Assembly (NCBI GenBank): GCA_950295325.1
Contig: OX485808.1
Span: 17,938,527-18,002,526 of the forward strand
Length of the DNA stretch: 64,000 nt
Source of the DNA: Polytrichum commune
Taxonomy: Eukaryota > Streptophyta > Polytrichopsida > Polytrichales > Polytrichaceae
Reading direction: 5' to 3'
Part shown: positions 1 to 64,000 of the stretch, one piece after another
How positions within the stretch are numbered: the stretch's first letter is position 1
Layout of the letters: every line of letters begins with the position of its first letter
The notes under the pieces: model-generated
Databases searched by the model: none
What the model was told of the DNA's origin: nothing
Seen by the model: the letters and a program-made list of their open reading frames with translations, nothing else
Made by a program: the position numbers and the translations under genes

Positions 1-283
1 TATCAAAGGTAGTCCCTTTTGGTGAAAGCCAAAAAACAATAAAGGCCCATATCAAGACTAAAACCTTGGCCTAAACGTGGATCCATTTGTGTTGTGCAAG
101 GGGGATCTATCTGGATCTTAGAAATGAAGTTGAACTTCCAATGCAAGGAAATTGATGGTATTGGTATATTAGAGTTAAATTATACATGTTAATAGTGATT
201 CATGTTTATCTAAGCTTGGTGCTAGATAGAATAATTATTTTACGTCAAACTAAAATACATGTGACATGGATGGTTGTGTGCAG

Positions 284-1885
284 GCATTGGGCCATTCTCT
301 TCAAACTTTGGTTATCACGCATTCAGATCCTCATATTGACCTTGCCCTTTCCGACATGAAGGAATTACGAATATTGATATGTGATAGCACCATCAATTTG
401 ATTTCAATACCACAAAATTTGCATTGCCTCTGTTATTCCGGAAACGATTTTATGATTGGGAGTCCCTTGAGACAGAATATTCTAAAGGTACCCAAAAATA
501 ATCAATTGGCATTTTTGAATCGGTCGGGCGTTAAACGTACATATGGCTTTTGGAAATGCTTTGAGAGAAAAACTCTAAGTTATTTCAATGAAAAGGCCAT
601 ATCAGGCTTTACTGTAAAGCATTACAATTTGCGATACTTGAACCTTGTTGGGTGTAATTCATTACGGTCTTGCCCTGGTGTGGGTGACTTATTTGCCTTG
701 GAGGAACTTTCTTTTGACTCTTGTCCAAACCTTAAAGAGTTGCCCAACCTTCAACAACTCACACGTTTACGGAAGTTGAACATTTGTTCTTGTGCTTCAA
801 TCGTAGTGGTGCCGGGGTTAGGCAACTTAGTGGCCTTGGAGGAACTTTCTTTTCACTCTTGTCCAAACCTTAAAGAGTTGCCCAACCTACAACAACTCAC
901 GCGTTTACGGAAATTGAACATTGAACGTTGTGCTTCAATCGTAGCGGTGCCGGGGTTAGGCAACTTAGTGGCCTTGGTGGAGTTTATAGCCACATATTGC
1001 GATAGCCTTGTTGCATTGCCAATCATCCACAAGCTCACAAACTTGCAGACATTGGATTTGAGTTACTCCTTTTCACTTAAAGGGGTTTTAGGCTTAAGCG
1101 AACTAATAGCATTGCAAACATTAAGAATTGAGCATCAAGCACTACAAGGTGGCTTTAATCTTCACAAGTTGAACAAATTAGTCACCCTCCGTGTGTGGAA
1201 TTGGAGGGGACCACCAACTTTTAGCGATGTGGTGAGTTTGGAAGATCTAGAGATATGGTTGTCGGGGGAGGGCATTGAAAGGATGCCCAACCTCTTGAAT
1301 CTAGCAAGATTACAAAGGGTAGTCATAAGTGACTGCGCCTTTAGGGATGTGTCATGTTTGGGCAACTTGATTTCCTTACGAAGTTTATCAATCTCATGGT
1401 GCCGTAGCTTGGAGACATTACCTGATGTGTACAAGTTGACAAGACTAGAAAAATTGGAAGTGGAGTTCTGCCGAAATATTGTGGTATGGGCAGGGGTGAG
1501 CATATCAAAGTCCTCGGACACTCTTTGGGTCGACCACCCTCAAATTGGAACTGCAATGGCACTACACACTTTAACACTTGGGGTGCTTTTGGGATGCAGA
1601 GAGCTACCAGATATGAGTTTGTTCCCAGAATTGAAAGTGTTGACTATTATGGATTGTCCGAGGTTGGAGAGGCTGATCAACACTATGCCCATGACTGCGT
1701 TGGAAGGGCTTAGAATAGAGCATTGCCACGAATTGCAACAAGTGCCCGATTTGAGTCAGTGTAGGCTTTTGAGATACTGCAGGATTTGGGATTGTGGGAA
1801 AATATCTTTGAGTACGGATGAGATTATGAAGCTACAAGCAATGTGTCCTGGGCTAGAGTTAGATGTGCCCCTAGGAAGCCATTGA
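284..1885 (+). CDS. LRR-rich C-terminal exon of a probable NLR-type disease-resistance protein (5' end outside window)
   Basis: The reading frame is open for about 530 codons and is made almost entirely of plant-type leucine-rich repeats of about 23 residues (pattern LxxLxxLxLxxCxxLxxLP), starting near residue 122 and continuing almost to the stop. The first 120 residues also resemble the post-NB region of NLRs (for example LRILICDSTINLISIPQNLH). A strong 3' splice site (pyrimidine/G-rich tract ending TGTGCAG) precedes base 284, in phase with the frame, so I read this as the last exon of a longer gene; the ATG at 266 lies inside that acceptor region. NB-ARC motifs are not in the window. Two or three LRR pairs are near-identical copies with a 138-bp (46-residue) period at about 695, 833 and 971, a recent internal expansion. 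If it is an NLR, this part would sense effectors or regulate the receptor in the cytoplasm. An LRR-only protein is the alternative. Confidence 0.75.
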   Translation, partial: ALGHSLQTLVITHSDPHIDLALSDMKELRILICDSTINLISIPQNLHCLCYSGNDFMIGSPLRQNILKVPKNNQLAFLNRSGVKRTYGFWKCFERKTLSYFNEKAISGFTVKHYNLRYLNLVGCNSLRSCPGVGDLFALEELSFDSCPNLKELPNLQQLTRLRKLNICSCASIVVVPGLGNLVALEELSFHSCPNLKELPNLQQLTRLRKLNIERCASIVAVPGLGNLVALVEFIATYCDSLVALPIIHKLTNLQTLDLSYSFSLKGVLGLSELIALQTLRIEHQALQGGFNLHKLNKLVTLRVWNWRGPPTFSDVVSLEDLEIWLSGEGIERMPNLLNLARLQRVVISDCAFRDVSCLGNLISLRSLSISWCRSLETLPDVYKLTRLEKLEVEFCRNIVVWAGVSISKSSDTLWVDHPQIGTAMALHTLTLGVLLGCRELPDMSLFPELKVLTIMDCPRLERLINTMPMTALEGLRIEHCHELQQVPDLSQCRLLRYCRIWDCGKISLSTDEIMKLQAMCPGLELDVPLGSH

Positions 1886-2548
1886 AGAGGAGCAAAAGAA
1901 TTGATTGGGCGTTTCATACTGGTGATCCACACTTGTAGTTGCAGGCTTGAAATGGGCATGGCTATGTACAAGTGGATGAAACGCATGTGATTGAAACTGC
2001 TCTACTTTCAAAGGCTTTTGTCTCATACTCATCCCTGTATGGTCTCACAAATGTTCAAAAGTGTAAATTTGAGAGTGCAAAGTAGTAGATGGGCTTTCAA
2101 CTAGTGTATATAGTTATGGTGACCCTCAAGGCGATCACACCCCCTTACATTTTGTAATAACGTGCAATAATGGGGAATTTAATTTGGGGGGGGGGGGGGT
2201 ATTTATGCACCTCAATATTTTTCCCTCCCTATTTGTAAATAAAAAACTACTTTTACGTATTTCTTAGGACCATTTATTTATTTGTAAATTTTTAGATAGG
2301 CTAATTTTGGCACTATATATATACATATATATATTATACAAGTATCAAATAGTGGACTGAGTACTATAGCATTGCGAAACCAACTATGTGACCAACAAAG
2401 ATTCCATACCATTCAAATTGTCATTCATTTGGTTTTTATTAGTAATACCAATCCTAAACCATTCAAAATACCATTCAAAACAAAACCAATAGCACTTAAA
2501 GCTAGTTAAAGGGCTACCAATAAATTCGGAGACAACAAAATATACAAG
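1886..2548. other. 3' flank of the LRR gene; no gene seen
   Basis: AT-rich sequence with a run of 14 G at 2186-2199 and a TA-rich tract at about 2316-2338. The 5' end of the downstream transposase copy must lie here or be lost. I could not find a convincing terminal inverted repeat matching its 3' end. Confidence 0.5.
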
Positions 2549-2983
2549 TTGAAATTGACAAGCATCCAGCAATGTCCCACATGTTCAGCATTGTTGCAAA
2601 ACCCAACTGCTGTTGAGGAGCACCAACACATATATTGCACTAAGTTGGAGCGATTGTGTAAGAATAGAACACAATGTCATGAGTTTCTAGAGCACTGGAG
2701 GCATCGGAATGAGTGGCGTAGCATCGAATCTGACAGTCATCCTTAAAAAATATCCGAATTTTGGGATGGATCCAAGTTTCGAATGAACCAAGCATTTTGG
2801 GATCCTGATCGACAGTGGGAGCTCCCAGTGAGATGTGCCAATGAAGAGTGTGCACAAGTTTATCGTGCTTTTCCCTCTGCTTGTGAAGAGTTACTACATG
2901 GGTGGAATGAGAATACTCAAGAGTACATCTTTAGATGCGCAGCGTGCTCTACAACTGTACATAGTAAGAAGACTTTTGTTCAG

Positions 2984-4896
2984 GTTAGTTTCAACTCTAC
3001 TTTTTTTATTAGCTTCTGGAATGAATGTATATTTATAAATTAATTTGGGGTCCTTGAAACTCATTTCGATGTCAAAACAACTCAAAAAAAAATCCAAGCT
3101 CTCTCTCTCTCTCTCTACTTCCCAGTCAACCTTGTATGATGCTGAACTGTAATATCCATGTGATATTTGGACGTGTCTCATGCAATGTATAGCTGCCACA
3201 TGGCAACAAGAATAACTCTATACATTATCAAAAGCTGTAGCAGGCACGGATAGGTCACTTAGTGCATTTTAAAAACGACGTGCGGCATAATATAGAGAGG
3301 ATTAAAATCATTTGAAATAAAAATTATAAAGGAATTCCAAATAATGAAGGGGCCATTAAATGTAGACAATCCCATTATAAGTAAGTTAGATGGACATAAA
3401 ATGTGGGCCATTATTCTTTTGTAAAATTAATATAGGGGCTGAAGATAAGGATCCTAGAAGGTATGTTTAGTATGTTTGCTATGGTCTCCTATGTGTTTTC
3501 TTCATAACTTTGTTTGCAATGATATTACTGTTTGCACCCTTCTTTGTTTCCATGGTTTCCCTTAACACTCGTCAATGCGTTAGGAAGTAGATTAGCTTTT
3601 ATTACTTAAAAGGAATATAGAGTACAAAAAAATGCAGTGACTTGGACAATATAAGTAATGGAAGGGTGCAAACAAATGGGCCATTTTTGAAATTTAAGTA
3701 ATTATAGGGAGGCTTTAATTCAACCCTTGAAGATAAATAGCCCCAAAACAAAAAACCCCCAGCCGCACGTGGTGCACAAAAATGCCTTAGAGTGACCTAC
3801 CCGTGGTAGCAGGAAGCACTCTATGGTAGTAATTGGTAGTAATTAAGTTCAAATTGTAAGTGGCAACAAGCGACTACACTAAATATGAAATTTAGTATCA
3901 CCAATTCTTATTGTCATTCCAATTTGTGCCCTTTTCAAAATACTTTACATAGATTACACTTTGGCTCCGTATCTGGGGAGGTTCTTGGGCATAATTGGTC
4001 CAAATCTTATTGTTTCCAAGTCCAATTGGTTACATGGTGTGACGTCCGGTTTCTCTTCAACGATTTGAGATATATTCCACAGATTCCTCTAAATTGATGG
4101 GTAATTTTATTGAAGTCTTGAACTTCAACTGGTTATGTCTCAAACCCAACCAATTCATCTGTAATGAAATTACAGATGAACTGTAATTTCATCTGTAATT
4201 ATCTGTTCATCTGTAAGAGGCTCTAATGTAAGGTTACGTATACTAGTATTGGAATTAACAATGGTGTGACACTTGGAATATATAAATTCAAATACGAAGG
4301 TGAGCTACGAATATACTTTCAGATTTACCTAATTATGTTAATAAAAAAATATAAATTCTAGGACATAATTCAAGAGCAGTAATGAGTTTGAGATATAACT
4401 TTCAAATACAGTCAAATTGGGCTTGGTTTGAACTTCAATGCATTTACACTACGCTCCAACATGGGTCAAATACCACAGTGATATATACTAATATTTTATT
4501 AGCTTCTTAAGTCAAAAGCTAGCTCCAAGAAGGGTTCAAGGACCTGGACTTCCTAATTAAGTGTATTCGGATCCTCAAAGTCAAACTTCCTTACTCACGG
4601 TTTAATCTAGTGCTGGGATGTTTTGAAATAGAAGCCCAAAATCATGTGTGTCTGTGTGTGTGTGTTTTTAATATGTGTGTTGAAATGAATGTTTTGATTA
4701 CATTTTTGTTTTGTTTTTATTTTATGTAAATGACATTATGACTGCAAGGTAAAATCACAACAAAGGAACGAGCCAACACGAAGCTGCCAATATGACACAA
4801 AATCACACCAAGCCAATTTTTTTTTTTTGTATTTATAAATGAATGGCATGTTTTGTTATAAATACTGATTGTGAGTCTACTGTTTGTTTGAATTAG
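2984..4896 (+). other. Expanded intron 1 of the transposase (1.9 kb), probably carrying insertions
   Basis: The matching intron in copy 2 is about 130 bp, so some 1.8 kb has been added here. Contents: a CT microsatellite near 3100, a foldback cluster at 4156-4216, and a TG tract near 4650. No coding region is recognised. It is flanked by CAG|GTTAGT and TTAG|GGAGAT. Confidence 0.6.
4156..4216. repeat. Nested foldback of CATCTGTAAT / ATTACAGATG units
   Basis: CATCTGTAAT and its reverse complement ATTACAGATG are separated by 3 bp (4156-4178). Further copies of TTCATCTGTAA follow, so several overlapping hairpins are possible within about 60 bp of the intron. Confidence 0.7.
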
Positions 4897-7800
4897 GGAG
4901 ATCCAAGAAATTTTGCTTTAGCAGGTCATTGGGATGGTTTTCTGAGTGCTTCTACAAAGTTCAAGAATACATGGACAGTTGAACTTGAAATCATGAATGG
5001 TGGAAAGAATAATATTCTTGGCCCTATTCCTCTAGTGTTTATTCCGGCTTCCTCGAAGGAGATTATCAAGCAATCCGAAGACCATATCCTCACAATGTTC
5101 TTAGAGCCATTGTTTCGAGATTTGGAGGCCCTTTTTACAACTGGTTTTTTGGTGGACTACAACTACCCCCAACATCTCATCTCCTCTAATTTGCCAATCC
5201 TTGAGAATGAGTTGGCTAGGCTAAGAGGGATGCTAATGCTTTGGACAGGTGATCATCCCGCTCAGACAAAAATTGGTGGATTAAAAGATAAAGGATATAA
5301 TGCATGCCGAAGGGATGTGATGGTAGAAGGTTTATTTGAAAGGAGAGTTGTTTACCATGACAATCGAAGTCAAGCATGCTATCCACCACCATTGCGGAGT
5401 ATGAAGAATCTTATATCTGAAGTAGTTATCAAAGTTTAGCATATAAATCAACATTTTGTTCTTTATTATAGGATATGATCATAGATAGTTCAATTTGTTC
5501 AAATTATGTTGTATTAGCTTATTTTCATTGATCATATTTATGAATTTGATTTTGATGGTATCAGGTACATAACTTGAAGAAAGTTGATTCAAGACAGATG
5601 TGCATCACTGGTATTTCAAAGCTTTGGCGACTATATTACCTGTATGAGATTAATATCTCGTTGGATTTGGTTTATGATGTGATGCACATCTTACCATTGT
5701 GCAATTTAAAAAAATATGTTTGTAAACTGAAAGAGGAGTGCCACTCAAGAGGTGATATTCTTGAGAAAGCTTTAGTAGAAGTTAGTGCTTATAGACCTAC
5801 TGACCTCGGTGCTAGATGGCCTACTGGCATCAATGATAGACTTGGATATTGGAAAGCAGAAGAGTTTGTGCTTTTCATACAGTGGTGTTTACCGTATATC
5901 TTGGATCGACTGGGTTACAAAAAAGATGAAGAGTTTTGTCTTTTGGGGCTGATTTTAGTGGAAATCTCTCGAATATTCTTTACCCATTCTCGAACACATG
6001 GGTGGACATTTGAGGCAATAACCATTGCAAGGGAATATCTAGCTGCTTGGAGGGTCCGTTGGGAAGAGCTTTATGGACCTAATGGATCCATCCTTGAACA
6101 CGTAGCTGGTAATATTGCATTGTAACTTTTTATGTGTTAATTTCGCTTTCTTTTATATTATGTTATTATTGTGACATGCATATGTTGGATAGTAGTGATT
6201 ATTGATTCCATCGTTTGAATTGTAGGGAATGGTGAGATATTGGACGATGTACTACGACATGGATCACATGACATCTTCTGGTGCTTTAGGCATGAAAAGA
6301 AGGTGTCAAGTTATGTCAACATCAAAACCAACAAGAAGGAAAATGAACTTACATATGCAGCTTACCATGGGAGAACAAGATTTAGTTCCTTATATAAGCA
6401 GAAGCAAATTGATTTGGACATGTTACTTCCGCCTCATAGAGCTATTCATTTGTTGCATGATCATTTGATGACTTCATCAAGAAGGCATGGAGTTGAAGGT
6501 ATGTGAAATTGAGGAGTGTTTCTCAATTCTGTTTTGTACATGCATTATTAAAATTTTGTTTATTATCTGCTATGTTGAGGCATAGGGAACAATCAGTGAC
6601 CAATCTCAATGCGTTCCATTGAAACAACTTCCATTTTAATTGATTGTTAGTTTTATTCTTTGTATACTTATTCTTTCAACATGAACAAGTATTAATGGTG
6701 GGTTTGTTGAACATAATGATGTGTTTGCATACAGGTGTCTATCTGGATAAATGCTCTTTAGATCACTCAGACGGATGTTTTGTGACATCGTCTCAAGATA
6801 CTGCCATTGAATTATGGAAACTTTTTCCAACTCTTCCAAATTGTACATGCAAAGAAGTCTTGCAGAGAAAAGGGGTCGGCGTGGGATGGAAAAGTGGAAA
6901 CAAACGGCTAATGAGTAAGACAGTAAAGGCATACCTTACAGAATATTGGAGGAAAAAAGGGCTGATGAATGAGGAGAGCGGACATCAATTCAAGGACGAG
7001 ATTGAAAGAATGTCATTTTTGATCCACAGGGGAACACACTATAAGATGAATGATTTAGTAGTGGTTAGGCCTGATGGGGTCGAGGAGTGCGAAGAGATGG
7101 ACTACTTGTCTTGGACTTGGAAGGCTAAAATAATGAGTATTTTTGTACATGAGTTCATGGGAGTACATGAAGTTTTTTTCCGTGCTGAGTATTTTGACCA
7201 AGTACCATCAAGTGAAGGAAACTGCTCAGCAAAACACTCTGAGCTCTCTTCTATGAGAATCTTAAAATCAAACCCTCGGCAACACTTTGGAGATGGTACA
7301 CGACCTGTCAACCAATTACTTCACAAATTCATTAAACACCCGATACCTATTAGGAAAGACGCAATAGTGGCTTATGAATTATGTGATCTGAGTGTCAGGT
7401 CTCATTTGCTCTCAGATGGTCATAGAAGTGTTCTACCACCTTGGCCCGAAGTTGGGAAATTGTATTGGTTTGAAGCAAGTCAAGGTTTAGGGAAGTTCAA
7501 TTTAGGTGTCGTGAGACGGGTGTCACTGCCGAGGCACTTACAAATTGAAGAAGCTGGAGAGGTTGAGGGAGATCAAAATGATCCAGATGTAGGGTTGGTT
7601 CATATGAGTCAATTGAGGAAAATTGTAGGCAAAGAAAGGGAATATCAAGCGTCAATGAAGGACTTTCCTCTTTCGTGGAGATGCCTTGGAGAGTACGTGA
7701 TGTCAAATTATCACGTGACACAAATCAAGAAGGGTATTCCCATCTCATGGGGAGGTGTGTAGACAAACATTTGTTCTACCTCAAGGTATGTATGTGTAGG

Positions 7801-8381
7801 TTGGTATTTGGTCGATAGTGTGGAGATTTGTGTCTCATGAAATGCCAAGGGGCTCAAATTTTAGGTGGATTTATACAGACAAATTACTTAGACAACTGCT
7901 GCTTGGATATGGTTTATTGCAGGACAGTGTTTAGATTTCAATTCTCATGAGCAGTTCTCTGTTTTCTTAGAAAGTTTTCTCTGCTCTCTGTTTTCTCTGT
8001 TTAGATATTCCTGTTTTCCAAGTTTACCCTAGTTGAAATTTCCTTGTCCTTGTGTATGGAGAGAAATAGACCCAAAATGGAAATGGTGGGACGTAAACAT
8101 TTAGGATGTCGACTAACTGAGAAGCTCCTTGTTGACCAAATGCATTCTCATGTGGTGCTAAAGACATGTACAACCAGAGAGAGGTTGGTACAGTACTGTC
8201 CTCTGAGCACACTTTGCATGGGAAGATGATGATCAATGAACGGTGAGAATCGACCGCTAGTTACAGATGAACCGGTTGAGTTTGAGAAATAACTGGTTGA
8301 GATTCACTCCTGAACAGCAAGTATTATTGGCCATATATACTTCTAATGTGCTTATATCTTTTGTCCTTTTCTGATTGCCAG

Positions 8382-8690
8382 GTGGCAGCAACCGAAGGCC
8401 TGTAAAGTCCTTGGTTGTTGGGAGGCCGATACTGTTAGCTTTGCAAGATATTGATGGAAGTCCATCCTTCTTGGTATGCTTCTTCTATATGAAAAATTAA
8501 AAGAATTTAATTTCATTATGAGGGACTCAGTAAAGTTTACCTCAAGTATCTAAGTTTGTAGATATCTGTTTGAGAACAGATTCATAGATTTTATGCATAT
8601 ATGAAGATGTGTTTTCTAATTAGATTTGATTTTCTGTCAAACAGGGGTTGGAGTTGAGGGAATTTTGCGCCAGTCTGCTGATGTTTTCCT
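8382..8690 (+). pseudogene. Captured fragment of a REN1-type PH-RhoGAP (ROP GTPase-activating) gene
   Basis: Two exon-like pieces are separated by an intron-like stretch. Piece one (8382-8473), preceded by a TTGCCAG acceptor and followed by GTATGC, encodes RRPVKSLVVGRPILLALQDI and DGSPSFL. Piece two (from 8645, after AAACAG) encodes GVGVEGILRQSADV. These match the conserved segment around the start of the RhoGAP domain in plant REN1/ROPGAP7-type proteins (GRPILLALEDVDGSPSFL ... KVEGILRQAADV, from memory of the family). The rest of the PH and GAP domains is absent. The pieces lie between the transposase stop at 7762 and the element end at 9134, so the transposon appears to have carried off a host gene segment. 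No function is expected, except perhaps chimeric transcripts or small RNAs. Confidence 0.7.
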
Positions 8691-8789
8691 TCTGTTAAAT
8701 CACCTTGTTAATTTGGAAGGTGGTATAGTGTGGTTGTTGAGTCAATGGGGTAATTTCTTTATTTTCCTTACAACTTCCATTCTGGATGC

Positions 8790-9134
8790 CCTATATGCAT
8801 GTCCCTTCAATGTTAATGTGCAAGTTTCCCTGAATGAAAATGCCCTGCGAGAAAAACAAACAATTTCCCTTCAATGTTAATGTGCAAGTTTCCCTATATA
8901 ATAATTCCCTGCAAGAACTAAATGTAATTCCCTGTTATCACTTAAAATTGTGGGAAATAATAGTATCTTCCCTACAATAAAAACGATCCATTTCCCTCTA
9001 ACATAAAATCTTTTATAATATCCCTACAAGGATACATTCAAACACAGGGAATACATACAAACTAGGAAAGGAGACAGGGAAAACGAAAGAAATCTCCGAA
9101 ACATACACAGGGAAAATGAAAAAAGCTCCTTGTG
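8790..9134 (+). mobile_element. 3' subterminal repeat array and terminus of the copy 1 CACTA-like element
   Basis: At least a dozen TTCCCT/AGGGAA motifs occur in about 330 bp (for example CAAGTTTCCCT, AATTCCCTG, ACAGGGAA), the usual layout of CACTA subterminal binding sites. The stretch ends in AAAAAAGCTCCTTGTG at 9134. Its reverse complement, CACAAGGAGCTTTTTTCA, matches the left end of the 49.6-kb element (CACAAGGAACGTTTTTTGAA), and the next bases (CCCTGTGTATGTTTC against CATGTGTATGTTCC) match too. This fixes the right boundary of copy 1. Confidence 0.7.
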
Positions 9135-9963
9135 CATGAGAACAACTATAGGGTGCTTTTTATTCATTGGCAAGAAAAATTATAGAAACTTTGGATCCAC
9201 CATAGCTTACTTAAATTGCGAAACATGTGATTATATATAATTAAGAATAAGTGGAAAACCCCCACTTTAGGTTTGAGGTAGAAAGAAATTAGTATGACAA
9301 AAATAATAGATGGATTTTTAAAAAATAAAATGAGTATATTCACATGTAATACATGCAAAATGGATGAAAATTGAGCGATTGGGTCATGATATGTACACTC
9401 TTCTTTCACCAATATATAGCAACGTGGATATACGCCATACCATATTGGAGTCTTGAGTTTGCCTTTATACGGAATGAGTAAATCAAAATTTTATAAGTAA
9501 TTTAGCATCATTTGAAATAGTCTAGGTTTTCTTTTATATTTACTTATAGGGTGCTGAATATTTGGTGAAGTTACTTTTTTCTACTTAAAGGATTCTCTAA
9601 AATTCAAATGAGGAGGTAAATAACCTTTGTACACACGTGATTACATAACACAAGAGGGAGTGATCCCCCCAAGGACCTTGGGAAGTTGTAAAGCTCGTTT
9701 TGGGTTGTGTCTTGCATTTTTTAGGGGGGGGGGGGGGGGGTCGGCACCGGTTCTTTCCCACTAGATTGGGTCCCATCCTTGTGGATTAGCAAGGGTCCTC
9801 CCCAACTCTCGACCTTGGCTCTCATTTTGCTCTAGAGCTCGGAGAGCTTCTAGGTGCTCCTAAAGGTGATCAAGGAGGTGGCTATCTTGCACCTCACATA
9901 GAAGGTGTCCGATTGATGTTGGGAGAGAATATGCATTATATGAGCATGACATGCATTTTTAAG
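9135..9963. other. Gene-free AT-rich spacer
   Basis: No coding region is recognised. There is a run of 17 G at 9724-9740, followed by a more GC-rich block (TCGGCACCGG) of unknown origin. Confidence 0.5.
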
Positions 9964-10442
9964 TACACTCTAAACTCCGTAGAGTCACACTTGTGGAAAC
10001 CAAAGTGCATGTGATATTACGGAGTTTTTTAATGTTAACATGGATGTGTGATACTATAGAATTAGTGTAGCATGTGACATTATGGAATAACACAAAGGAG
10101 ATGTGAGGACAATTTGAATTCGTTCTCCCGTCACCTACGCTAGTGTCGTCCACTCCACTTGGCCTTCCTAGGCGATGTGGCGGACGCATGCAACAACATT
10201 CAACAAGTGGCATAAGAAGAAGAAAAAGAAGAAGATACTCCACATGTTGACACATGGTGCAATGCGAGGGTGTGGGTTGACTTCTTGGTTGGTTTGCATT
10301 AATGACAAAATTCATGATATAAGGGTGAGAAATATGACAATAAGGAGTGAGATTTGAACTACTAACATCGGATCCCTAGGGTTTCGGGATATTAGAGAGC
10401 GAGTGACATTATGGAGGGTGATATTACGGAGTTTAGGGTGTA
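9964..10442. mobile_element. MITE family A, copy 1 (TIR TACACYCTAAACTCCGTA)
   Basis: The left end TACACTCTAAACTCCGTA and the inverted right end TACACCCTAAACTCCGTA bound about 480 bp without a transposase. Related copies lie at 21837-22169 and 42598-42929. The inner sequence near both ends repeats GTGATATTACGGAGT. A TA duplication at the ends is possible but ambiguous. Confidence 0.65.
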
Positions 10443-10559
10443 TAAGACAAGATTGGAGAAGGCTGAGGGTACATTAATTGGGATATGGTAAGACCTAGTC
10501 ACTATAGTTATTGCATCCCATACGAGAGGTGCATGTCAAATGTACTTAAATGACTTGTT

Positions 10560-10710
10560 TTTCTTAATTGGTATGTGGTTTGGTGACGATCAAAGAGCAA
10601 ACATCATAAACATACATGTTTAGTAGAGATTGGACTACATCTTTCAATGTTGATAACTACTCTACATTAAAAAATGAACACAATTGGGAGGTTAACAAGT
10701 CCATAAACAT
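10560..10710 (+). repeat. Dispersed repeat family B (five copies in window)
   Basis: This block (GTGTGGTT..., TTGGACTACATCTTCAAA, CAATTGGGAGG) recurs at about 12165-12305 (inverted), 17950-18100, 34225-34330 and 35145-35290. The copies are diverged and non-coding. The 17.9- and 35.1-kb copies belong to the large segmental duplication; the others are independent. Termini are not defined. Confidence 0.6.
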
Positions 10711-10810
10711 GTGCTTTCAATAACTATAACTAAATCAAGGGAGGTTCGATTTTTCAATATGGTTTGTCAGATGTTTCATCCACGATGCACGCCCATACTC
10801 AACACCAAAT

Positions 10811-11711
10811 GGGGGACGTTAAAATTCCCCCCACGAACTTATAGGGGAGGCAGATTCGGGCAAGGGCAGCCGCCCAGCTAGAAATTTCTGATTTTGTGGA
10901 CCTGACTGAAAATTGTTGCCCGCCCGCCCGACTTTGAAAAAACCATTGCCCTTGCATTCTTGAAGGCCACTTATCCACAAACCCCATATCGAGTGCACTT
11001 CACCTTCAAGGTCCAAAATCTAACATATATGTTTACTTCCATTGAGTAAATAAGCAATTGACCAAGATTTCATTTTCAAAATGAAACCGTCAATAATTCC
11101 AATATGTCTATTTTATCATTAATTAGGCTTAATTAATTTGGTAAGCATACTTTTTGATTTAATTGGTCTTAATTAGGATTAATTAGAATTAACTAGACTT
11201 AATTACATTCAATCACACTTAATTAATTTAAATTCATACGAATACTTTGTGAAAGTAGAAGGTATTAACTAAAAGATTATAATATTTAACATACTAAATT
11301 TAAACCACTAATTTTAGTTCCATTTTAGAATGACAAAGACTCTTGCAAAGGCAAGTCACAAAAATCAAAACCTCGGTGCTAATGAGGGTTTCATAATATA
11401 TTTGACTTCCTAGTTATTTACATGCTTTATTGACGATTTCATTTTGGAAATGAAATCCCAATCAATTGCTTATTTACTTAATGGAATTGAACATATATAT
11501 TAGATTTTGGACCTTGAAGATGAAGTGCACTCAATATGAGATTTATGAATAAGTGGCCTTCAAGAATGCAAGGGCAATGGTTTTTTCGAAGTCGAGCGAT
11601 TGGGCAACAATTTTCGGTCGGATTCAGAAAATCTGGAATTTCTAGCCAGGCGGTTGCTCCTGCCCGAATCTACCTCCCCTATAAGTTCGTGGGGGAACTT
11701 TAACGTCCCCC
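10811..11711. mobile_element. Mutator-like foldback element, long TIRs, TSD ACACCAAA
   Basis: Left end GGGGGACGTTAAAATTCCCC and right end (reverse complement) GGGGGACGTTAAAGTTCCCC. Inverted similarity runs about 280 bp on each side (10811-11090 against 11430-11711), leaving an AT-rich core of about 340 bp. ACACCAAA stands at 10802-10809 and again at 11712-11719. Long TIRs with an 8-9 bp target duplication are typical of non-autonomous Mutator-like elements. Related fragments are at 13213-13602 and, inverted, at 24843-25230. Confidence 0.75.
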
Positions 11712-11719
11712 ACACCAAA

Positions 11720-13212
11720 CTAATCTTTAATCAACGGATAACTTTAATCACACAAACTATGAAGTCTATGTGCAAATTGGATATGGTCCCAATTTTTGTT
11801 CTGGTAACTATATATGAATGGCTACTTGTCTCAGTCATCGTTGTCATGCAGGGTTGTTGATTCTTAAATTGAAAATTTAAGTCATCCCAATTATGAACAC
11901 CTTTGAGTGTGGAGTACTTAAATCAATTCAAAGAGTTGGGCCCTAATCTTAGTTTAACATGTGTCTATATGGAGTTCGTTGTTTGACCCTCATCTAAGCA
12001 AACACAGGTGCAATAAAAAGTATGTGGATGTTGTTTGGTTCTATTTTCATGTTCTCCAACTTCTACCGATTAGATTTACTCGTCAAATTTTGTGTTGCAT
12101 TAGGAAATCTACTCTAAAATACTTGTAAAAGCCAGATTGAAAACCATTATATATATGTATATATATAGGTCCTCTTAATTGTGTTCAATTTTGAGTGTAG
12201 AGTAGTTATCCAAACTGGAAGATGTAGTCCAATCTCTACTGAACACGTTTGCTTATGATGTGTGCTCTTTGATCCTCACTGAACCACACACCAATCAAAT
12301 ATAGGGGTCTGATTAAAAAAACGAGCCACTTAAGACCCACCTACCTCAGGTGAACAATCAAATAAATTAACCGAATTACACCCCCAAGACTTAACAACTT
12401 GTGCGATGTCAACAACAATGACCATGTCACCTTTGCAGAGGTTGGATGCTTGACATGTGTCACCAAGTAGAGGCTCTTGCTGGCCTAGGGCTCCTTAGGA
12501 GGTGTAAGCTTAAGTGTAGGGGAACTTTGCTGTGGGAACGTGGATCCCAAGTTGGTGGACTTTGGGGAACGTAGAGCCCATGTTGGCTTACCTAGCCATA
12601 TCATGCCATGGCTTAGGGCTACTTCACACATGAGACTGAGAGCCCACGACCATTACACATCAAGCACTCTCATTGGTGGAAAAGGCGGAGCTGGTCTAAG
12701 TTTGCTTCACACTACGCTTGAGGGACCAACGGAGTATGTTAATGCAAGATGGATGTAAAGTCTACATGGACTTCTACATGGCATCAAATGGATCGTGTCT
12801 CATGGTCACTTGGATTATTTTCAAAAACCACTGCTTGGAGGTAGGCCTAACACACAATCGGGAGACCATGGCCTTCGGAACACTCACGACCATTGATTTA
12901 TTCTATTTGATCATGTGGGAGGAACCGCATGCATAGAAATTCATGCAAATAGCATTTGGTTGAAGGCCCAGTCATATATGACTTCACACTACACTTGAGG
13001 GTCCGTGATCACACTACATGATTATGGAGGTGTGTTGAGACGGCCTTTGGACACTTTCTTTTGGGCTCTCACAATTTCATGGTAATGGCTCTTGGATTGT
13101 GTGTGAAGTGGCCCTTAACCAACGATCAACCCTAGCATGCAGATATCATGGCAAGCTTAGGTGGCCGCTGTCAAAACACACTAATTTAGGTGTCAACACG
13201 CTAATTTATGTG
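11720..13212. other. Gene-free stretch with one inverted family B repeat
   Basis: Only short chance reading frames are present. An inverted family B copy lies at 12165-12305. The block at about 12480-13180 is less AT-rich but gives no recognisable protein on either strand. Confidence 0.5.
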
Positions 13213-13602
13213 TCATTTTAGAATGACAAAGACAATTTCAAATGGCAAGTCACAAAAATTACAACCTCAATGTTAATGAAGATTTTGTAATGTTTTTGAC
13301 CTCCAAGTTAATTACATGCTTCATTGATGGTTTCACTTGTGGAATGAAATTCCGATCAATTGCTTCTTTACTAATTGGAAATGCACATATATGTATATAT
13401 TGGATTTCAAACCTTGAAGGTGATGTGCACACAATATGGGATTTGTAGTCAAGCACCCTTCAAGAATGCAAGGGCAATTTGTTTTTCATCGTTGGGCGGG
13501 GCTAGCAACAGTTTTCGGTCCGGTATAGACATTTCTCTGGAGGGTTGCCCCAGCCCGGTCCTGATACCCTGGAAAGTTTGTGAGGGGGTGTCTAACGTCC
13601 AC
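13213..13602 (+). mobile_element. One-sided copy of the Mutator-like foldback family
   Basis: Similar throughout to 11320-11711 (for example TTTTAGAATGACAAAGAC at the inner end, CAAGAATGCAAGGGCAAT, and the outer end TCTAACGTCC). The opposite TIR is missing, so this is a truncated copy or a solo end. Confidence 0.6.
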
Positions 13603-14592
13603 CTAGTTCAGCTGTGGGTTTGTGTGATCACCACCTACTTGGTAGTGGTCAATGGGTAATAATTAAATAACGGTTAACCCTCTAATGATCAGTGCAAAAT
13701 GGGAATGCGAGCCCAAACACAATATCAACTTTACCGATAAATATCGGATAAGTCTATTATTGTGGGGAAAAAGTGCTTACGAATTTCTTTATGTAGCAAT
13801 ATCCATGGGGATGTTGAAGGTATGGACAAAAATAACTTGTAGGCATTTAAGGATTAAGATGACTTATTGACCCAATGACCCTTGACAATGATCGGGTGAA
13901 GCGTAACGAGTACAATTAGCATGGCTTGGTGGAGAATGGAATGCACACCACTTGCAAGGAAAAATGAGTCTCAATCTTTCAAACTATTGGTTTGATGCCT
14001 TCATTGCCTATAGAGGGCTCCATAAGATATTCACAATGTGATTTGTGGTGGGTAAAGTGGTGATATGATGGTAGTGAATTAACAACATCTAATTGATCCA
14101 ACCCAACATCAACAAATTTTTACAAGAAGGAACGCGTCCATAGAAACAAATAGGACCTTTAGTCAACATACACTTTTTTTCTTCTTCCAAGATACGAATG
14201 TCTAGACATGTGATTTCTACAACGTCAAACAAATCGTGCCTAATGAAATTCAATATTCTCTTAGTCTACGTTCATAGTAGCTCAACACCCTCGTCTCACC
14301 TTGACATGTGTTGTGACGTTACATGACGGTCAAAGGCCACGCCCCATCCATTTGCACATCTTGGAGACAACAAAATTCATCTTTGCAAACAAGTTACAAA
14401 CAATTCATTCCCTGTGAGGTCACCTAACCTTATGTTTTTTGTACACACATCGTTAATTGGGTACATTATGGGAGACTATTATGTCAGTATTTGGGAATTT
14501 AAGTAACACTAATTTCATAAAGGATTGGTGTTTCAAGCGTTTATTGACACCTTACAAATACTTATAATTTTCTATTTACGGGTTTTTCTAGG
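13603..14592. other. Gene-free AT-rich stretch
   Basis: No coding, RNA or repeat feature is recognised here. Confidence 0.4.
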
Positions 14593-15092
14593 GGGGTGGA
14601 CTCTTCATACTACATAGAAACTAACATGAGTGTAAGAAGGGTATTATTTGAGGCATCAGCGTACATAGTATACATAAGGGAGAGGCATACTTTTTCTCTA
14701 GCGTGTACATCTAAAAAAGCTATTAATTTTTTTGAAGTAAAGGTTAATGTACAAACGGATAAATACATCTTTGCTTGTTTGATACAATCGTTGAGCTACA
14801 GGCTATGGGTGAAAAAATGTTGAATGACTTTGTCGTTGGCAGGTGAAAGTGGAATTTATGTATAACAGAGAGGCCTATTTAATTCATGATTTATAGTTTG
14901 TATATGTAGTGGAGGTGTTTATCACATTAAATTCAAGGGGCTAAAATAAATACACGAGTTCATTTTCTAGCATGCCATTAGTACGTATATGTATGTTTTC
15001 CTCTATAAACTTCTTGTACATAAGCTTAGGGGTTTAATTTCATAGTGACCCATCCACGTTGACATTTAGGTTTCCAATGAAGAGTCCACCCT
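14593..15092. mobile_element. MITE family C, copy 1 (TIR GGTGGACTCTTCAT)
   Basis: Left GGTGGACTCTTCAT and right ATGAAGAGTCCACC form terminal inverted repeats around about 500 bp. Internal landmarks (AGTGTAAGAAGGGTATTATTT, with TTTTCTCTAG further in) identify other copies at 15444-16148, 27428-27960 and 48632-48732. No target duplication could be fixed. Confidence 0.65.
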
Positions 15093-15443
15093 GAGGGGGG
15101 GCTTTTACACCCCTTTTACATGACCTTATATAAATTCTATAAACCTAAAATGTGTTCCGCACACTATCCAACATTATTCTAAGTAGAATTTACCAACCAT
15201 TAAACTTGCATCCACCCAAAAATACAATCAACAACTTCTTAAAGCAAATACAAACTCTAATTTCAAATTTTCCATTCACAAAACAAATAAGATAGAGGAA
15301 TGCATTGAACCACACTATTCATAAACACAAGCCAAACTATGTATTAAGATTCAGAAATGGAACTGGATGCCAAACATGCATGATGTAGCTTTGTAATTCT
15401 AATTTGTTCAAAAACAAGGACTAGAACATCATACAATCCCCAT

Positions 15444-16148
15444 AGGTTGGACTCTCCATGTCATTTACAAACTAATGTGAATGTAAGAAAGGGTGTTATT
15501 TAGGGCACTAATATACTTAGTATACATAAGGGAGAGGCAATATCTTTTCTCTAGTGTGTGCATATAAAAGAGGCTATTAAGAATTTTGCAGTAGGGGTAA
15601 ATGCACAAAAGGAGCCCCAAGCTTTAGAGGAAAAAAATGATAATGGATGTGCTAGTTTCATTCAATTCACGTCTTCATCCATTTGGTGTCATATGGTAAT
15701 AGTCTGTAATGACTACCATGTCCATTCTTGTTAGGGTTTACAATTGCGTTCTAGGAATTTTTGAATTGGAGGCTCTTGGAGCACTCGATGGCTCTCTGGA
15801 GTTTTGCTCTTTGAACTGTGGCTAACTTGTTGTGCTCTTGTCTTTGTTTGTTTGATGCAATCATTGAGTAACATGCTATGAATGAGAAAAAATGTTCAAT
15901 GACTTTCTCATTGGAAAGTTGAAGTGGATCTTACATATAATAAAGGTTTATTTAATTCAAGATTTATAATATGTGTATACAACAGAGGAATTTATTACAT
16001 TCAAATGAATTCATGAGTCCATTTTCTAGCATGCCATTAGTATGTATACACATGTTTTTTTTTCTTTATGGACTTCTTGTACGTAGGGGGTTTAATTTCA
16101 TAGTGACCCATGCACGTTGACATTTAGGTTTCCAATGAAGAGTCCACC
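15444..16148. mobile_element. MITE family C, copy 2
   Basis: Starts with a diverged GGTTGGACTCTCCAT and ends with ATGAAGAGTCCACC. It shares the same inner landmarks as copy 1 and lies in the same orientation about 350 bp downstream. It carries about 200 bp more interior, including a block at about 15690-15830 that reappears in the 27.4-kb copy. Confidence 0.6.
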
Positions 16149-17644
16149 TCTTGGGATGCAATCCGGCTAGAACGTTTCAACATATAACAATTACGTTCAA
16201 GAAGTTATAATTTGGCATCCATATAATTTGTCCTCTAGCAATCAAAACTAAAATTATTCAACCATCAAGCATCCGTTCCACTGTACCTACCATAAAATAG
16301 AAATAAGTGTGTTGTGCATGTACACTACACTAAAAAAACAAAAAAATCAACCTAATGTTGTGGCATTTGTAGAGTGTTATATTGCATGTAAGTATGTTAT
16401 GGGCTTCTCATTGACATTATGTTACTTCAACGTCAGGTATAATAAAAAATCTAAATGAATAAACTGCACCCTATATTTCAACTCACATTGTTTGCTAGAA
16501 ACCTCCTTTGAGTGATATCATGTGATAAGGGGTGGCCCTAAAAACATACGCCCGAAAGACATGTGTTTAAAAGATTAAAATACATGCTCAAAATCTGTTA
16601 ACCATTCCAAGCTCAATTGTCAACATCATTTAGGGGGGTTATGGCTACTTGATCGTTTTATGGCTCCAACACTTTTAACTTTGACAAATCATCATAACAA
16701 TAGGAAAATCCTCAAAATATTCCGTAGAGTATTGCTAAAATCTTATTACCAAATGTGTAGATCCAAGAAAAATCCTATCCATAAAATCAAGTTAAGAATC
16801 ACAGCCAAGAGCCCAGAAAAATTATATATAAATAAGTAACCATTTAAGGCACATTCTACCTTATACGAACCGTGTTGCTCATCCAATGCTATCAATTTGT
16901 AGTTCTTCGCATACCAGTGCAGAAAGATGAGCTTGATTCTCTTGATTTACAATGGGACCATACCACACTCACTGATCAAGTGCTACCAATTTGTAGTTGT
17001 TTATTGGAAGCTCATACTGGGATGAGTTGCCATGCAATGATGTCATCTAGTTTATATTGCAAGGCAATTCTTAGTCAATTCGAACCTCGAGGCTCGATGT
17101 CTCCATTCGGCTGCTGATTAACAAGATTCATACCCTGTAGTCTGGATGCAGAGGAATTAGAGCATATAAGACCAGAATAGGTAAAAGTGATGGCAATAAA
17201 CTGAACAAAAACTAATTGTTGCTCCAACTTAACAATTCACTCATTCCCAGTTTTGGTTGCAAATACATCACCGACTGGATTGATATCTAGGAAGCCATGA
17301 GTTTTAATTTGCGTATGAGTTGGTAACACCAAGCGCATAAGTCGATGTCATCTCTGATGCTCAAGTGCAGAAAGACACATCCAGGCCAGGCGATTCATAT
17401 CTTGAATCTTGATGTGCAATACTCAATTACTGAAAGCTTAGTAAAAGTTTCAGGACTACTATAAATTCTATCCGAAACAGTTGACGGATGCATCGCCATT
17501 ATTGGGAGCAGTATACTATGGATGTGCACCTAGATGTGCATCCTAAAACTAATCGTTACAAATGCATCAATTTCTGCAAACAAGTGCAAATGTTTGTCCA
17601 GATTGCCTTCAATCTTCCCATCCAAAAAAGGCAAACACTGGATG
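16149..17644. other. Gene-free stretch before the segmental duplication
   Basis: No gene recognised. The small frames at 16872-17117 and 17488-17724 have no recognisable motif and are probably chance. Confidence 0.4.
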
Positions 17645-18304
17645 TAAAATACGTGAGCTTTAAGAAAAAATCGCATTGGAAACCCAAACGACAAGGTTAT
17701 CTGCACACGAGCTCACGAAACTGACGAATCTTTGGTTATAACTTCCACATGATCAACATGTGCCCTCCCAACTCGTGCCCCTTCCTCCGCCGCCATAGCC
17801 ACTGCCCAAGCAAACTCCGTTGCAAAACCGCACCTATTCCTTGGTACTCAAAAGCCTGCTCAAAATCAACGCAACCTTCCAGACATGAAATAGTGGAACC
17901 GGGAACTTGAGTGAGCGATGTGGGTTCTATGCGGTAACTTTTCTCTTAATCGGACACCCATATTTGATTGGTTTGTGGTTCGGTGAGATCAAAAAACAAA
18001 CACCATAAAAGCACTTTTTCAAAGAGATTGGACTACGTCTTCAAAGTTTATTAACTTACTTCACACTCAATAGAGACCACAATTGGGAGGACCATATTTA
18101 TTACTTTTCAGTTACAGAATCAACAAACATGCATTTCCGACCATAACCTCAACTAGATAACCACAACTACATCATGAGAGATCCACTTGTTGCTGATGCT
18201 TCAGCGCAGATTTGGTAGTGCACCATAAGTTTCTTGTGTGAAACTAATCGGTCCAAGTCGGAGAACATGAAATACAAACCGAAGAACACCCACATACCTT
18301 AAGA

Positions 18305-20518
18305 TCAGGCCCTTGAATCCTGAGCCTGCAAACTCCCAATAGACTCGCTAGGAGCGGTGGAAATGTGGTCAGCGGTGAGTCCTTTTCGCTCCACTGTTAA
18401 GTTTACATGGTGGTATCTGAACCACTGATGGAGTTTATGGGCCTCCGGAAATCCCTCTGCCCAATTATTAATGTACAGAACCGCTGACGGAATCATGTGA
18501 AGAGATCTAGCGGGCACAACCCATTCCAGGACTTCAGAACTGAATGAATTGTGCACATGATGACGTCTCTGGAAGTGCTTGATGTATTCGTTGCAGATCG
18601 TGTCTTCCGGGTTTACATACAGATGAGGAACGTAGCCGATTTGAAGCAGCTTCTGGGAGTCTCTTTTCATGTTCTCTACGTTGGACGACTTGGCGATTTG
18701 GCTACCCTTCCTTGACAATGTTCCCAATATATTCGCACATACACTATACACCCTATCAGTACCTGCCCTTATGTTTAAGATGTTTTTCATGCCAAGAGTG
18801 TCGAGCAGTCTATTCCCTGTATCGCCCACACCGTTGAGGACACCCCGCATTGCTTTACTTGTCAGTCTACCAACGGTCAAGTAGGGGGGATTGAAGAGGT
18901 GGGGGTTGATCACAACACCGTCATCAATCGCAAGGGAACGAGTAGCAATAAGGGCGAATGCAGCTCCCAGCGAGTGCCCAGCAACCCATATATCGCGAGG
19001 GTTGTACTTACGAGTGATTGCCTGCAACAAACGCGTCACAGGCAACGCATCCTTTACATGCAAGACCTCACCAACAATCTTGATGTCGCTCCTTATGTCA
19101 TCAGAACAAGAGCGTATTGTACCTCGGATAGCGAACAAATACTTAGGCAGTCCCACAGGTATGAGCCGATCCTGGGGAGCCTGCACCGAATTGCAAAAAG
19201 AATCAGTCCGCATGGCACCCTTAAGAATCCTTGGACCAGAAACAATTAGCCGCTGCAAAGTAGGCTTCGGACGTAGAGAGTGACATGCAAACAGATTAGA
19301 GTGAGTAAATAACTGCAGTTTAAAAAAGGAAGACTGATATTCTAGGCTTCAAGGGACAGGGAGGAACTGCATTTTGGACAGTGCAAGAGATTTGTTTTTT
19401 GAAGGGTCGTTTACACTGGGGTGGTGGTGGATCTGGGGTTGTCACTGGCCGTGGTTATAATTTACTTACAATCTTCTTTTGTTCTACTTAAAAGATGGTA
19501 AATTCCAAAACCTCCTTTTACCCTCATCAACCCCACTACTCCGGATGCCTAAAACCTTTCGGGAGTAGTTAAAATTTTCCATTTTGTTGAAAATTAAAAT
19601 TTTCCATTTTGTGTTCGTGCTCATCTGGCATCATTAGGAAGCATGAAGACTAAGGTCCCGGGAGAAAGTTGAGGAAGGGAAGGGCCACATACATTCCCAC
19701 CCGAACTTGACCATGTAGATTGACGTCGGACACGTTCCCATTCCAACCTCGAAATCTCAACAGAAACGAGGTCGGCCTCGGTAAACCCCTCCAACCCTAA
19801 TAAAAAGCCATCTATTGTCATCCACTATTGAGATTTTGAGGCTGGGGTTGAGGTTGTGGAAATATAGATGATATCACGCCTACGCGTATGAAACATCGTG
19901 ACCAGTGCTCATAACCTGAGGATTGGTAGGAGGAACGGGAGGGAGCAGGAAGAGGATGACAGTTCGGCCGTCGCCGTGAAAGCTTGATCCTCTACAATGC
20001 AAGCGTGGACCTACAGGCTGCTTTTGGTGCGATTTGGCTCAAGAGTGGTGCGATCTACCCAAGGATGGGCCATCCTAATACCATTGGACAACACAAAATG
20101 GAAAATTTTAATTTTTCGGAGGAATAATGCAACTTCCAGGTACCTGACAGTCTGATCTTTTGAAGAGCAAAACGCGGACACATTGATCTTTAGATTGGCC
20201 ACGATCACTAACACTACGGCGGTCCTCATCCACCTCCTTGTATGCCCCAGCAAGGATGTCAAATCCAACAACCTCGTAACCCCAATACGTCCAATGGTCC
20301 TCGATATGTACAAAATATGGAACCCCCTCCTGCTGACAATTCTTGTAAATCCCTTCGATGATACACGATAGGACCTGCGAAACCTCTGGATCGTTCTTGA
20401 ATGCAATGCACTCTTTTGCGTCAAGAATGCGCTGGACAGTCTGGTTATCGTTCCGACGCCTTCCCAGGAATTTGCATAACTGTCCACCTACTCCAAGGGC
20501 AATGAGAAATGTGGCCAT
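18305..20518 (-). CDS. Class-3 (alpha/beta-hydrolase) lipase, At4g10955-like, copy 1
   Basis: Two exons: 20518-20144 (125 codons, donor CAG|GTACCTGG) and 19252-18305 (acceptor TACTTTGCAG), joined in phase to about 440 residues. Exon 1 starts with a hydrophobic segment (MATFLIALGVGG), possibly a membrane anchor, and contains the WTYWGYEVVGFDIL region. Exon 2 has FAIRGTI, the nucleophile elbow GHSLGAA (Ser near residue 96 of the exon), LFNPPYLT, and HLYVNPEDTICNEYIKHF with a likely catalytic Asp; a late His (SLHMIPSAV) could complete the triad. These match plant proteins called GDSL esterase/lipase At4g10955-like, which are really class-3-lipase-like hydrolases. The substrate is unknown. The gene is intact. 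Its paralogue is at 35486-38205. Confidence 0.8.
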
Positions 20519-20606
20519 GATAATGGTTGTCAACAACAACATCAAGTTCCACACGAGATTTGTGATGTTTCTGCAGTGACCAAGCACTTGGACAATGTCC
20601 AATATC

Positions 20607-20662
20607 GTCGAATTGAGCTCACTGTCAATGTCCTATGTGCAATGCTGCAAGCTCAATTCGAC
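20607..20662. promoter_or_regulatory. Hairpin upstream of lipase copy 1
   Basis: GTCGAATTGAGCT and AGCTCAATTCGAC form perfect 13-bp arms around a 30-bp loop, about 90-145 bp before the start codon. The same hairpin, with the same loop length, is kept before the second lipase copy. Confidence 0.55.
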
Positions 20663-21836
20663 AATGTGACTGTCCTAATGTTGAATGTGGAATGAAAGCT
20701 TAATTTGACAATTTCATTTAAGCCTCATCAACAGACCTGAAGATCGCCCTCAAAAGATCGGCAAGTAGGATCGTGGTAATTGGGGCAGTGTCGTGGGAGA
20801 CGTTGGACATAGTCGGTAGAGATTCTAGTGTTTCCAAGTCCAACCGTTTACATTTTTGGTTTTTCTTTATTAATTTGAATCGGTATATTTATAAACGCCA
20901 CTAGGATGATCGATACACTGAGGGTGAATCCCATGTGGGCCGCTTGCCCTTATCAAATGTAGAGGGAATCTGGTGATGAAGGGTTCGTATGTGTCAACTA
21001 CATTAAATACCATATTTATTGTGACTTACTATTTGGAATTACACAATGCTATATTTATATACTGTATATCTCATATTTTATCAACAAAGGGTAAATTGAT
21101 AGTTTGGACATTATAGAGCATTGACAACTTTACTTGGTAAAATATTATTTCAATAGTAAAAAGATATAGCACCATGTAAATCCAACTAGTAAGTCACACT
21201 AAATATCATATTTGGTGTAGCTACTCCCATCTTCTCAAATCCGGGCTCACCTATTAATCTCCTCCTCCCTGTTACCAAGGATGAAGTTCTCTTGAGTCTT
21301 CAACCGCAAGCGAAGCTAAGTGGGTGAGGTGGAGTTTCTCTTGAACCCTTAAGGCGGAGCTCTTGCAATCTTCTAATTGTATGTTAGTTTCTTCTGATGC
21401 CGAAATTGCAGATTGTAGCGACGAGATTCTACAAAACAGGAACATAATTTTTTGGCAAAGTTACACAGCTCCTTTAGGAATCATGCAATGCTTTTATCCT
21501 TAATAAACAAAGATCACATTCACCACATTTACATTGAAACAACATGTTGTTGAATGTTGCTACTACAGCAGAAATGAAGCCCAAGGAGTGCATAACTACT
21601 AATTGGATCTACGTGCTACTTCTCGTAGAGCATCATCAATTTCAATGAAGACGGTAGTATACCCAGTTCAATTCCACACTCACTAATTGGTATGTTAGTG
21701 TTGTTTTCCAAAAGTCTCAAACTTGACATGGTTACATTATATCTCCAACTCAACCAATTTATCTATAACTAGCAGTTGGATCTCCATGTTCATTGAATTG
21801 GGGGGCAGATCAACATCCCTCGATGCCAAATGGTAG
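20663..21836. other. Lipase upstream region, non-coding
   Basis: Shared with unit 2 up to about 20940 and again from about 21205; the middle part differs between the units. No coding region is recognised. Confidence 0.5.
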
Positions 21837-22169
21837 TACACTATAAACTATGTAATATCGCGCTGGTGACAACCATAGTGCACGTGATATTAAGGAGTTT
21901 TGTAGTGCTAACATTGATGTGTGATAAAAAGAGAATTAGTGTAGTGTGTGAGATTATGGAATAACACAAAGTCAACATTGCAATAATGACAACGATGACA
22001 AGTGGTGCATGTGAACGTGTGGTTTGAATTCTCCGATGGTTGATTGTAATGTCAAAACCTATGATGTATGGGAAAGAAACGTGACAACGAGTGAGATTTA
22101 AACTGAGAACACGGGAGATAAGAGAAGGAGTGACGTTAGGCAGGTTGATATTACGGAGTTTAGAGTGCA
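21837..22169. mobile_element. MITE family A, copy 2
   Basis: Left TACACTATAAACTATGTAAT and right ATTACGGAGTTTAGAGTG, with the inner block GTGCACGTGATATTAAGGAG. Nearly identical to 42598-42929, so it was present before the segmental duplication. Confidence 0.65.
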
Positions 22170-22468
22170 ATTTAATGTATCTCAAGTATATATGTAGGCA
22201 CGAGGGAAGCTGGGGGGCATGATGGAGCCTGCCAGCAGGGAATGTGGGACAATGTTCAAGGATCCCAAAGTCCTCCCATGCAGTTAATGTGAGAATCTAC
22301 TCACTTATGGAGTACTGCTACTGCTGTAGCCGCTTTGCTATTATTGAATTGAAGGATACAATACATTACCTTGAACATAAGTCAAGTTGTCTGCACACTG
22401 ACTCTTCCGAGATATATATGGAACCTTTTGAAACTTGCAACACGACACTATTTTTAATGTAACTAGTG

Positions 22469-22825
22469 CCCCGGGGGGTGCACTCCATTGTCAAGTTGAA
22501 CACCATGTGTGATAAAAGTGGGTCAAAATTTTATCAGTTTTTTATAAGGAGTAGATATATACGGTATCTATTACATAGTAAAAAATGGTAACCAAATTCG
22601 ATGATTTGTTGTTTTATAAAACATATCGTTTCTAACTAAAATGATGCAGAATTGAACTAAAAGCATTACTAGAAAAAATGAAGATGACTAAAAATATATT
22701 ATCAATGGTTATGTATATGTACAAAAGATATCATAATTTTAAAAATTATCTATGTCATATAATATAGGGTAGCAGACTTTTATCACACATGGTTATGAAA
22801 CATAAGGGGGTGTGATCGCCATGAG
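22469..22825. mobile_element. CTCGGGG-type MITE inserted in unit 1
   Basis: Present here but absent at the matching site in unit 2 (near 46195). It starts CCCCGGGGGGTGCAC and ends GTGATCGCCATGAG, and is closely related to 43246-43660. Flanks AACTAGTG and AATTTGTG look like a diverged 8-bp target duplication. Confidence 0.65.
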
Positions 22826-24079
22826 AATTTGTGTGGCTTACCATTTAGAGTTACGTGTTGCTATAACGTTTTCCTAACATCATCATTTTTTATCATAGTC
22901 TTCGGTGTGCGTACTAATTGCTTATGTTATTTGGGGAAAGAAGAATGATACTCTCGGTAAAATATTATAGCAATGGGGCGCAAGCATGGTCAAGTAAACA
23001 ACTCCATCCCTCCATAGATTTAAGTGAACATGATTCCAAATTATATACTAAATTTTTAAATTTTTAAAGGAAAAAATCATAAGGATTTGACAAACACATT
23101 GATTTACAAAGCCAAGTAATTTATGTTGACAAAAAATAATTTCAAGAAAAGTCTACGTTCTTAAGAAGATAATGCAAGTAGATATATTGAACATGAACTA
23201 ATCTAAAATCAGTTTAAATTCTGATAAGATTATATTTAATTGATGTTTTCCCACAGTTTTTTGTAATTTTGAGGAATATGAAAAAAAACAACAACTTCAA
23301 AATATTTGAGGTCGTGAAATCTTTGTCCAAAACTAGATTTAGCCATTACCTTTTCAGCAATACTTTTAACGATAAGTTCTAAAGATCTCATCTTCATATT
23401 CTATATTTGAGCACCTAACACAACAATAGAGGGCAAAATTAAAAATATCCAATTTAAACAAAAAATTGCTGTACTTTAGGCATTTGACCATAAAATTTAT
23501 GGTTTTAATATACCAGAGCATTTATTTTGTATACTTGACCGTGCATTCTCCGAGTGATAACCCACACTAACTAGACAAAATAGTCTAGTTATGTATATTC
23601 AAATATGTTATTAAATGACATAATTTGGTAGTCACGTGAAATATTTTGTACTTCTACTCAAAATCTACTTCTAGAGATAGCATATATTATGCCCAAGATC
23701 ATGGCCGGGGATTCGTGGCACTCATGTATTCTCATTAGTGAGAATTCATTCATCTTTGCGGATGAGATGAACCACTTTATCCCAATCTCGCTAGAGCCAC
23801 CACACGAGCGGCAGGAAGTTCCTCATCATTGACGACGACTAGGCACGGAGATTCGGCGAGAGAGGGCGGGAGAGAGCGGGAGAGGACAGTCTCGGCGGGC
23901 CAGGGGGTGGCCACCACCGAATTCCATGGGTTTCCAGTGGGAATCCCCTGGTAGTTCGGATGGCCTAAATTCTTGGACACGTCATCACGCCTCCCCTCAT
24001 AATGTTGCTTGTGTGGTAAGCGGCAAGGCTGCTCGGCCAATCAGGGCCACCGGTTCATGGAAGTTGCCAGTGGTGTGGC

Positions 24080-24630
24080 AAGGGCCAAGTTCCATGTGCC
24101 GGTCCTGGTCCGTTTTTTTCAAAATAAATGGGTGGGCCGGTGAAAAGAGGGTGGTGCCATGTGCCCATCCTTCTCACCCAAGGACCGGTGCCCCCCATGG
24201 ATGGGTGTCCCACATTTTGTGTTATGCAAGAACGGGTGCCAAAGGACCGGCGGTCCTAACGGTAACGTGAAGGACATGTGCCGGTTAGAAAGCTCCGGTG
24301 ACCGGATCGTCCGGTCACCTAGGGTACACCCTTGGATACTAAAGGCCACTTTGTTCTTCTAGTCCCTTCTTTTGAGGGTACTCCTAGGGAACATGTATTT
24401 TATGATGTTTTTAGAATCTAGGCGACCTTCATTGCCGGTGACCTTCATAAAGTGTCATGTCTTATCACTCACCAAATTTAGTTAGAAAGTGGGAAATCGA
24501 AAAAAACCGGCACCCCACATAGAAGTACCCCTCCATAAAATGGGTGACATCACCCATTTTTTGGATGATGTCACCCGTTTCTCACCCATTTAAAAAACGG
24601 ACCGGGACCGGCACATGGAACTTGGCCCTT
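24080..24630. mobile_element. GC-rich MITE nested in the 23.7-kb element
   Basis: Both ends read inward as AAGGGCCAAGTTCCATGTGC followed by CGGTCC, giving TIRs of nearly 50 bp, and the interior has further short inverted pieces (AAATGGGTGA, CACCCATTT). Much more GC-rich than its surroundings. Target duplication not clear. Confidence 0.7.
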
Positions 24631-24842
24631 AGACACTTCCATACATCGTCGGCTCCTTGTCTCAAGGGTTTCAAAAATACCAAGTTTAAGTAGTTTTAAA
24701 AATCCTCTTATGATCTAATACTTAAGGCATCAATATAAAGGGATATAGACATAAAATAATGCCTCATATAGAAGCAAGTGGGGGCATCATGTGTTGCCAA
24801 CCTATCACTATTAATCCGGTTATTTTAAAGAAAAATTAATAT

Positions 24843-25230
24843 GGGCGGACGTTAAATACCCCCTCACGAACTTTCGGAAGTATCAAATCCGGGTTGGGGC
24901 AACCCTTAGAAATTTTCTAAACCCGACCAAAAATTGTTGCCCATCCCGCCCAACTTCAAAAAAAAACATTGCCCTTGCATTCTTGAAGGCCGCTTGACTA
25001 CAAATCCCATATTGAATGCACTTCACCTTCAAGGTCTAAAATCCAATGTATATGTGCACTTCCAATTAGCAAATAAGCAATTGATTGGGATTTCATTCCG
25101 GAAGTGAAACCATCAATGAAGCACGTAATTAACTTGGAGGTCAAAAACACTACAAAATCCTCATTAACATTGAGGTTATAATTTTGTGACTTACCATTTA
25201 AAATTATATGTCATTCTAATGATAGATTAG
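24843..25230 (-). mobile_element. Inverted one-sided copy of the Mutator-like foldback family, nested
   Basis: Starts GGCGGACGTTAAATACCCCC and runs in reverse orientation along 13213-13602 (shared CATTGCCCTTGCATTCTTGAA). Only one TIR side is present. Confidence 0.6.
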
Positions 25231-25986
25231 TGCAAGTGTTCATAAGATGACGAAAATAAAACAATGAAGATAGAATAGAAAACATAGAACAAAAAATATT
25301 TAAATATAAATATTTATTTTTTAGGTAATATAATATAAGGTATAAATAAGTGATATGTTATTTGGAATTAGACTTGTGGGACAACGTTATGAATGGGGTG
25401 TACTCAGAAAATCATAAGTTTCTGACTATAGCCTATTTGGATTATTGTAATAATTTATCCTCGTCACATGGTGTATATTAATTATTTTAAACTAAAATTT
25501 ATTATATTATATTATATTATATTATGATAATAATGAATTGATTTTTTTAGTTCACCGATTTATCATAAGGTGATATATATTATTTTGACATATTACAAAT
25601 GTTTGAGCGATCACACCCGTGCAAAATAAATGAATTATGAACAAAAAAAATGTTCATGACAATACGTCATAATTATATATTATACACATTGATATCTAGC
25701 GATATTTATCAAAATAACCATGTGGAATTCAAAGCCACATCATGGCCTTGAAAATAACTAATGGGAGGTTAGAAAATAGGCTTAGAGCATCCAAGGCCAT
25801 ATCATTGCCCGTTGCCAAGTAATTAATATTTACAAAATAGCTATGAGGGAGAAAATAGGTCTTACATGCCAACTCGGAGGTGTTTCACTACAGTAAGCTC
25901 CATCCAAGCTTCTTGTTGGACTCATCCGATTTTTGTTACCGGATGACTTTACTTGAGTGCCACGAATCCGTGGCCCAAGATCATGG

Positions 25987-28740
25987 GTCCCCCACCAAGT
26001 CACAGAATATTACTCAACAATGTGGGCCCTTAGAATATGATAGTAAGATGTTGGGAGTTTAATTTAAATCTAAGTTTCCCTGCGTAGCTTTTTGAGCATC
26101 TCACTATTATATTTTGAGAGCCCACAGTACGAGAGTTGTACACTAAGTAATGTTGTGCATGGTTCTTCAATTGAAAGCCACCAGAATAATTGCACTTCAT
26201 TTTAAGTTTTTTACTTTTTTGTAACCACATAACATTATTTAGCATGAAGAAATTATTCTATAGAGCTAGCTGTGATTCTTTAATCTTACCATGTGATCCT
26301 GTAGTTTTCAGACTGAATCTGAGTGAGCACAACAATATCAAACCAAATATGAGTGAACACAACTCATCTATTGAGTTATGCTATGCGACCCATTTACCAC
26401 CCTAAAATTATTTAAACATGCAATATATATTAATGAATAAAAAGCATGTGAGCATGATCTCGTAGCTTTAAAAACAACATTTTGCTCAAAGTTGACATAA
26501 TCTGGTTAGATTAATTTAAGGTATTATGTAATTATGAGTCACAGTCCACTATTCTTGGGTGGCTTCCAAGTCACAAAAACACTACAATGTTTATGGCATT
26601 TAGTGTCATGTTCACTATTTGCGGAGGGCCTAAACTAGATGCCTAGAGGTCTCAATGTGTCATGCTCGCTAATTGCAAAAGTGATTCCATTTGTCAACAC
26701 AAATAACTTCTTTAAGTGAAAACATATCTACATTATGACATTTAGAGTAGCACATTGGGATACAGTAGATGATAGTCTTGTGTTTTAGTATGCAAGGGGT
26801 AGATATTTTTGAGTGTACTAATGGAAAGTGTCATTTGTTTACATTTTAGTATGCAAGAGAAAGATATTCTTGAGCATACTAATGGCAAGTGTCATATGTG
26901 TACATTGTAGTCAACTTGTAGACCATTACGTAACATAGGCATGCACCTCATGACACTATTCAACATGCTCATGCCAAGATATTAGTAAGTGCACTTGAAG
27001 GCCAAGTGTCATGGGTAGACATTTATGGTGAAGTTGTTAATCATCAATGCAACCTAGCAAAATAGGATAAATGACACTATTATGCATGAGACACTAAATA
27101 CCTTAAATGATGTAGCCCAATCTTTGTATGTTGGTATTGTTTCTCTCCGAATGAACCTAATCTAACCTTACTACTGGCAACACCACTGGATTTGCTGGCA
27201 CTATCACTTGACTAAGATTGGGAATGACAAAAGTGATAGTTAAGATCAACTTGTCTAGCACATGATCGGCACATGTGAATAACTAGGATTTATGTGTATT
27301 AGATTTATGCATGAATTTTGGACACTTCCAACTACCAATATCGAATACACTAAATCACAAAACTACACAAATATGGCGGTTGGTGAAAATGGAATACAAA
27401 CATCTGAAGTGGTGGTTGTTGTGTCCTTGGGGGGTGGATTGTTCATAACATGTATGAACTAACATAAGTGTAAGAAAGGGTATTATTTGAGGCAATAGTG
27501 AACATAATATACATAAGGAAGAGGTATTATGTTTTCTCTAGTTTGTACATCTAAAAAGGCAAAACTTGTTTTGGAAGCAAGGTAGATGTACAAAATGGGC
27601 CCTAGGACTTAGAGAATTGTTTTGACAATAGATGTATTAGTTTCATCCAATTCACGTTTTCATTCTTTGTTGTCATATGGTCAAAGTTCTCAATGACTAC
27701 CATGTGTTTTCTTATTAGGGTTTGGATTTGCGTTCTAGGTTTTGACAAACAAGAGGCTCTTGGAATGCTCATTAGCTTTCTTGAGTTATTCTCTCCACTT
27801 TGTGGCTAAGTTATTGTGCTTTTGTCTTTGTTTGTTTGATATAATTATTGAGTTATATGTTATGGATGAGAATGGCTTTTTCAAAGGGAAGTGAAAGTGG
27901 ATTTCATGTGTAATAAAGGCAAAATTAATTCACGATATATATGTAATGGAGGCATTTATTTATGGACAAGTGGTGAGTCCAAATGTACTTAAAATGTCAG
28001 TTCTAATTTATGTCCCACTCATGCTCAAGCTTTTGATCATGTTGAATATAAAATTAGCTAGAAAAGAAACTTGTGAATCTCATTTGAACTAGAAATTACT
28101 CGAGGAGAGGTTTTAGATCAAAAACTCGTTCAAGTACAGTTGATACTTTGAAGCAAGATTGTGAATCCATGAAATAACTCAAGTTTCGAATTGTCTCAAG
28201 TTACATTTTTCTATATATTTTTTATTTTTTTTTGTAGAAATTGGCTTCAAAGATCCCAAATTGGTTTAGTGACACGCATTTGAAATGACTTAATCACAAA
28301 CCTATAGAATGCACATATTTTTAACAAGAATGGATGAGAGGTATATTTGCATGTATCAATTCCTCTCACCATGAAAGAGTGAAGGGCACAACTTTCAATT
28401 AGCCCTCACTATGACACTCGCACGTAAAAACGTGCATAAGTTTGTGAATGGGTCCAAAAATATTTGGCCTTTTGCATTTGACAGATACTAAAGCACCTTG
28501 TAAAACTTACATTGTATAAAAATTTAAGCCAAGAAAAGAAAAGAAAAGGGAATAAAAAAAAAACAAAAAACTCCAGTAACAAGGTACCGGCATGAATACG
28601 AGCTCATTGGCCATGTGTTGATTACGGTGTCCCGTGATGTAGTATAGGGTGTTATGCCTCCTTTGGGAAGTGCGCTCTTGTGTTGTACTAGTTAATCCAT
28701 TTCATAACATGGGTTTGTTTATTATCGAATTTTCTTTTAT
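25987..28740. other. Non-coding part of unit 1 including a family C repeat (27428-27960)
   Basis: Collinear with 47100-48732. A truncated MITE family C copy starts at 27428 (GGGGTGGATTGTTCAT). No gene is recognised; 27960-28740 is unique AT-rich sequence. Confidence 0.55.
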
Positions 28741-28749
28741 TGAGGATGA

Positions 28750-29090
28750 GGTATGTGATGTATTTGAGGGCATACTAGTCTATGTTTTTCATGAGGGTTT
28801 TAATATTGGCTATTGAGACTTTCAATTTGTTTAGTTGATCAATGGAGTGTTTGTGGATAGCGCCTCTTACTCTAGCAATGATGGTAATGAGGGGGTTGAT
28901 CTTCCATCCATTGTTTTGTATAGTGTTGATTAGTGGGTTGTACTTGGTGTGTTTGTGCTTGAGGGCTTGTTCGGGGAATCTATTGTGGCAATATGTGAAT
29001 TCGATGAATTGGACTGTGTGTTCGAGGGGAGGTGATATAGGTGTTTTTGTTTGGTTTGGGGCTCCGATGATGTACAGAAAACTTTAAGCC
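28750..29090 (-). pseudogene. C-terminal remnant of a retroelement reverse-transcriptase protein
   Basis: In one minus-strand frame, without a start codon, the sequence reads HTVQFIEFTYCHNRFPEQAL, then KHTKYNPLINTIQNNGWKIN, PLITIIARVRGAIHKHSID and a K-rich tail. This resembles, from memory, the C-terminal tail of reverse-transcriptase-type ORFs common in plant genomes (pattern: EFTYCxDRxPExxxxxKxxKYxxL ... GWxxxPLIxxxAGVRGxxHxxSI). The polymerase core is not present and stops occur on both sides, so it is a fragment. Confidence 0.55.
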
Positions 29091-32000
29091 ACATAGAAGT
29101 TAAATCATTCATCATATACAAGAAATAGTAGTATGTGCCCGTGAAGTTGTCTAGGACATGATGGGCACATGTACTATAGAGGGCTCTCTATTCCGATAGA
29201 TAATAAATCTTTTTCCCCCAAGTTTTTCCATGTGTCAATCATACATTTGTTGAGACCCTCTTGAATCCACGTGGAAACTACGTCTAGCACTCGTTAAGAT
29301 GAAAGAGAGCGTCCTCTACGGTACTAAGTTATAGCATAGTGTAATTTCAAGTATAGAGTGACACTAAATACCATTAACATTGTAGTTCACTTAACAATTG
29401 GCATTTTATGGGGTCATGGCACACTCATCCATTTTGAAGGTGAAAAAGAAAATGAAGTATTTTATAGATTAGACCTTTATTACAAGACTGACATTTGAGA
29501 CCTAGAACTAGTCTAGTCGGACCTAGTTGTGATGAAATGAAATCGATTTTAAAGTCCAAAAAGCCAAAAAAGGTTGGTGGGACTGAAGTAGATCATGATG
29601 GGTTCAAACTAGCTAATTCCCTAGAGTGGCGGTGTGGTAGCTCTAAGCCAAAATTTTAGGCTAATAGTTTCACTAAAGACATTTTGGTGATATGTAGATG
29701 GAAATTATACCTCAATGGATGAAGTAGTGAACTATGGACGGAGTTAGGTGGTTACAACTGTAATCATGGGCCTAGAAGCTCGTAGTCAGTTAGAACTATC
29801 TTTTTCCTCCTCTTGCCATAAAGAGGTAAAGGGAGGAGACAAAGACATGCATTTCTTAAGCAACTTGACCTCATTGTTGAACCTAGCGAGACATGTCTCC
29901 CTCGACATAGTGATTATGCAAGGACCATAGTTAAATTATTTTCTTTGAACAAGTTAACAATTGCCACAAGAATTGTGGAATTGTAGAAAACAACTTTGTG
30001 ATGATTTTTTTTGTTTTTTTGTTTTGGTTTTTTGAGTATGAGTTATATAAGGGTTATTGAAGTTCAATGAAATTGCTTTCTTGTTATGATTGAGTTATGT
30101 AATATCGAGGGCTATTGTCCCTTTGTTGTGATAGCTTGGAGTGAGTTTGAAACTAACACTATATTAGGGAATTTGAGACCTTTCTTTGGCATTTAGAGAC
30201 ATTTACATATATAAGAACATATAAATATTAGGGAAAGGAGTGTGAAACTCAAACATGCGAACATTTAAGAGGGGTGATCTACATCAATCCATGCACACAT
30301 GAAATCATAACTCGATCAAGAACTCATATTAGGATGGTTTTGGTAGGACAACCCAAACATGAGACAATATTGGAAGAAAAAGGAGACAATGTCATTCATA
30401 TTACAAGAACGATTTGTGACTGGATACGTCTATGTACATACCAATGGTAGCAACAACAAAGGTAAAGGAGCCACTCACAACTATAATCCCAACACAAAAA
30501 CATGCACTACTTTGCTTGTAATTCAACCTTGTGCTTTTCAACTAACAAACTTTCTCCTGCCAATGGGCTTTGTTCAACCCACGAAGCTGATGTCTTCAGA
30601 GTCACAATGTGCTCATCTGCAGGGACCTTACCACGTACACAGAACGGTCGATGAATCTCCTGCAACTATCTGTTTGGCAGATACATTTTGCATCTCGGAG
30701 GCCTTTTGGATGCTCTAAGTGCAATCCTTTTGGTGCTTCTATTGTTCTCTTTTCATCTCTCACTCCATCTATAAATTGCGCAGAAGTAATCAATCTATTA
30801 CCATTGGCTCCACCTAGACCCACAACCCCACTCTCTCCAGCTGGGTGCCCATCATTGTGAGCCTTGTGTAGCCTTCATCAAATTGCAGGCAAAAACTGCA
30901 GGTAATATACGTGAGCTATAAGGAAATTTGCATTGGAAACCCAAACGACAGGGTTATCTGCACACGAGCTCACGAAACTGACAAAAATTTGATTATGACT
31001 TCCACATGATCAACGTGTTGTCACATTAGCATTTTATGTAGACTAAGTGTATTGGATGTCATTTTCAAAGAGCTGCAAAATTTTGAATCGATGTTGGTGC
31101 ACCGGTGAATTGGCATGTAGAGCTGCTCCCATCCATCCATATCGGATCAGTATTGGAGGTGCTACAGCTTGCATAGACCCATTGCAAAGACGATTTTAGC
31201 ACAAAATTGTAAATTTTGCAAAGGAATTGCTGGGAAGCTTGCAGTATCAGTTTGGCATTCGTTATGTGACTTCAGGTTATCAAGCGGAAGATCCTTTGAA
31301 TTTCCTTTGGGAGTACTCATTAATGTTGAGCATGCTCAAAGGTTAATATCACACCACTAAACAAAGCTAGGTTGACAAACCAGGGAATCACTGCATGAGC
31401 TTTTTCTTCGGTGAATTTAGACTTCAATGAAGGTAGCTTCAATTTATAAAATGTCGGATCTCAACTATTCAGATCTTGCTCCGTACTGCATTAGAAACTA
31501 GCTGCTCATTGCTGATCGAATTCGTGTCAAATGTTGACAATGGCCACTTCACTGACCTCCAATATGCAGCATCAGACATTCGACAAAGGTTTAATTGTGC
31601 TGATGATAATTGAAGGCATTTCACCCCAGCTTTGCACTTCTTCCCGCACCTGCCACAGTTGTACCAATCATGGCGACCAGTGTTCTTAAAGTGGACTTTT
31701 TAAAGGGGGCATTCACCACAATTCAACGGGTCACCTGACCCTGCAATGAAGATGCATTTGCCTTGACAGCAATTGTAAACATTTCACTGTGGATGCTTTA
31801 ATTTTAAACATTCTTCTGGTTTGTTGTCAACACCACTTTTCATCTCAGGCACCTTAGGGCGCACTCATTTGCAGTTTTGCAAAATGGCTTCATCATAGCT
31901 GGATGGGGGAATGCTCAATTTTGAGGAACTGGGTGGAAATTCGTTGGCCACCTTCTAGGATGCAAAAATTGCTGTGTTTGCTAGAACATTTCTCCTCTCA

Positions 32001-34930
32001 ATCACCTATTAAACCTAACCTGCAACTTGCACATCAGTTAATGCATGGCAACTTCCAGGTTTGAAGGTGGATTTACACATTAACTTGTCCTGTAGTTTCC
32101 AAGAGGTAAGGTAACATAGACGAGCCTATGTATTACAGTTACTTCTGAAAAGTTTAGCCCCTGTGAAGTGCAATTAATCAAGGGTAAAAACCCAGGCGAT
32201 TACCAAGTCTTGTACGAATCAAATGTCATAAAATTGAGATTAAGGTGATTAGCCCTTGAGGTTTTGAGGTGGTTTACACATTAAATTGTCTTCTAGTGGC
32301 CGAGAGGTAAGGTGACATAGCTGAGCCTACGTATTAAAGTTAGTTCCAAAGTGCAATAAATCAAGGGTGAAAATCTAGGCGATTAGTAAATCTTGTACGA
32401 ATCCAATCTCATCAAACAAGATTAAGGTGACTAAACTTCAATTTGTGGAGAATTTTCAAAGAGTGTACATGCAACCTTTCTAAGTGGTTACATAGGTGTG
32501 TCTAAAGTGGTTGCCGTTAGCATTGAGCAAGTGTTGAACAATGATTTCTTGGCTATCCCAACCAATGGTCCACCATTGTGTTAATCCTTGGAGTAATATT
32601 AGAATTAGTAATATTTAGGAGAATATTGAACCATGTTGCACTCAAAAATAGGTGGTTGAATAAGATTGATATATGAATAAGACATGTCTATCTTAAAATC
32701 ATACTCTGTCAACATTGTGAAACAAGAGCAAAATTGTTTATAGTGAAGCAAGCAAAGAGGAGGGTTATGCTTAGTATGTGTAAGGTGTGTATTAGTATTA
32801 AATTCAAGGTATGTTTAGTATTCAAGACTTGTTAATTGAATACTAAACACACCTTAAGTAAATTTTCAGGCTTAAGCATGTTTAGTAATATGTCCAAAGT
32901 GGGCACTAAGCATCAGAAGCAGGTCCAATAGCTTCAAAGGTTACATGGGCCTCTTTATCATTCTATATTGAATTGCGTTTCAGATATTGTGTTCATAATG
33001 TGCACTCAATGAGGTTCTGAACATCAAGCATCCCCACAGGCGGCCATAGAAGGACTATTTGTGGTTGATGTATCCTACTTAATTTCACTATGCTGATTCA
33101 GGTGTCCAATACTAAATCCAGGTTAGATCTACTTTAAGAGATATTTTCGAGCGTTAAGGAGTTCTCAATGTTTTCACCTTCAACCTACATGGCCACCTTG
33201 ATTTCTGCAGTCAGAGAACACAAGGGTTTCCAAAGGTGAAATATTACAGAAGTGTGAGCGAGCAAAACACAAACCTTATTCCAGAATAGCAGCCTCAGAA
33301 AGAAGTTTTAATGCAAACATTATCTCAATGTAATCTCCTCAAGTCCTGCTCTTGAACACCACAAACAGCGACCCCAACCGTGAAACCAATATGAGTGAAA
33401 CTGATGGATCAATGGCTACTGTTTCAATGCTCTGTACTGTAGAAAATATTGTACAAATCTCCTGCTACATGGGTGCCAAAATATTAAGCCAAAACATGGG
33501 CACCATGGTCCAAAATGCTTTTTTTGGCTTCAGGCGTGAGGACCTATGATCGGGGAGAACTGGCAGTTAGTTACAGATCAACCGGTTGAGTTTGAGAAAT
33601 AACCAGTTGCAGTTCAAGACTACAGGAAAATTACCGATCGTTTTAGAGGAATTTATAGAATATACCCTAATTTAATAAAGGAAAACCGAAGGATGTCAAC
33701 ATGTAACCCGGTTACATGCTTATATAACATTATGATCTCAACCGATTATGTCCAAAGATCTCCCCAATCACAGGTGAGGACATGGTCATTAAGGTTCATT
33801 GAAAGCTTAAAGCTTTAAAATCTCATGGCCCCCTCCCCAAATTATAAGGTTCATTGACCATGCCATCTAGCATGGTCAAAGTTACCCATGAAATAAAGAG
33901 TTTTGATTGGAGGATTGCTAAGATTTTCAATGAAATTGCAATGAACGTGCAAATTGCACACATTTTCACCCTCTCAAGGAAACATCCCGAGAGCTTGTGG
34001 GGGTCCATGATGGAAGGGAGCAATATGGGCAAACAAAAATGCTTGCCAACACCTCCCATGGAACTTGATGCTTATATAGCCATCTCCAAAAGAATGTCTT
34101 AGTTTGTCACTTTTAGTCTCAAAACCTGTGATCCTAACTTCGCCAAATTTGGTAGCATATAAATCAAATCAATCTAAGGTAGACAACCCATACTCAACTA
34201 CTTTTCTTTTTTAGGATAACAAGAACAGATACCAAAACGACATGTGTGTTCAAAAGAGATTGGATTGTGTGCACAAAATGTGATAACCATTAGGCTCAAT
34301 AGCTGCCAACATAATTGGGAGGACCCAAATGACCATTTAATGAGCATGATAATCTTCACTTTGATAATGAATAAGATATGTACATGAGCTCCAAAAATCA
34401 TGAGGAAAGTGGCTACGGTCTCAATTTTGAGCTATTAACCATGTTGTACTAGTCGTGTGTTTCAAACCCTAGGAGAAGTGGGCTAGTTAGTCAACACAAT
34501 GTAACCACTTAACATCCATCTACCATAGACAACTCGCCCACCGGATTCTAGTGGAAATAAGGTCAAAATCGTCCAAATGTAGATGGAAAATGGTGGGGTA
34601 GGGTTTGTATGTGCCAACTACCCACTCTCAGCTTCTTAGATTTGGACCCATCTACTAACCTCCTTCTCCAAATTACCAAGGATGGACCCAATGTGTATTA
34701 TTGGCAAAGTTTTCCCAAGTTTTTGACATTTGACACACAAAAACTTACACCCAAAAAAATACACATTAATTGATACGTGCAACTTAGAATTTGACATGTA
34801 GTGTAACTTGTGAAGAAAAAAACACCACACATCAATTGACACATTAGAAATTGAAATGGCATGTACTATTAGACATGTGACATTGAGGTGACAATGTGGC
34901 ATGCCCTTCTCTGGGCTCATGTGCTAGGAG
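29091..34930. other. Long gene-poor stretch between the two duplication units
   Basis: No intact gene recognised. It contains a copy of the 17.65-kb flank (30900-31015), a local tandem duplication (32055-32440), a block shared with 8230-8330 (33560-33640, ACCGGTTGAGTTTGAGAAAT) and a family B repeat (34225-34330). A stretch at about 30600-30880 reads openly on the minus strand (LGGANGNRLITSAQFIDGVR) and might be a captured exon, but I do not recognise it. Confidence 0.45.
32055..32440. repeat. Local tandem duplication of about 200 bp
   Basis: Blocks starting near 32060 and 32265 share TTTACACATTAA, GAGGTAAGGT, CATAG..GAGCCTA, ATCAAGGGT and TCTTGTACGAATC in the same order, with about 80 percent identity by eye. 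Confidence 0.65.
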
Positions 34931-35485
34931 CTATAGCCCTCCGCACTCTTGCCCCTTCCTCCTCCGCCATAGCCACCGCCCAACCAACCAAGCAAACACC
35001 GTTGCAAAACCGCACCTATACTTTCGTACTCAAAAGCCTGCTCAAAATCAACGCAACCTTCCAAGAGATGAAATGGTGGAACCGGGAACTTGAGTAAGCT
35101 ACATGGGTTTTATTCAGTAACTTTTCTCTTAATTAGACACCTAAATTTGATTGGTGTGTGGTTCATTGAGATCAAAAAACAAACACCATAAAAGCACCTT
35201 TTCAAAGAGATTGGACTACATCTTCAAATTTATAAACTTACTTCACACCTAATAGAGACCACAATTGGGAGGACCATATTTATTATTTTCAGTCACGGAA
35301 TCAACAAACATGCATTTCCGACCATAACCTCATCTAGATAACCGCAACTAAATCATGAGAGATCCGACTGTTACTGATGCTTCAGCGCAGATTTGCTAAT
35401 GCACCACAAGTTTCTTGTGTGATTCGAATCGGTGCAAGTCGGAGAATATGAAATACAAACCCAAGAACACCCACATACCTTATGA

Positions 35486-38205
35486 TCAGGCCCTTGAACG
35501 CCAATCCTGAGCCTGGGAACTCCCAATAAACTTGCTAGGAGCGAGGGAAATCTGGTCAGCGGTGCGTCCTTGTCGCGCCACTGTTAAGTCTACATGTTGG
35601 TATCTGAACCACTGTTGGAGTTTATGGGCCTCCAGAGGTCCCTCTCCCCAATTATTAATGTACAGAACCGCCGACGGAATCATGTGAACAGATTTAGCGG
35701 GCACAACCCATTGGCTGACTTCAGAAAAGAATGTAGTATACACATGATGATGTCTCTGGAAGTGCTTGATGTATTCGTTGCAGATCGTGTCTTTCGGGTT
35801 TACATACAGATGAGGAACGTAGCCGATTTGAAGCAGCTTCTCGGAGTCTCTTTTCATGTTCTCTGTGTAGGATGACTTGGCGATTATTTGGCGACCCTTC
35901 CTTGACAAATTTTTCATTGGAATCTTACATTTATTAGCCACCTTGTCAATACCTGCCCTTATGTTCCAGGTGTTCTTCATGCCATAACCGTGGAGCACTC
36001 TATTCCCTATATCGCCCACACCGTTGAGGGCACCCCGCATTGCTTTACTTGCTAGTCTATCAACGGTCAAGTAGGGGGGATTGAAGAGGTGGGGGTTGAT
36101 CACAACACCGTCATCAATCGCAAGGGAACGAGTAGCAATAAGGGCGAGTGCAGCTCCCAGCGAGTGACCAGCAACCCATATATCGTGAGATATATCGTGA
36201 GGGTTGTACTTACAAATGATTGCCCGCAACAAACGCATCACTGCAGACAACGCCTCCCCTAAATGCAAGACCTCACCAGCAATCTTGATGTCGTTCATTA
36301 TGTCATCGTAACGAGAGCGTATTGTACCTCGGATAGCGAACAAATACTTAGGCAATCCCACACGTATGAACTGGTCCGGTGTGCCTTCAACTCTCATCCG
36401 AACGTGCGGGGGAGCCTGCACCGAATTGCAAAAGAAATCAGTCCACATGGCACCCTTAAGAATCCTTGGACCAGGAACAATTAGCCGCTGCAAGGTAGGC
36501 TTCGGACGTAGAGAGTGACATGCAAACAGATTAGAGTGAGGAAATTACTGCAGTTTAAAACGAGGAAGACTGATATTCTAGGCTTCAAGGGACAGGGAGG
36601 AACTGCATTTTGAACAGTGCGAGTGTTTTATTTTTCCAAGGGTCGTTTACACTGACGTGGTGGTTGGATCTGGGGCTGTCACTGGCTGTGGTTATAATTT
36701 ACTTATCTTCTTCTTTTGTTCTACTTAAAAGATGGTACAGTCCACAACCTCCTTCCTTCTACCCTCGTCAACCCCACTACTCCGCATGGCTAAAACCTTT
36801 CGGGAGGACGGTTCATGCTCATCTGGCACCACTCGGAAGCATCAAGACTAAGGTCCCGGGAGAAAGTTGAGGACGGGAAGGGCCACATTCCCACCCGAAC
36901 CTGGCCATGTAGATTGAGGTCGGACACGTTCCCATTCCAACCTCAAAATCTCAATAGAAACGAGGTCGACCTCGGTAAACCCCTCCAACCCTAATAAGAA
37001 GCCATCTATTGTCATCCACAATTGAGAAGCCGTCTATTGTCATCTACTATCGAGATTTTGAGGCTGGGGTTGAGGTTGGGATGGCCTTGCTCTTATCCAC
37101 AACCACCTTACTCGTACAAGCCAGTGTTGGGTGTTCTTTGACAAAGTTCCCGATCCACAATGTGCTTACCTCACATTGAAGGTTATACGGTTAGATGTAA
37201 CGACCCTTTAAACCTCAAGATGAAATCACTTCCTGACGATTTGTATGGACTAGATTACCGTGAGAGGAGAGTGGATGACGAGCTGCGCACTTCCGATCAG
37301 CATATGGACTAATCTTGGAATTATGGATGATTTCACGCCTACACGAATGAAACATCGTGACCAGTTCTCACAACCTGAGGATTGGTAGGAGGAACGGGAG
37401 AGAGCAGGAAGAGGTGAAGAGTTCGGCCGTCGCCGTGAAAGCTTGATCCTCCACAATGCAAGCGGGTACCTACAGGCTGCTTGTGGTGCGATTTGGCTCG
37501 AGTGGTGCGATCTACCCAACGATAGGCCATCCTAATGCCATTGCACAACACACAATGGAAAATACTAATTTTCCGGAGGAATAATGTACCTTCCAGGTGC
37601 CTGATTGTCTGATCTTTCGAAGAACACAACCTGGGCACATTGCAACCTCAACAACCTGCACGATGCAAGCGTGAGCCTACAGGCTTGTGGTGTGATTTGG
37701 CTTGAGACTGGTGCGATCTACCCAACGATGGGCCATCCTAACACCATTTCACAACACAAAATGGAGAAATTTCATTTTTCGGAGGATTAATGTAACTTCC
37801 AGGTACCTGAGTACTGTGTGATCTTTCGAAGAGCACAGCCCGGACACATTTATCTTCAGATTGGCCAAGATCGCCAACACGACAGCGGTCCTCGTGCACC
37901 TGATCGTATATAAGGTTGTCAAATTCAACAATCTCGTAACCCCAATGCGTCCAATGCTGGTCGAAATGTTGGAAATATGGACCCTGCTCCTGCTGCGCAC
38001 ATGTACAACGCTTGTAAACCCCTGTGACGATACACGACAGGAACTGCGAAGCCTCTGTCAGGTCGTTAAAGGTATTGCACTCGTTTTCGTCAAGCATGCG
38101 CTGGTAATTCTTCTCATCGTTCCGACCCCTTTCCCACATTTTGCGTCCCTGCTCCCATGCTCCTGCTCCGATGACCGCGGCCACAGCAATTGATACAAAC
38201 TCCAT
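35486..38205 (-). CDS. Class-3 (alpha/beta-hydrolase) lipase, At4g10955-like, copy 2
   Basis: Exons 38205-37807 (133 codons; ATG at 38205; donor TCAG|GTACCTGG) and 36487-35486 (acceptor CTTGCAG), in phase, about 466 residues. Exon 1 starts with a hydrophobic stretch (MEFVSIAVAAVIGAGAW). Exon 2 carries FAIRGTI, GHSLGAA (Ser near residue 111), LFNPPYLT and HLYVNPKDTICNEYIKHF. Relative to copy 1 it has an 11-residue insertion before the FAIRGTI block and extra residues before GHSLG (NPHDISHDIW). It is an intact paralogue created by the segmental duplication; sequence is close enough that both may be active or one redundant. The intron contains a partial duplicate of exon 1 (37480-37640). Confidence 0.8.
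37480..37640 (-). repeat. Partial duplicate of lipase exon 1 end inside the intron
   Basis: Resembles 37700-37860: the minus strand repeats the LCSSKDQT...HLE frame and a GT(G/A)CCTGGAAG donor-like site. Part of it (near 37440-37560) also matches the intron of copy 1 (20000-20110). It could act as a decoy splice region. Confidence 0.55.
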
Positions 38206-38303
38206 TGATAATCAAGATAATGATTGTCAACAACTCGATCAAGTTCCACACGAGATTTGTGATGTTTCTGCAGTGACCAAGCACTTGGACAATGTCCAAT
38301 GTC

Positions 38304-38359
38304 GTCGAATTGAGCTCACTGTCAATGTCCTATGTGCAATGCTGCAAGCTCAATTCGAC
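38304..38359. promoter_or_regulatory. Hairpin upstream of lipase copy 2
   Basis: The same perfect 13-bp arms (GTCGAATTGAGCT / AGCTCAATTCGAC) with a 30-bp loop as before copy 1, about 100-155 bp ahead of the start codon. Confidence 0.55.
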
Positions 38360-38685
38360 AATGTGACTGTCCTAATGTTGAATGTGGAATGAAAGCTTGA
38401 TTTGACAATTTCGTTTAAGCCGCATCAACAGACCTGAAGATCGCCCTCAAAAGATCGGTAAGTAGGATCGTGGTAATTGGGGCAGTGGCTGGGGAGATTT
38501 TGGACATAGTTGGTAGAGATTCTAGTGTTTCCAAGTCCAACCGTTGACATTTTTGGTTTTTCTTTATTAATTTGAGTCGGTATATTTTATAAATGCGGCT
38601 AGAATGATAGGTACACCAAGGGTGAGTTTCCATGTGGGCCCTTCGTCCAGAACAAGGACAAATCTGGTGGGTAAGGGTTTGTATG

Positions 38686-39791
38686 CATTGCTCAAAATTG
38701 AAGTCTTCAGTGCCCTTCAAATGGGTTTTGGGACTTCAAAAAATACCTCAAGGAAAACAACCCTTCAAAACATAATCCTCATGTCTAAGTGCTCCCTTCA
38801 CTTGAAGTGCTGGATAAATAGTACCCTTCAAGTATTGTTCATCATCTCAAGTAGCCGTTTAACTCCGGCTGTCTAACTTTGGGCTCCAGATCTCATATCC
38901 AAATGGGAATTAGTCCAGATGGGAATTGTATGTTGATAGGTTTGGTTGTGAGAAAGTGCATACTTTGCACTATGACTCTATGCCTGGGTGTGATGTAGGG
39001 GGCTTGTTGGAGGATTGCATCACCCTTGGTAGACTATACATCCAAAAGGTTATTGACTCACTAAATGATCGCTTTTAATGCGACTTGCCCATTTTTAATG
39101 CGGCCAAGCTTTTCAGCCCAAAACACTATCCCATGGATGCATTGGATTGAGGCACTTTAACTGAGCAATGGTTGAACCGGTTGGTGACACATTTCAAGTG
39201 GAGCTCTGTTCTTGTTGATCAAGCCAATGCAGAGTTGCTCGAATTTGTGGAGATGTTATCTTCAGTTTGTCAACACCGAAGTATGCATGAAGATTGGGTT
39301 TTTTGAGGCCGTGACCGAGAGTTTAAGATCAATTGGCCAACCCTAATGTCGCTATGGCAAGCCATACTTGTGATCCCTACTAGCACTGTTGTTTGTAAGC
39401 GTGGTTTTTCAAAGCAGAATTGGGTTAAGAGCGAAAGGAGAACATGCCTAAACCTTAACACACTTGATGCATTGATCAGGGTTAGCCTAAACAGTTTGGG
39501 AGTTGAATTCATGAATTGGAATGACATTTTTGACACTTGGAAAACCGCTACAGTAACCAACAAGTGTAGGGCATTGTCACTTCAAGAGGTGGAGTTAGAT
39601 AGTTGATTCTCCATTATTTCATTGTACTAGAAGCATGTACCATGCAAATCATGCATAATAATATAAGTTTTATATTTCTTTGAAAAGTTTCCATTGACAT
39701 CCTAGATTTAGATATGCCCTTCAATTGCAATGCTGAAATTTCAGAGCCCTTCAAAATGAAATTCATATGAGGGCTTCAATTTTGAGCACTG
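38686..39791 (+). mobile_element. Internally deleted hAT element, TSD TTTGTATG
   Basis: Ends CATTGCTCAAAATTGAAG (left) and CAGTGCTCAAAATTGAAG (right, reverse complement) form an 18-bp TIR with one mismatch. TTTGTATG stands at 38678-38685 and at 39792-39799. Unit 1 has no insertion at this point (near 20990). Terminal CA..G, 8-bp duplication and a hAT dimerisation domain inside all agree. Confidence 0.88.
38930..39606 (+). pseudogene. hAT transposase C-terminal remnant (hATC dimerisation region)
   Basis: Broken frame with pieces such as DCITLGRLYIQKVIDSLNDR and INWPTLMSLWQAILVIPTST, then the uninterrupted end (39346-39606) with VVCKRGFSKQNWVKSERRT and LNTLDALIRVSL. The latter is the hATC motif of ZNF862-like hAT transposases (S/T...ER.FS..N..K...R..L....LD.LIR...). 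Several stops lie upstream. The N-terminal BED finger and DDE core are deleted. Confidence 0.75.
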
Positions 39792-39830
39792 TTTGTATGT
39801 ATCAACTACATTAAATATGATATTTAGTGT

Positions 39831-41100
39831 TTGATTGTATTTAGTGTTGTTACCACCCTATCATGTTCAATACTAATTTTCAATTTTTTGATATTTAGTG
39901 TTAGACATGAATGCGCCGCCACCTTTCCTACTGCCACCTCCTCTCCTATGAAACAATCCTCTTCAATAGCTTCTAGGTTTCTACCTACTCCACGGGGAGT
40001 CATCACAAAATATCAAGATGAAGCTCCGCAGCTGTGAGATCAAGGAGGTATGATTTATGTGAGAAAAGTAGAAGCTGTCCTCAGCTCCAAACCTCATGTG
40101 GTACACAACTTCGCTCCTAGCTTGAGCTTCTGGTTCTTTTTCTTCTCTTCTCTTCTCTTCTCTTCTTTTCTCTCGTTGTGTGTCATTACACCAAAAGTTA
40201 CAGTGCCTTTGCAAATTGGGAAATTGTACAAACAACGAAGGAAAATTATTAGAGTGAAAATTGACCTCATTGAAGTAAACACTTGGCAAAACACACCACT
40301 GACGGACGGTCACTGGTCCGGGAAACTCATCAACCCGGGGAAGAGTTTTTTTTGTAATTTGCTGCAGATTCGGTTGAAGATGTCAACCAGAAGGTAGATT
40401 GTGATAGTTTATCATACGCGAGAAAAGCTATGATTAGATCAGGCATGTCTTTGGCTATTAATGGTACTTGGAGTGTGCAACAACTTTTTCCACATCTTCA
40501 AGACATAATAGGAAAATATCGGCAAATTTTTGAAGGGCAATACGTGCCATCTTCAACTTGAGAACTATGTTTTCCTTTTATTGATGTAAATACAATATTT
40601 TTAATGTTCAAACTTTTTGTTTTCATTATATGTGACTCTTACATGCTATGAATTGTTTTAAAAATGGTTGTGTTCTATTTTCAAGCTCAAATGTTAGAAT
40701 GCTTGATTTTACATGTTAAGTGTTTGGAATGTTGGATGGCTCCCACATACTAAATAGATCCCATTTTGATATTATTGGTTTCATATGAATGCTAAGAATG
40801 TACTTGCTTGAATGTAATGTTGAATTCATCTAATGTTATTATTGAATTGTATTTTCCATCCGAATTGTATTTGTTTTCATGTTGGAACGCTTAAATATAA
40901 GAAGGTTGGAATGCTAGGAGATATGTTAGAATTCTTCTTTTATCATTGTTAATTTTTTCTCATATCTAACACTAAATTCATGCATGTAACTTCCACATAT
41001 TACTATACTAGTTGAAATTTAGTGTTTGAATTCACGGTTAATGTTACTTACTTTCATAGGGTTGGTGACATTTAGTGTATGCGTTCGTACTTAGTGTATC
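39831..41100. other. Insert specific to unit 2 with exon-like coding pieces and a TCTTC microsatellite
   Basis: Unit 1 has a different 180 bp here. Both edges carry TTTAGTGT/ACACTAAA-like sequence. A plus-strand frame after a TTGCTGCAG acceptor (about 40370-40561) encodes SYARKAMIRSGMSLAINGTW and SVQQLFPHLQDIIGKYRQIF before a stop; it looks like a terminal exon, but I do not recognise the protein. A TCTTC-rich microsatellite lies at 40138-40172. It could be a captured host-gene fragment. Confidence 0.4.
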
Positions 41101-41581
41101 TAACACTAAATATCATATTTAGTGTAGCTACTCCCGTCTTCTTAAAATCCAGACCCACCTATTAACCTCCTCCTCCCGGTTAGCAAGGATGGAGTCCTCT
41201 TGATTCTTCAACCACAAGCGAAGCTAAGTGGGTGAGGCAGAGTTTCTCTTGAACCCTAAAGGCGAAGCTCTTGCAATCTTATAATTGTATGTTAGTTTCT
41301 TCTGATGCCGAAATTGCAGATTGTAGCAACGAGATTTTACAAAACAGGAACATAATTTTTTGGCAAAGTTGCACAGCTCCTTTAGGAATCATGCAATGCT
41401 TTTATCCTAAATAAACAAAGATCACATTCACCACAGTTACATTGAAACAGCATGTTGTTGAATGTTGCTACTGCAGCAGAAATGAAACCCAACGTGTGCA
41501 TAACTACTAATTGGATCTACGTGCTACTTCTCGTAGAGCATCATCAATTTCAAGGAAGACGGTAGTATACCCAGTTCAATT

Positions 41582-42430
41582 CTGCAGTCACTTTTCTCCC
41601 ACTTAACCTTGCATTCTGTGCACTCCTGTGCCCACCTTCATCCCAAAGCATATCTTCAACGAGGGTCCATCTATCCACTCCCTTCCGCATTGCTTCATAA
41701 GCCCCACCATCAGCTTGGCAGTCATGATCTCGATGCTGGGCATCTTGCAAAATGATGCACTCGTGAAGACTCCAATTGGTTTGACATGCATAAACCCTGA
41801 TTGTGTGAGGATTGGATGAATCTATCTCCTCCAAACTAGTCAGATCTAGATCTAGAACCATGGTGAGGGGAAAAGGAAGCAATCATTTGAAGAGCAATGC
41901 TTGTTCGCAACCCATACAAAAATTCCCGCACACAAGACACATTATCTCTGAGCATTTACAAACATAAGATCACAAACATAACTCACTGTAGCTTGTGGTT
42001 ATGGGTGAGTTTTCATGTATTTTCTAGAATCTAGTGGGTGAGCGGCCTACATGGGATCTTATCCTAAATATACCAAATAGTGAGGGTGATACTAATTCAA
42101 GTCACATGCATAATGTAACCAAATCTAAAAGATAACGAGTGCTGAAGTTGCTACTGAGTGACACTAAACCCATGACTATGGTAAATTCTAGGCTCATTTA
42201 CCATAGGTTTCAAGAAATTTAGTGCATGCTTGTGATTAGTGCGTGCTACATGCTTGTTAGTGAATAATGTCAAGTGTTGATACTTTTAGTGATTAGTACC
42301 AAGTGCCAATACTTTAAGTAAATATTGCCAAGTGTTGAGATGAACAATGCTTCCTAGATCATTTTGGTGACACTAATTCATAGCGAAAAGGAATTTGGTA
42401 TCACCTCCATGAACTTCCCACCCTCACTAA
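41582..42430. other. About 850 bp present only in unit 2
   Basis: Unit 1 runs straight from CCCAGTTCAATT to CCACACTCACTAATTGG, so this is an insertion here or a deletion there. A minus-strand frame is open (41550-41882), and another frame of the same strand reads MHVKPIGVFTSASFCKMPSI; neither is recognised. No clear inverted ends. Confidence 0.45.
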
Positions 42431-42597
42431 TTTCCCACACTCACTAATTGGTATATTAGTGTAGTTTTCCAAAAGTCTCGAACTTGACATGGTTACATTA
42501 TATCTCCAACTCAACTAGTTCATCTATAACTAGCAGTTGGATCTCCATGTTCATTGAATTGGGGGGCAAAACAACATCCCTCGATGCCAAATGGTAG

Positions 42598-42929
42598 TAC
42601 ACTCTAAACTATGTAATATCGTGCTGGTGACAACCATAGTGCACGTGATATTAAGGAGTTTTGTAGTGCTAACATTGATGTGTGATAAAAGAGAATTAGT
42701 GTAGTGTGTGAAATTATGGAATAACACAAAGTCAACATTGCAATAATGACAACGATGACAAGTGGTGCATGTGAGCGTGTGGTTTGAATTCTCCGATGGT
42801 TTATTGTAATGTTAAAACCCATGATGTATGGGAAAGAAACGTGACAACGAGTGAGATTTAAACTGAGAACACGGGAGATAAGAGAAGGAGTGACGTTAGG
42901 CATGTTGATATTACAGAGTTTAGAGTGAA
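42598..42929. mobile_element. MITE family A, copy 3
   Basis: Nearly identical to 21837-22169 with the same ends; its counterpart in unit 2. Confidence 0.65.
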
Positions 42930-43245
42930 ATTTAATGTAGCTTAAGGGCCGCTTTACACTACGGTGGAGAAGTCCTCCGGTCAAGAATTCCAGGGTAATT
43001 CTGAAATTTGATTGGCCGAGAGTGACACTCTTGTCCGGTGGTGGTTTACACTACGGCCAAGAGTCCATTGGTGGAGAACTTTGTACATGGATGAAATAAT
43101 GACATGGTTGGCAACGTGGCGACACTTTTTTCAAAGGGAGTTCTCCAGAGGTCAAGTTTCTTGGGCAACCTCAAAGCCTCGGACAAGAAACTTGGCCTCC
43201 GGAGAACTCCAACTTCAATAAAATATTTCTTCCTTAGAGAAATCT

Positions 43246-43660
43246 CTCGGGGGGTGCACTTCATTGTCAAGTTGAACACCACCTGCGATAAATAAAATCT
43301 ACTTTCTACATAAAGCATCACCAAAATGGGTCAAATTTTTATCAATTGTTTTTCATGAGTAGATATACACGGTATCTATTACATAGTAAAAAATAATAAC
43401 CAAATTTGATGATTTTTTTTAATAAAATTTATAAAACATACCATTTCTAACTAGAATGATGCAAAATTGAACTAAAACAATTACTACAAAAATTAAGATG
43501 CTTACAAATTTCAAAAAATATATTAAAAATATATTATCAATGGTTATGCATATGTAGAAAAAATATCATAATTTTTAGAATCATATATGGCATATAATAT
43601 AGGTTAGCAAACTTTTATCGCACGTGGTTATGAAACGTAAGGGGCTGTGATCGCCCCAAG
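43246..43660. mobile_element. CTCGGGG-type MITE, TSD AGAAATCT, nested in the PIF-like element
   Basis: AGAAATCT at 43238-43245 and 43661-43668, a perfect 8-bp duplication. Ends CTCGGGGGGTGCAC and (reverse complement) CTTGGGGCGATCACA. Interior AT-rich, related to 22469-22825. Confidence 0.75.
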
Positions 43661-45077
43661 AGAAATCTTTGCATTATTGTTCTCCCTCTTTAGAATGACA
43701 TTTTTGGGAAATACAAAAAAGTCGTATTATCGAGGTGTCGTCTTCTCTTTAATATGACAAATGACATAAAGTTGTCATACTATTGAGGGAATACAAAAAC
43801 ATAAGTAATATGAGCTTAAAATATATACAACAAGTTTAAGCAATATAGATGGTATGAAATAATAACTCCAGACAATTACAAATATTCTCAAGCACTCTTA
43901 AAGTAAGAGTCCAAAGGTCTTTGGTGTTGCCTACCCAAGTTAGCAATTGTCATCTTATCTTAATTCCCATCTAACTTTTGGAAACTAATAATTTCATTAA
44001 CATCAAAATATAAAGAGTTCTCTAAAAAGAAACTAGACAACAATGATGCATGACATTTAGCATCAAGATATTGGTGATACTATATCACCCGTGTACAAGG
44101 CAACATACTAGGCATGATGCCACTCTCACCCTAACCATGTCCATTCTACACTAGTAACCACTAACCCTAATTACCATTAAGTTCCCAACAATAAGTGAAG
44201 TTCCCAAGTAGTTCCCAAGTAAAAATGGATGTATTTTAAATGTACATTATATAGATGAAAGGAATTCTAGCATTAACTACCTCTTTAATATGACAAAACG
44301 GAGATTCTATATGTTGCACTATCGAATGTTGTAGTCGTATAAAAGAAGGAGTTTTGAACTAAAAAGTTTGGTCTCGTAAAAATGTGTCGTAATATTGAGG
44401 GTGTCCTATAAACGAGTGTCGTATCAATGAGTTTGGACTATACCAACATGTTATTTCTTTAAAATCAATAAGAAGATAAATTTTCCTACTTAAATACCTT
44501 AATTTGGATGTATTAGGGGCCATTCACGGTTGGGGTACTACTTTTGGCCGTCTAACGGAAAACGGACTTTTTTGGATAACTTCACATGCTTGGTATGCTT
44601 AGATTTGTATTGTGAAGCATATTTTGGATCATACCTACATTTCATACTCCATATCGAGTACACTGACAAAGTTAATTTAGAAGGAATAGGGTCATCTAAG
44701 ATATCCTTTTGATTCCTTAAAGGACATTCAGGAGTGTTGTCTTAATTGTTCACCTTAGGATCAAGGAATGAAAAGGACAACAAGAATCAATCGAAACGAT
44801 CCCAAATTTTTTCCTCACACTCATCGTTCAAATGTGTACCAATAGAACCAAATATGTATTGAATAGCAATTGCCCAACTTTACATGTGGCACCAAACATG
44901 TCCAAATATACATATACTCACGGCCACACGTAAAAGGAACGTCTAGTATTAGAATTGGACAAAAAAATTTATATGAATGGACACATGACACTTTTACTAA
45001 GGTACCAAGATACATAACAGGAAATAATTGACCACCAATGCACACCTAACTAGCAAAAAAATGCCACTGATGTGGCC

Positions 45078-45096
45078 TAGGGTTTAGGGTTTAGGG
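45078..45096 (+). repeat. Interstitial telomere repeat (TTTAGGG type)
   Basis: TAGGGTTTAGGGTTTAGGG, inside the PIF-like element. A similar short tract is at 60025-60043. Confidence 0.75.
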
Positions 45097-45708
45097 TGAT
45101 TATTAAATAATAATAATAATCTTTCTTGATAAAGCTTATGAACTATCTACTTATTTATGTAAAATTTATTGATCAAATAATAGTAAATCATGATAAAAAC
45201 CGAGATCAATGCGAGAAAGTCCTTAAGTCCTTTGTCCCAAAAGTAGTACCCCAACCGTGAATGGCCCCATTATAGAGGTGGAACATTTTCAAATAAATTA
45301 TTGTCATGAAAGAAGTTCTAAAACATTGCCATATACTCTTTTTCTATCAATATAAGTTTTTTAAATATCAATACAATGGTCATTTAGGGGGTAAGGTTTC
45401 TACTATGGCCAGCTTTGACCATTTTGTGAAATAGTCCGGTGGACTTCTCCTCTTGGTGAAGTTGTCCAATACACTTCTCCTCTAGGTGGTTACACTACAG
45501 CCGGTCAAGACTTCTTAAGGCATTATTTTATCGTCTTTTCATCTTCTCATGCATACCATCCCTCGCCTCAAACAACCATGTCTTGGGCGAAAATACTTGA
45601 CCGACCAGTGCACTTCTCCATCGTAGTGTAAAGCGGCCCTAAGTATATATGTACGCATGATGGAGCCTGGTAGCAGGGAATGTGGGACAATGTACAAGGA
45701 TCCCAAAG

Positions 45709-45987
45709 GGGTGGGTCTAAATACCCCCATCGAGCGTGGCTCGGAGGCCAGGTTCGGTGGGGTTCATTTTTCTGGCCCTCCCCGTTTTGGTCCCTTGGGG
45801 ACTTTTTTGGTTTTATTTTTGCTAAATTTGGGTCATGCGGCCCCAAATTACTCCAGGAAGCCCCTATGAAATCAAGTAAGGCCCCACCCAATTAAAAAAA
45901 TAGGGGGCATGTTTTACCCCAACCCTGCCACCCCCTCCCGAACCTGGCCTCCGAGCCACGCTCGATGGGGGTTTTTAGACAGATCCA
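45709..45987. mobile_element. 279-bp MITE with 40-bp TIRs, TSD TCCCAAAG/TCCCAGAG
   Basis: Unit 1 has the empty site GGATCCCAAAGTCCTCCCAT (22255). Here TCCCAAAG (45701-45708) and TCCCAGAG (45988-45995) flank an insert whose ends share CCCCCATCGAGCGTGGCTCG and then GAGGCCAGGTTCGG in inverted orientation. GC-rich. Its open frames are by-products of the TIRs. Confidence 0.8.
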
Positions 45988-46614
45988 TCCCAGAGTCCTC
46001 CCATGCAGTTAATGTGAGAATCCACTCACTTATGGAGTACTTCTACTACTGTAGCTGCTTTGCTATTATTAAATTGAAGGATACAATACCTTACCTTGAA
46101 CATTGTAAAGTTGTCTGCACACTGACTCTTCTGATATATATATATATATATATGGAACCTTTTGAAACTTGCAACACAAAACTATTTTTGTCTAAATAGT
46201 GTGGCTTACCATTCAGAGTTACGTGTTGCTATAACTTTTTCCTGACAACATCATTTTTATCATAGTCTTCGGTGTGCATACTAACTACTGATGTTATTTG
46301 GGGAAAAAGAATGATACTCTCGGTAAAATGTTATAGCAATGGGGCATAAGTACAACTCCATCCCTGCATAGGTTTAAGTGAACGTGATTCAAAATTATTT
46401 ATTAAATTTGAACTTTTTTTGAAGAAAAAAAATCATAAACATTTGAAAAAAAAACACATTGATCTACAAAGCCAAGCAATTTATGTTGCCGAAAAATATT
46501 TCAAGAAAAAGTCTACACATTTTAGAAGACGGTGCAAGTAGATATATTGAACCTATACTTGTCTAAAATTTGCTTAAAATATGATAAAGTTATATTAAAT
46601 TGATGTTTTTCCAC

Positions 46615-46638
46615 AAACCCTAAACCCTAAACCCTAAA
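46615..46638 (+). repeat. Interstitial telomere repeat (CCCTAAA x3), duplicated at 49137-49160
   Basis: AAACCCTAAACCCTAAACCC followed by TAAA, and about 35 bp of extra sequence, stand where unit 1 (23255) has only CCACAGTTTTTTGT. This looks like telomere sequence added at a repaired break; the tandem duplication then copied it. Confidence 0.75.
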
Positions 46639-49577
46639 AATGTTGTAATGGCGTCGTCAAGCTTGTATTGAATTCAAGGAATATGGAGAGAAAAATCCAA
46701 CTTCAAAATATTTAAGGTCACGAATACTTCGTCCAAAACTATGTTTAGCCATTACCTTTTGAGAATGTACTTTTCATGATAAGTTTTAAAGATCCCATCT
46801 TGATATTATATATTCGAGCACCTAACACAACAAGAGGGCACCATTAAAAAATCCAATTTATACAACACTTTGCTACTACTTTTAGGCATTGGACCATAAA
46901 ATGTATGGTTTAAGTATACCGGAGCATTTCTCTGTATACTTGACCGTGCTTTCTCCAAATGGCAACCCACACTAATTGGACAAAGTAGTTTAGTTATGTA
47001 TATTCAAACTTTTTATTAAATGACATAATTTGGGACTCACGTGAAATGTTTTGTACTTCTACTTAAAATCCGCTTCTAGAGATAATATATATTATGCCTA
47101 GGGTCATGGGTTCCCCATCAAGTCACATAGTATAACTTTGCAACGTGGGCCCTTAGGATATGAGAGTGAGATGTTGGGAGTTCAGTTTGAATCTAAGTGT
47201 CCATGTGTAGCTTTTTTAGCATCTCACTGTTATATTTTGAGAGCCCACTGAACAAGAGTTGTGAACTGCATAATGTTGTGCATGGTTCTTAAATTAAAAG
47301 GCACCAAAATGAATTGCACTTCATGTTAAGTACTTTTTTGCAGCCACATAAGTTCATTATCATGAAGAAATTGTTCTGTGGGGCTAGCTCTAATTCTTAA
47401 ATCCTACCAGATGGTCATGTATTTTCAAATTGAATCTGAGTGAGCACAACAATATCAAACCGAATATGAGTGAACACAACTCATCTATTAAATTATGCTA
47501 TGCGACCCATTTCCCACCCTAAAATTATTACAAAAAAATTATATATTTAATATAAATATGTATGTATGTGTGTATATGTATATGTATATAAATGAATACA
47601 AACATGATGTGAGCATGATCTCGTGGCTTTGAAAACAACATTTTTCTCAAAGTTGACATAATTTGGTTAGATTGATTTAAGGTATCGTGTAATTATGAGT
47701 AAGAGTCCACTTCTAGAGATACATGCCTCTCACATGCCTGCAATTCTTGGTTGGCTTCCAAGTCAAAAAGAACACTACAATGTTTATGGTATTTAGTGTC
47801 ACGTTCACTATTTGCGGAGGGCCTAAACTAGATGCCTAGAGGTCTCAATGTGTCACGCCCGCTAATTACAAAAATGATTCCATTTGTCAACACAAATAGC
47901 TTTTTTAAGTGAAAACATATCGACATTATGATATTTAGAGTAGCACATTGGGATACGGTAGATGATAGTCTTGCGTTTTAGCATGCAAGGGGTAGATATT
48001 TTTGAGGGTACTAATGGCAAGTGTCATGTGTTTACATTTTAGTATGCAAGAGGAAGATATTCTTGAGCATACTAATGACAATTATCATATGTGTACGCTT
48101 TAGTCAACTTGTAGGCCATTGTGTAACATAGGCATGTACCTCATGACACTATTCAACATGCTAATGCCAAGATATTAGTAAGTGCACTTGAATGCCAAGT
48201 GTCTTCAGTAGACATTTATAGTGAAGTTGTTAATCATCAATGCAACGTAGCAGATGTTTGAAAATAGGATAAGTGACACTATTATGCATGAGACACTAAA
48301 TACCATAAATGGTGTAGCCCAATCTTTGTATGTTGGTATTGTTTCTCTCTAAGTGAACCTAATCTAACCTTACTACTTGCAACACCACTAGATTTGTTGG
48401 CACTACCACTCGATTAAGATTGGAAATGACAAAAATGATAGTTGAGATCAACTTGTCTAGCACAGGATGGGCACATGTCAATAACTAGGATTTATGTGTA
48501 TTTGGATTTATGCATGAATTTTGGACAATTCCAACTACCAATCTCACGTACATTAAATCACAAGACTACACAAATATGGCGGTTGGTGAAAATGGAATAC
48601 AAACATCTAAAATGGTGGGTGTTGTGTCCCTGGGGGGTGGACTCTTCGTAGCATGTATGAACTGACATAAGTGTAAGAAGGGGTATTATTTGAGGCAATA
48701 GTAAACATAATATACATAAGGAAGAGGTATTATTCAGAGTTATGTGTTGCTATAACTTTTTCTTGACAACATCATTTTTATCATAGTCTTCGGTGTGCAT
48801 ACTAACTACTGATGTTATTTGGGGAAAAAGAATGATACTCTCGGTAAAATGTTATAGCAATGGGGCATAAGTACAACTCCATCCCTGCATAGGTTTAAGT
48901 GAACGTGATTCAAAATTATTTATTAAATTTGAACTTTTTTTGAAGGAAAAAAAATCATAAACATTTGAAAAAAAAACACATTGATCTACAAAGCCAAGCA
49001 ATTTATGTTGCCGAAAAATATTTCAAGAAAAAGTCTACACATTTTAGAAGACGGTGCAAGTAGATATATTGAACCTGTACTTGTCTAAAATTTGCTTAAA
49101 ATATGATAAAGTTATATTAAATTGATGTTTTTCCACAAACCCTAAACCCTAAACCCTAAAAATGTTGTAATGGCGTCGTCAAGCTTGTATTGAATTCAAG
49201 GAATATGGAGAGAAAAATCCAACTTCAAAATATTTAAGGTCACGAATACTTCGTCCAAAACTATGTTTAGCCATTACCTTTTGAGAATGTACTTTTCATG
49301 ATAAGTTTTGAAGATCCCATCTTGATATTATATATTTGAGCACCTAACACAACAAGAGGGCACCATTAAAAAATCCAATTTATACAACACTTTGCTACTA
49401 CTTTTAGGCATTGGACCATAAAATGTATGGTTTAAGTATACCGGAGCATTTCTCTGTATACTTGACGGTGCTTTCTCCAAATGGAAACCCACACTAATTA
49501 GACAAAGTAGTTTAGTTATATATATTCAAAGTTTTTATTTAATGACATAATTTGGGAGTCGCATGAAATGTTTTGTA

Positions 49578-51847
49578 CACAAGGAACGTTTTTTGAATTC
49601 CATGTGTATGTTCCAAGATTTATGTATCTTTTCCCTACTTATTTTCATCATTTTCGGGATTCCCCTATGTTCTAATGTTGACTTGTAGGGGAACTCTAAA
49701 CATTTCTATTACACGGGGAAATGATTAGTTTACATTGTAGGGAAATTTGGACTATTATTTTACAACCAAGTGGTCATAGGGAATATAACTTATTTTCAAA
49801 GTGAGAATTTTCATAGAGGGGATTCGATCATAAAATAACATGGGAAATGTATTCTTTCTCTCAAAGAGGAAAATGTAAAATTGCAAGTCTATAGAGTTTG
49901 ATTGACATCTATTCATTGATTCACTTAGTTGGAATAATCAATTATGTCAACATGAATATCACTCAACAATTTTCAATTGGAATGTCAAGGGCCACTCACC
50001 TTTTTATTGACAAACACATAGAGTTCTATGATTAGACATATACACCATCCCATGAAATGGGGACACCCTTTGAAAACCCAGTGGCATGGTAATTTGAAGT
50101 CACATACTCCCCTAAACACTTCCACGACAATGGTGAATCTTGTACAAATGTTCAGAATTCTCCCTGTCGCCCTGCAATTCAAAAGCTACTCTAATTACAC
50201 TAAGATATATATATATATATATAAACATAAAATCACAAAACACAACACTAACCTGTGTGAGAAGATCCTCAATGGTCCGAAGTGGTGGCGAATAAAATGC
50301 TTGTCGTCTACTATCGGGGTAGACAACATTTTTTCCAACTAAACCCTCCATAATTACATCCCTTCGACATACATTATAACCCCCGTCTTTGAAACCACCT
50401 ATCTTCGTTTGAGCCGGATGATCCCCTGTCCACAACATTAACATACGTCGAATTCTAGATTTTCCATCCTCACACATTGGTAACATAGGGAAAATAAGAT
50501 GTGGAGGATAATTGTATACCACATCAAAACCATGAATAAAAAGTGACTCCAAATCACGAAACAAAGGCTCTAGAAAAGTTGTGAGAATTGATTCTTCAGA
50601 CTGCTTAATGATCTGTTTTGATGAGGCTGGAATACAAATCACGGGAATAGGACCAAGAGCATTGTTCTTTCCCTCATCCATAACTTCCAGTTCCACCACC
50701 CAAGTATCGTTGAACTTGGTCGTCGTTGTTAAGAATCCATCCCAATGACCAGCTAGAGCAAAATTCCTTGGATCTCCCTGCATAAATAAAACACAAAAGT
50801 AAAATAAGAAATAGTTTAACTTAACATCAAAATAAGAAATAAATCAGTAAAATAAAAATAAAACTTAATAAAAATCATAAAAATAGAAGAACTCCGAATA
50901 AACACTGACATGTACAAAAATCTTCTTGGAGATAATTTCAGATGAACAAATCAAGCATCTAAACTTATACTCGTGAAATATATCATCCCAACCATCACTT
51001 AGCTCTTGGCATGGATTGGGAAAAGCATGATACACTTCAAAGCAATTCTCATTATTGCATTTCACTGAAAGCTCTCATTTTTGTTCAGGATCCCAAAAAG
51101 CTTGATAAATTCTGAATTTGGAACCATCCCAAAATTCAGAAATTTGAGGAGGATGGTTATCAGGATGAACTCCACGCCATTTTTTACATTGCCTCCAATG
51201 CTCGAGAAACTCATGGCATTGTGTGCGACACAAACTCAACTGCTGCAATTCTGTTGCAATAGGTAGATAATCAAATGGAAGAATATCTTTACGAAGGGCC
51301 TTACAAATTGAACATTTCTCCCCACAGATTTTACAATTCCTCCTCAGTCTAGGACCTTCGAGACATAGGCACTTAACAACAGTTGCTCCTTCGTACTCAT
51401 CACTAGGTGCCAAAAGTTGTGGAGTGTGTGGTAAACCTATACTTCCAATTAATACTCTCCATCTTATTGGCTTTGACATTCCATTTTCTTCATACTCCTT
51501 CAACAACTTGTCATATGAGTTTGGAACCTCTAATTCCTGTCCAACTGATCCTGAAATATTTTTAAAAACAAATGTCAGACACAGAATGAAAATTAATATA
51601 AATTGGCATATTGATATTTATCACTTGACAGAAAATGACATAAGTTAAAGAAGTTTACCTGCATACGAGTAAAGCTGCCCAATATTCATTGATCCATAGT
51701 TGGTACTAGTATTCATTCCAATTATTCTTTTCATAATCTTCTCCTGTAGAGATACAAATGCTTTTCAAAAATCCAAATATGCTTGAAGTAAAACCATTTG
51801 TGTTTTCATAGCAAACTCGAGTATAAAGTTTTCTTGAGCAGGTAGTG
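49578..51847 (-). mobile_element. Internally deleted CACTA-like element (copy 2), 2.27 kb
   Basis: Comparison with the uninterrupted copies at 47056 and 23648 (TTTTGTACTTCTAC) gives the boundaries. The left end is CACAAGGAACGTTTTTTGAA, matching the 3' terminus of copy 1. The right end, reverse complement, starts CACTACCTGC. Left flank GTA and right flank GAA may be an imperfect 3-bp duplication. The 3' subterminal region (49610-49870) has repeated AGGGAA/TTCCC motifs like copy 1. The two ends share little beyond CACWA, so either one end has diverged or the right boundary is not exact. Confidence 0.68.
50253..51734 (-). pseudogene. Tnp2/CACTA-like transposase, 5' exons only (copy 2)
   Basis: Exons 51734-51659 (ATG at 51734), 51550-50910 and 50777-50253; phases agree, and the third exon is 525 nt, exactly as in copy 1 (4897-5421). 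The first two exons give MKRIIGMNTSTNYGS, a segment LIGSIGLPHTPQLLAPSDEY, a Cys-rich knuckle (CKICGEKCSICK), then TQCHEFLEHWR and FWDGSKF. The third exon has LWTGDHPAQTKIGG. A TGA at 51075-51077 replaces the TGG of copy 1. Exons 3-5 of copy 1 are deleted. It shows the real 5' end of the family, which copy 1 lacks or has degraded. Confidence 0.72.
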
Positions 51848-51988
51848 GAATTCTACTTAAAATCCGCTTCTAGAGATAATATATATTATGCCTAGGGTCA
51901 TGGGTTCCCCATCAAGTCACAGTATAAGTTTGCAACGTGGGCCCTTAGAATATGAGAGTGAGATATGGGAGTTTAGTTTGAATCTAAG

Positions 51989-52338
51989 CTCGGGGGGGGG
52001 GGGGGGGGAGTGTGTTAAAAAGTTAAGGATATAGGTGCGAACAACCACTATTTTATAGGGGGGTATTACTTTCAATTCTCTTCTTTTTTTCACATGATAT
52101 CATTATGCAAATTTCTACTTTGGGTTAATAGAAAAATGGCTTGCATTACTTATAATTCCAAATTACCTATTATTCCATACCCCATAGTACTTCAAAGATG
52201 TCCAATGCCATTTTTGATACCCTATATTACTCTTAAGTCCATTTATAATTTTCTGCCCCCATGTTTTTAAAATACCCTATCATTTCATCGCACGTATATT
52301 GCTACTCCAACCAATGACTACCCCCCCCCCCCCCCGAG
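51989..52338. mobile_element. CTCGGG...CCCGAG MITE with homopolymer ends, TSD AATCTAAG
   Basis: AATCTAAG stands at 51981-51988 and 52339-52346; the empty site is at about 47183. The element starts CTC followed by about 17 G and ends in a run of about 16 C followed by GAG, a TIR made almost wholly of a homopolymer. Interior AT-rich, non-coding. Confidence 0.82.
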
Positions 52339-52680
52339 AATCTAAGTCTCCATGTGTAGCTTTTTTAGCATCTCACTGTTATATTTGGAGAGCCCACTGA
52401 ACAAGAGTTGTAGAATGCATAATGTTGTGCATGGTTCTTAAATTAAAAGGCACCAAAATGAATTGCACTTCATGTTAAGTACTTTTTTGCAACCACATAA
52501 GTTCATTCATCATGAAGAAATTGTTATGTGGGACTAGTTCTAATTCTTAAATCCTACCACATGATCATGTAGTTTCAGATTGAATCTGAGTGAGCACAAC
52601 AATATCAAACCGAATATGAGTGAACACAACTCATCTATTAAATTATGCTATGCGACCCATTTCCCACCCTAAATTATTAC

Positions 52681-52716
<36 letters not shown>

Positions 52717-53389
52717 TACAAACATGTGAGCATGATCTCGTAGCTTTGAAAACAATATTTTGCTCAAAGTTGACATAATTTGGTTAGATTGATTTAAGGT
52801 ATCGTGTAATTATGAGTAAGAGTCCACTTCTAGAGATACATGCCTCTCACATGCCTGCAATTCTTGGTTGGCTTCCAAGTCAAAAAGAACACTACAATGT
52901 TTATGGTATTTAGTGTCACGTTCACTATTTACGAAGGGTGTGAGGCCAAACCACCCACCCTTAAGCGTCCTAGTCCGGGTGAGGGAATGGGGATCACATT
53001 CGTGTTCATATAACTCCCTCTTACCAACTTCGCACAAATCCATTTCATTTTCTATCAATTCTTGCACACCAATTTATTCCATAATACGAGTACAAGCATT
53101 GAAAAATGCGCTTCTCTATTTATTCCCTTCCTCCTACACTAATTCACAACCCCACACTCAAATCCCTACTAAAGCTTATTCCCTTATGCCACCCTCTAAG
53201 TTATATGAACCAACTCCACTAATTCACTAATGAGTTGAGCTCCTAATTAATTCTTCCCCCCCTCCCCCCTTTTCTAATTAAGTAGCCCTCATAATAAGTT
53301 ACCTTACTCTCTTCCCATATCCGGCCGGCTCATAACCGGCCCTATCCATGGGCCATGTCCGGTCCCATACCCGGCCTTAAATCCCAGCC

Positions 53390-53920
53390 TTCAGCTAAAC
53401 CAACAGCTCCTTAGTCCCATCCTTCGAGGCTAACCAGCAGCTCCTTAGTCCCAGCCTTCGAGGCTAAACCAGCAGCTCCTTAAATCCAACCTTCTAGCTA
53501 AACCAACAGCTCCTTAGTCCCAACCTTCGAGGCTAAACCAACAACTCCTTAAATCCAACCTTCTAGCTAACCAGCAGCTCCTTAGTCCAACCTTCGAGCT
53601 AACCAGCACCTCCTTAGTCCCAGCCTTCGAGGCTAAACCAACAGCTCCTTAAATCCAACCTTCTAGCTAAACCAGCAACTCCTTAAATCCAACCTTCAAG
53701 CTAACCAGCAGCTCCTTAGTCCCAGCCTTCGAGGCTAAACCAGCAGCTCCTTAATCCCAGCCTTCAAGTCTAAACCAACAGCTCTTTAAATCCAACCTTC
53801 TAACTAACCAGTAGCTCCTTAGTCCAACCTTCGAGGCTAACCAGCAGCTCCTTAGTCCCAACCTTCGAGGCTAAACCAACAGCTTCTTAATCCCAGCCTT
53901 AGAGCTAAGACCCCTAACTA
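53390..53920. repeat. Minisatellite, unit about 35 bp
   Basis: About 14 degenerate units of the form ACCAGCAGCTCCTTAGTCCC AGCCTTCGAGGCTA, alternating with a variant ...CTCCTTAAATCCAACCTTCTAGCTA.... Two unit types are interspersed rather than blocked. Confidence 0.85.
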
Positions 53921-54002
53921 ATTCCCCTACCTAATTCCACTAATTTCACTAAGTCCCCTCCTAAGTCCCGCATTCTTTCGAGCTCTAAGAGCTCAAAATC
54001 CT

Positions 54003-54004
54003 AG

Positions 54005-54040
<36 letters not shown>
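54003..54040. repeat. GA microsatellite
   Basis: About 17 uninterrupted GA units, extended by GGA-rich sequence to about 54072. Confidence 0.9.
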
Positions 54041-54044
<4 letters not shown>

Positions 54045-54527
54045 GAAGAGAGGAGAGAAGAGGAGGAGAGGGCACCCAAAACCACAAACCCCTTAACCCT
54101 CTCCTACTTAGTAGGACCTTATATCACTATATTCGTTAATCGGAGATTTTTGAAAGTCTCAAAATTAAATATGCCCATAGTTTGGGATGCCAATATTGTG
54201 GGCATATAGAATATTGGGAACATCAAGAACATGATGATTTATAAATTCGCATGCGAAGAATATTCTCATTACTAAAAATAGAAAGTCTCAATTACAATGA
54301 AAACGTGTAGTCCATGTGAAAAATAACAATGGACTTTTAAAAACAAATTGTTTATGTCATTTTAGAGTTTAGGGTGCCCATCCCAAAAGTAAGGGTCTTA
54401 TAAAGTTGGATGACACATCCCAAACATATGCCACAATGGAATGTGACAAGTCTACTAAGTCTATTAAAAACCAAGCTTGCTAAGCTCACATGCCTCTCGC
54501 CATTAACTCCCACCTAGTATGTTATGT

Positions 54528-57500
54528 TTACCCATCTCCATCTTCCGCTTCATATCCATTGTCCGAGTCATTTTCCGCAGCTGCAATACGTGCCAAATTG
54601 TCCTTGGCAAAATCTATATGTTTTTGGGGAATGGTCATTGATTCTGTTTTGGAACCTTTGCGCGGCTTCCAAGCACAAAGTATAGTATCCGTGTTTATCC
54701 GAACCGGTTTGTACGCTGAGTCCACTGTCCACTTGAAATTCTTTTTGGTGTCCCAACCTAAATAAGTGCGAAGTACGTTCTGGTCTTTAGTGCTTGGACG
54801 GCAATATTCCACCTCAATTTGACGAAAGTTGGGGCTAGTTCGAACAAAATTGGGTGAAGACAATGTTTTCACCAACCAAATTGGTTTGGGATGCTCCTCA
54901 TCCCCAGCTCGTACGAGCACCAAATAACCTTCATGGCAATCAACCCCAACACGAAACGACAGTGCCGGTCGATTGCGGGCAGGGCCAACGTAATGTTCAT
55001 CCATTGCGAACTCTTCACGAACGTCTCCATTGTTGAAAAACATGGTGTCAGACTTGACAACCGTCAAACGACTTTGTGGCCAAAACCCTTGTGTCAAAGT
55101 CGTACAGGTGTCGCCATCAACTGTCACTAGGGCCGAGCGAATGCGATCCCAATATGAAATCAATGGTTCATGAGTATCTCTAACACATCTAGTGATGTCC
55201 TCCTCACACAACTCCTTCCAATATTCAATGAATCCGGATATGCCTTTGATGATCTCCGGTCGATTCCTCATGGGGTTGGGTTTACAAGGCTTTGGATCCC
55301 CATCCGGGAGCAAACATTTCCCATCATTGTCTTGACACCATACTAGTATACCGTCATCCGGGCCCCAATTAGGAGATGTGCACAAAAGCTTGAATTGTAT
55401 GGCCGGGAGACCATCATCCCTCATATAGAATCGGAATTGTTGTGCTTTGGTGTGTCCCACCAAACGGTCCCTTCCTTTCAACATGTATGGCTTGATGAAG
55501 GCCTTAAAATCTAGTACTTCCTCGATCATGTGCGGAATCACCGGCATATGGTCCAAATCCATATACAATTTCATAAGAAGTGGTATGGTTGGAAAATCTT
55601 CCTCATGCAACTTCATGCTCCACCGTCCGAAGGACGCATCAATGTCGTCATGTATGTGTCCCACCATCAAGAAAGACAAAAACACCTCCTTGAAGATACC
55701 TTTTGCCACAAGCAAAGACCAAAAACAAAATACGTATCGACATTTGTTGTCCTTTGCGCAATTATCAAGTTGAACGTGGAGAGTTGGAGGCAAAAGTTTT
55801 ACACAAATAAGCTCTCTGGATGTTTTCTGCAATGACGACATACAAACCTCCTTATCCGCAAGCACTGTCTCGTAAAGGGGTGTCGTTCCACACCCATCAA
55901 ACAATGCACGTGAAGACTATATCGGCGGTTTCTCTAGATCGCGCAAGAGTTTTGCAAATGAACCCACCGTGTGGTTAGTATCGCCAGGGTAAAAATCCAA
56001 ATCATAATGGGCATATTTTACGTCCCCATGGCCGTGGGCAATCATACCTATAAAAAACAAACGATGGATTAATCTCCAAAAAAATGAAGAGACCACTGAA
56101 GTAGAACATTTGGAAAACACACCCAATAAAATTGGATTTATGGTGAATATAGGTTTGTGATGCCATACAAACCTGTTACAGATACGGGCAACTTGAAAAG
56201 ACCATCCGTGGCCTTTATTTTGCGAGCATAACAAGGGCATGCGGTCTTCGAGTGGTCCATTTTATCATGGATAACTGTTAGAACCTCTGTAGGCCTCATT
56301 ATGGACAAAGCACGGTTCTTGTAGTAATCTTGACGGTGAGCCTCTTGGTTGTTGACATGTTCAATATATTTTGCCTGATGCCTGCTATGAGACTCAGTAC
56401 CTATGGGGTGGGCAACTCGAAGACCTTTGTATTTTTCACACGTCGTGCACCTCGCGAACTTGTCACCAAGTCTCTTCAAAATGTATTCTGCAAATTGTTG
56501 GTTTTTAATGACACTCAACTTGGACAAAGAAATGGGCCCACAACTCGCTATGCGACCCACTTCGTTGATATCCGTTAATATGTTCTTCCATTTTGTGCCC
56601 GTGGGCAACACCATTCGAACAACTTTCTCCCCTATCGACAACGTCCTCGTCTTGTGGGGCATTGCATCGGCCAATGGCACTATGATCGTGGAGAGTGTGG
56701 CGGAGGCTTGGAGTGTAGCCTCCCTAGGTTTCTTTGTGCCCGCATTGCCATGAAATCGAGAGCGACGACCCAAGGATGAATACTTTCTAAACCTATAAAA
56801 GTCAGCCTTGGAGACGGCATGAATGGTATACCATGCGGTACAACACACTTCCACATTCTCGAGGGTGACCACCTTATGGCCATGGGCATCAAGGTGCAAA
56901 TTTCTATGGACCTCGAGTTTCTTTGCTGACCTCATACGAAAATCTGCTAGCCACATCTCCTGACGCAAAGACTTAATTTTTTCGCGGTGGAAAAATTGGC
57001 AACATCTTTTTGCACAACAGTCCTTGGCGGACACGAGACGGATAGAATCGTCTCCTAATATGCGATCATGTCGACGCTCTTTATCCTTAGGAGGCGCGCG
57101 GCTAGAATCATATCTACAGAGGCCTTTGCGAGGACGAGTGTTGGAAACCAAGGTTGATTGAACTTGCTCATGCCGTCGCCCATGATCCCACAAGCTTACT
57201 TCTTCATGAAGAACCCGACGAAGGGACCATCGGCGCAATGAAAACCTCCAAGTCACAGGGACCTCAAGCGGAAGCAAAGAATTCAAGATGCACACCCCAA
57301 CATCATGGAGACCAAGGGGATTGGCATCAACACATTCACGGGGATCGGAGTTTCTACATATGTCATTTGCCACCGGGACACCTAGATCATTAAGTAGAAC
57401 CACATCAAGGCCCACCCATTTCTCCCTACCATATCCTGCACACAAAGGAATGTCATCGTCGTCCACACCGGAATGTAGAGAACGGTCGTGCACTTGAAAA

Positions 57501-57649
57501 GAATCATGAGAGGATGTACGCAATGACACACCCTCCACGTTTGTGTCGTCAAAACTACCCGCGGATGAGGATGAAAGTTCACATTCACGAACGGAGGACG
57601 ACATGTCTGTTGACAACTCCAGAGAACTACCACCCACATGCATCGCCAT
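54528..57649 (-). pseudogene. DUF7869-type, DDE-transposase-like gene, two exons, one internal TAG
   Basis: Exon 1 57649-56173 (ATG at 57649, directly after a TTTTTGTAG acceptor, so a 5' UTR intron is likely) and exon 2 56047-54528; introns CAG|GTTTGT...TTATAG. Spliced length is exactly 999 codons. Exon 1: acidic/Ser N-terminus, Cys-rich CCAKRCCQFF region, VCCTAWYTIHAVSKADFYRF, CTTCEKY and, near residue 465, IHDKMDHSKTACP. Exon 2: HVQLDNCAKDNK (Asp near 586) and FLMVGHIHDDIDASFGRW (near 624-629). This is the conserved core of DUF7869 proteins; the spaced acidic residues suggest an RNase-H-fold DDD/E nuclease, which is inference. A TAG at 55917-55919 (between KPPI and SSRALFDGCG) breaks an otherwise perfect frame, so this copy is probably inactive or needs read-through. 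The C-terminus is acidic. Upstream it faces the palindrome array starting at 57757. Confidence 0.72.
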
Positions 57650-57756
57650 CCCACCTACAAAAACCAGAGGCACCAGGAGACCCAAACGTAAACGAAAGAA
57701 TGACAGCCAATATGGACAACATTCAACGCAACATGCCAAATCAGTCAAGTTCTAAA

Positions 57757-58743
57757 TACGAACGTCCGTTCGTATACAACTGCAATAATGAATGTGCATG
57801 TGTGTGGAAGTCAATAACTTAGAAAGCCTTTCAAGGTGCTATCATATTGATCGCAGGTGGAATTTACGAACGTGCGTTCGTTAATTACAGACCATCGACC
57901 TGCATGAGCAGAACGCAGAAGTTTTTTATACGAACGCACGTTCGTATAGCATAGGATGAATGAGTTTGGGTATAAAGGTTTATAAACGAGGAGTATTTCT
58001 TGGAAACCAGGACAAAACTCGCATGTTGTATTCACGAGAAAAATTTGTAAATCACAACTATCCGGAATTTCCAAGAGTATATCGGGACAAAATAGATAGC
58101 ATGTTTACGAACGCACGTTCGTAAAACCATAGCAATCACTATCTGCACGTGTACACCAGAAAATCATAGATGGCGTACTTACGAACGCACGTTCGTAAAT
58201 GAACAACCATTATATTTATAATTATACACACATAAAAGCGTAGATGCCACATTTACGAACGCACGTTCGTAAATGAACCACCATTCGCACTGCATATGAT
58301 TGATATACATGTGTCACAACGTCGACTATGGTCTACTTTGGTAGTTACGAACGCACGTTCATAAACCCACAACATTCCGTCCGATCCAACAGTTCTAGTG
58401 ATGGGACCTCGTCTTTACGAACGCACGTTTGTAAAACCACAACAACCCCTATCTGAAGGTGTACACCAAGAAATCATAGATGGCGTACTTACGAACGCAC
58501 GTTCGTAAATGAACAACCATTATATTTATAATTGTACACACATAAAAGCGTAGATGCCACATTTACGAACGCACGTTCGTAAATGAACCACCATTCGCAT
58601 CGCACATGATTGATATACATGTGTCACAACGTCGACTCTGGTCTACTTTGGTAGTTACGAACGCACGTTCGTAAACCCACAACATTCCGTCCGATCCAAC
58701 TGTGCTAGTGATGGGACCTCATCTTTACGAACGCGCGTTCGTA
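57757..58743. promoter_or_regulatory. Palindrome array 1: 12 copies of TACGAACG-NN-CGTTCGTA
   Basis: 18-bp cores start at 57757, 57865, 57929, 58106, 58180, 58254, 58346, 58416, 58490, 58564, 58656 and 58726. Nine are perfect; those at 57865, 58346 and 58416 have one mismatch. The central dinucleotide is TC, TG, CA (nine times) or CG. Many extend by one or two further paired bases (TT...AA). The array lies just upstream of the start of the minus-strand transposase-like gene, in its promoter or 5' UTR intron. Most likely a binding site for a dimeric protein; hairpin formation is another possibility. Confidence 0.85.
58106..58725. repeat. 310-bp tandem duplication inside palindrome array 1
   Basis: 58106-58415 and 58416-58725 are near-identical; each of the four inner palindromes has a partner exactly 310 bp away. 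Within a unit the sites are spaced 74, 74, 92 and 70 bp. Two sites that are imperfect in the first unit or at the junction (58346, 58416) are perfect in their partners. Confidence 0.9.
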
Positions 58744-58744
58744 A

Positions 58745-59138
58745 GTTTCCGGTATTTGCGGCGGTATATTAGGGATATGCTATGTCATGTACCTGTGAGG
58801 AGTACGGTTGGCGAACAGGAGGGTGGCTTGAGCGCGCTCCGACGACTCTCTAGAGCGCACACCTCCCGTCAGCCGCAGAAAAGAGCTCTTCCGTGGGGGG
58901 AAAAGCTTTAAGTACCTCCCCCCGGTGGTTCAAAATCTCTTGGATGCTCTTTAAAAAGCGGATTCCCACCCCCTACCTAGACCTACCAATATGCCATTCC
59001 CGCCATGCGATTCCCGCCATGACCAATTATATAAATAGCATTTTGTATGCAACATGTATTGCATGCACGCACATTATATTGGAAAAAAATGTAAATTAGT
59101 CGCACACCTTAGATGTAACCAAGGTCTGAACAACCAAA

Positions 59139-59180
<42 letters not shown>

Positions 59181-60980
59181 ACATGATATTTAAATATTAT
59201 GAATTTTGACATAGAAGATTAAATGATTTGCAACCAAGGTGTGAAGTCCAAGTTAATGAACAATTCATATCTACTACAATAATGGTATATTTGGTAATTG
59301 GAGTCATTTAGTTGATTTTGAGACTATTTAAGAACGCACTTTAAATTTCAAATATGGACTTGTAATTACAAACTAAAATTTCCATACGTATAGTTTCCAA
59401 ATCGGATGCAACTAACATTAGACATAAAGGCATTGAAGTGAACGAAATTATGAAACATAGTTACATGAAAATATTTGCACATGAAATGAGAAATAGACCC
59501 CAAAGGAAGGGAACATACCGAGAATTAATGGAACTTGAATCAATTCAATGGAAATACCATCCATAACTCTTAACCTTGATATATAAAAGAAACTAAATAT
59601 AGAAACTATATTTATATCACTCAATAAGGTGGGAGTGGGACTCATGGACCCATGAATAGAAAATCATTGACGCATGAATTAAGGGCCTAAGACATGCAAG
59701 TTATAATAATATTAAGTATGGATTGTGTGATCAGATTCTATAATAACTATTAAGTTATTATTTCATCATAACTCTTAAGTTTCAAGTTTCATTAATCACA
59801 TAAACCAAATTTTTGTCTCAATTCAATTAATTTAGAATCTCCAAATGACAATCGGCATGATTCTCAATTATTACGATTGATATGAATCGAATAAAGCAAT
59901 TTCCAATCCATCGAACATCGGTAGATCATTTTGACATGCCCATAGATCACAACATGGCCACATACAAGACTACCATGTAAGATACAAAGATGCAGGGATG
60001 TAGAGTTTAGGGTTGGTGATAGTGTTTAGGGTTTAGGGTTTAGTGTATTCGACCACATGGCTGCAATGCACAAGTTCAATCTAAAATGTCCTCAGATGAA
60101 TGACGATAAACAAAATTCAAGCATGTTTACTAAGTTATTGAAGTTAATGTGATAGACGCATCCATTACATATAGGGTTTACAAATCATGAATTTAATGTG
60201 AACTCATTACTTATACATTCAAGTCGTTATAAGTGTTACATATTGTAGAATGTTTCATTCAATTAATAGTTAAGTTGAATTATATATACTATCGTTTATG
60301 CTTTTTTTGTATTAAACCTTAGGGTCCTCTTTTTAAAAACAATTAGTGTTATTTCTATAAATGTTCATGGTTTTGGGTTTTAGTTGTACAAGTGTTACTT
60401 GTACATTTTGTATAGTTGTTCTTTTTTAAACCCCCCCACCCAAGGCTGATTTTTCACAAAGTTTTTGCCCGTCCACGTCCAAAAACCTTGAATTGAAAGG
60501 CAAAAAAAATTGCAACCCGTCCCAAAACCGGTAATTATTTCTAAACCAACCCGTCCATGGAAAGGTTAAAGGAAAAACAACCCGTCCCAAAACAGGTAAT
60601 TTCTAAACCAACCTGTCCATGAAAAGGTTAAAGAAAAAAACCAATTAATAAAGATAAACCGAAAGATGTTGGCATGTGATTGGTTGCACTTGGAAACAAT
60701 AGGATTTTGCTTCAATGCCATCAGTACTATGTCTTTTTGCTAATTTCAGCTGCCACCACCCGCATTCCCTCCATGACATTGCCCCCCCCCCCCCAATTTC
60801 TTCCATTTGAGTTTTGAAGCTCTTCCCATCGAGCAGGTATTGAAGCTCTTCCCATTGACAAATCTGAGTTAGTTAGGTATCTCTTACACACATTCTTTCT
60901 ATATCTTTTGGGCATGAGGGATTATGAGGTTTTGGGTGAAGGATTTGAGTTTTTTTTTTGGAACAAGAACTGGTAGGCTT
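58745..60980. other. Gene-free interval between the palindrome arrays (left part)
   Basis: 58.80-58.93 kb is GC-rich (GAGCGCGCTCCGACGACTC). Then AT-rich DNA with a TA microsatellite (59142-59177), a telomere repeat (60025-60043), and repeated ACCCGTCCCAAAAC-like blocks (60450-60640) that also occur at 61480-61560, flanking the hAT remnant. A run of 13 C is at 60782-60794. No gene recognised. Confidence 0.5.
59142..59177. repeat. TA microsatellite
   Basis: About 18 TA units. Similar shorter tracts are at 50208-50222 and 52687-52713. Confidence 0.9.
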
Positions 60981-61570
60981 CGCGGTCGAGGAGATTCAAC
61001 CTACCTTTTTGTGTCATGCATTGCAATATGTGAGAGGGGTTTTCCTAAACAAAACCTAATCAAAAATCATCTACGTACTAGTTTGAAGTTAGAAACTTTA
61101 GATGCTTTGATGCGCTTTTCATGTGCAAATATTCCAGTTGAAAACATCAATTGGAATGCAGTGATGCTTGTTTGGAGAAACATGAAGGATAGGAGAATTC
61201 ATCCACTTCTTTGAAGGGTAAGTAGGTATTTATTTTTAAAATTTTGATCATAAGTGTACCTTCAATTATAATCTTTGACATTATGTTAAAAAGGTTCTAA
61301 ATTTTGTGGTTGATGAATTAATGTATGCAGGTGAATCAAGCACTTCAATTTGATATATTGATTGGGTATTAGTGGTTTGATTGCATTATGCTTATATTCA
61401 CATGTCATGTATGACATAATGTAATTGATATTTATACCATTTATGTTTTTTGGACAAAAATTATAAAAACATTATTTTTAGAACCCGTCCAAAGTAAATT
61501 TGACACGTCCAAAAACCGGTTCATTTTCTAAGAATCCGTCCACTGGAAATGTTTTTTTTTATGAACATGT
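60450..61570 (+). mobile_element. hAT remnant flanked by CGTCC-rich subterminal repeats
   Basis: Both sides carry several (A)CCCGTCC / CCGTCCA motifs (60470-60615; 61482-61545) around a hAT transposase fragment, as expected for subterminal repeats. The ends and target duplication could not be fixed. Confidence 0.45.
60990..61214 (+). pseudogene. hAT transposase C-terminal fragment
   Basis: The frame reads CERGFPKQNLIKNHLRTSLK, then LETLDALMRFSC and ENINWNAVMLVWRNMKDRR, the hATC dimerisation motif. It is related to but clearly distinct from 39346-39606. The start at 60924 is in low-complexity T-rich sequence and is not meaningful. Confidence 0.7.
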
Positions 61571-62600
61571 CCCTAGACATGTTAGGGACCTTTTGAAAAA
61601 TGCCCCTACCCCCCTTCATCTACCCATATCTACCCATCCCATCCCACCCATCCCCCTCACACCCTCCCATCTCCACCCATCTCCCCTCCCCATCCCCACC
61701 CATCCCCCCCCCTCCTCATCCCTTCCCATCTCCCATGCTCATCCCTTCCCATCCCATCCATGCCCAAGCGCGGGCCAGTGGAGGGATGCCACATGGCAGC
61801 CGCAGGGAAACCCTAGCGGTGCCGGCTACCTCCCCGCGCCCCTTCCTCTCCTCCTCATTCTCATTCCCAGCAGAGAGAGGAGGAGCGAAGTAGAGCGGAG
61901 CGAAGCTCTCGCAAAATTTAGAATGCTTTAGTTTATGTGTTTTTTTGGCATCTTAGGAGTCGCATCTTTCTCTTCAGTTTGGAACGAATCTTATTAGAGA
62001 GCTTCAGAGTTGTGTGCATCAGGAGTAGAGAGCTTCTGAGGTTGTGAGCTTGTGCAGGTTGCAAGCTTTTTTTTTTTTGTTGTTTTTGTAAGCTTCATAG
62101 TTGCAAGTCTGGAGGAGACATCTTGCTAGGTGAAAGCTTGAAGTTTGTAGGCTTCAGAGTTGCAAGCTGTGCTTTAGTGGTTGTTTTTGTGAGCTTGATA
62201 GTTGCAAGCTTGGAAGAAGGGAACTTGAGAGTTGCAAGATTGCAATTTCAATGCACATGAGTAGTTGCTAGGGTTTAGGTCTCATTCAATTGTATACAAG
62301 GAGAGTTCCAAATTTTTCAGCAAGAAGAAAGAAGGTCAAGCACATTGCAATGTGAGTGAAGTAATCCTTCTAAACTCGCTTCCCAAACATTTTGAAATTC
62401 TGCATTGTTGAATTCCATGGGTTTTGTTTGTATTGTCAACTTGTTTAGCATGAGATCTGGCATGTTGTGTATGCTTTATGAATTCTGCACTGGTTTGGTT
62501 TCAGTATCCTGGTTCTGATCCAGTGTTGTAGGCACGAACGCAAGCATTCTTCAGAGCTGAAATGCATACGTATACGTATACGTACATGTACGGACACAAT
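61571..62600. other. Low-complexity region before palindrome array 2
   Basis: 61605-61780 is a CCCATC-rich pyrimidine tract. 61780-61915 is GC-richer. 61960-62250 repeats motifs like AGAGTTGCAAGCTT about six times. Could be the promoter and 5' UTR of the gene at 63222; no coding region is recognised. Confidence 0.45.
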
Positions 62601-62611
62601 GCATTCAAGAA

Positions 62612-63188
62612 GTTCACATTTACGAACGAGCGTTCGTAAATGTGAACACAACCTGCAAACCAAACCTGTTGTGACCCCTCCCAGTCCATGTGTTTACGAA
62701 CGCACGTTCGTAAACACGCAACCCAGCCTCTGTTCATGTGTTTACGAACGCGCGTTCGTAAACACGCACCCCTAAACCCCTAAACCCCTAAACCCCTAAA
62801 ATTTACGAACGCTCGTTCGTAAACAAGGAATACATAATACTCTGAGTATTTACGAACGCACGTTCGTAAACACACAATCCCTTCCCATACCTCATTATAC
62901 GAACGAGCGTTCGTAAGTGACTTGCCTTGTGCCCGTCCAAAGATTTACAAACGTGCGTTCGTAAACACATATTGGACAACTTGAAGATATAAATCAGTAC
63001 AAGTCACAACATAACAAAATAATATAAACACAGTGGTATTTAAAACACATAAACTTCTAAAGCCAAAAGAATAGCCTCTCAAACAGAACACATTTAGGAA
63101 CGTGCGTTCGTAAATATCTCAACAACCATTGTTCAAAATATTTGAAAATTGTAGAACTCTGTCTGCTAAATACGAACGCTCGCTCGTA
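62612..63188. promoter_or_regulatory. Palindrome array 2: 9 copies of TACGAACG-NN-CGTTCGTA
   Basis: Cores start at 62621, 62695, 62743, 62804, 62851, 62898, 62946, 63095 and 63171; the first six are perfect, the last three have one or two changes. Central pairs are AG, CA, CG, CT, CA, AG, TG, TG, CT. The middle sites repeat every 47-48 bp. The first site extends to 17-bp arms (62612-62647), and the next two to GTG...CAC. The last core ends 33 bp before the ATG at 63222, and a TTTTGCAG acceptor touches that ATG, so at least part of the array probably lies in a 5' UTR intron. Confidence 0.85.
62769..62800. repeat. CCCCTAAA x4 tract within array 2
   Basis: Four exact 8-bp CCCCTAAA units, one C longer than the plant telomere repeat, between two palindromes. 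It may be degenerate telomere sequence or an unrelated microsatellite. Confidence 0.85.
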
Positions 63189-63221
63189 AATACGATCCTG
63201 ACTACCTATGTTGTTTTGCAG

Positions 63222-64000
63222 ATGGCCATCCCTAACAGAAGCGCGATAGAGATGTTCGGGGAGAAGTTGGAGAGTGTCCCAGAGTCGGTGACCGACGACA
63301 ATGGGAATGACAATTATGTCCCACAGGAGGACTTCATGAAAGAGTGGACGGCGCTTCCAGAGATGTTAGAGGATGGAACATTCGTCCTCCGCTTCGTCTA
63401 CCAGCTCAATACCAAAGACGATTAACTAGAGCAGTGGGTGCAGATGGCAACATGGGAGATAGATTCCGTGGAGGCACAGGGCAATTACGTAATCTTCAAC
63501 ATGAAGTACAACAATGACCACGTCAACGTGTTGCTGGACTACTTGGCATACACCTTCTCCCACAACTATGCGCAGATGCATGTTAAAGAGGAGGGAAAGT
63601 GTTTCGATCTGACAAAACTCTTCACAAGATATAGCCTAAGTCAACACTGGACAGCCAGGAAATTGACCGCTTTGTGCTTGAACATCTCCAAGACCAACAG
63701 TGCTGTGTTGGAGGCCAACAAGAAGAAGAAGAGTCCCAAGAAACCAATGCAATCCGGTGCAGGCGGATCCAGAAGTGCTCCGCGGCTTGTTCCCACTGCG
63801 AGCAGATTGACGGAAGGTACCAGCAGACATTCCACTCCTTTGAAGAGAACGAGGGACGACATGGAGAAGTCTGGCGTAACTGAGGGCGCAGAGGTCAGTT
63901 CCCCGCCAGTCATGCCGGCTCCGTTGCAGAATGGAGAGGTACCGGACGGTGCGAAGGCCACGCGCATCCTTCGAGATTTTAACAGTTACTCGAAGGACTG
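63222..64000 (+). CDS. Uncharacterised element gene behind palindrome array 2; in-frame TAA; runs off the window
   Basis: ATG at 63222 follows a TTGTTTTGCAG acceptor. The frame is open for 67 codons (MAIPNRSAIEMFGEKLESVP..., acidic), meets TAA at 63423-63425, and then stays open in the same frame to the window edge (about 190 codons), with protein-like content: LEQWVQMATWEID, NVLLDYLAYTFSHNYAQMHV, a basic KKKKSPKKP (possible nuclear localisation signal) and a Ser/Pro-rich tail. Codon use is GC-richer than the surroundings. No family is recognised. Its position mirrors the DUF7869 gene relative to the palindromes, so a partner protein of the same element, perhaps the palindrome binder, is plausible. 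The stop could be a nonsense mutation or a sequencing error. Confidence 0.5.

Follow-up and report, generated by a model that had tools for sequence, protein, structure and literature searches.

The window, a stretch of 64,000 nucleotides of the Polytrichum commune genome, contains two clusters of the palindrome TACGAACG-NN-CGTTCGTA, each placed in front of one of two divergent genes (Table 1). All 21 copies that a sequence-only reading had described, in arrays of 12 and 9, were found where it had placed them; 15 are exact and six carry one mismatch among the 16 arm bases, against an expectation of zero in the window (100 dinucleotide shuffles). Outside the palindromes, TACGAACG does not occur in the window and CGTTCGTA occurs once, at 41082. 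The nearest copy of the left array lies 108 bp from the likely ATG of gene 1, and the right array ends 33 bp from the ATG of gene 2. Tandem duplication units of 310 bp and 74 bp were identified in the arrays, the former inside the left array (58104-58434 and 58414-58744).

Table 1. Features of the window (A, B and E denote other copies of the element).
Feature	Position	Strand	Basis or remark
Left part of DNA transposon	54123..64000	.	Terminal inverted repeats, TTAT on both sides
Left terminal inverted repeat	54123..54147	+	Start conserved in the window copy, in A, B and E, and in eight others
Gene 1, second exon, DUF7869 domain	54528..56047	-	PF25273 profile match, splice model
Gene 1, intron, 125 bp, GT...AG	56048..56172	-	Inferred; palindrome-free
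Gene 1, first exon	56173..57649	-	Likely ATG 57649
Possible gene 1 5′ leader intron enclosing left array	57655..58792	-	Read by eye
Left palindrome array, 12 copies	57757..58743	.	
Possible gene 2 5′ leader intron enclosing right array	62352..63221	+	Read by eye
Right palindrome array, 9 copies	62621..63188	.	
Gene 2, first coding exon	63222..64000	+	Continues past window

The earlier assignment of gene 1 to DUF7869 was confirmed by profile search (PF25273, E = 1.5e-37; 129.5 bits, gathering cut-off 26). The first exon of this gene contains a CxxC motif and a His-rich stretch near its end, and a sister family has a match to its N-terminus (41%, E = 9e-14). The function of DUF7869 is unannotated in Pfam, and the name was not found in the literature searched. 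A single-sequence fold of the gene 1 protein (P0001) had a pLDDT of 31.6, too low to be of use, with candidate acidic motifs for the triad of a DDE/D transposase with an RNase H fold read from the sequence only; P0001 gave no useful match to solved structures (best E = 0.32) and no match to viral contigs. Gene 2, which is divergent from gene 1 on the plus strand, has no recognised DNA-binding domain. Past the window, the gene-2 side contains more palindromes in probable introns, located just inside the introns by splice-site reading, as well as an open frame that encodes a NIF-type phosphatase domain; in copy C of the element, this frame matches CTD small phosphatases weakly (best E = 0.011), and the gene-2 first exon has no match among solved structures. 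Both genes have one in-frame stop (TAG at 55917-55919 in gene 1 and TAA at 63423-63425 in gene 2), so that the window copy looks damaged. The two arrays may themselves be enclosed in 5′ leader introns, for which the putative donor and acceptor (junction marked by a slash, coordinates set by hand) are CACAG/GTACATG and TTTGTAG/GTGGGATGG in gene 1, and AAT/GTGAGT and TTTTGCAG/ATG in gene 2; a similar GTAG/G...ATGG precedes the start in a sister family.

The palindrome-bearing element is a DNA transposon of a large, high-copy family, with terminal inverted repeats (TIRs) and 4-bp target duplications, which runs from 54123 to 76611 in window-style coordinates, past the end of the window, and is flanked by TTAT at each side. 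The family TIRs, AACACTATATTCG...CGAATATAGTGTT, were found at both ends of copy E and of eight further copies, and those of the window element (ATCACTATATTCG at 54123 and CAAATATAGTGTT ending at 76611) are each one base off; copies A, B and C have one end each within the fetched DNA, and copy B has one change in the left TIR start. A 4-bp target duplication was identified in eight of ten insertions (TTAT, CATA, ACCT, ATGT, ATAA, CAAG, CTAA, and TTCT), the other two being without a match. Copies B and C lack the outer part of the window element (about 69200-75500), probably a nested insertion. The two-gene organization proposed earlier recurs as divergent DUF7869/gene-2 pairs (5-12 kb) at 61 of 92 scored DUF7869 hits, and the DUF7869 domain is here associated with TIR transposons whose target duplications are 4 bp long. 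Given this duplication length, Chapaev and Sola were considered as candidates.

CACTA (En/Spm) elements have target duplications of 2-3 bp. The TIR described here starts with AACACTA, such that CACTA is not at the very end, and the duplication is 4 bp, whereas that of a soybean CACTA element is 3 bp (PMC2613891). Moreover, gene 1 matches DUF7869 and not Transposase_21, for which neither gene 1 nor the scanned frames on the gene-2 side, a part of the element's frames, gave a match. By termini and duplications alone, the inner CACTA..TAGTG is similar to the CA..TG termini described for most of the CMCT clade (e.g., Chapaev), with target duplications of 2-5 bp (PMC12730594), but the termini here have AA..TT outside CACTA.

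A total of 4680 exact palindromes were identified in the 408-Mb genome, and permitting spacers of 0-14 adds only two sites (4682), which indicates that the spacing is rigid. In the first 2.54 Mb of C1, the stretch listed, 98 of 100 exact sites fall into five clusters that belong to elements, and two into groups of degenerate copies. The proposed 18-bp palindrome holds for the core arms, but the conserved site is longer, with T strongly preferred in the two bases preceding the arm and A in the two bases after, to give an extended site of about TTTACGAACG-NN-CGTTCGTAAA. Its centre was described as free, and 14 of the 16 possible dinucleotides were indeed found among 152 exact sites in seven element copies; within the window, however, CA and its complement TG make up 14 of 21 copies (CA 11, TG 3, CT 2, AG 2, CG 2, and TC 1), partly because the 310-bp duplication copied four CA sites. 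Elsewhere, the 18-base form was found in four bacterial or archaeal records, one copy each, which is about the chance level estimated for 257 billion bases, and the 16-base form in seven viral records, one copy each.

Orthologous sites on the gene-2 side were compared in three copies, and the arms differ by 2-7%, the centres by 25-36% and the flanks by 27-34%, the arms being better kept in all six comparisons, in agreement with the arm conservation noted earlier. That the arrays are neutral tandem repeats, expanded by duplication and carried along with the element, would be favored by the 310-bp and 74-bp units, in which tandem duplication is clearly involved, and by the newest of these, the 310-bp duplication, in which better conservation of arms than of spacers could not be demonstrated (3/80 versus 18/245 differ, p = 0.31); among three close copies, the difference between arms and spacers is weak (p = 0.048, 0.041, and 0.18). 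This account is nevertheless very improbable, given that single orthologous sites keep their arms while centre and flanks drift, that the spacing is fixed in 4680 of 4682 sites, and that sister families repeat the format in other letters. The palindrome is genome-wide, as a satellite without link to these genes would be, but it is linked to the element; because the sites are element-linked and the arms conserved, a plain satellite was rejected as a full account. The rigid 2-bp spacing, conserved arms and free centre point rather to a dimer-type recognition site, as first suggested. Serine-recombinase sites also have palindromic arms around two free bases, and a recombination site with a variable crossover dinucleotide had been offered as the alternative. 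However, the proteins scanned matched no recombinase family, the element terminates in TIRs and is flanked by 4-bp target duplications, and a dozen or more such sites per element would be expected to delete it, all of which makes this explanation extremely improbable; none of the other tests pointed to recombination.

In three other DUF7869 families, the DUF7869 gene is preceded by palindromes of another spelling, found at 9905, 284 and 236 places (none for the reversed controls) and each built on the plan TTT-body-CG-NN-CG-body'-AAA. Four different palindromes in one format are located near four DUF7869 families, and the finding that sister families carry differently spelled palindromes on one plan is new here. 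Even families whose proteins are about 82% identical have different operators; assignment of the 82% and 52% families to DUF7869 was via similarity to a 44% relative (PF25273, 83.6 bits) and not by profile scan. All 50 sites listed for one sister family precede scored genes of that same family, as do 45 of the 50 listed for the fourth palindrome, the other five having no scored gene near; for each of these two sets one other family was tested, and none of its scored genes lies near a site. The 9905-place palindrome is tied to its family via one locus (L083), and the fourth via one fetched site plus positions. No own-family exact site was found upstream of two of the nine listed scored genes of the 90-100% family on C1 (2262286 and 57728410), the former being a fragment preceded by a stretch without an array (L079), and the 87% gene at 21254124 has no exact site of the 90-100% family upstream. 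The family-specific palindromes look like a self-recognition code, by which each family would act on its own DNA. A host transcription factor, whose sites the transposons collected in order to be expressed, would likewise place sites near both gene starts and in probable introns; however, four bodies with one spacing and a common CG-NN-CG core are better fitted by co-evolving element proteins, and the confinement of nearly all exact sites to element clusters, in the part of C1 covered, also argues against such a factor, which we consider improbable.

Copy E has no detectable match to the three query proteins, and both arrays are kept (33 exact sites); its deletion junction occurs 38 times in the genome, E included, at 97-100% identity. 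Since this junction of a coding-deleted derivative has multiplied, the arrays may be needed in cis, their retention alongside the junction having been seen in one copy, E. The arrays could accordingly be transposition machinery, at which an accessory protein or the transposase binds so that the two ends meet, as TnpA does at Spm/En subterminal repeats. In the account of PMC2613891, CACTA subterminal motifs are bound by an accessory protein, the element-encoded TnpA is proposed to co-evolve with the repeated motifs, and these, as here, are distinct from the TIRs and differ among subfamilies. Those motifs are subterminal, whereas the palindromes occupy leader regions and probable introns: the left array starts 3.6 kb from the left end, the right array lies deep inside the element, and further sites follow in probable introns on the gene-2 side. 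A role in transposition is therefore possible but doubtful.

We favor, with a probability of about 0.6, the reading that a DNA transposon with two genes uses the arrays as operators, bound by an element-encoded dimeric protein that would keep the element expressed. It is most likely that each family encodes a dimeric DNA-binding protein which recognizes its own arrays and keeps the element expressed, like VANC in VANDAL. The binder would be either the gene 2 product or the DUF7869 protein through its N-terminal part, and would read a 22-bp palindrome through about ten bases per half, separated by a fixed two-base gap. Clustered binding in leader regions and introns would then sustain transcription of the element and an open state in the face of host silencing, and would act on every operator-carrying copy, including derivatives that lost their genes. 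Each DUF7869 family would have changed the operator body, and presumably the matching protein surface, such that it recognizes only itself. We infer that a protein binds, which protein it is, and that its effect is activation or anti-silencing.

As described for Arabidopsis, VANC binds motifs of 8-9 bases in one orientation, and both motif binding and hypomethylation have been demonstrated (PMC5735166, PMC10398659). The element shares with VANDAL its family-specific arrays of short motifs, which crowd non-coding parts such as introns and upstream regions, as well as the growth and shrinkage of arrays via tandem duplication, the variation of the motif among related families, and a conserved transposase (here putative) accompanied by a second protein that evolves faster (PMC5735166). 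The gene-2 first exon is 67% (copy A) and 71% (copy B) identical to that of the window, lower than the DUF7869 exon (90 and 89%), a pattern like that of VANC versus the VANDAL transposase; for the gene 1 first exon, copies A and B are 75-91% and 82% identical, respectively. In contrast to VANDAL, the sites described here are 22-bp palindromes with a fixed 2-bp gap, the target duplication is 4 bp, the conserved gene is DUF7869, and binding is predicted from sequence. No Pfam match to the VANC domain (DUF1985) or to a MULE transposase was obtained in gene 1 or the gene-2-side frames scanned.

In a broader form, to which we give about even odds, DUF7869 elements would form a group of plant DNA transposons that has gone unrecognized. 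The operator of each family would consist of two halves, combine a constant frame (TTT...CG-NN-CG...AAA) with a body free to evolve, and be read by a dimeric protein of the element; one genome would then hold at least four orthogonal protein-DNA recognition pairs on one scaffold, with about 15,100 exact sites (three of the four counts include spacers of 0-14). What lets regulators encoded by transposons switch targets and yet not lose them is an open question, for which VANC and TnpA are, to our knowledge, the known systems. Here, one genome contains four related families with identical operator geometry in different letters, each with hundreds to thousands of natural sites, so that the recognition code is directly testable by protein and operator swaps. 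If the proposal is true, it would give DUF7869 elements a role and may provide orthogonal DNA-binding domains, perhaps sensitive to methylation, for use in plants.

The sequence-only reading had described 21 copies of TACGAACG-NN-CGTTCGTA in two clusters that precede a divergent gene pair, and this was borne out: all 21 were recovered at the positions given, with at most one arm mismatch each, 15 of them exact, against a chance expectation of none in the window. T T before and A A after the palindrome are also favoured outside the arms, and the unit is therefore nearer to TTTACGAACG-NN-CGTTCGTAAA. The central dinucleotide is CA or TG in 14 of the 21 copies, and 14 of the 16 possible dinucleotides were seen among 152 exact sites in seven element copies. 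In the genome of P. commune (407.8 Mb, 64 contigs; the window is C6:17938527-18002526), the exact palindrome was found at 4680 places (reversed control, 0) and, when a spacer of 0-14 was permitted, at 4682 (reversed control, 2), indicating that the spacer is two bases; up to two mismatches gave 9483 places (reversed control, 338). Individual placement covered the first 100 listed exact sites and one further array pair (C1:5769456-5774152, between scored matches of both genes). Ninety-eight of these 100, all in C1:1-2.54 Mb, form five clusters, four of which correspond to the element copies E, B, A and C and the fifth of which adjoins scored matches of both genes; the other two lie amid degenerate copies.

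The arrays and both genes are parts of a transposon with the ends AACACTATATTCG...CGAATATAGTGTT, as found by comparison with the right flank of the window and four other fetched places. The gene order DUF7869, array, array, gene 2 is common to copies A and B; copy C contains gene 2 and the arrays, and the only scored DUF7869 match on its gene-1 side (C1:2419078, approximately 40 kb off, in the correct orientation) is, at a guess, part of the same copy. One end each of copies A, B and C lies within the fetched DNA. For eight further copies, hand-picked among the scored gene pairs of a single common subfamily, the DNA at the two predicted ends was retrieved; identical 4-bp flanks are present in six (ACCT, ATGT, ATAA, CAAG, CTAA and TTCT) and absent from two, giving a 4-bp target duplication in 8 of 10 insertions overall. 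Genome-wide queries, whose lists hold best-scoring places only, yielded 92 scored matches of the DUF7869 exon at 90-100% identity (best 92 of 1792 first-look candidates) and 147 of gene 2 at 66-100% (best 147 of 797). A scored gene-2 match lies within 40 kb of 74 of the 92 DUF7869 matches (chance, 2.7), in divergent layout for 66, of which 61 are spaced 5-12 kb; eight pairs are non-divergent, and 18 DUF7869 matches are without a scored gene-2 partner.

Features of the transposon in the window and in fetched copies
Feature	Coordinates	Strand or side	Remarks
Window's element	54123-76611		TTAT flanking both sides
Gene 1 (DUF7869)	likely ATG 57649	minus	two exons, 125-bp intron
Left array	57757-58743		12 copies
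Right array	62621-63188		9 copies
Gene 2	ATG 63222	plus	ATG directly after TTTTGCAG
Copy E	5070-14560 of its fetched stretch		CATA flanking both sides
NIF/SCP-type phosphatase domain	L050:4743-5513 (fetched locus)	gene-2 side	two copies, different subfamilies
NIF/SCP-type phosphatase domain	L058:5723-6505 (fetched locus)	gene-2 side	as above

The transposon adjoins one end of a large tandem segmental duplication (17629-53000) with paired Lipase_3 genes at 18305-19348 and 35486-36544. The stretch 52800-54122, to its left, is repeated to its right at 77795-79104 (97.3% identity), and a tandem repeat of 35-bp units (53375-53908, 15.5 copies) lies close to its left end. In the middle of its non-coding region, 59286-59551 matches the transposon's right end, inverted, in copies B, C and E. 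Elsewhere in the window, inverted stretches at 50112-51617 (minus) and 4897-5439 (plus) are 72% identical and contain open frames. A weak, sub-threshold match to Transposase_21 (E 8.6e-4) was obtained for the frame at 4897 and none for the others; the pair is thus possibly a CACTA-like element. An R13L1/DRL21-type LRR region, which contains a tandem duplication of 138 bp, occupies 254-1885.

The DUF7869 domain (PF25273) is located in exon 2 of gene 1 (Pfam profile, E 1.5e-37). The acidic motifs DKMDHSK, QLDNCAKDNK and GHIHDDID of gene 1 could be catalytic candidates. Each gene of the window copy contains one in-frame stop, TAG in gene 1 and TAA in gene 2. Neither the first exon of gene 2 in the window nor any of copy C's first three frames on the gene-2 side reached the cut-off of a Pfam family; farther along this side, a NIF (CTD-phosphatase-like) domain is encoded by an open frame (E 6.5e-16 in the window's element, 2.9e-16 in copy C) and could represent a captured host gene or belong to gene 2. 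Splice sites read by eye suggest that leader introns hold both arrays and that the introns of gene 2 hold further palindrome sites, two of which directly follow GT donors.

Conservation of the arms was assessed in an alignment of the gene-2 regions of the window copy, B and C (75-80% identical), with sites of at most one mismatch called in one sequence (12, 8 and 8, respectively) and scored in the others. Differences amount to 1.6-6.8% in arms, 25-36% in centres and 27-34% in flanks, with p <= 2e-12 for arm versus flank and p <= 0.003 for arm versus centre in all six comparisons, which draw on three sequences, are non-independent and leave out arm positions with gaps (at most 32 of 192). The contrast is weaker among three close copies (2.1, 1.8 and 0.5% in the arms versus 4.3, 4.0 and 1.5%; p = 0.048, 0.041 and 0.18), and in a recent 310-bp duplication the arms are not demonstrably better kept than the spacers (3/80 versus 18/245 differences, p = 0.31).

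Through a relative (44%) of the DUF7869 exon, sister groups were reached at approximately 87-100%, 82% and 52% identity to that relative (best 103 scored of 1600 candidates), and other palindromes were found upstream of one member per group, at a distance of 2.1-2.9 kb from the stretch that was scored. Twelve sites of GTTTGGGTCG-NN-CGACCCAAAC, nine of them exact, occur in L083 of the 52% family; the nearest is approximately 200 bp before the start of a gene whose product resembles the N-terminus of gene 1 (41%, E 9e-14). In L082, from the 90-100% group, there are three sites of TTTCCTCTCG-NN-CGAGAGGAAA with 0, 1 and 2 mismatches, and in L084, a piece of 551 bases from the 82% family, there is one, CTTTCACTCG-AT-CGAGTGAAAG. 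With a spacer of 0-14 permitted, TTTGGGTCG/CGACCCAAA occurs at 9905 places (spacer 2 in 99 of 100 listed), TTCCTCTCG/CGAGAGGAA at 284 (spacer 2 in all 50 distinct listed) and TTTCACTCG/CGAGTGAAA at 236 (a span of 20 bases, and thus spacer 2, in all 50 distinct listed), and the reversed controls are 0 for all three sister palindromes. Each of the 50 listed places of TTCCTCTCG is upstream of one of seven 90-100% genes, at a distance of no more than 40 kb, and none is close to any C1 match scored for the window's family. Such a site is lacking upstream of two of the nine 90-100% genes scored in the listed span, one of which is a fragment, and upstream of one gene at 87%. For TTTCACTCG, 45 of 50 listed places precede a gene of the 82% family (chance, 0.14), five are without a nearby scored gene and none is near a 90-100% gene. 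The frame common to the families is TTT-body-CG-NN-CG-body'-AAA, in which the body varies.

Copy E, a derivative that none of the three query proteins matches, retains the two ends, the two arrays (33 exact sites) and DNA remnants of the gene-1 start and the NIF region. A genome-wide search with a 231-base piece across its left deletion junction gave, among the best 40 scored of 307 candidates, 38 full-length matches at 97-100%, E included, and two partial ones, and ten of the 38, E among them, share the top score; array presence was verified in E. Because the junction has multiplied and approximately 7 kb of mostly non-coding central DNA is kept, this DNA appears to be important in cis, or at least tolerated.

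Given the fixed two-base gap, the symmetrical arms, the arms-only conservation and the family-specific bodies, we infer that a dimeric element-encoded binding protein is the expected source of the pattern. Such a protein, probably one of the two element products, would bind the palindromes of its own family. Systems in which a transposon protein acts on motif arrays inside elements of its own family are already known: for VANC, the anti-silencing protein of VANDAL elements, binding and methylation loss have been demonstrated (PMC5735166, PMC10398659), and TnpA of Spm/En with its subterminal repeats provides a second model (PMC2613891). In the open-access literature, Repbase not being covered, no precedent was found for a palindrome of two halves at a rigid spacing, for four parallel palindrome codes in one genome or for a link of DUF7869 to transposons with 4-bp target duplications, and DUF7869 is absent by name from the open-access literature searched. 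The likeness to VANC/VANDAL extends to arrays in leader regions and probable introns, arrays that grow by tandem duplication, and a second protein that evolves fast. The favoured consequence is that the bound arrays would mediate anti-silencing or self-activation of the element.
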